Shown here: one piece after another, positions 1-41,167 of the stretch | How positions within the stretch are numbered: position 1 is the first letter of the stretch | Layout of the letters: each line of letters opens with the position of its first letter | Source: an uncultured Acidimicrobiales bacterium | Lineage (GTDB): Bacteria; Actinomycetota; Acidimicrobiia; Acidimicrobiales; SZUA-35 | NCBI GenBank assembly: GCA_938021675.1 | Contig: CALIFY010000070.1 | Coordinates: 1 to 41,167 of the forward strand | Direction of reading: 5' to 3' | DNA: 41,167 nucleotides | Notes under the pieces: generated by a model | Told to the model about the DNA's origin: nothing | Databases searched by the model: none | Seen by the model: the letters and a program-made list of their open reading frames with translations, nothing else | Program-made: the position numbers and the translations under genes

Positions 1-275
1 CTGCCCGCCGCACTACACGACCAGCCACAGGCCCTTACATAAAGACCACCAACAACGTAAAGGTCGGGTTAACTATCGAAGCACCCGAATGACCGATGCA
101 ACCAACAGTCGTCACCACCCCCGAATTTGATCTATTAATCAAGCATCACCCCCCGACCCCTTGTAGCCATAGGCAGAATTCCCACCTGTGGGCAAGCAGT
201 TGACCAAGCCGGTAGATTGTCGATTGAGCAATATGCTCTCGCAACGAAGGCGAAGGAAGGGCGAGAAACATACTC
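1..275. other. Non-coding leader of the glycan cluster
   Basis: No convincing gene was found here. An antisense reading frame from 644 down to 135 covers it but has shadow-like composition and overlaps the clear glycosyltransferase. A purine-rich stretch at 253-261 (AAGGAAGGG) is the probable ribosome binding region of the gene starting at 276, although it is somewhat distant. A small inverted repeat (CCCAC-CT-GTGGG) lies at 181-192. No promoter could be assigned with confidence. Confidence 0.5.
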
Positions 276-1547
276 ATGACCAGCGTGCTTCCCGACTGCC
301 CGATTTGGGTCGGCGAATTCGATCTTCTTGCCCCGCCGCCTCGGTTGCTGATCCAACGGACCGCCCTCGGGGAGCCGTTCGGAGCTGCCTACGTGCTCCT
401 CCGAGCCGGAAGCGAGCCACTCGGTATGGCGCTGTTCGACTTGGTCGACGGCGAAATCAATATCGATGAGGTGAAACAGGCAGCGTACGAACGTATCGGA
501 ACTGAAGCGCTTGCTGCTCACGAAGCCTCGTCGCTGACCGGACGAGACGCAATCACGTTTCCGACACCAGCGATCAGCGTGGTAATCGGCACCCACCGGC
601 GACCGGAGCGAGTGGCCGCGTGCGTCGCAGAAGTTCTCAAACAAGACTACCCAGCACCATTTGAAGTAATCGTTGTCGAGAACGGAGTGGGCGGGGACGA
701 AACAGAACGAGCCGTACTCGACCAGTTCGGTTCCGACGATCGAGTCTCCTACGTAGGCGAAAGACGGCCTGGCCTATCACTAGCACGAAATATCGGCCTT
801 AACCTCGCCCGCCACCCGGTGACCGCGTTCCTGTCCGACGACATCTTGGTAGACGCCACCTGGCTTCAGGCAGTAGCCCGAGGATTCGGACGGTCAAGCG
901 ATGTTCGATGCGTCCTCGGCTACTGCCCTGCAGTTTATCTGGAGACCAAAAACCAGCGCACGTTCGAACGGATGATGAGTTGGTCGACCGCGTACGGATT
1001 CGAACCGTTCCTAGCCAGCAGTCTTCAATCCACCGACCCCTTATATCCGTACCGGGTGGGGATGTGTAACGGCTCCAACATGGCGTTCAACACTGAAGTT
1101 TTTCGCCAACTGGGGGGATTCAACGAATCGCTCGGGCCAGGCACGCCAGCCCGAGGTGGCGAAGATATAGACGCGCCAATCCGGGTGCTGGTTGAAGGGT
1201 TCGACGTAGCGTACGAGCCGGCAGCGCTTGGCTGGCACGCCGATCGACTCGACACCGGTCAATTTGCACAACGTATGTACACCTACGGCATCGGTCTCAC
1301 CGCCTTTCTGGCCAGCCACCTGTTCGATCAGCGCACCCGACCACCCCTACTGTCTCGGATTCCGCGCGGCTTGAAGTACGTGCTTCTACCGTCGATGGAT
1401 CGTGCCCGTAGGCAGATAACGGCTGCGGTGCCGCTCCGGTATCGCCTTGCCAATGGCGTAGGCCGCCTCGTGGGCCCCGTACTTCTTCTCCGGAGCCGAG
1501 CCCAGCTACGAAGTCAAGGTCGCGCTACGACTTCTGCCAAGTCTTGA
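276..1547 (+). CDS. Family 2 glycosyltransferase
   Basis: Predicted GT-A-fold glycosyltransferase that would move a sugar from a nucleotide-sugar donor onto a surface glycan or its lipid-linked precursor, on the cytoplasmic side. The first 95 residues form an extra N-terminal domain. The GT2 core then starts with SVVIGTHRRPERV (about 101-113). The metal/nucleotide-binding acidic motif is LSDD at 186-189. A GGEDIDA motif near residue 300 fits the ED catalytic region, and GWHADR follows. The 423-residue length suits a GT2 core plus this extra domain. The ATG at 276 follows a purine-rich stretch. The same architecture recurs in the gene at 1995, and a flippase fusion lies downstream, so a role in assembling an exported polysaccharide is inferred. 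Acceptor and linkage cannot be predicted. Confidence 0.88.
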   Translation: MTSVLPDCPIWVGEFDLLAPPPRLLIQRTALGEPFGAAYVLLRAGSEPLGMALFDLVDGEINIDEVKQAAYERIGTEALAAHEASSLTGRDAITFPTPAISVVIGTHRRPERVAACVAEVLKQDYPAPFEVIVVENGVGGDETERAVLDQFGSDDRVSYVGERRPGLSLARNIGLNLARHPVTAFLSDDILVDATWLQAVARGFGRSSDVRCVLGYCPAVYLETKNQRTFERMMSWSTAYGFEPFLASSLQSTDPLYPYRVGMCNGSNMAFNTEVFRQLGGFNESLGPGTPARGGEDIDAPIRVLVEGFDVAYEPAALGWHADRLDTGQFAQRMYTYGIGLTAFLASHLFDQRTRPPLLSRIPRGLKYVLLPSMDRARRQITAAVPLRYRLANGVGRLVGPVLLLRSRAQLRSQGRATTSAKS

Positions 1548-1994
1548 CATAATCAGCCCCGACCGTCGCCGTTGCGTGGAGCCCATGCACAGATCGTCTC
1601 CGGCTTCCACCCAACACCGAGTTCATGGATTCCATGGCCCAGTCGGCGCCCGACGGGCGCCTAAGCACCGAAGGTTTCGGGAAAGCTGACGCGTGCAAGC
1701 TGTAGGCGACGACGCTTCGAAATAGGTCGGCCCCAAAGATAGATCGACGGTGACAGCCAGAGGTAAGAATGCCACCGAGGCGGTACACCGCATCAACGAC
1801 AAGGGCATAGCTGAACCTAAGCGAGAATTTCGTATAGGTGCTTGGACCTAGTGGGCCACGGTGCACCGAGTATGCCCAAGTACGCTGGATAGGATAGCGG
1901 GTTGGGTGACCCGATACCGATTCCGATAGTGCCGTCCGGGCCAACACCACAATGATTAATACCACGGGCAACGTTCCCGCGGGAAGGGCGAACC
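1548..1994. other. 447-bp gap between two glycosyltransferase genes
   Basis: No recognisable gene. An antisense frame (1525-1971) is open for 148 codons but resembles no known family and runs into the upstream gene, so it was not called. The gap separates two architecturally similar glycosyltransferases, and could be a promoter region or the remains of a lost gene. Its last 20 bases carry the palindrome and ribosome binding site described separately. Confidence 0.5.
1974..1988 (+). promoter_or_regulatory. Palindrome overlapping the ribosome binding site of the second glycosyltransferase
   Basis: TTCCCGCGGGAA (1974-1985) is a perfect 12-bp palindrome. Its right arm is shared with the Shine-Dalgarno-like GGGAAGGG (1981-1988), six bases before the GTG start at 1995. 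It could be a DNA operator or a weak RNA structure that masks the ribosome binding site. The position settles the GTG start. Any regulatory role is inference. Confidence 0.4.
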
Positions 1995-3311
1995 GTGAAA
2001 CTCATATTTACTAACCGCGAACCAATATCCCATCAGAAGAAAAAGAATGAGGCGGGTTTTCAGGCGGCCAGGACAGAAGTAATCGACCTCGAATACCCGC
2101 TACCAAACCCATCGGAAACCGATTCCAGAAATACCTACGCTCTGATCAGAATCGGAACCAAACCGATCGGGTCGATGACCCTCGACAAGTACTCCACTGT
2201 CGCCGAAAACGCGGCCGCTATTTGGGACGAACTGGGCGCCGAAATCTCCGCTCATTTGGTCGACGCTGGCCGGCCCGCAATCGATCGACTCGACCCGGAG
2301 GGCATCGGGCCCGACGAGAACCCACCATCGGTGACCGAGCAACGTCCGACCGTTGCCGTGGTGATCGCCACCCACAACCGGCCAACGGAACTGGAGACGT
2401 GCCTCGACTCGATGGCCAACCTCACCTTGGCTCCCGACGAGCTCATCGTGGTCGACAACGCACCATCGGACGACCTGGCCGAAAAAACCGTCCAGGCCTG
2501 GAACACAAGAAACGACCTCACCGCGGTGTACCTTCGGGAACCGACGGCTGGTCTCGCAATCGCTCACAACACCGGGATGGAGATTGTCAGCTCGGAGCTC
2601 GCCGCCTTCGCCGACGACGACGTCATCGTCGACCCGTACTGGCTAGAAGGTCTTGTCGCCGGTTTCGAACAATACCCGAACGCAGGAGCCGTCACCGGCA
2701 TGATCCTGGCTTCGGAGCTGGAAACGTGGCCCCAGTATTGGGCTGAAACCGGTATTGGGTTCAACAAAGGGTTTGAGCAGCGGGTGTTCGACCTACACAA
2801 ACATCGGCCGGACGACCCTCTCTTCCCGTACGCCGCAGGGGCGATGGGATCGGGAGCCAACATGGCCTTCCGGACGACAACCCTACGCTCGATCGGCGGT
2901 TTCAATCCAGCCCTTGGGGCCGGGACACCAGCGCAGGGCGGCGACGACCTCCAAGCCTTGTACCGAGTGGTGACGATAGGCCAGGCGGTCGTCTACCAAC
3001 CGTCGTCCGTCATCTTCCACCGCCATCACCCGACCCTCGATGGACTGCGAAGCCAATCGAAAGGGTACGGGGTTGGCCTAACCGCCTACCTGACCAGTCT
3101 CATCGTGGACGACCCGACCAATGGGTTGAAGATGCTGTGGCGCGCCGCCCGCGGGATCCGTCACCTCGCTCAGGTGGCGAAACCACCCGGCGAAAACCAA
3201 GACGTCGGTGGTAAAGACGCGGCGAGCGTCACCCGGGCCCAGCGAATTGGGATGCTCCGAGGGCCGCTGGCCTATGCCCGTAGCCGACGTAGAAGTAGTT
3301 GCGAACCGTGA
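1995..3311 (+). CDS. Family 2 glycosyltransferase
   Basis: Second GT2 enzyme, built like the one at 276: an N-terminal extension of about 115 residues, then the Rossmann-like GT-A core beginning AVVIATHNRPTELE (about 121-134). The acidic DDD motif is at 207-209, followed by a GGDDLQA motif in the catalytic ED region and a YGVGLTAYL stretch near the end. The GTG start is supported by GGGAAGGG six bases upstream. Its stop overlaps the next start in a GTGA arrangement (3308-3311), so it is translationally coupled to the flippase fusion. Its job is inferred to be adding a sugar to the repeat unit of the glycan that the fusion exports. Donor and acceptor are unknown. Confidence 0.9.
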   Translation: MKLIFTNREPISHQKKKNEAGFQAARTEVIDLEYPLPNPSETDSRNTYALIRIGTKPIGSMTLDKYSTVAENAAAIWDELGAEISAHLVDAGRPAIDRLDPEGIGPDENPPSVTEQRPTVAVVIATHNRPTELETCLDSMANLTLAPDELIVVDNAPSDDLAEKTVQAWNTRNDLTAVYLREPTAGLAIAHNTGMEIVSSELAAFADDDVIVDPYWLEGLVAGFEQYPNAGAVTGMILASELETWPQYWAETGIGFNKGFEQRVFDLHKHRPDDPLFPYAAGAMGSGANMAFRTTTLRSIGGFNPALGAGTPAQGGDDLQALYRVVTIGQAVVYQPSSVIFHRHHPTLDGLRSQSKGYGVGLTAYLTSLIVDDPTNGLKMLWRAARGIRHLAQVAKPPGENQDVGGKDAASVTRAQRIGMLRGPLAYARSRRRSSCEP

Positions 3312-6300
3312 CGACCACCCAGGGCATTGCCTCTCGACTTCGGACCCGCCCCACCGAGGCTCTACTACAGGCCGGGAGACGGATAGGACTACGGGTCGAC
3401 CGCCAGTTCCTAGCCGGCATCGATCTTGTCAGCAGCTCAGCTATCGGGGCGTTGGTCGGCATCATGTTCTGGCTAGCCGCAGCCCGCGGGTTCGATGAAG
3501 CGACCGTGGGAGTCAACTCGGCGCTCGTTTCCACCATGATGCTCGTTGCCGGGACGGCCAGCCTCGGACTGCCAAACGCACTCGTCCGGTTCATCCCCGC
3601 ATTCGGGGCACAGGCCAAGACCCTGATGATCCGTTCCTACCTGGTGTCGGGGGTACTGACGGCGGTGCTCGGCATCGCGGTCGGGATTGGCCTTGGGATC
3701 TTCTACGAAGAGCTCACGCTACTCCGATCGACGGTCGGAGTGCTCCTGTTCGCGGCCGCATGTGTGGCCTGGCAAATCTTCGTCCTCCAGGACAGCATGC
3801 TGGTGGCCATCGGCCGGACCCGCGTCGTCCCAATCGAGAACGCCGTATTTTCAATCGCCAAGCTCGTGGCACTCGTCGCCATGATCTCGCTGCTGCCAAC
3901 GTGGGGCATCTTCGCCGCCTGGGTCGGTCCGGTAGTCCTCATAATTGCCGCGGTCAACATAGTAATATTTCGACACTTCCGGGCGGTCGGTGATGGCGAT
4001 GCCGCTGAGGCCAGCGAGCTTCTCGGAACCAGCGATCTCATCCGGTTCTCAATCGGCGAGCACGCTGCCACTCTTTTGTGGATGGGAGCGATCGGCGTCC
4101 TCCCGCTCGTCGTGCTCGGACGTTTGGGTGACGAGGCGAACGCCTTCTATGCCATGGCATGGTCGATCGCCTACAACCTCTTTCTGGTTTCGACCAACAT
4201 CGGTACCGCCCTTCTGGCAGAAGCGGCCCAAAAGCCCCAGCTACTCCAGCAACAAAGGACGACGGCACTGCGCCAGATGGCGTTGTTGGTCGTGCCCGGA
4301 GCGCTCGGATTGTTCATCGTCGCTCCCCTTCTGCTTCGAGTTTTCGGCGGAACGTATTCAAGCGAAAGTTTGATCGTGCTGCGGTTGCTGGCGTTGGCGG
4401 CCATCGCCCACCTTCCGGTTGCGGTATTTATGGCCGCGGCCCGAGCCGAGCGTCGGATGCGGGCGCTGTTCATCGTGGTAACGACCGAAGTTGGTCTCGT
4501 AGCACTTATCACCGCGGTAACCATCGACCGTTTTGGCGTCACCGGGGTGGGCCTCGCTTGGCTCAGCGCCGAGGTACTGCTCGGCATCGGGCTTCTGTTC
4601 ACCGACCTACGCCCGGCGTTCATGACGGTGTGGCGGTCCGGCGTCGCAGCGCTCCGACGGACCAAACTCCTCCGGGGAGACCGCCTGGTCTGGGCCGGCG
4701 CACTGGTGTTCGCCATCGAAGCACTGCTGGTAGCACTGACCGGCTTGTCTCGGGTATCGACCGAACTACTCAGCGATTTGGGCCTCATCTCGGCCGTGCC
4801 GCCCCTGACGATCGGTGCCACGTTCGTGGTGATCGTTACCGCCGTCCTGGCCATCGAGCGACCGTTTCTGGAGGAACGCTGGCCGGCCGGCCACGTCGCG
4901 GTGCTCGTCACGCTACTTTCGGCTGCGCCGTCGGTGGCCTATGAAACGGTTCGGTACCCGTGGGCCTTTAAACACATCGGGGTAACCGACTTTATTTTGC
5001 GAACCGGTGGGGTCGATCGAGGCATCGATGTGCTCGACGTCTACCACAACTGGCCTGGCTTCTTCAGCAGTTACGCCTCGATCGTGAGCCTGGCTGGCCT
5101 CCAGGACGCCATCGGACTCGCCGTATGGGCGCCGCTTACGTTCAATCTGATGACGCTGCTGGCGCTGGCATTCGTCATACGTCAGCTGAGTTCATCTAGG
5201 CGAGTCGTGTGGTCGACCTGCCTCCTGTTTTTCTTGACGAACTGGATCGGCCAAGACTATTTCGCCCCCCAAGCTCTCGCTCTCGTACTCTATTTGTTCA
5301 TCATCGGCACGGTGCTGCGGCTCTATCGGCGTCACCGTTCGGTTGAACCGTCGGCCATCGTTCATGGGGCCCTGGTGCTGGCAACGGTCGCTCTGGTTTC
5401 CAGTCATCAACTCACCCCGTTCTTCCTCCTGGCGTCCCTCACCGGTTTAGCCCTGATTCGCCAGATCTCATATCGTCTTCCGCTGATGGTCGGCGTCGTA
5501 CTCGCGGCATGGATAACCATCGGAGCGTTCCCGTTCCTGGCCGAAAACTTGCCAAAGTACATCGACACGCTCGGTTCTCCATCAGAGAACGCCGCAGGAT
5601 CGTTTGGACTTGCCGCCGAACGGAGCGACGGTCAGGCGGTTGTGGCGATGGCCGGGAGATTGCTCCTGGTCGGTCTCGGCATCGTGGCGTCGTTCGGGGC
5701 CTTTCAGCTGTTTCGTCGGCCACAGCGAGACCTCGCTCCGTTCGTGTTACTGGCGGCACCGGCCGGCGGTCTATTCCTGGCCTTCGGCGGCGAAATTTTG
5801 TTCCGGGTCGTGCTCTTCATGTTGCCGATGCTGTCGTTCTTCGCCGCGTCCGCGCTGGCCTCGATCGACAATCGGAAGCTCCGGGTTGGGGCGACGATGT
5901 CGTTGGCGTCACTAGCGCTCGTGCCCTTCAGCTTTGCGTACTACGGAAAAGACAGCTTTTACACCTTCAGCGATGACGAGGTGACCTTGGTCGGTGAACT
6001 CTCAAGAGAAGCACCAAATGGTTCGCTCCTGATCGAAGGCACCCGCAACTACCCGGCGCAGTACGTCGACTACGAAAAGTTTGTGTATGTCCCCATCGCT
6101 CAGGAACCGACCGCATCCGTAGCCCGAGTCGAATCCGATCCAGCCAACGAGCTCTACGGATGGATGACCGGGACCGACTACCCGGCCGCGTATGTGTTGC
6201 TGACCGATGGACAGCGGGCTGAAACCGAAGCCGTTGGATCGCTTCCAGCCACGATGCTGCCCGAGATCGAAGAAGTCCTTCGGGACGATTCTCGTTTCGT

Positions 6301-6355
6301 CGTCCACATGGAAAACGACAGCGGCGTCGTCTTTACATTGGCGGTTGAAGAATGA
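3308..6355 (+). CDS. Wzx-like polysaccharide flippase fused to a GT-C-like membrane domain
   Basis: A 1015-residue multi-spanning membrane protein. The first roughly 450 residues resemble Wzx/MOP-superfamily oligosaccharide flippases: a helix bundle opening with SSSAIGALVGIMFWLAAARG, and a later segment like the polysaccharide-biosynthesis C-terminal helices. The remaining 560 residues add many more membrane segments. They include the NWIGQDYFAPQALALVLYL stretch, resembling large GT-C-type actinobacterial membrane proteins, and a soluble C-terminal tail of about 130 residues. The start is taken as GTG 3308, which overlaps the stop of the upstream gene (GTGA); a TTG three codons earlier is less likely. 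The next gene overlaps its stop by 4 bp. Inference: one polypeptide both flips and modifies or polymerises a lipid-linked glycan. The GT-C label for the second half is tentative. Confidence 0.8.
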   Translation: MTTTQGIASRLRTRPTEALLQAGRRIGLRVDRQFLAGIDLVSSSAIGALVGIMFWLAAARGFDEATVGVNSALVSTMMLVAGTASLGLPNALVRFIPAFGAQAKTLMIRSYLVSGVLTAVLGIAVGIGLGIFYEELTLLRSTVGVLLFAAACVAWQIFVLQDSMLVAIGRTRVVPIENAVFSIAKLVALVAMISLLPTWGIFAAWVGPVVLIIAAVNIVIFRHFRAVGDGDAAEASELLGTSDLIRFSIGEHAATLLWMGAIGVLPLVVLGRLGDEANAFYAMAWSIAYNLFLVSTNIGTALLAEAAQKPQLLQQQRTTALRQMALLVVPGALGLFIVAPLLLRVFGGTYSSESLIVLRLLALAAIAHLPVAVFMAAARAERRMRALFIVVTTEVGLVALITAVTIDRFGVTGVGLAWLSAEVLLGIGLLFTDLRPAFMTVWRSGVAALRRTKLLRGDRLVWAGALVFAIEALLVALTGLSRVSTELLSDLGLISAVPPLTIGATFVVIVTAVLAIERPFLEERWPAGHVAVLVTLLSAAPSVAYETVRYPWAFKHIGVTDFILRTGGVDRGIDVLDVYHNWPGFFSSYASIVSLAGLQDAIGLAVWAPLTFNLMTLLALAFVIRQLSSSRRVVWSTCLLFFLTNWIGQDYFAPQALALVLYLFIIGTVLRLYRRHRSVEPSAIVHGALVLATVALVSSHQLTPFFLLASLTGLALIRQISYRLPLMVGVVLAAWITIGAFPFLAENLPKYIDTLGSPSENAAGSFGLAAERSDGQAVVAMAGRLLLVGLGIVASFGAFQLFRRPQRDLAPFVLLAAPAGGLFLAFGGEILFRVVLFMLPMLSFFAASALASIDNRKLRVGATMSLASLALVPFSFAYYGKDSFYTFSDDEVTLVGELSREAPNGSLLIEGTRNYPAQYVDYEKFVYVPIAQEPTASVARVESDPANELYGWMTGTDYPAAYVLLTDGQRAETEAVGSLPATMLPEIEEVLRDDSRFVVHMENDSGVVFTLAVEE

Positions 6356-7182
6356 CACCCTCAAGCCGTCAAGTCGCCATTGGTTTAGCGCTCCTGGCTA
6401 CGTTCCTTGTCGTCATCGATGCGCCGACGATACTTCGTCTGCCAGCCATCGTGGCCGGACTGATCGTCGCTCCAGCCGCCGCCCTTGTAGAGCACCTTCC
6501 TCGCCTCCGCCGCCTCGACTCCACCTCGGTAGCGCTCATGTTCGGCTTGGCCAGCGTTGTGGTCGTCTCCGAGATTTTGGCCATCGCGGTGTTGTGGTCG
6601 GGAATTGCCGTGTTGGCAGCCATGGCCGCCGTCGCTCTCACACTGACCGCCATACCCTGGCAACGCACCGCTCCAAGAGCGGCGCCACGAGATGGTCGAG
6701 TCGATCTCCGGCTGCTCTGGCTCGATGGACGCATCTGTTGCTCTCTCACCATCGACCGGCACACCGGCGACATCGTCGACTACAACGAAGGACTGCTTCC
6801 CACCCTCGACCGGGGCGACGAACTCCCCACCCCCGCCAGCGCCGATCGGCCCTCGGTGGTGCACGGCGACTCGATCGTCGTGCCGATCTTTCCCTACGTC
6901 AAACAGTATTGGCGCGACGGTCGGCTGATCCTCGACGTCGAACGGCAGCCCCGCCGAACCGAAGATGGCGAAGCCGTCAAAATCTGGTTCGGAGAAGACA
7001 TACACGGGGAGTCTCGGGGCGGAGACACGATAGAAAGCTGGGCCATCGGGAACGTGGACGGTCAGCTGGTAGCGCTCGGGCTCGACGAAGAGCTTCTCCC
7101 GGTTGTCGTTACCGTGATGCCGGCTTCGGTACCCCTTAGCGATCCACGAGGTCCCGACGGCGACGACATCGAACAATCGTGA
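6352..7182 (+). CDS. Membrane protein of the glycan cluster, function unknown
   Basis: A 276-residue protein with about four hydrophobic segments in the first 105 residues (roughly 8-25, 28-46, 62-82 and 84-102) and a soluble C-terminal domain of about 170 residues. I do not recognise the soluble domain. It has short beta-rich stretches such as DLRLLWLDGRICCSLTID and ends in a polar tail. The ATG overlaps the stop of the flippase fusion (ATGA at 6352-6355), so the two are translationally coupled and probably work together. An accessory role in glycan assembly or export is inferred from position only. Confidence 0.75.
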   Translation: MTPSSRQVAIGLALLATFLVVIDAPTILRLPAIVAGLIVAPAAALVEHLPRLRRLDSTSVALMFGLASVVVVSEILAIAVLWSGIAVLAAMAAVALTLTAIPWQRTAPRAAPRDGRVDLRLLWLDGRICCSLTIDRHTGDIVDYNEGLLPTLDRGDELPTPASADRPSVVHGDSIVVPIFPYVKQYWRDGRLILDVERQPRRTEDGEAVKIWFGEDIHGESRGGDTIESWAIGNVDGQLVALGLDEELLPVVVTVMPASVPLSDPRGPDGDDIEQS

Positions 7183-7264
7183 CCGACGGTTCCCACAAGC
7201 GGTACCTTGCGACTCAGGCCGTCGGACTCAATCGGTAGTTGACGAGACTCGGTACAGTTCTTGA

Positions 7265-8416
7265 ATGGCCTTCAGATTCAAAACGAACGAGATCGCCGCC
7301 GCGGGAATCGAACGGATGACCCGGACCCACACCACATCTGCGCTTGCCGGTCTCCACGGTCCGCCGGGGGGCGCCGATGCGATCTTCGACGTTCGCAAAC
7401 GATGCAAAAAGGTGCGGGCCGTACTGCGGTTGGTGCGGGAACCGTTGGGGGAAAAGCGGTATCGGCGGGCCAACGTCGCCTACCGTGACGCCGGGCGGGC
7501 GCTGTCCGGGCATCGGGATGGGCGGGTGCTGCTGGCCGCCTTTGACTCGCTGTCGGCGGCGAACTCCGAGTCGTTGGCCGACGTCGATGTGGCGGTGGTG
7601 CGGACCGGCCTGGAACGGCTAGCCAAGGTATCGCTGGTTGACGCCGAACAGTCGATCGAACAGGCAACGGCCCTCCTCCAGCACGCCTCCACTCGACTAG
7701 ATGGCTGGCGGCTCGACGGAGACAGCTGGGATCTGATGGCAGAAGGAGCGGCGGCGGTACACGACCGTGGGTCGATGGCCCTGGCTCGGGCCGTCCGAAA
7801 ACCAACGGTCGAACGACTCCACGAACTCCGCAAACAAGCGAAGTACACGCGCTATCACCTCCGCATGTTCCGCCCGTTGTCACCCAGCATGGTGTTACCA
7901 CTGCTGGCCCAGTTCGAGGCGGTCGGTGATGACCTTGGACTGGCCCACGATCTAAGTTTGCTGGAAGCAGCGCTGTCGGCCGATCCTGATGGGTTCGGTG
8001 GACAGGAACACATCGAACCGGTGATGGCGCTCTCCACGGATCGACGGGCCGAATTCGAGGCCGCCGGCCTTGGCCTGGCCCGCAGACTCTACGCCGAAGA
8101 CTCCACGGCCTTCGCCGACCGTCTCGGAAGCTATTGGGAGCTGTGGCGTAGCGTCGGTCCAGAACCGGTCCCCACCATCGGCCCCGCTCCTCCCCCGATG
8201 CCTCCAGAGTCACCACCAACCCCAGCCCCGGCGCCAGTCAACACCCAAACTCCAGCCGACAGCTCGACGGCACCGAAACCCACGGCTCCTCCGCCGGTTC
8301 TAGCCGACGACCTGGAAGCGATGACCGTCAGCGCCTTACGAGCCCTGGCCCGAGACCGAGGCATCGTCGGCCGATCGCGCATGAAGCGAGATGAGTTACT
8401 CACCGCGCTCCGGTAA
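7265..8416 (+). CDS. CHAD-domain protein with C-terminal SAP/Rho-N-like domain
   Basis: Residues 1 to about 290 form a CHAD domain, an alpha-helical fold with conserved basic residues known to bind inorganic polyphosphate. Visible signatures are DVRKRCKKVRAVLRLVR near the N-terminus and LHELRKQAKYTRYHLRMF in the second half, the two basic helices expected of the family. A proline-rich linker (about 296-345) leads to a short C-terminal helical motif beginning LEAMTVSALRALARDRG. This resembles SAP or Rho-N domains, which bind nucleic acid. The pairing suggests a protein linking polyphosphate to DNA or RNA, which is inference. CHAD genes often sit beside CYTH genes; here the only CYTH-like gene is far away, at 37457. 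ATG 7265 is the first plausible start. Confidence 0.85.
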   Translation: MAFRFKTNEIAAAGIERMTRTHTTSALAGLHGPPGGADAIFDVRKRCKKVRAVLRLVREPLGEKRYRRANVAYRDAGRALSGHRDGRVLLAAFDSLSAANSESLADVDVAVVRTGLERLAKVSLVDAEQSIEQATALLQHASTRLDGWRLDGDSWDLMAEGAAAVHDRGSMALARAVRKPTVERLHELRKQAKYTRYHLRMFRPLSPSMVLPLLAQFEAVGDDLGLAHDLSLLEAALSADPDGFGGQEHIEPVMALSTDRRAEFEAAGLGLARRLYAEDSTAFADRLGSYWELWRSVGPEPVPTIGPAPPPMPPESPPTPAPAPVNTQTPADSSTAPKPTAPPPVLADDLEAMTVSALRALARDRGIVGRSRMKRDELLTALR

Positions 8417-8461
8417 CGGGCAGACCCCGACCTTCAAAGCTGAGCCGCCAAACTCTGGAGG

Positions 8462-8956
8462 TCACCACAACACATCTCCATTCGGGTAGAAGGCCGGAGG
8501 GGCGGGAGGAAAGGAGTAGATCGTGCCCCGTTGAGGTATCGGCGGCGCATCCTCCACCAAGGTGCCATCCGGCTGACGATACGAACGATCGTGGGTCTCG
8601 GCCCTCTCGTCGTATATCCGGTCGGTGCGTGCGTTCGTACAGTCGAGCCAATACCGAGCCCATGCCTTCGCTTCGGCCTGCAACTGCCCAACGGCCGTCG
8701 CTACCGCGGTCCGTTCGTCGTCGTGTAGTCCTATGAAGGTGTCGGCGTGCGGACCGATCCACTCGTTCATGGCCGTTCCCATCGCCTCCACCCGACCGCT
8801 CTCAGCGTCCTCGATTGCCTTTGCCACCTGCCAAAGTGTCCTGGCAAGGGTGAGCGCCCGCTCAAGAACGGCAGGGTCGTGGAAGGCATTGATGGACATA
8901 GACTGCGGTGATTGTTGCTGCGGAACGGTCGAAGGCCCATGGGGACCGGTCCCCAT
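8462..8956 (-). CDS. WXG-type helical protein, candidate type VII secretion substrate
   Basis: A 164-residue, mostly helical protein with EWIGPHADTF at about 65-74. This is the W-x-G turn followed by the downstream aromatic typical of the WXG100/ESAT-6 superfamily. It is longer than the usual 100 residues, with a proline-rich, tyrosine-containing tail. It is divergent from the EssC-like ATPase gene (31 bp between the starts), and a second WXG-like gene lies on the far side of that ATPase. Start choice: the ATG at 8956 has CGGAG nine bases upstream. An internal ATG at 8899 would give a more canonical WXG protein but has no visible ribosome binding site. Inferred role: secreted substrate or partner of the neighbouring ATPase. 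Confidence 0.8.
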   Translation of the reverse strand: MGTGPHGPSTVPQQQSPQSMSINAFHDPAVLERALTLARTLWQVAKAIEDAESGRVEAMGTAMNEWIGPHADTFIGLHDDERTAVATAVGQLQAEAKAWARYWLDCTNARTDRIYDERAETHDRSYRQPDGTLVEDAPPIPQRGTIYSFPPAPPAFYPNGDVLW

Positions 8957-8958
8957 GG
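8937..8958. promoter_or_regulatory. 22-bp perfect palindrome at the divergent start region of the type VII locus
   Basis: A perfect inverted repeat centred on ACCGGT, with core GGGGACCGGTCCCC at 8941-8954, spans 8937-8958. It covers the start codon of the minus-strand WXG gene and ends about 30 bp before the ATPase start. The 17-base string GGGGACCGGTCCCCATG recurs exactly at 14272-14288, upstream of the second WXG gene. A shared operator is the simplest reading. A duplicated 5' gene end is the alternative, since both copies read Met-Gly-Thr-Gly-Pro on the minus strand. Confidence 0.5.
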
Positions 8959-8987
8959 TGTGATACTCCGGGTGCGAGTGCGGTTGA

Positions 8988-11900
8988 GTGATGGAAATCT
9001 TCGTACGGCTGGAAGCTGCCGAGCACGATGGCGATTCTGCTAGCCATCAAGCCGACCTCGCTATCGGGGTCGAACCGTCGCACACCGTCGGCGACGTGGC
9101 GGCCGCTATCGCCGAGTTCATCGGACGCCCGCCGGGCACCATCCCGACCTTGTCTCGTCGCGGCACCGGCGCACTAAACCCGGCGACCACAGTCGCCGAC
9201 TCCGGCATCCTCTCCGGCGAGACACTCGTGCTCGGCTCGATTACGGCGACACCTCGGCGACGACCGGCCGAACTCCGACTCATCGTCGCCTCCGGCCCCG
9301 ATGCCGGTGCATCGTTCCCACTCGAACCGGGAGACCACACGATCGGGCGCGACGCCAACTGTGACATCGTGCTCACCGATCCCCAAATTTCACGCCGGCA
9401 CCTGACGCTCACGGTGCACAAGAACAGGCACCTGACGCTTGAAACGCTGGTCTCGGAACGCAACGAGGTCCGAACGACCGGGCATCGGTTGGTCGGAGCC
9501 AACCCGATCGCGGTAGATCAAGTTGTCCGGGTCGGGGCCTCAACCCTGGTGGTTCGGGAAGCGCCGACCATGCAACGCAACAACGTCGATGCGTTCGGGC
9601 AGGTGCCGTTCCACCGCACACCATATTTTCCAACCCCGGTCGAGTCGGTCGTCATCCAAGAGATCAAAGACGTGCCGACCCGGCCGGAGAAGCCCCGGTT
9701 CGTCTTGCTAGCCATCTTGGCGCCGATCGTGATGGGTGTTTCGCTGGCGCTGTTCATCGGCAGCCCTCGATATCTCCTGTTGGCGTTCCTTTCGCCGACA
9801 ATCGCCATCGGCAACTTCATCGAGACCCGCCGCCGATCGGGACGGACGTTCACCGCGGCCGTCGAACGGTTTGAGCAGGCGCTCGCCATCAAGGCCGACG
9901 AAGTGCGCCAGGCACTATCGACCGAACGGCGTCGCCGGTTCGTCGGCGCCCCGGACGTTGCCGACATCGCCGACCGGGCCGAACACCGAGCTATCGATCT
10001 GTGGGTCCGTCACCGCGATGCCTCCGACTTCCTCACACTACGGGTCGGTCTCGGAGACGTACCGACCGAGATCGAGGCCAAAATCGGCGACCGCGGCGAC
10101 ACCGAGTTCCGCGATCAGATCCAGGCCGCGTACGGTGAAACACATACCGTTACCGACGTGCCGGTGGCCCTCAAGCTGGCAGAACTCGGCGTCGTAGGAC
10201 TTGTCGGTCGAGCGATGGAGACGTCCTCACTGGCCTCATCGCTCGCTATTCAAGCCACCGGCCTTCACTCCCCGGAAGACCTCATCCTTCTCGGCGCCTT
10301 CGCCCCGGCTCGACACCTGCTGGAACAGCTCAAGTGGACGCCACACAGCCGGTCGACTAGCTCGCCGCTGGCCGGTCCCCACCTCGTCGGAACCAAAGGG
10401 GCGGCCGACGGACTGATACGAGACCTCATCACCGAGGCGGCGAACCGCTCGTCGGTCGCCAAAGACCGCCAGAGTCGCGACCCGCGCTTTCCCTGGCTGC
10501 TGTTACTTCTCGATCGAGCCCTCGAACCCGATCCGGCCCTCGTGTCACGGCTGCTCGATCTTTGCCCCACAACTGGGATATCGGTGGTATGGCTTACCGA
10601 CACGAGGGAGCGAGTCCCCCGTCAAGCCCAGGCCATCGTCGAATGCCAATCCCCTCTCACCGGTGACCTGTCGCGGATCTTGTTCACCGACCCGACCAAA
10701 CCAGACCTGTATATCGACATCGACCGGCTCGGCCCCCAGCGAGCGACCCTCACCGCACAAGCGCTCGCCCCGCTTCGTGACGCCTCGGCCACCAATGCCG
10801 CCACTGCGTTACCACGGGTCGTTCCGCTGTTCACCGCGTTCGGTATTGAGGCCATCGACGCCGATTGGGTTGCCACCCAATGGCAGACCCGACGTGGCTA
10901 CTCGGTGGCCGGACCGATCGGTCTGACCGAGTCAGGACCACTACACCTCGACATGGTGACCCATGGCCCCCACGGCCTTATTGGCGGAACGAGCGGAGCC
11001 GGCAAAAGCGAACTCGTCATGTCCATCGTGGCCAGCTTGGTGGCCCACAACCCTCCGACGAAGGTCAACGTTCTGTTCGTCGACTACAAGGGCGGCGCAT
11101 CGAGCGACCTGTTTAAGGACGTGCCCCACACCGTCGGCTACGTCACCAACCTCGACGGCCTGCTGTCGATGCGGGCCTTGACCTCTTTGCGGGCCGAGCT
11201 GAACCGCCGGATGGACCTGTTGAAAGGTCGGGCCAAAGATCTCGCTGAGATGATCGAACGGTACCCCGAGGAAGCCCCACCCTCGCTGGTCATCGTGGTC
11301 GACGAGTTCGCCACACTGGTCAAAGAAATTCCCGATTTTGTGGCCGGGATCGTCGACATCGCCCAGCGCGGTCGGAGCCTCGGTATTCATCTGATCTTGG
11401 CAACGCAGCGCCCGTCGGGTTCGGTCAACGACAACATCAAGGCGAACACAAACCTTCGGATCTCGCTTCGGATGTTGGACTCTTCGGAGTCGAACGCAGT
11501 CATCGGAACCGCCGACGCTGCCGCGCTACCGGCACCTCTCAAAGGTCGAGGGTTTGCCAGACTCGGTCCGGGGGAACTGGTGGCGTTCCAATCGGCTTGG
11601 GCCGGCGCACCGCTGCTGGCCGACACTGGTCCACCGCCGGTGACCGTGGAGCCGTTCGGCCATACCCCACTTCCGCCAGCCGCCCTCGCCCGTCAGGAAC
11701 TACCGACACGCCATCGCAATGGCCTGACCAAAAACTCTCCGGGCGATGCTCAGACCCCGGCAAAAACTCAGGTTTCGGCGCTGCTCGACGCGGTCATCGA
11801 GGCAACGAAACAGCTGGCGATGCCCAACGGCCGGCCCCCATGGCTCGACGTGCTTCCGGCGGTAATCCCCATCGAAGAGGTACGCCGAGCGGCCACCAAC

Positions 11901-13433
11901 GAACCAGCCGAGCAGGCTGCGGTGCCGGGCGAACGAGTCGCTATCGGCATGATCGACGACCCGGCCGCCCAGGCCCAGTATCCGTTGGTCACCAACCTGG
12001 CCCGGTCTGGAGGTTTGATCGCATTCGGGACCGGCGGCACCGGTAAATCGACGATGCTAAAGACGGCCGCTCTTTCGGCATCGCTCGACGATTCGGAACG
12101 AGGGGGCGGCGGGTTGACCATCTTCGCTATCGACTTCGCATCGAGGGAACTCGGCGCCCTCAACGCACTACCGCAATGTGCGGCGGTTGCCGCCAGTGAC
12201 GATATGGAAGCGGTCACCAGAGTAATCACCGTGCTCCACGAGACCTTCGAGTTGCGCCGCCAAGCGCTGGCCGACGCGGTGGCACGATCAGCGCCGCCTC
12301 CCGAGCATTCTCGTGTGTTGCTACTGGTAGATGGGCTCGACGCGCTGATCCAGACCATGGAGGCCGGAGCGTCGACCTCGGGTTTGATCCCCTTCTACGA
12401 GAAGCTCACCCAACTGCTCGTCGACGGTCGACAAGTTGGCATCTACCCGATTTTGGCCGCTGCCCGTCGAGCGGGGGTGCGGTCGACCATCATGTCGGCC
12501 ATCTCCGACCGGATCACCCTCCGCCAAGCCGATGCCCAGGGGTACCTGGAGGCCGGGCTCAGATCCAGCGAGGCAGCGGACGTAGAACTCGACCCAGGGC
12601 AAGGCCTGTACAACGGGCCAACCATGGTACAAATCGCCAAACTGACCGACCCGGCCCTCGCCGGCAACGAAAGCCTCGAGGTGCGGGAGACGGCGGAACG
12701 AGAGCGGCTGGTAGCGGTCGCCGGCGGGTTAACCGGCTGGGTCGATCCGGATCTGCGAACTGGTCCGCTACCAAGGTCGGCCGAGGTGCTCCCATCCGAT
12801 GATCCGCTCCGCCCCGTTGTCGGCGTCGCCGATTTGACGCTCAAACCGATTCACCTCGATCTGACCTACAACAATGTGGCCGTGTACGGTGATCCCCGCA
12901 CCGGCCGGTCCACCGCGCTGGCCACGATCGGCCACCAGGTGATGGTGGCCGGCGGTGAGGTGTGGGTAGTGGCGCCACCTCACTCGCGCCTCGTCGCGCT
13001 CGATGGTGTTCACCGAACGTGCTCCGAAACCGGGGATGCGCTGATGGCCTTCCTCGACGAGTTGACCGAACGGGCGGCCAGCGAACCGCGCCCCGATCGG
13101 CTGCTACTCCTCGACGACGTCGATCTACTCGACGAATCAAACCGGCAGCTGATGACCGCGGTGAGCGGAGCGCTGCTCGAGGTCAGCCATGTGGCGGCAA
13201 CGACTCGCGTTCGAGGGTATAGCGCGAGCCCCGTCCAGCAAGAGCTAAAGAAGTGTCGCACGATCGTGCACCTCTGCCCGCTTGATGGGCGCGACACCCA
13301 GGAGGTGATCGGCGTTGTTCCTCAGTGGCATCCGGGACTGGCCATGACCGAAGGGCGGGGCTACATCGCCGCCGATCGGATCGCCACGATGGCGCAGTTC
13401 AGCGACGTGTTCGCCGACGAACCGTCGATCTGA
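8988..13433 (+). CDS. EssC/EccC-type type VII secretion ATPase with ubiquitin-like and FHA domains
   Basis: A 1481-residue FtsK/SpoIIIE-family ATPase, the motor of type VII secretion. Domain order: a ubiquitin-like beta-grasp region similar to YukD or the EccD N-terminus (about 1-85); an FHA phosphopeptide-binding domain with IGRDANCDIVLTD and SRRHL (about 96-190); two membrane segments (about 238-256 and 261-277); then three FtsK-like ATPase domains. Domain 1 has Walker A GGTSGAGKSE at 666-675 and Walker B VVDEF near 771. Domain 2 has GTGGTGKST from 1014. Domain 3 has GDPRTGRST from 1301, where arginine replaces the P-loop lysine, so it is probably weak or inactive. FHA plus membrane pair plus three ATPase domains is closer to Bacillota EssC than to split mycobacterial EccCa/Cb. 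The start is GTG 8988 or ATG 8991. No EccB, EccD, EccE or mycosin gene lies nearby. Confidence 0.92.
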   Translation: MMEIFVRLEAAEHDGDSASHQADLAIGVEPSHTVGDVAAAIAEFIGRPPGTIPTLSRRGTGALNPATTVADSGILSGETLVLGSITATPRRRPAELRLIVASGPDAGASFPLEPGDHTIGRDANCDIVLTDPQISRRHLTLTVHKNRHLTLETLVSERNEVRTTGHRLVGANPIAVDQVVRVGASTLVVREAPTMQRNNVDAFGQVPFHRTPYFPTPVESVVIQEIKDVPTRPEKPRFVLLAILAPIVMGVSLALFIGSPRYLLLAFLSPTIAIGNFIETRRRSGRTFTAAVERFEQALAIKADEVRQALSTERRRRFVGAPDVADIADRAEHRAIDLWVRHRDASDFLTLRVGLGDVPTEIEAKIGDRGDTEFRDQIQAAYGETHTVTDVPVALKLAELGVVGLVGRAMETSSLASSLAIQATGLHSPEDLILLGAFAPARHLLEQLKWTPHSRSTSSPLAGPHLVGTKGAADGLIRDLITEAANRSSVAKDRQSRDPRFPWLLLLLDRALEPDPALVSRLLDLCPTTGISVVWLTDTRERVPRQAQAIVECQSPLTGDLSRILFTDPTKPDLYIDIDRLGPQRATLTAQALAPLRDASATNAATALPRVVPLFTAFGIEAIDADWVATQWQTRRGYSVAGPIGLTESGPLHLDMVTHGPHGLIGGTSGAGKSELVMSIVASLVAHNPPTKVNVLFVDYKGGASSDLFKDVPHTVGYVTNLDGLLSMRALTSLRAELNRRMDLLKGRAKDLAEMIERYPEEAPPSLVIVVDEFATLVKEIPDFVAGIVDIAQRGRSLGIHLILATQRPSGSVNDNIKANTNLRISLRMLDSSESNAVIGTADAAALPAPLKGRGFARLGPGELVAFQSAWAGAPLLADTGPPPVTVEPFGHTPLPPAALARQELPTRHRNGLTKNSPGDAQTPAKTQVSALLDAVIEATKQLAMPNGRPPWLDVLPAVIPIEEVRRAATNEPAEQAAVPGERVAIGMIDDPAAQAQYPLVTNLARSGGLIAFGTGGTGKSTMLKTAALSASLDDSERGGGGLTIFAIDFASRELGALNALPQCAAVAASDDMEAVTRVITVLHETFELRRQALADAVARSAPPPEHSRVLLLVDGLDALIQTMEAGASTSGLIPFYEKLTQLLVDGRQVGIYPILAAARRAGVRSTIMSAISDRITLRQADAQGYLEAGLRSSEAADVELDPGQGLYNGPTMVQIAKLTDPALAGNESLEVRETAERERLVAVAGGLTGWVDPDLRTGPLPRSAEVLPSDDPLRPVVGVADLTLKPIHLDLTYNNVAVYGDPRTGRSTALATIGHQVMVAGGEVWVVAPPHSRLVALDGVHRTCSETGDALMAFLDELTERAASEPRPDRLLLLDDVDLLDESNRQLMTAVSGALLEVSHVAATTRVRGYSASPVQQELKKCRTIVHLCPLDGRDTQEVIGVVPQWHPGLAMTEGRGYIAADRIATMAQFSDVFADEPSI

Positions 13434-13506
13434 GGGGTCAGCGGCCGCCGAGGGCAGGCCAACAGGGCAAGCTCCGACGGAAACGGATCACCAATACACA
13501 AAGATA

Positions 13507-13535
13507 TGTAGGACCGGCCGCCCGCCGGCCCTACA
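13507..13535. terminator. Hairpin between the convergent ATPase and WXG genes
   Basis: An 11-bp stem with a single mismatch: TGTAGG-A-CCGGC, loop CGCCC, GCCGG-C-CCTACA. It sits 74 bp after the ATPase stop and 41 bp beyond the stop of the convergent WXG gene. There is no clear T-run, as is common in high-GC genomes. Position and stem strength suggest a bidirectional transcription terminator. Confidence 0.6.
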
Positions 13536-13575
13536 CGATCAGGCAAGATTCAGGTTGGGTCGGAACGGCGCTGGT

Positions 13576-14175
13576 TTACGAGGCGGTTCCGGTGTTTTCG
13601 AGCGAATCGATCTGCCCCTGGAGCGATGTCTGCAGCTCATCACGGGCACCTTCGACGTCGGGCACCACGACGGTGTTGACCTGTGAGGTCACGTCAGCGG
13701 CGGTCGCATCCTTTTCTGGACCTTCCCACGCCGAGGTATCGATGGCCGGGCCGATCTCCTGGTACTTGGTCACGATGGCGGCCATCTGGGTGCCGATGTG
13801 AGTATGGAGTTCGCCCATGTCGGCCGTGTCGGCGTGGTATCCCTCTTCCTTCTTCGAAGTCGCCGGCATGGCGTTGGTGAGCTGTTCGATCGAGGGTGCC
13901 GGCCACGGCTGCCCGCCGAGTTTTTGGACGACCACGTTCATGTTGGTGGTCACCGTGTCGAGAATGTTCTGCAAGTTGGCGTTTTGGGCCGCATTGAACG
14001 CTTCGACGGTGGTATTCATCCCCACAGCAAACGTGTCGGCATTCTCGCCGACGAAAACCGTCTCTTCGAGCCGGCCGTTCATGAGTTGCAGATCGGCCAG
14101 GATGCCCTGGACGCGAATATTGACATCGTCGCGACACTGGTTGAGGTCGGCCATGGTGACGTGGTGAACAGACAT
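13576..14175 (-). CDS. Tandem WXG100-like protein, candidate type VII secretion substrate
   Basis: A 199-residue helical protein that looks like two WXG100-type hairpins in a row. The first turn reads FVGENADTF at 41-49, with phenylalanine in place of tryptophan. The second reads AWEGPEKDA at 149-157. Each half is about 100 residues, the size of one ESAT-6-like unit, so the protein may be a pre-fused dimer. The start is ATG 14175, preceded by GAAAGGCAAG; the frame is open further upstream but without a comparable ribosome binding site. It is convergent with the EssC-like ATPase. Secretion by that ATPase is inferred from the family and the neighbourhood. No YxxxD/E secretion tail was recognised. 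Confidence 0.78.
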   Translation of the reverse strand: MSVHHVTMADLNQCRDDVNIRVQGILADLQLMNGRLEETVFVGENADTFAVGMNTTVEAFNAAQNANLQNILDTVTTNMNVVVQKLGGQPWPAPSIEQLTNAMPATSKKEEGYHADTADMGELHTHIGTQMAAIVTKYQEIGPAIDTSAWEGPEKDATAADVTSQVNTVVVPDVEGARDELQTSLQGQIDSLENTGTAS

Positions 14176-14271
14176 GATCTTGCCTTTCGTCGGGAAGCGG
14201 GGTCCCGTCGATCGGGGGCCGCAGTGTTCTTTGACAACAGCAATGTACGATCGAAGCACCCCTGGCGGAAG

Positions 14272-14288
14272 GGGGACCGGTCCCCATG
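14272..14288. promoter_or_regulatory. Second copy of the 17-bp palindromic element of the type VII locus
   Basis: GGGGACCGGTCCCC (14272-14285) is a perfect 14-bp palindrome followed by ATG, identical over 17 bases to 8941-8957. It lies 97 bp upstream of the WXG gene at 14175 and 89 bp before the divergent gene at 14377, in a 201-bp intergenic region. This is a reasonable place for an operator that co-regulates both arms of the locus. Confidence 0.5.
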
Positions 14289-14376
14289 CCGGCGTTCACC
14301 TTCAAAAGGACGCGGCCGGAGTGGTCAAGAATGGAAGCGTCATCAATCCAGCGTGACTGGCGTCGACTAGCAGAGG

Positions 14377-14895
14377 ATGACCCTTCCACCCGACGATACC
14401 GACGTCAAGCATGACACCTCGATTGCCACCGCCATCGATGCGCTACTACGCCAACCGCCAGTCGGGTTGATCCTCGTTCGACCAAGCGTGCCCCTATTCG
14501 ACGACGACGAACGTCGAATGTCGCTCGTCGAGGCGGCGATCGCAGCAACGCTCCAACGCCTGGCCGATATGGCCGACGCCCGAGACCTTGTCGTGGCCAT
14601 CCAGTCCGACCTGGTATTGCTGGTAAGACCGGCCCTGACCGCTCCCGCCGAGACCGAGGGGTTGGCCCGCCGGCTTCACACCGAACTAAGCCAACCGATG
14701 ATCATCGACGATCAACCGATTCGGTGCAGTATCAATATCGGCGTGGCCGTCAGCGCTCCGGCCGACACCGGAGCCAAACTACTGGGCTACGCCCGACGAG
14801 CGCTTGAAGACGCTCGAACCTTGGGCGGCAACCAGGTGCTCATATTCGACGATCCGGACCGCGAGCTGCTCGAACCGCCGGGCCGCTCGGGCTAA
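14377..14895 (+). CDS. Degenerate GGDEF-like protein
   Basis: A 172-residue protein that follows the GGDEF (diguanylate cyclase) fold pattern. A central beta-hairpin is followed by a helix (GLARRLHTELSQP), then a SINIGVAVS strand, an LLGYARRALEDARTLGGN helix and an IFDD end. Where GGDEF should be, near residue 75, the sequence reads IQSDLVLLV, so the active-site loop is lost and c-di-GMP synthesis is not expected. A sensory or scaffolding role is possible. AGAGG directly abuts the ATG; an in-frame TAG just upstream rules out an earlier start. It is divergent from the tandem WXG gene and overlaps the convergent lysS stop by 4 bp (CTAA). A link to the secretion locus is only positional. Confidence 0.7.
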   Translation: MTLPPDDTDVKHDTSIATAIDALLRQPPVGLILVRPSVPLFDDDERRMSLVEAAIAATLQRLADMADARDLVVAIQSDLVLLVRPALTAPAETEGLARRLHTELSQPMIIDDQPIRCSINIGVAVSAPADTGAKLLGYARRALEDARTLGGNQVLIFDDPDRELLEPPGRSG

Positions 14896-16298
14896 GACTG
14901 CTCCGGTCGAAGGGTTGGGAACAACACTACGTCTCGGATGGTTTGGGCATCGGTCAACAACATGACGAGGCGGTCGATGCCGATACCGAGCCCACCGGTT
15001 GGCGGGAGGCCGTACTCCATCGCCCGAAGGTAGTCATCGTCGACGACCATAGCCTCGTCGTCGCCCTCGGCTTTCAGTCTGGCCTGGTCTTCAAATCGAG
15101 CCCGTTGCTCGTCGGGATCGATTAACTCGCTGAAGGCATTTGCCAACTCTCGACCGGTCACCACCGCTTCGAAGCGTTCGGTGAGGCCGGGCACCTCACG
15201 GTGTCCCCGCGAGAGGGGCGAGACTTCCTTTGGATAGTCGGTGACGAAGACCGGATCGAACAGGTTGCCCTCAACCGTCTTCTCGTACAGTTCGAGGATG
15301 AGCTTGCCGGGACCGTAGCCGTCCTCGACGTGGACGCCGTGCTCGTCGGCGATCCGACGAAGCTCGGCAAGATCCGTCGTCAACCCCACCCCGACGCCGA
15401 TATGTTCCTCGATCAGCTCGGTCATCGATGCTCGCCGCCAAGGAGGGCTGACGTCGAGCGACCGCCCGCCGTAGTTCAGCTTGGTGGTGCCATGTATCTC
15501 GTTGGCGAGATAGGCGATCAGTTCCTCGACGAGGACCATGATGTCGTCGTAGTCGGCATATGCCTGATACAGCTCAAGCATGGTGAACTCGGGATTGTGC
15601 CTGGTGCTGATCCCCTCGTTCCGGAACACCCTCCCGATTTCGAACACTCGCTCGAATCCGCCGGCCACCAGTCGTTTCAAATACAGCTCAGGAGCGATAC
15701 GGAGGAAGAACTCTTGGTCGAGGGCGTTGTGGTGGGTCGTAAACGGCCGAGCTGCGGCGCCACCGGGAATCGGATGGAAGATCGGTGTCTCGACTTCCAT
15801 AAACCCTCGGTCTTCTAGCCACCGCCTGGTCAACGACACGATCCGCGACCGAAGCTCGAAGATATGACGACTCTCCGGAGTCACCCAAAGATCGACGTAG
15901 CGTTGCCGATACCGAACGTCTTGGTCGGTGAGGCCGTGAAACTTGTCGGGGAAAGAACGACGGGCCGACGCCAGCGTCACCCACTGCTCAACCTTGACCG
16001 ACAGTTCACCCTTGCGGGTCTTCATGACCTCGCCGGTCACCCCGATCCAATCGCCGAGAGAAAGATCGCAGAACGACTGAAACTCCGGCGTGACCTTGGC
16101 TGGAGCGAACAGCTGAATTCGCCCTCCCGAGTCCTGCAGGGTACCGAAGGCCAACTTGCCCTGGACCCGACGCAGCATGAGCCGGCCGGCGATGGTGACC
16201 TGTTGTCCGGTCTCGTCGCCGGCCTCTATGCCGTCGTGGGTGGTGCGAATATCGGCTGAGGTAGCCGTCGGCTCGAATCGGTATGGAATGCTCGACAT
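14892..16298 (-). CDS. lysS: Lysyl-tRNA synthetase, class II
   Basis: Charges tRNA(Lys) with lysine in the cytoplasm. The 468 residues contain an N-terminal OB-fold anticodon-binding domain (about 30-140, with LQDSGGRIQLF) and a class II catalytic core. Motif 1 lies around FMEVETPIF, motif 2 around FEIGRVFRNEGISTRHNPEFTM, and motif 3 reads GLGIGIDRLVMLLT near the C-terminus. The length is slightly short of the usual 490-500 residues. It is the last gene of a minus-strand run that begins at folP, 24 bp after nadC, so co-transcription is likely. Confidence 0.96.
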   Translation of the reverse strand: MSSIPYRFEPTATSADIRTTHDGIEAGDETGQQVTIAGRLMLRRVQGKLAFGTLQDSGGRIQLFAPAKVTPEFQSFCDLSLGDWIGVTGEVMKTRKGELSVKVEQWVTLASARRSFPDKFHGLTDQDVRYRQRYVDLWVTPESRHIFELRSRIVSLTRRWLEDRGFMEVETPIFHPIPGGAAARPFTTHHNALDQEFFLRIAPELYLKRLVAGGFERVFEIGRVFRNEGISTRHNPEFTMLELYQAYADYDDIMVLVEELIAYLANEIHGTTKLNYGGRSLDVSPPWRRASMTELIEEHIGVGVGLTTDLAELRRIADEHGVHVEDGYGPGKLILELYEKTVEGNLFDPVFVTDYPKEVSPLSRGHREVPGLTERFEAVVTGRELANAFSELIDPDEQRARFEDQARLKAEGDDEAMVVDDDYLRAMEYGLPPTGGLGIGIDRLVMLLTDAQTIRDVVLFPTLRPEQS

Positions 16299-16322
16299 GG
16301 GGATGGTCCGATGGTGGCTCGG

Positions 16323-17231
16323 TCAGGTCTTTGAGTGGTCGGTGTCGTCCGGTACGACATCGAGGCCGATGTCGAGGACGGGTGCCGAGTTCGTGATCGA
16401 ACCCGACGAAACGAGGTCGACGCCGGTGTCGGCGTAGGCGTCGAGCGTGTCGAGCGTGATACCACCCGAGGCTTCCAGCAGGGGCCGTGTTCTGCCGGCC
16501 TGGGCTGTCGCCCACTCGTCGACCTTTGGCACGAGGGCGGTGAGCTCGTCGGGGGTGAAGTTGTCGAGAAGGATGATGTCTGCCTTGGCCTCCAACGCGT
16601 CGAACAGCACAGTCTCATCGTCGGCTTCGACGTGAACGGTTCGGCCAGGCCAACGGCGACGAGCCTCGGCCACCGCCTCGCCGACCGACAAACCGCCCTG
16701 CCGGCCACCCAGGAGATGGTTATCTTTCAGCATGAGCCAATCGGAAAGGTTGCCGCGGTGGTTGGCCGCGCCTCCGGCCCGCACCGCCGCTTTCTGCATC
16801 GACCGGTAGCCGGGAATGGTCTTTCGCGTGTCCCACACGGTGACTCGCCCGGCGGCGATCTCAACCCACCGGGCTGCATTGGTGGCGATCCCCGACAGGT
16901 GGCTGAGGAAGTTGAGGGCTGTCCGCTCTGCGGTGAGCAGCGTGGCGTAGCGACCCGTGGCGACCCCGAACGTCTCGCCCGCTTCGACCCGGTCGCCATC
17001 GGTTTTTTTCCAAGTCACGGTCAGCGATGGATCCACCGCGGCGAATGTCTCTTCGACGCATCGGCAACCGGCGATCACTCCTGGGTGGCGGGCGGCAAAC
17101 TCCGCGGTGGCCAGGAGGTCTTGGTCTAGCAGTGACGACGTGAGATCGCCAAGAGGCGTGAGGTCTTCAGCCAGGGCCCGGTCGACGAGGAACCGAATGT
17201 CGGCGATGGGTGGTTGGAGATCGGTACGCAC
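16323..17231 (-). CDS. nadC: Nicotinate-nucleotide pyrophosphorylase (carboxylating)
   Basis: Quinolinate phosphoribosyltransferase: converts quinolinate and PRPP into nicotinate mononucleotide, CO2 and pyrophosphate in de novo NAD synthesis. The 302 residues show family signatures: DTRKTIPGYR in the active site, GGAANHRGNLSDWLMLKDNHL with the conserved Lys-Asp-Asn-His, VHVEADD, and LLEASGGITLDTL near the C-terminus. The start is GTG 17231. It lies between folK and lysS on the same strand. nadA and nadB are not in the window. Confidence 0.95.
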   Translation of the reverse strand: MRTDLQPPIADIRFLVDRALAEDLTPLGDLTSSLLDQDLLATAEFAARHPGVIAGCRCVEETFAAVDPSLTVTWKKTDGDRVEAGETFGVATGRYATLLTAERTALNFLSHLSGIATNAARWVEIAAGRVTVWDTRKTIPGYRSMQKAAVRAGGAANHRGNLSDWLMLKDNHLLGGRQGGLSVGEAVAEARRRWPGRTVHVEADDETVLFDALEAKADIILLDNFTPDELTALVPKVDEWATAQAGRTRPLLEASGGITLDTLDAYADTGVDLVSSGSITNSAPVLDIGLDVVPDDTDHSKT

Positions 17232-17293
17232 AGCCCGACCAGCTTATGAGGTGTACCGGGCAGGGCCACCGGCATCGTCTCGGCCGCTGGCGG

Positions 17294-17755
17294 TCACAAC
17301 GGCCCGACCCTGGTGACAGCGCCGAGCGCGGTGGCCGGATCGTAGCCGGCGGATTCCATGATGTCCGCCAGGTCGGGGGCGACGTCCAACAACGGTTGCA
17401 TCACGAAGTTCCGCTCGACCATCCGAGGGTGAGGCACCGTCAAGTCGACGTCGTTGACGACGATGCCTTCGACCCACAGCACATCGACGTCGAGCGTGCG
17501 AGGGCCCCAACGGACGATTCGTTCCCGGCCGGCCGAGCGCTCCAACTCACCGCAAAGCGCAAGCAACTCGTGAGGCGTTCGCTCCGTGTCGAGCTCGACG
17601 ACAATGTTGTAGAACGCTCCTTGATCCGGACCGCCGACCGGTTCAGTCTCGTACACCGGGGATACCGCCACCAGTTCACCGATGGCACTCGCCGCCTCCC
17701 GAAGGATGGCCCGCCGGTCGCCAAGGTTCGATCCAAGACCTAGGAACGCACGCAC
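17294..17755 (-). CDS. folK: 2-amino-4-hydroxy-6-hydroxymethyldihydropteridine pyrophosphokinase
   Basis: HPPK transfers pyrophosphate from ATP to 6-hydroxymethyl-7,8-dihydropterin, the step between FolB and FolP in folate synthesis. The 153 residues begin with FLGLGSNLGDR, show YETEPVGGPDQGAFYN, and carry the signature RWGPRTLDVDVL with its metal-binding aspartates. PHPRMVERNFV follows. The start is GTG 17755, 3 bp after the folB stop, so translation is probably coupled. Confidence 0.95.
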   Translation of the reverse strand: MRAFLGLGSNLGDRRAILREAASAIGELVAVSPVYETEPVGGPDQGAFYNIVVELDTERTPHELLALCGELERSAGRERIVRWGPRTLDVDVLWVEGIVVNDVDLTVPHPRMVERNFVMQPLLDVAPDLADIMESAGYDPATALGAVTRVGPL

Positions 17756-17758
17756 GGG

Positions 17759-18175
17759 CTAAGGGCGAACGCGGTGGATTCGTACTCCGGTGGTGTCGAC
17801 GTGAGCCGCCACCGGCGGTCGAATTTTGCGGACTGTCACGGTGGCCTCCGAAACGGCGCTCAGCTCGAACACCAATTCGACAACCCTGGCCGCTAACCGT
17901 TCCAACAATTGAAAGCGTTCGGCGACCAAGCCGGCCGAGATGCCGTCGACGAGGGCGCCGTAGTCGGCTGTCGCCGTGAGATCATCGGTCGCGGCGGCGA
18001 CGGACAAATCGAGGTACAAATCGAGATCGAACAGGAAGGGCTGCGCCCTCGCCTGTTCCTCTGGGAGCACGCCGCAAAACAGCAACATCTCAAGCCCCCG
18101 CACCTCGATCCGATCGGCTGGCCCATCGACGGATGGCCGAGGGTCAGGCACCGCAGGTCCGAGAGGCAGCCACAT
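17759..18175 (-). CDS. folB: Dihydroneopterin aldolase
   Basis: Cleaves 7,8-dihydroneopterin to 6-hydroxymethyldihydropterin and glycolaldehyde for folate synthesis. The 138 residues contain the tunnelling-fold pattern RIEVRGLEMLLFCGVLPEEQ, with the conserved substrate-binding Glu, then PFLFDLDLYLDL and DYGALVDGI. The usual length is about 120; the excess is an N-terminal tail of about 20 residues. The ATG used overlaps the previous gene by 32 bp, so a start slightly further in is possible. It is followed 3 bp later by folK. Confidence 0.93.
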   Translation of the reverse strand: MWLPLGPAVPDPRPSVDGPADRIEVRGLEMLLFCGVLPEEQARAQPFLFDLDLYLDLSVAAATDDLTATADYGALVDGISAGLVAERFQLLERLAARVVELVFELSAVSEATVTVRKIRPPVAAHVDTTGVRIHRVRP

Positions 18176-18665
18176 GTTCGGCTGCCGTCACGATCGACCG
18201 ACCGGTGGGCCCCATCTGCCGACCGAGAATTCGTTCCACCACGGTGATGGCATCGAAGGTAACCGGCACCATTCCGGTCCAACGGAGGTATCCGGCCATC
18301 AGCCCGGCGATACGGTCTCCGACCTCTTCCATGTGTAAGAGAAGTTTCTTGCCGTCGCCGAGCTGGGTTTGTAGCTCGCTGTACAACTGCGGCAGCACGA
18401 CTTCCAGATCGAGCGAGGGGGCAAAAGACCAGTGTTTCCACGGCATGCCTTGCTCATCGTAGGCGTGGAGATTGTGGTCGGAGGGGATCAGCGATACGAC
18501 AAAGGCAAAGTCGTTTTCCCGGATCCAGATGACCTCTTCTTGGCGACGGACCCGACGATGGTTCTTCCCATAGCCACCCGGTCGCTCACAGATGGCCAAT
18601 TGTTCTTCGATTATCCAGTGAAACGCCCTGGGTCGAATCCCTTGTGCCCATTTTCCCTTGGCCAT
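18144..18665 (-). CDS. Conserved protein with degenerate dual-specificity phosphatase-like fold, folate operon
   Basis: A 173-residue protein between folP and folB. The C-terminal half reads LLLHMEEVGDRIAGLMAGYLRWTG, which aligns by eye with the phosphatase P-loop and its following helix (H-C-x5-R-[ST]-G). The nucleophilic cysteine is replaced by methionine, while Gly-Asp-Arg and the helix are kept. It is therefore probably not an active tyrosine phosphatase of the usual kind. The start is ATG 18665, with AGGAG about nine bases upstream, located just after the folP stop. Tight packing in the operon suggests a link to pterin or folate metabolism, for example acting on a phosphorylated pterin. 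That link is inference. Confidence 0.75.
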   Translation of the reverse strand: MAKGKWAQGIRPRAFHWIIEEQLAICERPGGYGKNHRRVRRQEEVIWIRENDFAFVVSLIPSDHNLHAYDEQGMPWKHWSFAPSLDLEVVLPQLYSELQTQLGDGKKLLLHMEEVGDRIAGLMAGYLRWTGMVPVTFDAITVVERILGRQMGPTGRSIVTAAEHVAASRTCGA

Positions 18666-18670
18666 ATTGC

Positions 18671-19534
18671 TTACTCCTGGTCATCTCTTCCTGCGACCAC
18701 GGTCGCAGCCTGCTTGGCCGCCTTCACATCGTGGACCCGGACCAGGTCCACTCCTTGCAGCATGGCGTACGTCGCCGTTGCTATCGATCCTACTAGCCGT
18801 TCACCGACAGGAGCCGGCTGGTCTCCCCCATCTGAGCGAGCGATGAGATGGCCGAGCATCGCTTTTCGGCTCGTGCCGACCGCCACATGCAGACCGGTGG
18901 CGACCAGCTGATCGAGCCCGGCCAACAATCTCAGGTTGTGGTGCAGAGTTTTCCCGAATCCGAATCCGGGGTCGATCCACACGTCGGGAACGCCAGCGTC
19001 GATCGCCTGCGTCGCTCGTTCGACAAGATACTCCTTGACCTCGGTGAGTACATCGCCGTACACCGGGCGCCGCTGCATGGAAGACGGGTCGCCCTGCATG
19101 TGCATAGCGATCCACCCAACGCCAAGGTCGGCTGCTACCGGCCAGAGCGAGGCACTGATGTCGTTGATGATGGAAGCGCCGGCGGCCACTGCAGCCCTCG
19201 CCACCTGCTCGTGGCGGGTATCGACCGAGATCCGACAATGAGGGCCGAGCGCTTCGATGATGGGGATAACCCGCGACATTTCTTCCCGCGTCGAAACCGG
19301 AACTGCCCCTGGTCTCGTCGATTCACCCCCGACGTCTATGATGTCTGCTCCCTCGCCGGCCATGGCGATGGCATAGTCGATGGCTTGGTCGTGATCGATT
19401 TCTACTACACCACGATCGGTGACGCGCTCGTGCCGATCGGAGTCGTTCCGATCGTCGACGGCAACGAACCGCCCGCCGTCGCTGAACGAGTCGGGGGTTA
19501 CGTTCAGGATTCCGAGCACCAGTGGCCTGCCCAC
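18671..19534 (-). CDS. folP: Dihydropteroate synthase
   Basis: Joins 6-hydroxymethyldihydropterin pyrophosphate to p-aminobenzoate to make dihydropteroate; the sulfonamide target. The 287 residues start with LGILNVTPDSFSDGGRF and contain DIIDVGGESTRPGA (pterin-binding loop), ISVDT, IINDIS, WIDPGFGFGKT and GTSRKAML. All of these are classic DHPS blocks. The start is GTG 19534 without an obvious Shine-Dalgarno sequence, so a leaderless or near-leaderless transcript is possible. It is the first gene of the minus-strand folate operon and is divergent from the carbonic anhydrase. Confidence 0.96.
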   Translation of the reverse strand: MGRPLVLGILNVTPDSFSDGGRFVAVDDRNDSDRHERVTDRGVVEIDHDQAIDYAIAMAGEGADIIDVGGESTRPGAVPVSTREEMSRVIPIIEALGPHCRISVDTRHEQVARAAVAAGASIINDISASLWPVAADLGVGWIAMHMQGDPSSMQRRPVYGDVLTEVKEYLVERATQAIDAGVPDVWIDPGFGFGKTLHHNLRLLAGLDQLVATGLHVAVGTSRKAMLGHLIARSDGGDQPAPVGERLVGSIATATYAMLQGVDLVRVHDVKAAKQAATVVAGRDDQE

Positions 19535-19615
19535 GGAGAGTGGAGTGTAGGAGCAGACTGACGTACCGAGGTGCCGGGTCGGGCACGATCACCTGCCGGA
19601 TATCGTGATCTCATC

Positions 19616-20170
19616 ATGTCTGGGTCATCCTCCTCTCGCCGTCCATCACCAGAACAGATCTGGGCTGACCTTCGTCGAGCGACCACTGCTACCGCCAGCG
19701 GAGACGGCCAATATCCAACTCACGAACCGATTGCTGCCGTGTTGAGCTGCTCGGATGCCCGGGTCCCTCCGTCGATCGTGTTCGGTCAGCCAGCGGGTCA
19801 GCTTTTCGTGGTTCGGGTGGCCGGCAACAGCGCATCACCGGTCACCATCGCCAGTATCGACTATGCGGTCGGCCAGCTGGGTGTCGAGTTGGTTATCGTG
19901 CTCGGGCATACCGACTGCGGGGCCGCTCACGCCGCGGTCGCCGGAGACCCCCCATGGCCCCTTGAACCGGTGGTCGACCCACTACTCGAACTGGCCAAAG
20001 CCGACCCGACGGCCAGCGTCGATGACATCATCGAACGAAACGTCCGGCGCACCATGGACGTCTTGGCCGCTCACCGAGGGCCGACCGGCCGCTCCGTCAA
20101 CCAAGGCGTCACCGAGTTGCGGGGCGGAATCTACGACGTCCGATCAGGTCAAGTCACCGACGTAACCTGA
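19616..20170 (+). CDS. Beta-class carbonic anhydrase
   Basis: Zinc enzyme interconverting CO2 and bicarbonate in the cytoplasm. The zinc ligands are visible: Cys45 in SCSDARV (with the Asp47-Arg49 dyad), then His98 and Cys101 in LGHTDCG. VVRVAGN lies between them, as usual. It is 184 residues from ATG 19616. A GTG at 19571 in the same frame would add 15 low-quality residues and is less likely. It is divergent from folP with an 81-bp gap. Confidence 0.92.
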   Translation: MSGSSSSRRPSPEQIWADLRRATTATASGDGQYPTHEPIAAVLSCSDARVPPSIVFGQPAGQLFVVRVAGNSASPVTIASIDYAVGQLGVELVIVLGHTDCGAAHAAVAGDPPWPLEPVVDPLLELAKADPTASVDDIIERNVRRTMDVLAAHRGPTGRSVNQGVTELRGGIYDVRSGQVTDVT

Positions 20171-20282
20171 CGCCTTCGACACCGCCACGATCGAGCGCAA
20201 CAACGCACCGCGACGTGGTCTGAACTCCCCGGCGTTCGCCACCGGTCTGATCATCTGGTAGCGCCGGGTCGTGTCGTCCGGC

Positions 20283-20843
20283 TCAGCTGATTCCGAGATG
20301 AACTGCGGCGGACTCTGCGGCGTCTGCGCCGACGGTGTGGCGAATGAGCAGAAGTCCATCGAGTTTTGCCAGAACCGCGTACGCCGCACCTTCGGCGGCA
20401 ACCGCCGCACCTTCGGCGGCCACCACGTTGACTGTGGCGAGTCGCGGCGCCAGCCAGCCGGCCCACGATTCGAGAAGCGCCGGCGTTAGTGTGTCGTAAG
20501 GCTCAACCGACGTGGCGGCGAGACCGACCATTTCAAGAAAAATCGCAAACACCGGGTCGGCATCGGGCGATGCCATAACGCTCCACAACCGTTTGGCAGC
20601 CACCGGCGGCGGAACAGGTTCGTCCCCCAGCGCCTCACCAAGGACAACCTGAAGGCGGAGTCCAACGGCCTGCACCGTGCGGGCGACCAAGTCGTGCTTG
20701 GTTGGGAAGTAGTACACGATCGAGCGATCGACAACACCGATCTCTTTGGCCAGGCGACCGTAACTCAGACACGACAGACCGTGCTGAACGGCGAGTTCGA
20801 CCGCGGCATCAAGCATGTCATCGGCGTTGTACTTGTATCCCAT
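20283..20843 (-). CDS. TetR-family transcriptional regulator
   Basis: A 186-residue regulator. Residues 8-55 carry the TetR helix-turn-helix: DAAVELAVQHGLSCLSYGRL, then VVDRSIVYYFPTKHDLVA, where the recognition helix and the Y-Y-F-x-x-K-x-x-L signature are clear. The ligand-binding part is variable and contains a seven-residue duplication (see repeat at 20382). It is divergent from a membrane-protein gene, with 58 bp between the starts. That spacer and the start of the neighbour hold a tandem 18-bp repeat which may be its operator. Ligand unknown. Confidence 0.9.
   Translation of the reverse strand: MGYKYNADDMLDAAVELAVQHGLSCLSYGRLAKEIGVVDRSIVYYFPTKHDLVARTVQAVGLRLQVVLGEALGDEPVPPPVAAKRLWSVMASPDADPVFAIFLEMVGLAATSVEPYDTLTPALLESWAGWLAPRLATVNVVAAEGAAVAAEGAAYAVLAKLDGLLLIRHTVGADAAESAAVHLGIS
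20382..20420. repeat. In-frame tandem duplication in the TetR regulator
   Basis: CGCCGCACCTTCGGCGGC occurs exactly twice, at 20382-20399 and 20403-20420, with a 21-bp period. On the minus strand it encodes two copies of Ala-Ala-Glu-Gly-Ala-Ala-x in the ligand-binding domain. A recent slippage duplication is likely. Confidence 0.8.
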
Positions 20844-20891
20844 AAGGATCGAACCCTAGCCGAACCTTGCGCAACAACCGAGTGGTCACTA

Positions 20892-20927
20892 CAATTCGAG
20901 TATGCACTCCAATTCGAATATGCACTA
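20892..20927. promoter_or_regulatory. Tandem 18-bp repeat at the TetR/membrane-protein divergent start
   Basis: Two adjacent 18-bp units, CAATTCGAGTATGCACTC (20892-20909) and CAATTCGAATATGCACTA (20910-20927), match at 16 of 18 positions. They contain both candidate ATG starts of the downstream gene (20902 and 20920). The second includes the palindrome ATTCGAAT. The position directly beside a TetR gene suggests an operator, though a simple coding duplication is possible. Confidence 0.45.
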
Positions 20928-21432
20928 CAAAAATATCCAATACGAACGCCCGTTCCGACACCGAGTACGTACCCAAGAGTTTCAAAAGACCTGGCTGATC
21001 ATCACCGCCGTCGTCGTCGGAAGCTTCGGCCCCGTGTTCAGTTTGGCCACGCAACAATCGACTGCCGGCCCATCCGAGTGGACCCTGAACCTACTGAATG
21101 GGCCCGGTGGCGACACCGAGACGTTCGCTGACGGCACAACCCAATTCCTGACAGCGCTAACCGGCGGATTCCTGTTCGGGTGGGGTATCACCATCTTGTG
21201 TCTTCGGGCGTGGGTCTTCGATGCAGCACCCGACGGTGTGCGTCGCTCCATCGTGACCGGACTGATGGCATGGTTCACTCTCGACAGCATCGGCTCAGTC
21301 ACATCCGGCAACCCATGGAACGCACTGTTCAACATCCTCGTACTGACCAGCGCCATCGGACCACTTTGGTTCCACACCCAAGAACCGAGCCGAGAACCCG
21401 ACAGGACGCCGACCGGTCACACCACGCCCTGA
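20902..21432 (+). CDS. Small polytopic membrane protein, probable TetR target
   Basis: A 176-residue protein with four predicted membrane segments: about 31-50 (TWLIITAVVVGSFGPVFSLA), 82-104, 115-132 and 138-155. The C-terminus is short and polar. I do not recognise a named family. The start may be ATG 20902 or ATG 20920, because a duplicated 18-bp unit supplies two ATGs; neither has a strong ribosome binding site. It is divergent from the TetR gene with a very short gap, so it is the likely regulatory target. Function unknown. Confidence 0.78.
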   Translation: MHSNSNMHYKNIQYERPFRHRVRTQEFQKTWLIITAVVVGSFGPVFSLATQQSTAGPSEWTLNLLNGPGGDTETFADGTTQFLTALTGGFLFGWGITILCLRAWVFDAAPDGVRRSIVTGLMAWFTLDSIGSVTSGNPWNALFNILVLTSAIGPLWFHTQEPSREPDRTPTGHTTP

Positions 21433-21614
21433 CGGCCCTCAGATGGCCCGGGGAGTACGTCGACAACGGTGACGTCTGCCTTGCTCAGCCTCGGGACTAA
21501 CGAGCCTCGCTTGTGCCATCTTCGACCAGTCGACTACCGGTTCCGGAAGCGGCAGGTCGTTCGGCCATAACCAGCATCGCCACCGGGCAACGTCCGTCTT
21601 CGGCTCCCGGTTGC

Positions 21615-22514
21615 CTACTCTTCTTGTACCGGCCCCTCGATACGGAGTTGACCGTCGGTCCGGGCCACACGGCGACGCCCGGGCAGCTCGCAGGCCACCA
21701 CCTCATGGCGGACAACAGCCATGACTCTCGCCAGTTCCGCCGAGGACGGCGGATGGCCATGTTCGTCGACCAACCAACGACGTAGCACGTGGTTGGCGAG
21801 GCTGACCGGTAGTTGCTGAAGCGCACGAGTGTCGGTCGGGTCGACCGACACTGTCAACCGGTCGAGATCATCTCGTTCGCTACGAGCATGATCGGCCGTT
21901 CTGGCCAACAGCGGCACGACATCTCGGTTGCTGATGTCGGACAGCAACGGAAGAACTTCGGCCCTGATCCGATTTCGGACGAACCGCGGATCGGAGTTCG
22001 AGGAATCGACGACGACATCGAGCCCCAGTTCGTCGCACAGCGCCATGGTTTCGGCTCGACGAAGGTCGAGGATCGGATGGCGGGCACCGGGAGCCATGCC
22101 AGCCAATCCGGCCGGGCCTGTACCGCGAACCAGGTTGATCAATACCGTCTCTGCCTGATCGTCGGCGGTGTGTCCGGTCATCGCCGTCGGCCCAATCGCC
22201 GCCCAGCGAGCGATACGGGCCCGTTGCTCAAGGTCGCTACCCGGCGGCACCAAGACCCGCTCGGCTCGGAAGTCGGCGCCAAATCGTCGTGCCGCAGCAG
22301 CGACAACCTCAGCCTCATCGGCCGAGCCGGGTCGAAGTCCGTGATCGACGTGAATTGCGGTCACCGCTAAATCAGCAGCCCGAGCCAACACCAGCATGGC
22401 CAGCGAGTCCGCACCTCCAGAAACGGCGGCGACGACCTCGGTCCCCGACGAAGGGAAACGGCAGCGATCGAGCAACCGATCAACCGACGATGCCAGAGGT
22501 CGATCATCGGCCAC
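21615..22514 (-). CDS. tilS: tRNA(Ile)-lysidine synthase
   Basis: Uses ATP and lysine to convert the wobble C34 of the tRNA(Ile) CAU anticodon to lysidine, so that it reads AUA. The 299 residues have the N-type PP-loop VVAAVSGGADSLAML (about 28-42), then IHVDHGLRPGS and GHTADDQAETVLINL, as expected. The length fits the short actinobacterial form without the large C-terminal domain. The start is GTG 22514. It follows the DUF2342 metalloprotease on the same strand, an order common in actinobacteria. The hpt and ftsH genes that often come next are absent here. Confidence 0.95.
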   Translation of the reverse strand: MADDRPLASSVDRLLDRCRFPSSGTEVVAAVSGGADSLAMLVLARAADLAVTAIHVDHGLRPGSADEAEVVAAAARRFGADFRAERVLVPPGSDLEQRARIARWAAIGPTAMTGHTADDQAETVLINLVRGTGPAGLAGMAPGARHPILDLRRAETMALCDELGLDVVVDSSNSDPRFVRNRIRAEVLPLLSDISNRDVVPLLARTADHARSERDDLDRLTVSVDPTDTRALQQLPVSLANHVLRRWLVDEHGHPPSSAELARVMAVVRHEVVACELPGRRRVARTDGQLRIEGPVQEE

Positions 22515-22546
22515 GCTGCCTCCGAGCGACTAGCAGACCCCCGGCA

Positions 22547-23716
22547 TCAAGCCGGGCTCGGCGCACCAACCCGGCTGATCCAAAGGTCGGGTGATCGGAT
22601 CTCGTCGATGGTTGGCAGGCTCTCGGGGCCAGACCAGACCTGATCGAACAGTTCACGGCCCCCAGCGGCCTCGACCGCGTTGACGAACTGCTCTCCTTCT
22701 TCGTATTGGGCAAGTTTGGCTTCCATCCCGGTGAGGCGACGGATCACTTTGCTCACCCCCGAAGCGTTCTTACGACGCTGACTCATCACCCGAGAGAATC
22801 GGGCCTGACTCGGAATGAGATGATTGGCGGCACGATCCATGGTGATATCGCCGTGGCCTTCCAGCAGGCTCATCAAACCGGTGACCTTGTCCATCGTGAC
22901 CCGCTGTTCTGGAGTGGCCAGCAGGGCTGACACTCCTCCGTCCTTCAGTGACGGGCCGGTGTTTGTTTTCCGGTCAGTCATCGAATCGCGCACGGCCTCG
23001 ATGAGTCGTTTCGGGTCTGGCTCGACCGCATCGATCAGCTCGTTCACCAGGGAGAGGAAGTAGGGCCGAAGCCACGGTACGCCGGTGAACTGAGCGCGAT
23101 GGGTGCATTCATGGACCGCTATCCACAGCCGAAATTCCCGGGGCGGGAACCCGTAACGTTTTTCGAGCGACAGCACGTTCGGGCCGACGTAGTACACCCA
23201 GTCCTGATCTTCCGGGCGCTCGTCTTCGATGATCAACAGGTCGTACTGGCCGAGGACCCGACCAGACATCCAACCGAGCAGCGCACCGACCTCCGCTCCT
23301 GCAACCCGGGGCACGACGGCACCGCTGACCTGACCAAGAAACTCTCCGGCGGCGTCGGTAACCGGCCCGACGATGTCACCGATCGGACCGAGCGATTGCC
23401 CGAAACGGGTGTCGACGAACTGCTGTTTTTCGGTCTCCGTCGCCTCGTCCATCCGCCCCAACAGGGGGCGCAATAGCCGATTGAAACTGGCCAGGTTGGC
23501 ATCGACCCAACCCATACGGTCGGTGACCTTTGCCTTGGCTGGCCCGGCGGTCGAGACAAGGCCTGTCTCGGCTTCGACCAGCTCCTCGGCTTGAGTAGTC
23601 AGCTCAAGCAAGTCCGATTCGAGTGATTCGCCGTGGTAACTATCGGCGAAAGGCTCACGACCGGCAATCTTGCCGGCGACGACCCTCGCAAATTCCCAAT
23701 CGACCTCAGCGCTCAC
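22547..23716 (-). CDS. Zinc-dependent metalloprotease, DUF2342 / F420-associated family
   Basis: A 389-residue protein of the actinobacterial family annotated as zinc-dependent metalloprotease or coenzyme F420 biosynthesis-associated protein. The gluzincin-like zinc site is seen as AVHECTHRAQF (HExxH). Family-typical stretches include YVGPNVLSLEKRYGFPPREFRLWIAVH upstream of it and LEGHGDITMDRA, where a further acidic ligand may lie. No signal peptide is seen, so it is probably cytoplasmic. The start is GTG 23716. The neighbour tilS is a conserved partner. The substrate is unknown. Confidence 0.9.
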   Translation of the reverse strand: MSAEVDWEFARVVAGKIAGREPFADSYHGESLESDLLELTTQAEELVEAETGLVSTAGPAKAKVTDRMGWVDANLASFNRLLRPLLGRMDEATETEKQQFVDTRFGQSLGPIGDIVGPVTDAAGEFLGQVSGAVVPRVAGAEVGALLGWMSGRVLGQYDLLIIEDERPEDQDWVYYVGPNVLSLEKRYGFPPREFRLWIAVHECTHRAQFTGVPWLRPYFLSLVNELIDAVEPDPKRLIEAVRDSMTDRKTNTGPSLKDGGVSALLATPEQRVTMDKVTGLMSLLEGHGDITMDRAANHLIPSQARFSRVMSQRRKNASGVSKVIRRLTGMEAKLAQYEEGEQFVNAVEAAGGRELFDQVWSGPESLPTIDEIRSPDLWISRVGAPSPA

Positions 23717-23783
23717 AATTCCTGCTCTTCTCGTTCGGGCCGTCCGTGCGTTGTGACCAACCGGTGGGAGTGGTCACATCGAC

Positions 23784-23915
23784 TCACGGCTTCTTCGGAT
23801 ACCGCGGACTCTCGACCTTGACCAGATAGGCCGCCACCAGACCGAGAACGGCGGCCACGCTTCCCCCAACAAGGAAAAACCCGATCCACCAGTGCCACAC
23901 CACTCCGATTGCCAT
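23784..23915 (-). CDS. 43-residue single-pass membrane protein in the SigR locus
   Basis: A very short gene. After MAIGVVWHWW comes one hydrophobic segment of about 24 residues, then a basic tail ending ESPRYPKKP. The frame is open upstream, but the upstream translation is low-quality and overlaps the anti-sigma gene, so ATG 23915 is preferred. It lies between the anti-sigma factor (28 bp upstream) and the metalloprotease, on the same strand. The WW-rich entry to the helix and the SPRYP tail look conserved rather than random. Function unknown; a small envelope protein co-expressed with the oxidative-stress sigma pair is the inference. Confidence 0.7.
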   Translation of the reverse strand: MAIGVVWHWWIGFFLVGGSVAAVLGLVAAYLVKVESPRYPKKP

Positions 23916-23943
23916 GATGGCCAGTGTAGGGGCGGTCGGCGTA

Positions 23944-24234
23944 CTAGCGGAGATCGTGTATGGCCTTGAATACTCGGTTCGCCAAATCTTCTGGCGGGTC
24001 GGTCTTGCACCGACGGCCGACCAACTCACGCAGTACGGCTTCAAAGTGGTACACCTCGCCGCAGCCGCCACACGTGTCAAGGTGGGAACTAATTTTCGCT
24101 TGCCGCTCGCCGTCGACAAACCCGTCCATATACCTGTAGAGGTCATCGACAGATGGCTGACAAGCCATCGGTGGCATATGACTCGTAAGCCGTTGTGGTG
24201 ATCGGTTGGTTGGTCGCTTGTGATCGTGTGTCAT
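23944..24234 (-). CDS. RsrA-like zinc anti-sigma factor
   Basis: A 96-residue redox-sensing anti-sigma factor of the zf-HC2/ZAS class that would bind the adjacent SigR-like sigma and release it on disulfide stress. The zinc motif HLDTCGGC (H-x3-C-x2-C) sits in the middle, and an upstream Cys in MACQPSVDDLY supplies the fourth ligand. The end, DLANRVFKAIHDLR, resembles mycothiol-system anti-sigma factors. The first 20 residues are weak; a start at MPPMACQ would give a length closer to RsrA. It is directly downstream of the sigma gene. A co-regulated redox switch is inferred from this classical pair. Confidence 0.85.
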   Translation of the reverse strand: MTHDHKRPTNRSPQRLTSHMPPMACQPSVDDLYRYMDGFVDGERQAKISSHLDTCGGCGEVYHFEAVLRELVGRRCKTDPPEDLANRVFKAIHDLR

Positions 24235-24335
24235 GGGTGCAAGTGAGATGACGCTCGGTATCGGTCGACAGGCCAGCTAGGGCGCCAGGTGGGCTCCGTT
24301 CCCAGATCCAGGCTTGGCCCTACAACGGGCCGATG

Positions 24336-24902
24336 TCATTCGGGATGAGAAGCGACGAGCCCTCGAGACGCCGCGAATTCGTATAACTCCTTCTGCAGCG
24401 CTTTTCTTCCCCGATGCAGCCGACTCATTACCGTCCCGACGGGAATGTCTAGGATTTCAGCGATCTCCTTGTAGCTGAAACCCTCGACATCGGCCAAGAG
24501 AACAGCCATTCGGTAGGCCTCCGGCAACGCCTCGACCGCGGCGACCACCTCGGCTTCGGAGAACAACTCCATGAGTTGATCCTCGGCGCTCCGGCCGTAC
24601 CTCGTCTCGTCGCGGAGACGACGGTAGAGATAGAGATCCTCGACGTCGTCCAACTCCGTCTCTTCAGGACGGCGCTTCCGAGCCCGGTAGCGGTTGATAT
24701 GGGCATTCGTCAGAATGCGGAACAACCAAGCCCGCAGGTTGGTTCCGGGTCTAAAGCTCCCATATGACCGGAAGGCCCGCAGGTATGTTTCCTGAACGAG
24801 ATCCTCAGCGTCGGTCGGGTTGTTGGTTAGCCGAACCGCGGTTGAGTACAGAGACCGCATGAACGGCTCCGTGTCTTCGACAAAGGTGGCTTGGTCGGCC
24901 AT
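24336..24902 (-). CDS. ECF sigma factor, SigR/SigH type
   Basis: Group 4 RNA polymerase sigma factor for the thiol-oxidative stress response. Region 2 is DAEDLVQETYLRAFRSYGSFRPGTNLRAWLFRILTN, with RPGTNLRAWLFRI typical of SigR/SigH. Region 4 reads VEALPEAYRMAVLLADVEGFSYKEIAEILDIPVGTVMSRLHRGRKAL. From ATG 24902 it is 188 residues; the frame is open 30 codons further but with unlikely composition. The adjacent RsrA-like gene supports the assignment. No SigR-type promoter (GGAAT-N18-GTT) was recognised in front of it. Confidence 0.92.
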   Translation of the reverse strand: MADQATFVEDTEPFMRSLYSTAVRLTNNPTDAEDLVQETYLRAFRSYGSFRPGTNLRAWLFRILTNAHINRYRARKRRPEETELDDVEDLYLYRRLRDETRYGRSAEDQLMELFSEAEVVAAVEALPEAYRMAVLLADVEGFSYKEIAEILDIPVGTVMSRLHRGRKALQKELYEFAASRGLVASHPE

Positions 24903-25028
24903 TGCCTTACAGTATCTACCTCCTCTGACGCCTCGACGACGAATCAGGGGCAGGAGTGACGAGAAACACCTTGCCCAAGCGTCCACCGTCATCTCTGCTC
25001 GCCCCGCCTCATCTCCGTTGGGAAATCG

Positions 25029-26054
25029 GTGGCTGCACCACCACGCCGAGCGACCACTAAGCTCTTCGGTGTGATCGATCGACCGATCTTCCTCGTTGGC
25101 GCCGAGCGGTCAGGCACCACCCTCTTGCGGTTAATGCTCGACTCGCACCCCGAGATTTCGTTTGCTGAAGAGTTCGAATACGCAGTCGAACTCATGGACG
25201 ACGACGGCCAGTACCCGTCGATGGAGGAGTACGGCACCTACCTGGAAACAAACAGACTGTTCTCGACCAGCGGGTTCGCGTTCGATCCCACGAAGACGTA
25301 TCCGGAACTGATCGACAGTTTCCTCCAGGATCGCCAAGACACCAAGGGCGCGCCCTACGTCGGCGCAACCATCCATTTCGGCTTCTCGAAGGCCCTCAAG
25401 GTCTGGCCCAACGCCAAACTTATCCACATCATCCGAGACCCTCGTGACGTGAGCCCATCATGCATCGCCATGGGTTGGGCTGGGAACGTGTGGCACGGAC
25501 TCGACAAGTGGGTCGAAGCCGAGGACGAATGGGCCGCGGTCGACGCTCGGTTGCCCGAGCAACAGAAGCTGACGGTGCGGTTCACCGATCTGATCGACAA
25601 TCACGAATCGACTCTGACCACGATCTGTCGATATATCGGCGTCGAATACACCAGCCAAATGTTGAGCTACGCCGCCACGACCGACTACCGCGAGCCTCGC
25701 CCAGGGGTCGCCAGCAGTTGGCGGGGCAAGTTGTCAGACGGCGACATCCAATTGATCGAAGCCAGAGCCGGCGACCGGCTACAGGCGCTCGGATTCGAAC
25801 CATCTGGCTTACCGCCGACCTCGGTTGGGCCGCGACGGGCCCGCTGGCTCCGATGGCACGACCGGGCCGGCAAGGTCACACAACGGGTCCAGCACTTTGG
25901 CCTACGACTCACCGTGGCCGACTTGGGCGCTCGAGCTCTCGGTGTCGAGAGGTGGCAGCGCGCCCTCCGGCTCAAGTTCAACGAGGTTGAGCTAGCCCAC
26001 CGCAAGAAGAGTTGGGCCAGCGACGGCGACGCCAAGTACCGAACCTCCCGATAG
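25029..26054 (+). CDS. PAPS-dependent sulfotransferase
   Basis: A 341-residue sulfotransferase-family protein that would move sulfate from PAPS to an alcohol or amine. The 5'-phosphosulfate loop is FLVGAERSGTTLLRLMLDSHP near the N-terminus. The 3'-phosphate-binding region is IHIIRDPRDVSPSCIAMGW. A KLTVRFTDLIDNHESTL strand follows, as in bacterial members. GTG 25029 is used; an in-frame GTG at 25071 is an alternative closer to the first strand, and neither has a clear ribosome binding site. It is divergent from the sigR-like gene. The acceptor is unknown; a glycan or lipid is plausible. Confidence 0.88.
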   Translation: MAAPPRRATTKLFGVIDRPIFLVGAERSGTTLLRLMLDSHPEISFAEEFEYAVELMDDDGQYPSMEEYGTYLETNRLFSTSGFAFDPTKTYPELIDSFLQDRQDTKGAPYVGATIHFGFSKALKVWPNAKLIHIIRDPRDVSPSCIAMGWAGNVWHGLDKWVEAEDEWAAVDARLPEQQKLTVRFTDLIDNHESTLTTICRYIGVEYTSQMLSYAATTDYREPRPGVASSWRGKLSDGDIQLIEARAGDRLQALGFEPSGLPPTSVGPRRARWLRWHDRAGKVTQRVQHFGLRLTVADLGARALGVERWQRALRLKFNEVELAHRKKSWASDGDAKYRTSR

Positions 26055-26078
26055 ATCCATGGGCCGATAGATCCATGG
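26048..26078. repeat. Tandem 15-bp repeat after the sulfotransferase gene
   Basis: CCGATAGATCCATGG occurs at 26048-26062 and 26064-26078, overlapping the sulfotransferase stop codon, with a degenerate third start beyond. The second copy is part of the palindrome GATCCATGGATC (26070-26081). Probably slippage; no function is evident. Confidence 0.7.
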
Positions 26079-26097
26079 ATCGATAGGCCTACGGGCG

Positions 26098-26262
26098 CTA
26101 GTCGATTGGGGGTGGCGAGCCGCCGACCCACGCCATGAGATTGTCGAACAGTTCGAGGGTCTCTTCACGAGACAGCACCTTGGAATGGGCGGGCAGCATC
26201 GCCACCGACCGGCGCAGGCTGGTGAGATGATGAATGTTGGTCAAGTCTGAGGTTCCTAGCAT
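26098..26262 (-). CDS. 54-residue hypothetical protein behind an SOS-type promoter
   Basis: A short intact reading frame, ATG 26262 to TAG 26098. It begins MLGTSDLTNIHHLTSLRRSV, contains a helical, charged middle (VLSREETLELFDNLMAW) and ends GGSPPPID. The family is not recognised. There is no ribosome binding site; the promoter described at 26269 would start transcription at or next to the ATG, giving a leaderless mRNA. A near-perfect actinobacterial LexA box lies inside that promoter, so induction by DNA damage is the inference. The reading frame has normal amino-acid composition, which supports a real gene. A chance ORF cannot be excluded. Confidence 0.6.
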   Translation of the reverse strand: MLGTSDLTNIHHLTSLRRSVAMLPAHSKVLSREETLELFDNLMAWVGGSPPPID

Positions 26263-26268
26263 GACAAC

Positions 26269-26297
26269 AACTTAGGGCGAACGATCGTTCGATTCAA
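26269..26297 (-). promoter_or_regulatory. Sigma-70-type promoter with LexA/SOS box in the spacer
   Basis: On the minus strand, TTGAAT (26292-26297) and TAAGTT (26269-26274) are separated by exactly 17 bp. The spacer contains the palindrome CGAACGATCGTTCG (26278-26291). With its flanking bases it matches the actinobacterial SOS consensus TCGAAC-N4-GTTCGA at 11 of 12 defined positions. A repressor bound there would block RNA polymerase. The predicted transcription start coincides with the ATG at 26262. Confidence 0.6.
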
Positions 26298-26373
26298 CGT
26301 TCGTTGTGAAATCTCGTTCCGGCTGAGAAGCCCTGAGGAACGCGACGACTAACGTGACGGTCGTCTCGGAGGG

Positions 26374-26947
26374 TCAGAGCTTGTATGCCTCCGTGAGGCG
26401 TTCGGTTGTGACGTCGGCGGCGTCGATGGCCTCGGACCCCCAGGCCAAGACTCAGGACCATTGCCCGGTCGGCGACCCCAAGGGCCAGGGTGGCGTTCTG
26501 TTCGGTCAACACGATGGTGACGCCGCGCCCGCTGTGGATCTCGGCGATCTTCTGGAAGAAGAGTTCGACATACAACGGCGAGAGTCCGGCCGTCGGTTCG
26601 TCGAGCAACATACCGATCCGATCGATCAGTGGAATCGACCGCAGATAATTGTTGGCGGCGACGAAAATGAACGCTCCAATCCACGCCCCTTCGAGACGGG
26701 CCATACCACCGATTACGGCGATGATGAGCAGGTCGATGGTTGGGCCGATCGAGATTGAACGGGCGTCGATCTGGCCGTTCCACCACACGTTGAGCACACC
26801 GGCGATCCCAGCGATGAAGCCGGCAATGGTGAAGGCCAGGGTGCGATGTAGCGGCACTTTCCACCTCAGCGCGGCCATCCGGATCGGCTCGTCCCGAATG
26901 CCCTGCATAGCGAGGCCGAACGGCGACCGAGTGATGGCCCGAAGGGA
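26374..26947 (-). pseudogene. livM/livF deletion chimera (branched-chain amino acid ABC transporter remnant)
   Basis: Reading leftward from about 26947, RAITRSPFGLAMQGIRDE and the following 95 residues match the C-terminal part of a LivM permease, ending SIPLIDRIG. At about 26612 the frame passes directly into MLLDEPTAGLSPLYVELFF, the Walker B region of the LivF ATPase, followed by VLTEQNATLALGVADRAMVLSLG. Everything between (the end of livM, livG and the start of livF) is missing. A run of five G on the minus strand then shifts the frame. With four G, the native tail SEAIDAADVTTERLTEAYKL and a stop at 26374 would be read. There is no start or 5' part, so this is a dead fragment. Confidence 0.8.
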
Positions 26948-27477
26948 ATATCATCGATACGATCTCCGATCAGTAAGTCAAGAACCTTCGGGAAGTCAAG
27001 GTCAGAAACGCTTAGACCGAGCAGATCGGACGCCTTCAAATAGATCGCAGGGGCTGGCTTCGGCTCGACACCCTCGGCGGTCACGACAATATCGACCAGC
27101 GATCGGATACCTAGGCGTTCCAAGTGGCCTTCCACCCAACCGGTTAACGAGTTCGATACGACGGCGATTCCCACACGTCGATCTTGAGCTATCTCCAACA
27201 GGTTGATGATGCCACTGCGGGCTGGTTCTCTGGCGGCGTGCTCTGCCTTGAGGATGTCTCGTTCCCGCTGAATGTCGTCAGCATCATCGCCAGTCGCCTC
27301 AGCCAAGTTAGCGGCCCACGGCACACCGCCACGACCGACGCAAGGGAGCCACTCGTCAATTTCGAGTGTCACTCCTCTTCTTGCATGCACTTCCTTCCAG
27401 GACCAGAAGGCGCTTGTCTCCGAGTCGATGATCGTGCCATCGAAATCTATTGCTAAACCACCGTGGAACGCTCTCAA
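26866..27477 (-). pseudogene. HAD-superfamily hydrolase, 3' end lost
   Basis: The first 160 residues resemble beta-phosphoglucomutase-like HAD phosphatases: motif I DFDGTIIDSE at 11-20, motif II VVSNS at 106-110, and motif III Lys in PKPAPAIY at 140-146. Where motif IV (ED/DD) should follow DLLGLSVSD, the sequence turns into an unrelated LDFPKVLDLLIGDRIDDIP. From about 26945 it is read out of frame through the livM remnant. The catalytic motif IV is missing, so the product is probably inactive. The start is TTG 27477 with GGAG eight bases upstream, overlapping the stop of the kinase-CmcI gene (TTGA). The original substrate may have been a phosphosugar. Confidence 0.72.
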
Positions 27478-28718
27478 CTCGTGCGCTCCAAGAAACCTTT
27501 CGGTGCGAACGTGAAGCCGAACTTGCTCTCTGCTGCATGATCCAGGCGATAGTTGTCTCCGTGTTTGGCGAGGAAATCAGCCGTCGCTTCGAACGGACCC
27601 GCACCGAACTTTGGGAGTGCCGGCCTGCCGCCAAGATTCGTGTCCTCGACAACAATCCTGTCACCGGGAATCGTTACCTCGTGAAGTGCTAAGAGTTCGG
27701 CGAGAACGTTAGCGTACGAGTGATCGCTGTCGACCACCACAAACCAGTTTCCTTCACGGTCGCTTCGCAACCGTTCGAGTCGTTCCCGAGCCTCCAGACT
27801 CGATGACGAACCTCGCCAAAGCTCAATACCAGACTGCGCCTCTAGAACCGGTGAGGTTAGCGAATGATCAATGTCAATACTCAAAACCAAAGCATCGGGG
27901 TTACTCCCGGCTAGCACATCGGTGAAGAAGAGCGTTGCGCCGCCAAACCCGGTTCCGAGCTCGACTACCGCGGATGGCTCCAGCTCACAAATCAGCTCTT
28001 GGTAGAGCCACAGATCGGACACCGACTTGTTGGCCGTGACACCACGCCACGTCGTCGTCTCCCAGACCCGACTTTCGAAGTACCACTTGTGGTAGCGCTC
28101 GCCGGCTGACCGACCATCGTCCAATAACAAGTAGGACGGAGGATCGTCGTCACCTCCAGCGTCCAAACGCAGATCCGCTCGGCTCGCCGGCATCTCGTCG
28201 GCTCCGTAGTGTCGCTCGCCAGGCATCCACTCGTCGACCCACTCCCGTCGGGCTGCTTCGCCATCCCGCTCAAGCCCCCGTCTCAAGCGGGTCATCTCGT
28301 CTGAGTCAATCCAGATCATCAGGTCATAGAAATGCCGAAGTTTGTTGGACGTCGAATACACGCCTTCGACGATCGTCAGCTTCTGGGCAACGAGCTGCGT
28401 GCCGGGTACGACATTGTCGGTGTCCCAATCGTACCGACTTGGGTGAGCGTCATCCCCTCTGCTCAGAGGGCCCAATACTTCCTCTGCCAGTCGATCAAGA
28501 TCAAACAGACCTCCATGCTCGCCCGGAGGACGAACGTTGTCCGAACTCGGCCGGAAGAAGTCGTCGACGTGAACCAATTGTGCTGACAGATACTTGGCGA
28601 GACCTTCAGCAAGAACGCTCTTGCCGGCCCCGCCGTAGCCGTCCAAACCTATCAGCAGACCCCCCGTTGGAATAAGGTCGGCCACACGTTTTGCTACTGC
28701 CTCTTGATCCAGAATCAT
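27474..28718 (-). CDS. P-loop kinase fused to a CmcI-type methyltransferase domain
   Basis: A 414-residue protein with two unrelated enzyme domains. Residues 1 to about 190 are a uridine kinase-like P-loop domain: Walker A GYGGAGKS at 27-34, LVHVDDFFRP, and LTIVEGVYSTSNKLRHFYDLMIWID. From about 205 to 410 it resembles the cephalosporin hydroxylase/CmcI family of SAM-dependent methyltransferases: VVELGTGFGGATLFF, then LSIDIDHS, FVVVDSDHSYANVL and GDRIVVEDTNLGG. CmcI relatives often O-methylate sugars in surface glycans. The start is ATG 28718. A glycosyltransferase fragment lies just upstream and a HAD gene overlaps its end, so a sugar- or nucleotide-modifying operon is inferred. The stretch has lower GC than its surroundings, which fits transfer. 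Confidence 0.8.
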   Translation of the reverse strand: MILDQEAVAKRVADLIPTGGLLIGLDGYGGAGKSVLAEGLAKYLSAQLVHVDDFFRPSSDNVRPPGEHGGLFDLDRLAEEVLGPLSRGDDAHPSRYDWDTDNVVPGTQLVAQKLTIVEGVYSTSNKLRHFYDLMIWIDSDEMTRLRRGLERDGEAARREWVDEWMPGERHYGADEMPASRADLRLDAGGDDDPPSYLLLDDGRSAGERYHKWYFESRVWETTTWRGVTANKSVSDLWLYQELICELEPSAVVELGTGFGGATLFFTDVLAGSNPDALVLSIDIDHSLTSPVLEAQSGIELWRGSSSSLEARERLERLRSDREGNWFVVVDSDHSYANVLAELLALHEVTIPGDRIVVEDTNLGGRPALPKFGAGPFEATADFLAKHGDNYRLDHAAESKFGFTFAPKGFLERTS

Positions 28719-28723
28719 TGTGG

Positions 28724-29278
28724 CTACTTTCGGTCAACGAGCCGTACGCCGGTAGGCACAGCTCCAAGGAGTTGGTACAGGTTGGCGATCCGATGAGCCG
28801 CATCATCCAACCGAAACATCTGATGACACCTTGCCTGAGCATTGAGCGCAACCGTCTCACGCAGTTCAGGGGAGTCCACTGCTCTTAGAAGCGCAGCACC
28901 AAGGGCTCGGGGATTGTTCGCTTTCGCCATAATCGATGTGACAGAATCCGTTGCTATCTCAAAAGCCAGACTTTGTTCGACGGTAAATCCGTATCCGCCA
29001 GAGGTGGTCAGCCCGACCGGACGTTCGCCGTCGAATACGCCCTCGCCCCCGATGCAGTCCGCGGTGTCGCCATCAGGCGTGTCGGCTGGAGTCCACCGCG
29101 GCACATCGATGCAGAGGTAGCCCTCGACTTTCCGTTGATGGCTACTTGATCGTCGACGGCATCGGAGTCTTCTGGAAGAAGTTTCGCCGGTAGACCGTAG
29201 TTTTGACTTTGGACCAGAGATCTTGTGGACTCCATTCATGCGGGCGGCGACAACCCGTCCGGAGAGAGGGTTCGTCAT
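28724..29278 (-). pseudogene. Probable glycosyltransferase (GT-B) C-terminal fragment
   Basis: The last 90 residues, with SGGYGFTVEQSLAFEIATDS, IMAKANNPRALGAALLRAV and SPELRETVALNAQARCHQMF, follow the pattern of the GT4 C-terminal domain: a donor-site Glu helix, then the D-P-x-A-L-A helix and the final LYxxLG. The upstream part is compositionally odd and matches no GT N-terminus. A second frame at 29008-29235 looks equally plausible, which suggests frameshifts. It ends 5 bp before the kinase-CmcI gene. I regard it as a decayed 3' fragment; the family call is tentative. Confidence 0.4.
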
Positions 29279-29320
29279 GGCCTCGGTCGAACGACCAGTG
29301 CACGCGTCGCTTCCGACGGC

Positions 29321-29440
29321 ATGAAATCGAACCGAGTGGCGGCGGCCAGCCTCGCCTTGGTGCCGTTCACCGCATTAGGGCTTGCTCTGCGTAACCCATC
29401 CGCCGTCGAGGTAGCTGTGACGACCGGCAACAGACCATGA
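29321..29440 (+). CDS. Possible 39-residue ORF coupled to deoC
   Basis: ATG 29321 opens a short frame, MKSNRVAAASLALVPFTALG and so on, with a hydrophobic stretch like a signal peptide. It ends in a TGA that overlaps the deoC start (ATGA at 29437-29440). The overlap is the typical coupling arrangement in this genome, but the ORF is short and no ribosome binding site is clear. It may be a leader peptide, or a chance frame. Confidence 0.3.
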   Translation: MKSNRVAAASLALVPFTALGLALRNPSAVEVAVTTGNRP

Positions 29441-30207
29441 CCGAACGACCCACAATCGATAGCGACCAAGCCATCGCACGCCGGACCCTGCCGCTGATCG
29501 ACCTGACAAGCCTTGGGGATGCCGATACCGACGACGATGTCGAGCGGTTATGCGAGGCCGCCGTGACCCCGGCCGGACCGGTAGCCGCAGTGTGCGTCTG
29601 GCCCCGGTTCGTGGGGCGGGCCGCAACCCTGCTGTCGTCAACGCCCGTCGGCGTGGCGTCGGTTGCCAATTTTCCAGAGGGCGATCCAAACCCCACCCGA
29701 GCGGCAACGGACGCTCGATCGATCGTCAACGCCGGCGGGGCCGAGGTCGACGTGGTCTACCCATGGCGGTCCCTTGTCGGCGGTGACGCTGCGGCCGGCC
29801 GAAACCTTGTGGCGGCCACTCGTCAAGAGATAGGCCAAGACATCGTTCTCAAAGTCATCTTGGAGACGGGCGAACTACACGACCCCGATCTGATCCGAAC
29901 GGCCGCCGGCGACGCGTTAGATGCTGGTGCCGATTTCCTGAAGACCTCAACCGGAAAGACGGCCAAATCAGCCACCCCGGAAGCGGTGGCAATCTTGCTC
30001 GACGTATTGGCCGAATACCCCCGGACAGCCGGACTCAAGATCTCGGGCGGGATCCGGTCCATCGGTCAGGCGGCCGAATACTTGGCGCTGGCCGATGAGC
30101 GGATGGGGCCGGGTTGGGCAGGTGCCGCCACGCTCCGTTTCGGCGCCAGCACACTTCTCGGCAACATCTTGAACGTGCTACCCGCCGCTGGTGAGCAAAC
30201 AGGGTGA
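29437..30207 (+). CDS. deoC: Deoxyribose-phosphate aldolase
   Basis: Class I aldolase that reversibly splits 2-deoxyribose 5-phosphate into acetaldehyde and glyceraldehyde 3-phosphate in deoxynucleoside catabolism. The 256 residues align along their length with the E. coli-type enzyme: PLIDLTSLGDADTDD, ASVANFPEGDPN, EVDVVYPWRSL, VILETGELHD, DFLKTSTGKT with the Schiff-base Lys169, and LKISGGIRSI with the second lysine, Lys201. All key residues are kept. The start ATG 29437 overlaps the end of a short upstream ORF. Confidence 0.95.
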   Translation: MTERPTIDSDQAIARRTLPLIDLTSLGDADTDDDVERLCEAAVTPAGPVAAVCVWPRFVGRAATLLSSTPVGVASVANFPEGDPNPTRAATDARSIVNAGGAEVDVVYPWRSLVGGDAAAGRNLVAATRQEIGQDIVLKVILETGELHDPDLIRTAAGDALDAGADFLKTSTGKTAKSATPEAVAILLDVLAEYPRTAGLKISGGIRSIGQAAEYLALADERMGPGWAGAATLRFGASTLLGNILNVLPAAGEQTG

Positions 30208-30215
30208 GCAAACAG
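30190..30215. repeat. Tandem 13-bp duplication at the deoC stop
   Basis: GGTGAGCAAACAG is repeated exactly at 30190-30202 and 30203-30215; the deoC TGA (30205-30207) lies in the second copy. Probably a slippage event. It also creates a GTG that opens an ORF at 30204, which I do not regard as a gene. The rest of the gap to 30389 holds nothing recognised. Confidence 0.7.
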
Positions 30216-30389
30216 CGGGACCCTCACATCAGCAACGATGACCCGTCCGCAGGCATTGATCTGACCAACGACACCCCCGACCCGGTGGAGCTCCAGCCGC
30301 TGTCCGACGACCGAAGGGGTACGGTCGACGGCCTCGGAGACCAATCGACCCTCATGCCCACTTCAGAGCTCCGACCAGGTCTCCGCTCG

Positions 30390-31136
30390 CTAGTCGAGCG
30401 TGGACCGGCGAAGAGTAGCCAGCGCTCGATGGAGTGTTCGCGAGACGTACATCTGACTCATACCGACCTCCCGGGCGATGTCACGCTGGTTTCGGTCGCC
30501 AAAGAACTTGAGTTCGACAATCTGCCGCTCGACAGCTGTGAGCCGACCGAGCATCTCAGCCACCACGTGCCGATCCTCTACCCGTAGCGGATCATCATCG
30601 ATCGTTCCGAGGGTGTCACCAAACGTCACGCCCTCACCGGCTCCCGATGGCGCGTCGATCGACTCGGCCGTGTACGCCTGCACGGCCTCCATCGCGGCCA
30701 GCACCTCGTCGACCTCCGCCCCAACCGATTGGGCCAGCTCCGGGATCGTCGGGCTCCTACCGAGTTCCTTGGCCAGCGTGTCGAGCGAAACCCGAATGGC
30801 CTGGCCGAGATCCTGATGATGGCGGGAGATGCGGACCGACCACGCCTTGTCTCGGAAGTATCGCTTCAACTCGCCGTCGATGGTACGACCGGCGAAGGTC
30901 TCGAAACGCACGCCCAGTTCCGGGTCGAACCGTTCAACGGCTCCGATCAGCGCCATCCGGGCCACCTGTTCAAGGTCTTCAAGCGCCACGCCGCGACGGG
31001 CGTAACGGCGGGCGAACCCGCGGCCGAGCAGTAGATGGTCCTCTACGAGACGGTTGCGTAACTCGATGCAGCGTTCACGGCGATACCGATCGAACAACTC
31101 CCCCGTCGTTGCGGCCGCCTCACGCTCCACGGCCAC
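30390..31136 (-). CDS. SigF/SigB-type general stress sigma factor
   Basis: A 248-residue group 3 sigma factor. Region 2 reads LVEDHLLLGRGFARRYARRGVALEDLEQVARMALIGAVERFDPELGVRFETFAGRTIDGELKRYFRD. Region 3 follows with SLDTLAKELGRSPTIPELAQ. Region 4 carries the helix-turn-helix (LTAVERQIVELKFFGDRNQRDIAREVGMSQMYVSRTLHRAL). The order and the R-F-E-T-F-A signature are characteristic of the SigB/SigF family. It overlaps the end of the RsbW-like gene by 17 bp on the same strand, the usual anti-sigma/sigma operon order. A SigF-type promoter upstream of that operon implies autoregulation. Confidence 0.94.
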   Translation of the reverse strand: MAVEREAAATTGELFDRYRRERCIELRNRLVEDHLLLGRGFARRYARRGVALEDLEQVARMALIGAVERFDPELGVRFETFAGRTIDGELKRYFRDKAWSVRISRHHQDLGQAIRVSLDTLAKELGRSPTIPELAQSVGAEVDEVLAAMEAVQAYTAESIDAPSGAGEGVTFGDTLGTIDDDPLRVEDRHVVAEMLGRLTAVERQIVELKFFGDRNQRDIAREVGMSQMYVSRTLHRALATLRRSTLD

Positions 31137-31539
31137 ACTTGGTTACTCGAAACCCCCGGCCCTGTGAGTCGCCATACACAACCAATTCATCGACGGTCGC
31201 CTCGAGGATGACCCTACCGAGTTCATCGATTTCGAGATCCCTCCCGGGAGGAAGCAGTACTTCTACCTCCATCCCAGTCGAACTGCTGATAAATCGGAGC
31301 TGCAACGGGTCGGTCGTCGCCTCCATAGCGACAGACGACAGCTCGTCGACAGCAACTTTGACGTCTTCAATTTCTGATGTGGTGAGCCCTGCCTCAGCGG
31401 CCGCTCCGGCCGCGGCCAAGCGTACGACGTACAGAAACCGCGGATCGGGTGGAACATCGAGCCGGACCTGCCATGGAGATCCGCTGATCTCCGGTCGATC
31501 GACGTTCTGGTGAAGTTCGTCGCTACTCCAGGCGCTCAC
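31120..31539 (-). CDS. RsbW-like anti-sigma factor (GHKL ATPase fold)
   Basis: A 139-residue anti-sigma factor predicted to hold the downstream SigF-type sigma. It has an HATPase-like pattern: LDVPPDPRFLYVVRLAAAG, the helix IEDVKVAVDELSSVAMEA, a strand pair, and GRVILEATVDELVVYGD GRGFRVTK. The N-box Asn expected after the Asp-Glu pair is not seen (DELSSVAME). Actinobacterial UsfX-type factors are similarly divergent, so kinase activity is uncertain. The start is GTG 31539, with GAGG upstream; the frame continues to 31686 but with poor composition. It overlaps the sigma gene, implying coupling. Confidence 0.8.
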   Translation of the reverse strand: MSAWSSDELHQNVDRPEISGSPWQVRLDVPPDPRFLYVVRLAAAGAAAEAGLTTSEIEDVKVAVDELSSVAMEATTDPLQLRFISSSTGMEVEVLLPPGRDLEIDELGRVILEATVDELVVYGDSQGRGFRVTKCGRGA

Positions 31540-31762
31540 ACACGAAGCGTAACCTCGACGACGATGCCGAACACGATCGCTCGGGGTTCTTCCGGGGCCG
31601 TCCCGGCCGTGCCTCCGCCTAGCTTCGGAGAAGATCAGGAGCCCGCACGGCGGAGTTGGGGGGGGACCCAAGCGCGAGGGGCGCATTTACCGTGCGGGCA
31701 TTGGCACATCACAGCGAGGTGGGGGAACGCTCCGTGCCGTACCTGATCTGTTATATGAAGAG

Positions 31763-31788
31763 ATACCCACCGGTCGATGGCCCGAAAC
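31763..31788 (-). promoter_or_regulatory. SigF/SigB-type promoter of the sigma operon
   Basis: Minus-strand GTTT (31785-31788), a 16-bp spacer, and GGGTAT (31763-31768) match the SigB/SigF consensus. It faces the anti-sigma/sigma operon, with a leader of about 215 bases to GTG 31539. It implies positive autoregulation of the sigma factor. Confidence 0.75.
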
Positions 31789-31856
31789 ATCAAACTCAAA
31801 AAAACTTTCCCCGGCGTTCGATTCGGATTCAAACCAACAATTGAATCGAAAATGGT

Positions 31857-31882
31857 GTTTCAACAGCCGGCCGGATGGGTAA
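31857..31882 (+). promoter_or_regulatory. SigF/SigB-type promoter of the HATPase gene
   Basis: GTTT (31857-31860), a 16-bp spacer, and GGGTAA (31877-31882) lie directly before ATG 31892. Transcription would begin a few bases before the ATG. It is divergent from the promoter at 31763 and has the same spacing, so both arms look like part of one SigF regulon. The 352-bp region 31540-31891 otherwise contains no gene I can support. Confidence 0.7.
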
Positions 31883-31891
31883 GGACTGGCA

Positions 31892-32368
31892 ATGGCGACG
31901 ACCTCCTTCACTACCTGCACCGATGATGGGAGCCCGAGCCGACCGTCGAACGCCGCCTACCTCATCCTCGATTTCGAGCCGACCCATGCCGCGGCCTCCG
32001 ACGCTCGACGACAAGCCCGATCAACGCTCGACCAAGCCGGGGTACCGATTGCTACCGCGGCCGACCTTGAGTTGATCATCGCTGAACTGTGTTCCAATGC
32101 CGTCGACCAAGAACCAGATCAGCCGATTCACCTTGCTCTGACCATCGCAAGCACCATCGTTCTGTTAACGGTGTCAAACCGCATCGGTCTGCGAACCGAA
32201 CCGATTGCCAACGAGGTTCCCGACCAACACACCACTCGGCTTTCCGAACGGGGACGCGGCCTGTCCATCGTGACCGCGCTCGCCGATTGCTTCGAGATTG
32301 AACGAGCAGCTGGCTGGACATCGGTCCACTGTTTCCGACGGATAGCCGCTCGACCACGAGCCGGGTGA
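31892..32368 (+). CDS. HATPase-domain protein (RsbW/RsbT-like)
   Basis: A 158-residue GHKL ATPase-fold protein of the HATPase_c_2 type found in partner-switching systems. The N-box is present as ADLELIIAELCSNAVDQ, with the Glu-x3-Asn pair. The G2-like box is SERGRGLSIVTALAD. The DxGxG box is weak. It could be a second anti-sigma or serine kinase that phosphorylates the STAS protein encoded at 34068. It has its own SigF-type promoter directly upstream, so it is probably induced with the stress response as feedback. Confidence 0.85.
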   Translation: MATTSFTTCTDDGSPSRPSNAAYLILDFEPTHAAASDARRQARSTLDQAGVPIATAADLELIIAELCSNAVDQEPDQPIHLALTIASTIVLLTVSNRIGLRTEPIANEVPDQHTTRLSERGRGLSIVTALADCFEIERAAGWTSVHCFRRIAARPRAG

Positions 32369-32463
32369 TGAGATCTCGGCCTGGAGCGGGTGACCCGGTC
32401 ATTACGACCGGACTCCGCCGCCATCTGCTTCAGGCCGAACCTTTCAACCGTTCGGCGCTCGCT

Positions 32464-34005
32464 CTAGACCAGTCGGCGAAACGCTACGACTGCGATGTCA
32501 TCCGATGGGTCTTCTTCGAGGCGACCGGCCACAACCCCCGAGGCGATCTGGTCGATGTCGTCACCGGCGACCAGCAAGCGAGCCGCTAGCCGGCGAAGGC
32601 TCTCGTCGATCAGCTCCTCCGGGCGCTCGACGAGGCCGTCGGTGAACATCAGCACGACGTCTTCAGGTTCGAGCGCAATCGCTCGCTCGGGGTACCGGGG
32701 ATGTCCGCCGACGCCGAGCACCGGCCCAGGACATATAGCCAACACCTCGGCCGTGGTCGATCGACGCACCACCGGCGGAAGGTGTCCGGCGGTCGCGACG
32801 ACCGCAGAGCCGGTCTCCTTATCGATAGTCACAGCCAACGCAGTGGCCATCAGATCCTCGTCAGTGCAGAATCGATTCAAGGCGGCGAACACGTCGGGGA
32901 CCCGCAGGCCTTGCTGCAACAAGACGCGGGCCATGAGGCTGACCCTTCCCATGTCGGCCGCCGCTTGCACCCCCGATCCCGCCATGTCACCGACGACGAT
33001 GACCACCCGCCGATCGTCCTCATAGACGTCGTACCAATCTCCGCCGACCCGAGTTGCGAATGCGCCAGGCTGATATCGGACGGCGACCGAGAGCCCGGCT
33101 GCCGTCGGCTCGGCGGCCGGAAGCAGGCCACGCTGCAACTCGATGGCGACGAACCGTTGACGCTCGAACGCGGCGACACAATCGATCGCACGGCGTCCAC
33201 TTTCGGTTGCCCGTTCAAGCCCTCGACGGTCGACATAGTCCAACTCGGCGACGGTCAATTCGCTCACTACGAGCATGCCCTCGATCCCCCGCTGTCGGCA
33301 CGACAACGAGCAGCCGACCCAATGGCGGCCACCGTCGGTCCGACCGACCGTCGAAGCACCTTCCAGTTCGTCAAGTTTCTCGAGTTCGACCGTACCCCCG
33401 ACGTCCGGTCCGGCCTGGAAGCCGATGCTGTCGGTGCCAACCCGAAGCGAACCAACGATGGTGACCTCGCCGTACTCGACCAAGTCGGATACGGCGAGCC
33501 GGATGTCGGTCACCAACCGGTCGAGGTTTACCTGGCTGTCGCCAGCTTTCCGAAGAAGTGTCGACACACATCTATCTATCGATAGCTCGGCAGCCAGCAA
33601 TCGCTCAGCCCGCCGCTGTTGCGTGATGTCCTCCTGGGTTGCGATGTAGTGGGTCGTGAGCCCCGACTCGTCGATGACCGGGTCGATCCGCCAGCTGATC
33701 AGAAACGGCGTCCCATCCTTGCGATAGTTGACCGCCTCACCTTCGAATGGTCGCCCAGCATCCAAGTCTTGCCGAAGGCGATCCAGCACGGCCCGACTGG
33801 TCAATGGGCCTTGCATGATTCGAGGACTATCGCCGAGCACCTCGGCCTCGGTTCGTCCTGTCATCGAACAGTACGCCGGGTTCACGTAGACGATTCGCGG
33901 TCCAGGAAAGGTGAGTTCTGCCGTAGTGATGCAGGCCGCTGACCTCGTTTGATCAAGAGCGGCGCTGACTACCGGCAGCAACCTATGGGCAGCCGATTTA
34001 GACAT
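32464..34005 (-). CDS. PAS (LOV-like) sensor with SpoIIE-type PP2C phosphatase
   Basis: A 513-residue sensor phosphatase comparable to RsbP. The PAS domain (about 20-130) has LOV-like architecture: NPAYCSMTGRTEAEVLGDS, then PRIMQGPLTSR and NYRKDGTPFLISWRIDPV. At the flavin-adduct site (NCRFLQG in LOV) it reads SPRIMQG, so the reactive Cys is replaced by Pro61 and photochemistry is not expected. A middle region (about 140-270) may be GAF-like. The C-terminal SpoIIE domain (about 285-513) shows GGDWYDVYE, VVIVVGDMAGSG and MFTDGLVERP with the metal-binding aspartates. It likely dephosphorylates the STAS antagonist encoded 62 bp upstream on the same strand. Confidence 0.92.
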   Translation of the reverse strand: MSKSAAHRLLPVVSAALDQTRSAACITTAELTFPGPRIVYVNPAYCSMTGRTEAEVLGDSPRIMQGPLTSRAVLDRLRQDLDAGRPFEGEAVNYRKDGTPFLISWRIDPVIDESGLTTHYIATQEDITQQRRAERLLAAELSIDRCVSTLLRKAGDSQVNLDRLVTDIRLAVSDLVEYGEVTIVGSLRVGTDSIGFQAGPDVGGTVELEKLDELEGASTVGRTDGGRHWVGCSLSCRQRGIEGMLVVSELTVAELDYVDRRGLERATESGRRAIDCVAAFERQRFVAIELQRGLLPAAEPTAAGLSVAVRYQPGAFATRVGGDWYDVYEDDRRVVIVVGDMAGSGVQAAADMGRVSLMARVLLQQGLRVPDVFAALNRFCTDEDLMATALAVTIDKETGSAVVATAGHLPPVVRRSTTAEVLAICPGPVLGVGGHPRYPERAIALEPEDVVLMFTDGLVERPEELIDESLRRLAARLLVAGDDIDQIASGVVAGRLEEDPSDDIAVVAFRRLV

Positions 34006-34067
34006 AGCTCTTTCGTACCTTACGCCAATGAACCAACATTGTCTGCTCGAACGAAGCGAGCAACTAC

Positions 34068-34379
34068 CTACGGGCTGATCTGGAACTCCGACCTCAGACC
34101 GGTGATATCGAGCAAACGGCTGACCGGCTCACTTGGTGACACCACGACAAGGCCACCACCGGCGTGGTGCCGACGATGAGCCCGAACGAGCACGCGAAGC
34201 CCGGAGGAATCCACGAAGGTCACTTTGGAAAGGTCGACCGATACCGCCCCATCGATCGGCAGATCAGCCAACACCTCATCGAGCATCGGAGCGGTACACG
34301 AATCGATTTGTCCATCGGCTATCACCGCGGTCGGGTCTTCCGGGGAAACCGTCACGGTGAGATTATCAACAGCTGCCAA
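34068..34379 (-). CDS. STAS-domain anti-sigma factor antagonist (RsbV-like)
   Basis: A 103-residue STAS protein. The phosphorylatable serine sits in FVDSSGLRVLV, the conserved D-S-S-G-L motif; upstream is VIADGQIDSCTAPML and downstream LVVVSPSEPVSRLLDITGL. In its unphosphorylated form it would bind the RsbW-like protein and free the sigma factor. The start is TTG 34379. It precedes the PP2C phosphatase gene on the same strand, completing the partner-switching set: sigma, anti-sigma, antagonist, phosphatase. Confidence 0.92.
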   Translation of the reverse strand: MAAVDNLTVTVSPEDPTAVIADGQIDSCTAPMLDEVLADLPIDGAVSVDLSKVTFVDSSGLRVLVRAHRRHHAGGGLVVVSPSEPVSRLLDITGLRSEFQISP

Positions 34380-34597
34380 GACCGCTTAGCGTAGCGGGCC
34401 TCAACGCCCTGTTCCCGCCACCGCGACCAATCCCAGACACCAATTCTCTGAGGTATCGTGCCCGACTTCGCCCCATGTTGGCCGCAGCAAGAGGAACGAA
34501 GCGGCGTGGACCGAGTGGGAGGATATCGCACATGTGGCGGCCGGTATGCGACGACCCGACCCACATGGCCGGACGTGTTCGCTGCGACAATAGCTCG

Positions 34598-35569
34598 GTG
34601 GGTTACCCGTATCCCGTTACCGCCCCATACGACTCCGGGATGCTCGACGTCGGCGACGGGCACGCCATCTATTGGACGACATCAGGGCGACCGGATGGCA
34701 AGCCGGCCGTGTTGCTACATGGCGGGCCGGGAAGTGGTTCGTCACCCCGCACCCGCCGCATGTTCGACCCGAACCGATACCGGATCGTGCAATTCGACCA
34801 ACGAAACTGTGGCCGCAGCACCCCGAGTGCCGGCGATCGGCAAGTTGACCTGTCGGCGAACACGACACCACATCTTCTGGCTGACATCGAACGACTTCGC
34901 CTGATGCTCGGAATCGACCGATGGCTGATCTTCGGCGGATCGTGGGGGTCGACGCTCGGCATGGCCTATGCCGAGGCACACCCAAAGGTCGTCACCGAGC
35001 TCGTGTTGTCCAGTGTGGTAACCACAAGCGAGACAGAGGTCGAGTGGGCCACTCGAACGATGGGCCGAATATTTCCTGAGCGCTGGCGAACGTTTCGAGA
35101 TGCGCTCCCTCCGGAGGCCCGCCACGGCAACCTGGCAGCGGCCTACAACATGCTCCTCATGGATCCAGATCCGGCGGTTCACGAGCCAGCAGCGCTCGCC
35201 TGGTGCCACTGGGAGGACGTTCATGCCTCCCTCGCCGACGGATATCGGCCATCACTTAGCATCGCCGATGCTTCCTTCCGGCTGTGTTTCTCACGATTGG
35301 TCACCCACTACTGGAGCAATGCCGGCTTCGTGGAGGATGGTCAGCTCGTGCGCAACGCCGAGAGACTCGATGCGATACCCACCTTCCTCGTTCACGGTCG
35401 ACGCGATGTCAGCAGCCCGGTAGACGTGCCTGTGGCGTTTGCGTCAAGAATTCCTACAGCCGAGTTATTCATCTCCGAAACAGACGGTCATGGTGGACAG
35501 TCGATGTCCGAGTGGGTAACCGGCATCACCGATCGTCTTGCTGAGCCGAGGTCTCGTGCTTGCGGTTAG
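34598..35569 (+). CDS. pip: Proline iminopeptidase
   Basis: Alpha/beta-hydrolase releasing N-terminal proline from peptides in the cytoplasm. Family blocks: YDSGMLDVGDGHAIYW, the oxyanion-hole HGGPGSG, FDQRNCGRS, the nucleophile elbow GGSWGSTLGMAYAE, and the C-terminal VHGRRDVSSPVDV and TDGHGG with Asp and His of the triad. The frame opens at 34475, but homology begins at GYPYPV, so GTG 34598 (323 residues, the usual length) is preferred. It has no obvious ribosome binding site. Its 3' end overlaps the convergent MerR gene by 44 bp. Confidence 0.9.
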   Translation: MGYPYPVTAPYDSGMLDVGDGHAIYWTTSGRPDGKPAVLLHGGPGSGSSPRTRRMFDPNRYRIVQFDQRNCGRSTPSAGDRQVDLSANTTPHLLADIERLRLMLGIDRWLIFGGSWGSTLGMAYAEAHPKVVTELVLSSVVTTSETEVEWATRTMGRIFPERWRTFRDALPPEARHGNLAAAYNMLLMDPDPAVHEPAALAWCHWEDVHASLADGYRPSLSIADASFRLCFSRLVTHYWSNAGFVEDGQLVRNAERLDAIPTFLVHGRRDVSSPVDVPVAFASRIPTAELFISETDGHGGQSMSEWVTGITDRLAEPRSRACG

Positions 35570-35987
35570 ATCGCCCGGTGGTCAACCGTTCGAGGGCACC
35601 GGACGCTGCGGAGCGAAGTAGGCGTTGAAACGAGGGGCAGTCACTATGGCTCGACGCGGGGCAGGCGGCGGCGTGTCGGAGGCCATCACGCATCGCCGTC
35701 AACCTACGAATGGTGGCGTCGAGGTCATCGGCCTTCGCCAGCAACACGTCGACGTCGAGTTGCGGCTCACCGTTTGGTCCGAACATGTCGGCGATCTCAG
35801 CCAACGAGAATCCGGCCGCCTGCCCCAGTGCGATAAGGGCGAGTTGATCCACCGTGTGCTCGTCGAACTGGCGCCGCAGTCCATGCCGCCCGACCGATTC
35901 GATCAGCCCCCGCTGTTCGTAGTACCGAAGCGTTGACGGAGGTACACCAGACCGTTTGGCAACGACGCCAATATCCAAGGCCGTCAT
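35526..35987 (-). CDS. MerR-family transcriptional regulator
   Basis: A 153-residue regulator. The winged helix is DIGVVAKRSGVPPSTLRYYEQRGLIES, then RRQFDEHTVDQLALIALGQAAGFSLAEIADMF. A dimerisation helix follows, and a C-terminal ACPASSHSDCPSF carries two cysteines eight residues apart that could sense metal, redox state or an electrophile. It is divergent from a methyltransferase gene; the spacer holds a MerR-type promoter/operator with a SoxR-box-like half. The 3' end overlaps the convergent iminopeptidase gene by 44 bp. Confidence 0.92.
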   Translation of the reverse strand: MTALDIGVVAKRSGVPPSTLRYYEQRGLIESVGRHGLRRQFDEHTVDQLALIALGQAAGFSLAEIADMFGPNGEPQLDVDVLLAKADDLDATIRRLTAMRDGLRHAAACPASSHSDCPSFQRLLRSAASGALERLTTGRSNRKHETSAQQDDR

Positions 35988-36009
35988 GAGTTCATGATAC
36001 CGACGTCAA

Positions 36010-36040
36010 TTGACTTGAAGCTAACTTGAGGTGGCAGGCT
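36010..36040 (+). promoter_or_regulatory. MerR-type promoter with long spacer and dyad
   Basis: TTGACT (36010-36015) and CAGGCT (36035-36040) are separated by 19 bp, the stretched spacing used by MerR activators. The spacer includes AACTTGAGGT, identical to one half of the classical SoxR box; the left half ACTTGAAGCT matches the mirrored sequence at 7 of 10 positions. The -10 is weak, as expected of an activator-dependent promoter. It faces the methyltransferase gene. Confidence 0.5.
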
Positions 36041-36044
36041 TACC

Positions 36045-36076
36045 GTCGACAGCAGATGACGTCGACAGCAGATGAC
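36045..36076. repeat. Tandem 16-bp duplication in the methyltransferase leader
   Basis: GTCGACAGCAGATGAC is repeated exactly at 36045-36060 and 36061-36076, followed by GTCGA of a third start. It lies between the MerR-type promoter and the ribosome binding site (AAGGAAAC) of the gene at 36100. Probably slippage; it lengthens the leader. Confidence 0.8.
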
Positions 36077-36099
36077 GTCGAAAAAGAAGGAAACGATCC

Positions 36100-36693
36100 A
36101 TGTGGGACGAGCGCTACACCCAAGATGGCTACCTGTTCGGCACGAAACCGGCGTCGTTTTTGTCGAGACGAACAGACCTCCTCCGGACAGGCGCCCAGGC
36201 GCTCGCAGTAGGCGACGGCGAAGGTCGAAACTCGGTCTTTCTCGCCGAACGCGGCCTGGAGGTAACCGCTATGGACGTCTCGCCAGTGGGCGTTGCGAAG
36301 GCGCGTCGACTGGCGGAGGCACAGGGTGTCACGGTCGACTATCACGTGGCCGACGTGCTCGATTGGGAGTGGGTGCCGAACAGCTGCGACATCGTGGTCG
36401 GCGTGTTCATCCAATTCTTGCCTCCCGACGAACGGGCCGCGGTGTTCCAGGGGATGCAACGGACGTTGCGACCCGGAGGCCGACTGCTGCTCCACGGTTA
36501 TCGACCCGAGCAGGTCGACTATGCGACCGGCGGCCCACCAGACCCCGACTACATGTACACCGAAGACCTCCTCCGCAACGCGTTCCAAGACTTCACGATT
36601 GAGGTTCTCGACAGCTACGACGCCCGCATAGAGGAAGGAACTGGCCACGTCGGCATGTCCGCCCTTATCGACCTGGTCGCCCGCAAGGAGTAA
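36100..36693 (+). CDS. SAM-dependent methyltransferase, TehB-like
   Basis: A 197-residue class I methyltransferase. It begins MWDERYTQDGYLFGTKPASFL, the usual opening of TehB/thiopurine-methyltransferase-like proteins. Motif I is degenerate: ALAVGDGEGRNSVFLAERG. VTAMDVSPVGVAKARRLA and RPGGRLLLHGY follow. Members detoxify small molecules such as tellurite or methylate thiols. AAGGAAAC lies a few bases before ATG 36100. It is controlled, by inference, by the divergent MerR regulator, which fits a detoxification gene. Confidence 0.88.
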   Translation: MWDERYTQDGYLFGTKPASFLSRRTDLLRTGAQALAVGDGEGRNSVFLAERGLEVTAMDVSPVGVAKARRLAEAQGVTVDYHVADVLDWEWVPNSCDIVVGVFIQFLPPDERAAVFQGMQRTLRPGGRLLLHGYRPEQVDYATGGPPDPDYMYTEDLLRNAFQDFTIEVLDSYDARIEEGTGHVGMSALIDLVARKE

Positions 36694-36988
36694 GACAAGC
36701 CGACCACAGCACCCGAACGCTGTCGGTACAACTTGGATTTGAAGACCTTCGTGAGGGAACCGGGTACCCGGCATCGACCCGCCTCGAAAGACAAGGATTT
36801 CTTTCCTCCCGACTCGTCGCATCTGATTCCGGCCCCGCTCGCAAGGACTGCCAACCAACCACTTCAGGCACGACCTTCGACTCCAACAGCAGCGAGAGCT
36901 GCGGCGCGAGCTCAACACCAATCCCCACGACGCGGCGGCCGACGTCGGCCCGCGCACTGCACTTCGAAACCTCGGAAGTCTTCGCACC
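36694..36988. other. Gap without a recognised gene
   Basis: A 295-bp stretch after the methyltransferase. A plus-strand frame (36733-37014) is open but low-complexity and basic, typical of a chance frame. The only structure seen is the palindrome CCGGGTACCCGG at 36760-36771. Confidence 0.5.
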
Positions 36989-37339
36989 ATGGCAGCCGAG
37001 GCGGCACGGGATGATGTGCTACGGCCACGCTGGCTCGTCGGTTCGGTTTCAGCGCTTACCAGCTTCTTGATAACCGTCGTCGCATTCGCCGTGGTCAGCT
37101 TCTACTTCATGGAAGGAGTGCTCGACTCTGAAACCACCGAGCCGGTGAGGTCTAGCCTCTTCCCATTCCCGTGGTCCGAAGTTGAAGTCGACCCATCTTC
37201 TGGGGTGTTTTCTTTGACGCTTCAACCGGGCCCGATGCCGCTGTTCACCGCCGCCCTTACGTGGATCGCCACCACGAGACCTTGGCGAATCTCTCGTTCC
37301 AATTTGGCCGGAACGCAACGCCAAAACCGACTCGCGTAG
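36989..37339 (+). CDS. Hypothetical membrane protein
   Basis: A 116-residue ORF with one clear hydrophobic segment (about 16-40, VGSVSALTSFLITVVAFAVV followed by SFYFM). A soluble loop with proline- and aspartate-rich sequence follows, then a weaker hydrophobic stretch near 83-93 and a basic tail. No family was recognised and the ribosome binding site is not obvious. Composition is acceptable for a real gene. It stands alone between the methyltransferase and the CYTH-like gene. Confidence 0.5.
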   Translation: MAAEAARDDVLRPRWLVGSVSALTSFLITVVAFAVVSFYFMEGVLDSETTEPVRSSLFPFPWSEVEVDPSSGVFSLTLQPGPMPLFTAALTWIATTRPWRISRSNLAGTQRQNRLA

Positions 37340-37456
37340 CCGAAGCAACCGACCCCTCGACCCAGGTGCCGCCACAGCCCACGCCTGGCCCATGCTGAGC
37401 GTTCCTCCGCCTGCGCGCTACTGTTGTGGTCAGTTCAGTGGGGAACGGGTTCGAGA

Positions 37457-38050
37457 ATGTCCAAGAAAAATAGGGTGGAAGAGGAGCCCCGGAACGCTCG
37501 CTTCGAGTACCGGGTGTGGGGGAAGCACCGCAAGGCTGAGAAGCTACTTCGCAAGCTGGCTTCCGAAGAAACCCGCCACGACTTCGAGGATTGTTACCTA
37601 CTTATAGACGACCCGACCTTGAACGCCAAAGTCCGCGGCAACACCTTGAAGATCAAGCAACTCGTGGCCGAAGATAAAGGGTTTGAACGGTGGGTCGCCC
37701 AGAAACACCTTTCATCGGATACCGCTCCGACCCCATTCGACGTGATGTTCGACGAACTCGAACTCGAACAATTGCAGTGCGATGCCCCGTACGATCTCGC
37801 CGAAGCGGTTGACGAACTCGATCCGGATCTTGGAGTCCGGGCGGTGTTCGTATCGAAGCACAGACACCGCTACCGGATAGGTAATCTTCGGGCCGAAGTT
37901 ACGGAAATCGAGATGGTCGACACCGACGAAGTGCTCTGGACGTTAGCGATCGAGGGCGACGATCTGAATGAGCTAGTAGCACTTCGCAAGTTGCTCGGCC
38001 TCCGGGATGAGCCGAACACTCCCATACATCAAGCCATCGATCCCGAGTAA
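37457..38050 (+). CDS. CYTH-like protein
   Basis: A 197-residue protein from ATG 37457; an in-frame ATG at 37424 adds only unlikely residues. It opens with FEYRVWGKHRKAEKLLRKLA, then YLLIDDPTLNAKVRGNTLKIKQL, which follows the CYTH/triphosphate-tunnel pattern of an opening strand (F-E-x-x-x) and a later V-K-x-R / L-x-I-K strand pair. The C-terminal half has RAVFVSKHRHRYRIGNLRAEVTEIE, also in keeping with tunnel strands. CYTH enzymes act on triphosphates or polyphosphate; activity here is unproven. A CHAD protein, the usual partner, is encoded 29 kb away at 7265. Confidence 0.6.
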   Translation: MSKKNRVEEEPRNARFEYRVWGKHRKAEKLLRKLASEETRHDFEDCYLLIDDPTLNAKVRGNTLKIKQLVAEDKGFERWVAQKHLSSDTAPTPFDVMFDELELEQLQCDAPYDLAEAVDELDPDLGVRAVFVSKHRHRYRIGNLRAEVTEIEMVDTDEVLWTLAIEGDDLNELVALRKLLGLRDEPNTPIHQAIDPE

Positions 38051-38152
38051 CCAACGTCGATCATCAGCACCAACACCAACCAGCAAACACACCAACTCCA
38101 GAGTTTGCGTGGGGGCCGCTTGGATCGTCGAACCCGACGGGCGCACCACCCA

Positions 38153-38225
38153 GGTGACCGCTGACTTTTGGAACCCCAATCGAGTTCCAAAAGTCAGTCG
38201 GCATCGTTGGGAACCCAACGTCACC
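38153..38225. terminator. Clustered hairpins between convergent genes
   Basis: CTGACTTTTGGAAC (38161-38174) and its exact complement (38184-38197) form a perfect 14-bp stem with a 9-base loop. Directly after comes CGTTGGG-AA-CCCAACG (38205-38220). GGTGA (38153-38157) and TCACC (38221-38225) could close the whole region. The block lies between the CYTH-like gene and the convergent DUF2690 gene, so a bidirectional terminator is likely. A structured RNA or small mobile-element relic is also possible. The rest of the gap 38051-38371 holds no gene I can support. Confidence 0.5.
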
Positions 38226-38371
38226 CACCTGAAGACTAGCGGCCTACCCGTTCCCGATTCTTGGGATCGACATCGTTGCAACCTCCGTATGAATTGCGAG
38301 AGGCTGCAGCTTTCCGAAGACCGGTGCACACCGCTGCGATAGGTGCATGTGTACGCCTAATACCTGTCTGC

Positions 38372-38824
38372 CTAATACCTGTCTGTGCACGCCGTGGAGC
38401 TATCTGTGTATTTGTAGCAAGCGATAGCTTTAGAGCCGGCGTCGTCCACCATGTCAGTCCAGTTCCGATAGCTCCCGCCAGATGATGCGGTGAGTTTCGC
38501 TGAGTGGATCTCCAGTGGTTTGCCTTCTACCCGGTGGATGAATATGGTGGCACTTCGTCGGGGGCCTGTCCCCCGTGCCCAGGCCGATCGACAACTGGGC
38601 GAATACCGCAGTTCGATCTTGAATGGTTCACCATCTTCGACCCCGTCCAACGTCGCCGCGGTAATTGCGTCTGCAGAACAGCCGCTACTAATCGGATCGG
38701 CGCCGTCACAGGCCGAGTTTGAGCAGAAGCTTTGGGATGCTGCTGAAGCTGGGCTGCTACTGCTCAATAACGTGAACACAGCCAATACGCCGGCACAAAC
38801 CAGAGATGCTCTTTTACTTTTCAC
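38372..38824 (-). CDS. Secreted DUF2690-family protein
   Basis: A 150-residue exported protein. GTG 38824 has AGGAG about 10 bases upstream; a TTG at 38848 is less likely. A Sec signal peptide is clear: KSKRAS, then a hydrophobic core and SSSSPASAAS with a probable cut after ASA. The mature part has six cysteines and follows the DUF2690 layout: FCSNSACDGADPISSGC near the start, then KIELRYSPSCRSAWARG, then a C-terminal CYKYTDSSTACT. The paired cysteines suggest disulfides outside the cell. Function of the family is not known. Confidence 0.82.
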   Translation of the reverse strand: MKSKRASLVCAGVLAVFTLLSSSSPASAASQSFCSNSACDGADPISSGCSADAITAATLDGVEDGEPFKIELRYSPSCRSAWARGTGPRRSATIFIHRVEGKPLEIHSAKLTASSGGSYRNWTDMVDDAGSKAIACYKYTDSSTACTDRY

Positions 38825-39039
38825 TTGGTGGTTGCTCCTTGTCGCCAACCGCCTCGCCCGCCATCACCTTAGACCAACGCACCGAACTTGGACCGCAATA
38901 ATTGTCACACCAGAAACGTCCGGTTGTTCGTCACAATCCACGAGCGGCTGTTACTACTAAAACCCGATGCCGTCACCCAAAAACCGATTCGCAATTGGCG
39001 GTAGATGTTCTACCGATGGTCTACTTCTTGGGAGAAAGC

Positions 39040-39459
39040 TCAACTCTCAGCGACGACACCGAGGCTGTCGAGAAATGCTTGCGATGGTTGACACTCCGAT
39101 GAGATGTCGACGACCGTACCGGTGGGATCGGTCAGGATCATCCGCCGTTGCCCGTAGAAGAGATCCGTTGGAGGCTCGACAACCCGGTAGCCAAGTTCGA
39201 TAGCCCGACGGTGCACGCTATCGACGTCATCGACGACAAACGTGAGAAGAATGCCGCCTCCCCCGGGGACGACCCCGGACGGAACGATCGGATGATCGGC
39301 GGCGATGATGCCGAGCTCGACACCGCCATCGTCAGGTGCGGTGAGATGAACGAACCAGTCGCTGTCGAACTCGGTGACCCAACCGAGCAGATCGACGTAC
39401 CACGCCGTCGTTCCAGCCAGGTCGCTACTGATGACGTTGGGAAACCCACGGGTAATCAT
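39040..39459 (-). CDS. VOC-superfamily protein (glyoxalase/bleomycin-resistance fold)
   Basis: A 139-residue protein with two beta-alpha-beta-beta-beta units: FPNVISSDLAGTTAWYVDLLGW and LTFVVDDVDSVHRRAIELGYRVVEPPTDLFYGQRRMILTDPTGTVVDI. The final D-P-x-G-x-x-V-D-I is the usual VOC end. Members include metal-dependent isomerases, dioxygenases and drug-binding proteins; the substrate cannot be told. ATG 39459. No operon partner. Confidence 0.88.
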   Translation of the reverse strand: MITRGFPNVISSDLAGTTAWYVDLLGWVTEFDSDWFVHLTAPDDGGVELGIIAADHPIVPSGVVPGGGGILLTFVVDDVDSVHRRAIELGYRVVEPPTDLFYGQRRMILTDPTGTVVDISSECQPSQAFLDSLGVVAES

Positions 39460-39617
39460 TGAGTCACTCTATGTGGCATATTCTCCCAGTGGTAGTGCAC
39501 TGCGGCGGCATCGACCGACTCCACGTCCTGGAGCCGGGGCTGCGCCACGTTCACACTCGCAGCAACTTATACGGCACCTCTCAGCCGGTTCTCATGTTCT
39601 GAAGAAATAGTCAGACT

Positions 39618-41111
39618 ATGAAAAGACCAACCCGATCCAAGTTAGTAACCCTGGCGGCGGCCCCCCTCCTAACCTTGGCCGTCGTTTCGTGCGGTGAGGA
39701 AGTCCTAGCTTCTACAGCCGACCCCGGTGCGGCTGAGACCGGCGGCGAAGGCGAGGCAGACGGTCAGGCACCTCCGAGTCGTGAAGAGGAGAGCACCCCC
39801 ACCGGTGATGACCCCGAAGGCGAAAACGGCGCTGATTCCAGCCTCACCGGTCCGGTTGATTCGGAGTTCTTGGGCTCGTACTCCATAGCCAACGAAGAAT
39901 ACGGCACAACGTTGAACGTCACCGTCGATGGCGACACTCGAACGTTCGAGTCCAATTCTCTCCCGGACCACGAAACCGGCGATTTCACTGGCCGCAACGA
40001 GATCATGGAACAAGAACTCGTCTTCGAGTACACCACCGCCCCCGTGTTCACCGGCGAAGCCAACGACGCGAAGGACCCAGGCATCGCCATCAACGGCGTG
40101 CCCTTCCAGCCTGGCACAGCGGAAGAGGTCAACTGTGCCAGCGGTGAACGGAACAGGATCGAAGCGCTCCAAGAGACCTTCCCCCTCGGCCTCGACTTCA
40201 ACAATGCCCACGTTCAGTCGCCCGGCCAATACCACTACCACGGCGTCTCGGAACTGTTGGTCGATGCCTACGCCAGCGATGATGACCTGGTCCTCGCAGG
40301 ATTCGCCGCCGACGGCTACCTGATGTACTACTCAAAGTCGGGCGCCTACAACTCAAGCTATGTACTGTCTGATGAGGCTCGGACCGGAACCGATTGTGTA
40401 AGAGGTCGGGCCGACGGAGGCGGTGGCGAGACCGAGGATGCTGATGGCGATGACGACACAGCAGAGGTCGAGACCTTCGACCTCGAAGGCACCACGCCCG
40501 ACGGAACCTACAACACCGACTTTGAATACACCGAGGGAGCGGGCGAACTCGACAGCTGCAACGGCACAACCGTTGACGGTCACTACGTCTATTTCCTTAC
40601 CGACGAATACCCCTACGTTCCTCGCTGCCTCAATGGTGAAGGAGTCGCCGGAGGAGCCGGCCCGGGAGGCGGAGGCGGTGAAGGCCAAGGCCAAGGTGAA
40701 GGTGAAGGCGAAGGCGAAGGCGAAGACGAAGACGGCGAAGGCCAAGGCGAAGACGAAGACGGTGAAGGCGAAGGCGTAACCCCTGCCGGAGCCGACACGG
40801 GAGAAGGCGAAGAAACCCCGGTCGACGCCGACCAGGACGAAGGCGAAAACCGCGGCGGCCAGGACGGAGCCGAGGAAGACAAAACCCGCGGCGATCAGGG
40901 CCGAGACGATGAAGGCGCAACCCGAGGCGGCGGCGAGGGCCGAGACGATGCCCGAACCGCTGGACGCCCCGACCTCGCCGCGGCGGCGGCTACGCTCGGT
41001 ATCACCGAGCAGGAGTTACGGGAAGCCCTCGTCGGCAGCCCTCCTGACCTCGACGCCAGTGCGGCCAACCTCGGCATCACGGTTGACGAGCTCGAGGCGG
41101 CCTTGCAATAA
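39618..41111 (+). CDS. YHYH-domain lipoprotein with acidic repeat region
   Basis: A 497-residue exported lipoprotein. Lipobox LAVVSCGE (about 20-27) follows a basic N-terminus. After an acidic linker (to about 80) comes a beta-rich YHYH domain with the eponymous HVQSPGQYHYHGVSELL near residue 200, then GYLMYYSKSGAYNSSYVLSD and a second part ending GHYVYFLTDEYPYVPRC. Residues about 350-450 are low-complexity Gly/Glu/Asp. The C-terminus has two copies of a short helix-turn motif: ATLGITEQELREALVG and ANLGITVDELEAALQ. The YHYH domain is of unknown function, often in outer-surface proteins. ATG 39618. Confidence 0.88.
   Translation: MKRPTRSKLVTLAAAPLLTLAVVSCGEEVLASTADPGAAETGGEGEADGQAPPSREEESTPTGDDPEGENGADSSLTGPVDSEFLGSYSIANEEYGTTLNVTVDGDTRTFESNSLPDHETGDFTGRNEIMEQELVFEYTTAPVFTGEANDAKDPGIAINGVPFQPGTAEEVNCASGERNRIEALQETFPLGLDFNNAHVQSPGQYHYHGVSELLVDAYASDDDLVLAGFAADGYLMYYSKSGAYNSSYVLSDEARTGTDCVRGRADGGGGETEDADGDDDTAEVETFDLEGTTPDGTYNTDFEYTEGAGELDSCNGTTVDGHYVYFLTDEYPYVPRCLNGEGVAGGAGPGGGGGEGQGQGEGEGEGEGEDEDGEGQGEDEDGEGEGVTPAGADTGEGEETPVDADQDEGENRGGQDGAEEDKTRGDQGRDDEGATRGGGEGRDDARTAGRPDLAAAAATLGITEQELREALVGSPPDLDASAANLGITVDELEAALQ
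40671..40790 (+). repeat. GGCGAA-type micro-repeat in the lipoprotein gene
   Basis: A stretch of imperfect GGCGAAGGCGAA and GAAGACGAAGAC repeats encodes alternating Gly-Glu, Gly-Gln and Glu-Asp units, giving a flexible, strongly acidic linker. Such DNA is prone to slippage, so length variation between strains is expected. Confidence 0.8.
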
Positions 41112-41118
41112 ATTTCCT

Positions 41119-41133
41119 GGCCCGCCCTGGGCC
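41119..41133 (+). terminator. Possible terminator hairpin after the lipoprotein gene
   Basis: GGCCC (41119-41123), loop GCCCT, GGGCC (41129-41133) lies 8 bp after the stop codon. The stem is only 5 bp and no T-run follows, so this is weak. Confidence 0.35.
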
Positions 41134-41167
41134 CCTCATACACCTATCTAGATATCACCCCAGTCGA

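What the first reader, a model, noticed from the sequence alone, without database searches (positions are those of the whole stretch)
8462..14259. Compact type VII secretion-like locus: one fused ATPase, two WXG proteins, no other core components
The sequence shows a 1481-residue EssC-like ATPase flanked on each side by a WXG-type gene, with none of the usual EccB, EccD, EccE or mycosin genes within the window on either side. Known type VII systems need membrane partners and usually a protease. Either the missing parts are elsewhere in the genome, or this is a reduced, ATPase-plus-substrate form. The ubiquitin-like domain, normally a separate protein or part of EccD, is built into the ATPase, which favours the second idea.
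Basis: partly seen in the sequence, partly recalled or inferred. Interest (0 to 1): 0.75.

Follow-up and report, generated by a model that had tools for sequence, protein, structure and literature searches.

The report
Compact type VII-like secretion locus
This bacterium carries a very small protein-export machine, one motor protein plus two helper proteins, that appears to work without the usual partner parts and probably ships toxins encoded elsewhere in the same genome.

Summary
Window 8462-14175 encodes a 1480-aa EssC-like ATPase flanked by two WXG-type genes; no other type VII gene was seen in the window. The ATPase N-terminus carries a ubiquitin-like domain and a pThr-type FHA domain. 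The right-hand gene is a single-chain, two-hairpin WXG protein whose top structural match is EspB, weakly.

The genome does hold two ESX clusters, but each has its own EccC. EccB occurs in 1 of 37 genomes with related ATPases, namely this one. Four other genomes with this ATPase type lack EccB, EccD and EssB by model search.

Among 395 class genomes, full-length tandem-WXG hits occur in exactly the five genomes whose ATPase scores E<=1e-100. A locus found by the WXG profile alone has the same trio.

New: paralogues of the left-hand WXG gene elsewhere in this genome lie directly upstream of toxin-like genes (RTX-M91 peptidase, EndoU module, one unidentified). In relatives the same gene precedes Rhs toxins.

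Best reading: a distinct, reduced T7SS exporting toxins paired with this small protein. Unlinked membrane partners are not excluded.

The parts
8991..13433 (+). EssC/EccC-like motor ATPase (1480 aa), core of the system
   Evidence: best PDB sequence match is B. subtilis YukB (E 2e-63); clade of 24 in an ATPase tree
8991..9236 (+). N-terminal ubiquitin-like (YukD-type) domain, about aa 1-82 of the ATPase
   Evidence: AF2 beta-grasp-like order of elements; 13 of 24 members match Pfam YukD at E<=0.05, window E 0.0015, under the curated cut-off; profile of 24 hits single ubiquitin domains in PDB, E 4e-10
9267..9566 (+). FHA domain, about aa 93-192; the G-R, S-x-x-H and N residues recalled as the pThr-binding signature are present in the window protein
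   Evidence: VIA Z 17.9, rmsd 1.4, 98 aligned; Pfam FHA E 1e-8; alignment
9702..9791 (+). hydrophobic membrane segment(s), aa 238-267
   Evidence: hydropathy scan
10935..11417 (+). first FtsK-type ATPase domain; its P-loop lysine and DEFATL Walker B region are invariant in 5 of 5 aligned; the second P-loop keeps its lysine in 5 of 5; the third has R in place of K in 4 of 5 (window included)
8462..8899 (-). wxgA: 145-aa WXG-type protein with Pro-rich tail; homologue of toxin-partner genes
13576..14175 (-). wxgB: 199-aa tandem WXG protein, two helical hairpins in one chain with turns at the two x-G/W-x-G motifs
   Evidence: AF2 pLDDT 89.5; EspB is the top VIA match, Z 11.9
8900..8990 (.). 91-bp intergenic stretch between divergent wxgA and ATPase starts (presumed shared control region)
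   Evidence: coordinates only; promoter not tested

Best explanation
The locus is the core of a reduced, distinct type VII secretion system of Actinomycetota. SHOWN: an FtsK-type ATPase with N-terminal Ub-like and FHA domains and its own membrane segment; a tandem WXG protein that is predicted to fold as two helical hairpins in one chain; a second WXG-type protein, wxgA; recurrence of the three together; relatives without EccB, EccD or EssB by model search; wxgA paralogues or homologues directly upstream of toxin-like genes in this genome and in relatives. INFERRED: the ATPase hexamerises and its membrane helices form the pore, with the fused Ub-like domain taking the role of EsaB/YukD or of the EccD Ub domain. 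The tandem protein is a covalent stand-in for the EsxA/EsxB dimer that gates or activates the ATPase. wxgA-type proteins bind a helical N-terminal domain of each toxin and bring it to the ATPase. The FHA domain may link activity to a Ser/Thr kinase. Here the substrates are encoded away from the machine, as wxgA-paralogue/toxin/small-gene modules.
For: Trio: the full-length tandem WXG lies within eight genes of the ATPase in 19 of 24 clade loci and 0 of 87 other loci. wxgA lies within four genes in 8 of 24, and both with the ATPase in 7 of 24, plus a held-out locus, L185, found by the tandem-WXG profile alone. Genome profile: strong full-length tandem-WXG hits in exactly the 5 genomes whose ATPase scores E<=1e-100, of 395 (nominal p 1.3e-11, genomes not independent). 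Missing parts: EccB in 1 of 37 genomes given and again 1 of 8 with a second model; EccD over cut-off in 1 of 37; EssB in 0 of 14; two of the five genomes are single-contig. Own ESX clusters have their own EccC, over cut-off and without Ub or FHA. Toxins: own-genome wxgA paralogues on C59, C76 and C17, followed by an RTX-M91 peptidase gene, an EndoU module and an unidentified ORF of at least 674 aa. Rhs-like genes (one a 204-aa fragment) near the ATPase in 7 of 24 clade loci and 0 of 87 others. wxgA stop overlaps the Rhs start in L092 and L104. A shared N-terminal domain profile built from Rhs toxins finds four non-Rhs wxgA-linked ORFs.
Against: No secretion was tested. In the window itself no toxin gene lies beside wxgA, and RHS repeats were not found in the genome. 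wxgA is not near the ATPase in 16 of 24 clade loci, and G002, which has ATPase and tandem WXG, has no wxgA hit. Five of 24 loci lack the tandem WXG: two are cut by contig ends, but L089, L097 and L101 are not, and a closer look found none there. A prediction that a second Rhs gene would follow wxgA in G346 failed. The N-terminal profile does not find the RTX toxins L192 (E 3.8) or L195 (0.063). EspB's Z of 11.9 lies within the range where helical bundles can match by arrangement alone. The EccB search rang in none of its 14 named control genomes, so its only positive control is this genome's two copies. EccD gave two sub-cut-off matches besides G000 (G206, G110). EccD and EssB were not searched in the three genomes of other classes. 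Genome searches score only a limited number of candidates per genome. Unlinked membrane partners were searched for only by the EccB, EccD and EssB models.
Confidence: 0.72

Rival explanations
1. The ATPase is an accessory motor of the genome's two ESX (T7SSa) systems and borrows their EccB/EccD/MycP.
For: Two ESX clusters with EccB, EccD, EccC and mycosin are in the same genome.
Against: Each cluster has its own EccC. Four other class genomes with the same ATPase and tandem WXG, and three in other classes, show no EccB, and the four show no EccD. The ATPase and ESX EccCs differ in N-terminal domains.
Confidence: 0.07
2. The system needs further membrane proteins encoded elsewhere that are not EccB/D/E, EssA/B or EsaA (an unknown partner set, for example of the TgpA-DUF58-MoxR kind).
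For: The T7SSa and T7SSb systems described in PMC11217815 (parts read) use several membrane proteins. MoxR lies within 8 genes in 5 of 24 clade loci, DUF58 in 4 of 24, transglutaminase in 5 of 24.
Against: No neighbour family other than the tandem WXG reaches half of the 24 loci. MoxR, DUF58 and transglutaminase also sit near 5 of 87 other ATPases and were not seen in the window scans.
Confidence: 0.45
3. It is a T7SSd-type system (Olsenella/Bifidobacterium) in a different guise.
For: FHA-bearing EssC-like ATPase in Actinomycetota; Rhs toxins at some loci, as reported for T7SSd (PMC11217815, parts read).
Against: T7SSd has no Ub-like protein and has a linked kinase, TsdH and TsdI by that paper. 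Here a Ub-like domain is fused to the ATPase and no kinase was listed in the window scans. TsdC itself was not available for a tree.
Confidence: 0.12
4. A DNA-translocating FtsK relative with fortuitous helical neighbours.
For: FtsK/SpoIIIE fold.
Against: Best NCBIfam profile is EssC over aa 208-1188; conserved WXG partners and toxin modules.
Confidence: 0.03

Closest known systems
T7SSd (Olsenella uli type; Garrett, Higginson and Palmer 2024, PMC11217815)
   Same: Actinomycetota; FHA-bearing EssC-type ATPase with conserved pThr residues; WXG protein; Rhs toxins near some loci; no ESX or Ess membrane parts named for it
   Different: Ub-like domain fused to the ATPase (T7SSd has none by that paper); tandem single-chain WXG instead of a WXG100; no linked kinase in the window; TsdH and TsdI not tested; toxin modules dispersed
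T7SSb / Ess of Bacillota (YukB/EssC, EssB, EsaA, EssA, YukD)
   Same: EssC-like order of FHA, membrane segment and FtsK domains; Ub-like component; toxins with helical N-termini and small helical partners
   Different: one FHA not two; Ub-like domain fused; EssB not found
T7SSa / ESX
   Same: EccC-type motor; WXG pair; tandem WXG resembles EspB
   Different: EccB and EccD not found in relatives; Ub-like domain on the ATPase, not on EccD; not linked to the genome's own ESX clusters
LXG toxin plus Lap partners (PMC9600955, abstract and outline seen); Listeria LrhA Rhs toxin with three small helical proteins beside EssC8 (PMC10327511, passages seen)
   Same: toxin with helical N-terminal region, small WXG-fold partner encoded next to it, immunity-like gene after it
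   Different: partner is wxgA-type with a Pro-rich tail; toxin carriers include RTX repeats as well as Rhs
Solo WXG plus YueA-like ATPase in other phyla, noted as mobile T7SS versions (PMC3482391, footnote passage seen)
   Same: ATPase plus WXG without known membrane parts
   Different: lineages listed in that footnote do not include Actinobacteria; no Ub-FHA fusion or tandem WXG mentioned in the passages seen

Membership tests
Type VII secretion in the broad sense (EccC/EssC ATPase plus WXG100-fold protein) | membrane-anchored multi-domain FtsK-type EssC/EccC ATPase | tested here: met
   (below curated cut-offs)
Type VII secretion in the broad sense (EccC/EssC ATPase plus WXG100-fold protein) | cognate WXG100-superfamily protein encoded next to it | tested here: met
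   tandem WXG; wxgA. Both are missed by Pfam's WXG100 model
Type VII secretion in the broad sense (EccC/EssC ATPase plus WXG100-fold protein) | ATPase-dependent export of WXG protein | not testable with these tools
   needs culture supernatants
T7SSa (ESX) | EccB and EccD partners | tested here: not met
   none in the window; not found in genomes with the same ATPase; the two own copies of each sit in ESX clusters with their own EccC
T7SSa (ESX) | mycosin protease linked to the system | tested here: not met
   no mycosin listed in the window scans; the two mycosin genes seen lie in the ESX clusters; no genome-wide mycosin search was made
T7SSb (Ess) | EssB/YukC | tested here: not met
   0 in own genome, 0 of 14 genomes; B. 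subtilis control rings
T7SSb (Ess) | EssA and EsaA | not tested
   searches spent on other models
T7SSb (Ess) | two N-terminal FHA domains on EssC | tested here: not met
   Ub-like then one FHA
T7SSc | ATPase without FHA domain | tested here: not met
   FHA present
T7SSd | FHA-bearing ATPase in Actinomycetota | tested here: met
   lineage inferred from named relatives
T7SSd | no ubiquitin-like component | tested here: not met
   Ub-like domain fused to the ATPase
T7SSd | linked Ser/Thr kinase TsdD | tested here: not met
   none listed in window scans; kinase-query hits near 4 of 24 clade loci, 2 of which also match the transglutaminase query
T7SSd | TsdH and TsdI | not tested
   no models on hand
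EspB-type single-chain substrate | four-helix single-chain WXG/PE-PPE-like fold | tested here: inconclusive
   EspB is the top VIA row, Z 11.9, rmsd 3.3, 161 aligned, but ferritin-like bundles follow at Z 11
EspB-type single-chain substrate | YxxxD/E export motif | tested here: not met
   0 of 18 tandem WXG proteins in the last 60 residues

The most novel reading that the evidence does not exclude
The ATPase, a covalently fused WXG dimer and wxgA form a complete three-protein export machine. All membrane-partner functions of known type VII systems are collapsed into one polypeptide (Ub-like plus FHA plus membrane helices plus three ATPase domains), and it exports dispersed wxgA-toxin modules. 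This would be an eleventh T7SS subtype beside T7SSa-j, and the smallest of them.
Probability: 0.33. Interest if true: 0.88.

Novelty: new variant of a known kind. Interest (0 to 1): 0.72.

Why it matters
Why type VII motors use different membrane partners in different phyla, and what the Ub-like and WXG components do for the motor, are open questions. A natural system in which the Ub-like domain is fused to the motor and the WXG dimer is one chain gives a minimal object for reconstitution and cryo-EM. It also points to unrecognised toxin-like genes (peptidase, nuclease, Rhs) in mostly uncultured Actinomycetota, findable by their wxgA neighbour. The literature searches run here (open-access library only, listings and a few papers seen) showed no paper describing it.

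Tried and rejected
Tried without result. Pfam and NCBIfam on the two WXG proteins. Foldseek with the tandem-WXG model, where ferritin-like bundles lead at E no better than 0.012. Structure search for the Ub-like part, where FHA domains filled the rows shown; settled by sequence profiles instead. A second Rhs gene predicted after wxgA in G346 was not there. RHS repeats in the own genome: none at E<=0.001. YxxxD/E motif: 1 of 8 wxgA (the window's own) and 0 of 18 tandem WXG proteins. A tail pattern in wxgA (P-x-F-x-P-T like) was written after looking and matches 12 of 19; it is only a hint. Kinase and transglutaminase hits overlap in L092 and L098, so the kinase link is weak. A word search of PMC3935865 (WXG100 survey; passages seen) showed no fused or single-chain WXG pair.

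Rejected. Sharing of ESX parts. Chance neighbours. T7SSd membership: Ub-like domain present, no linked kinase.

Rows left out. 13 of the 50 genomes with an ATPase hit were not given, and 36 of 50 not. L056 and L065 (no complete ATPase ORF found) were dropped, and L090, L117, L120 and L146. L046, L048 and L051 are the same contigs as L088, L098 and L112 and were dropped from tree and counts. L108 and L109 are near-identical records and were both kept among the 87. Besides the five full-length hits, one search lists five genomes with partial matches only (E 1e-5 to 7e-4), which I did not count.
Full report
WHAT IS THERE. The window (contig C70 of a 4.45-Mb, 99-contig genome) encodes at 8991-13433 (+) a 1480-aa EssC-like ATPase. 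Pfam finds FtsK domains and FHA. NCBIfam's EssC model matches aa 208-1188 at E 1.5e-151 but under its curated cut-off, as do the two EccC models. The best solved relative by sequence is B. subtilis YukB. Neither WXG protein reaches Pfam's WXG100 model. All 32 gene-called window ORFs were scanned with Pfam; no other type VII component was listed.

THE ATPASE N-TERMINUS. AlphaFold2 on an alignment of 25 (mean pLDDT 85.2) gives a beta-grasp-like order of elements over aa 1-82, then a beta-sandwich. The second part is clearly FHA (Z 17.9, rmsd 1.4 over 98 residues to 3gqs). The first part is ubiquitin-like: 13 of 24 members match Pfam YukD at E<=0.05 (window 0.0015, under the cut-off), and a profile of the 24 finds single ubiquitin domains in the PDB (redesigned ubiquitin 4e-10, RAD23 2.3e-5). 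With profiles made from the clade and its neighbours, 64 of 113 ATPases examined have both domains: 22 of 24 in the window clade (the two without are truncated), and neither of the two ESX EccC proteins of the same genome.

THE TWO WXG PROTEINS. wxgB is a tandem: AF2 (pLDDT 89.5, 18 sequences) gives helices 8-38/46-85 and 118-146/153-198, with turns at an x-x-G motif and at W-E-G. W-x-G of the second half is invariant in 18 of 18. Its profile's first and third PDB hits are 4lws and S. aureus EsxA at weak E (0.0092, 0.018), with a designed helical bundle second (4lws as EsxB-like is recalled). In the structure comparison EspB, a single-chain ESX-1 substrate, tops the list (Z 11.9, 161 and 181 residues), with ferritin-like bundles close behind at Z 11. 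So wxgB looks like a WXG dimer made as one chain. wxgA has one WXG region and a Pro-rich tail; its fold was not predicted.

CONSERVATION. A class-wide search with aa 1-640 found relatives in 50 of 395 genomes. A scan of named genomes gave 79 loci, from Acidimicrobiales MAGs, Ilumatobacter, Desertimonas, a Nitriliruptoraceae MAG, Solirubrobacter, Streptomyces and others. In a tree of 112 ATPases the window falls in a clade of 24 (local support 0.998). Full-length wxgB lies within eight genes in 19 of these 24 and in 0 of 87 other loci; single WXG proteins match partially in 17 of the 87. wxgA lies within four genes in 8 of 24, and both in 7 (window, L047, L086, L092, L094, L103, L104). L086 (62% identity in its best segment) has the window's order and strands; L087 (63%) has wxgB but no wxgA nearby. 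Searching 395 genomes with the wxgB profile alone gave strong full-length hits in exactly G000, G265, G346, G366 and G002, the five with ATPase E<=1e-100. These lie in three families, and listed genomes of the same families (for example G223, G273 and G314 of the window's family) lack both, so the pair is patchy but travels together. In 396 genomes of the phylum the profile found three more. The third, L185, is new and has wxgB, a Ub-FHA ATPase and wxgA in a row on one strand. That is the best single test of the trio.

MISSING PARTS. The genome has two ESX clusters (C90, C99) with EccB, EccD, EccC and mycosin over the curated cut-offs; EccE is at best sub-threshold. Both have their own EccC. 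EccB (PF05108) occurs in 1 of 37 ATPase-bearing genomes, namely G000; none of the 14 named control genomes rang, so G000 is the only positive control. EccD is over cut-off in 1 of 37, with two weak sub-cut-off matches elsewhere. EssB is in 0 of 14 with B. subtilis as positive control. A second EccB model gave 1 of 8, including the three genomes of other classes. G346 and G002 are single-contig assemblies, so an assembly gap is an unlikely cause there.

WHAT IT EXPORTS. In G346, L092, L094 and L104 wxgB and/or wxgA lie next to genes with DUF6531 and many RHS repeats. In L092 and L104 the wxgA stop overlaps the Rhs start and a small gene, immunity-like by position, follows before the ATPase. Rhs-like genes occur within eight genes in 7 of 24 clade loci (one, L105, only a 204-aa fragment) and 0 of 87 others (Fisher p 1e-5, loci not independent). 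The window has none, and its genome shows no RHS repeats. However, the wxgA profile over 395 genomes hit six: four of the five genomes above (not G002) and two with related ATPases (G114, G289). It found three paralogues in this genome (E 6e-36, 1e-16, 3e-4). On C59 the paralogue (intact) is followed after three bases by a 747-aa protein with RTX repeats (E 8.5e-81) and a C-terminal Peptidase_M91 domain (5.6e-30), then a 156-aa gene. On C76 it overlaps a 192-aa ORF, then comes a 452-aa ORF in the same frame ending in EndoU nuclease (4.8e-14), then a 119-aa ORF at the contig end. On C17 it overlaps an ORF of at least 674 aa, without Pfam match, that reaches the contig end. G265 has further modules: RTX, a HINT/Ntox33 ORF about 1 kb from wxgA, a wxgA-toxin-like fusion, and a 727-aa ORF. 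G366 has wxgA-Rhs-small gene. Of 19 wxgA copies seen, 9 are followed within 200 bases on the same strand by an ORF that I take for a toxin gene or its first part (7 with Rhs, RTX or EndoU parts, 2 unidentified), 1 is fused to one, 5 have one near in another arrangement, and 4 (the window among them) have none. A profile of the first 115 aa of six Rhs toxins finds, among 2288 proteins, the C17 (3.4e-7) and C76 (1.1e-5) ORFs, the fusion (4.3e-7), the 727-aa ORF (1.1e-3) and a 1129-aa ORF beside wxgB in L086 (1.5e-6). It misses the two RTX toxins.

HOW IT MOST LIKELY WORKS. The shown facts fit a motor whose Ub-like regulator is fused on, gated by a one-chain WXG dimer, with wxgA-type proteins as partners that carry toxins by their helical N-termini. 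This is like Lap/LXG export in T7SSb (PMC9600955, abstract) and the Listeria Rhs toxin with its small helical proteins (PMC10327511, passages). The FHA residues suggest control by a kinase; no kinase is linked here, so that step is inference. Whether the ATPase's own membrane helices suffice as a pore is open: unlinked, unknown partners are a strong rival (0.45, overlapping with the main reading). MoxR, DUF58 and transglutaminase genes near 4-5 of 24 loci are candidates for accessory roles only. That the ESX systems of this genome export the toxin modules instead is not excluded for this genome; it is unlikely for the family, because wxgA-toxin modules occur in G265, G346 and G366, where EccB and EccD were not found.

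COMPARISON. The 2024 survey of T7SS variants (PMC11217815; parts 1-4 of the text and the Discussion read) lists T7SSa-j. Of these it places only T7SSa and T7SSd in Actinomycetota, and T7SSd lacks a ubiquitin-like protein and has a kinase, TsdH and TsdI. The window system meets the broad T7SS definition; for each subtype tested (a, b, c, d) at least one defining feature was not met. An older survey (PMC3482391, footnote passage) noted solo WXG plus ATPase systems in other phyla. I found no paper on this form in ten searches of an open-access library; subscription papers were not searched.

Noticed in passing
L192:504-3818; L193:6323-9188; L194:8613-10945 (own genome, contigs C59, C76, C17): Three wxgA-paralogue/toxin-like modules far from the machine: RTX plus M91 peptidase, EndoU nuclease (N-terminal and nuclease parts in two frames separated by a stop), and an unidentified ORF at a contig end.
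   Followed up: partly
L013 and L014 (own genome, contigs C90 and C99): Two ESX-type clusters in one genome, while none of the 36 other ATPase-bearing genomes given to one search has EccB.
   Followed up: partly
L047:12900-13490 and 18341-18931: Two tandem-WXG genes with identical predicted proteins flank an Rhs toxin gene with C-terminal helix-hairpin-helix motifs: probably a recent duplication.
   Followed up: no
L049:11232-11897 and L105:8275-8889: Short Rhs-like fragments (DUF6531 plus RHS repeat in L049) sit between tandem WXG and ATPase in two lineages; possible toxin remnants.
   Followed up: no
window 14377-19519 and L086, L087, L089, L093, L097: GGDEF-like, class II tRNA synthetase (D/K/N type), quinolinate phosphoribosyltransferase and folate genes; parts of this run are conserved beside the ATPase in part of the clade, which suggests vertical inheritance at one chromosomal site.
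   Followed up: partly
L047, L092, L098, L104 (also L058 outside the clade): MoxR, DUF58 and TgpA-like transglutaminase genes close to the ATPase; role unknown.
   Followed up: partly
L060:5474-13783: A related FHA-ATPase sits among PP2C phosphatase, two FHA-like proteins, a Ser/Thr kinase and a WXG-headed 411-aa protein (kinase, PP2C and FHA named by eye).
   Followed up: no
L046:14443-17499: Genes that look like Tad/Flp pilus assembly (CpaB- and CpaF-like, by eye) lie near the ATPase in G265, as the 2024 survey reports for T7SSg and T7SSh.
   Followed up: no
window 3308-6355: 1015-aa protein with many hydrophobic segments and no Pfam match.
   Followed up: no
window 30390-34005: Sigma factor, HATPase and PAS-SpoIIE phosphatase genes: looks like a partner-switching stress module.
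   Followed up: no
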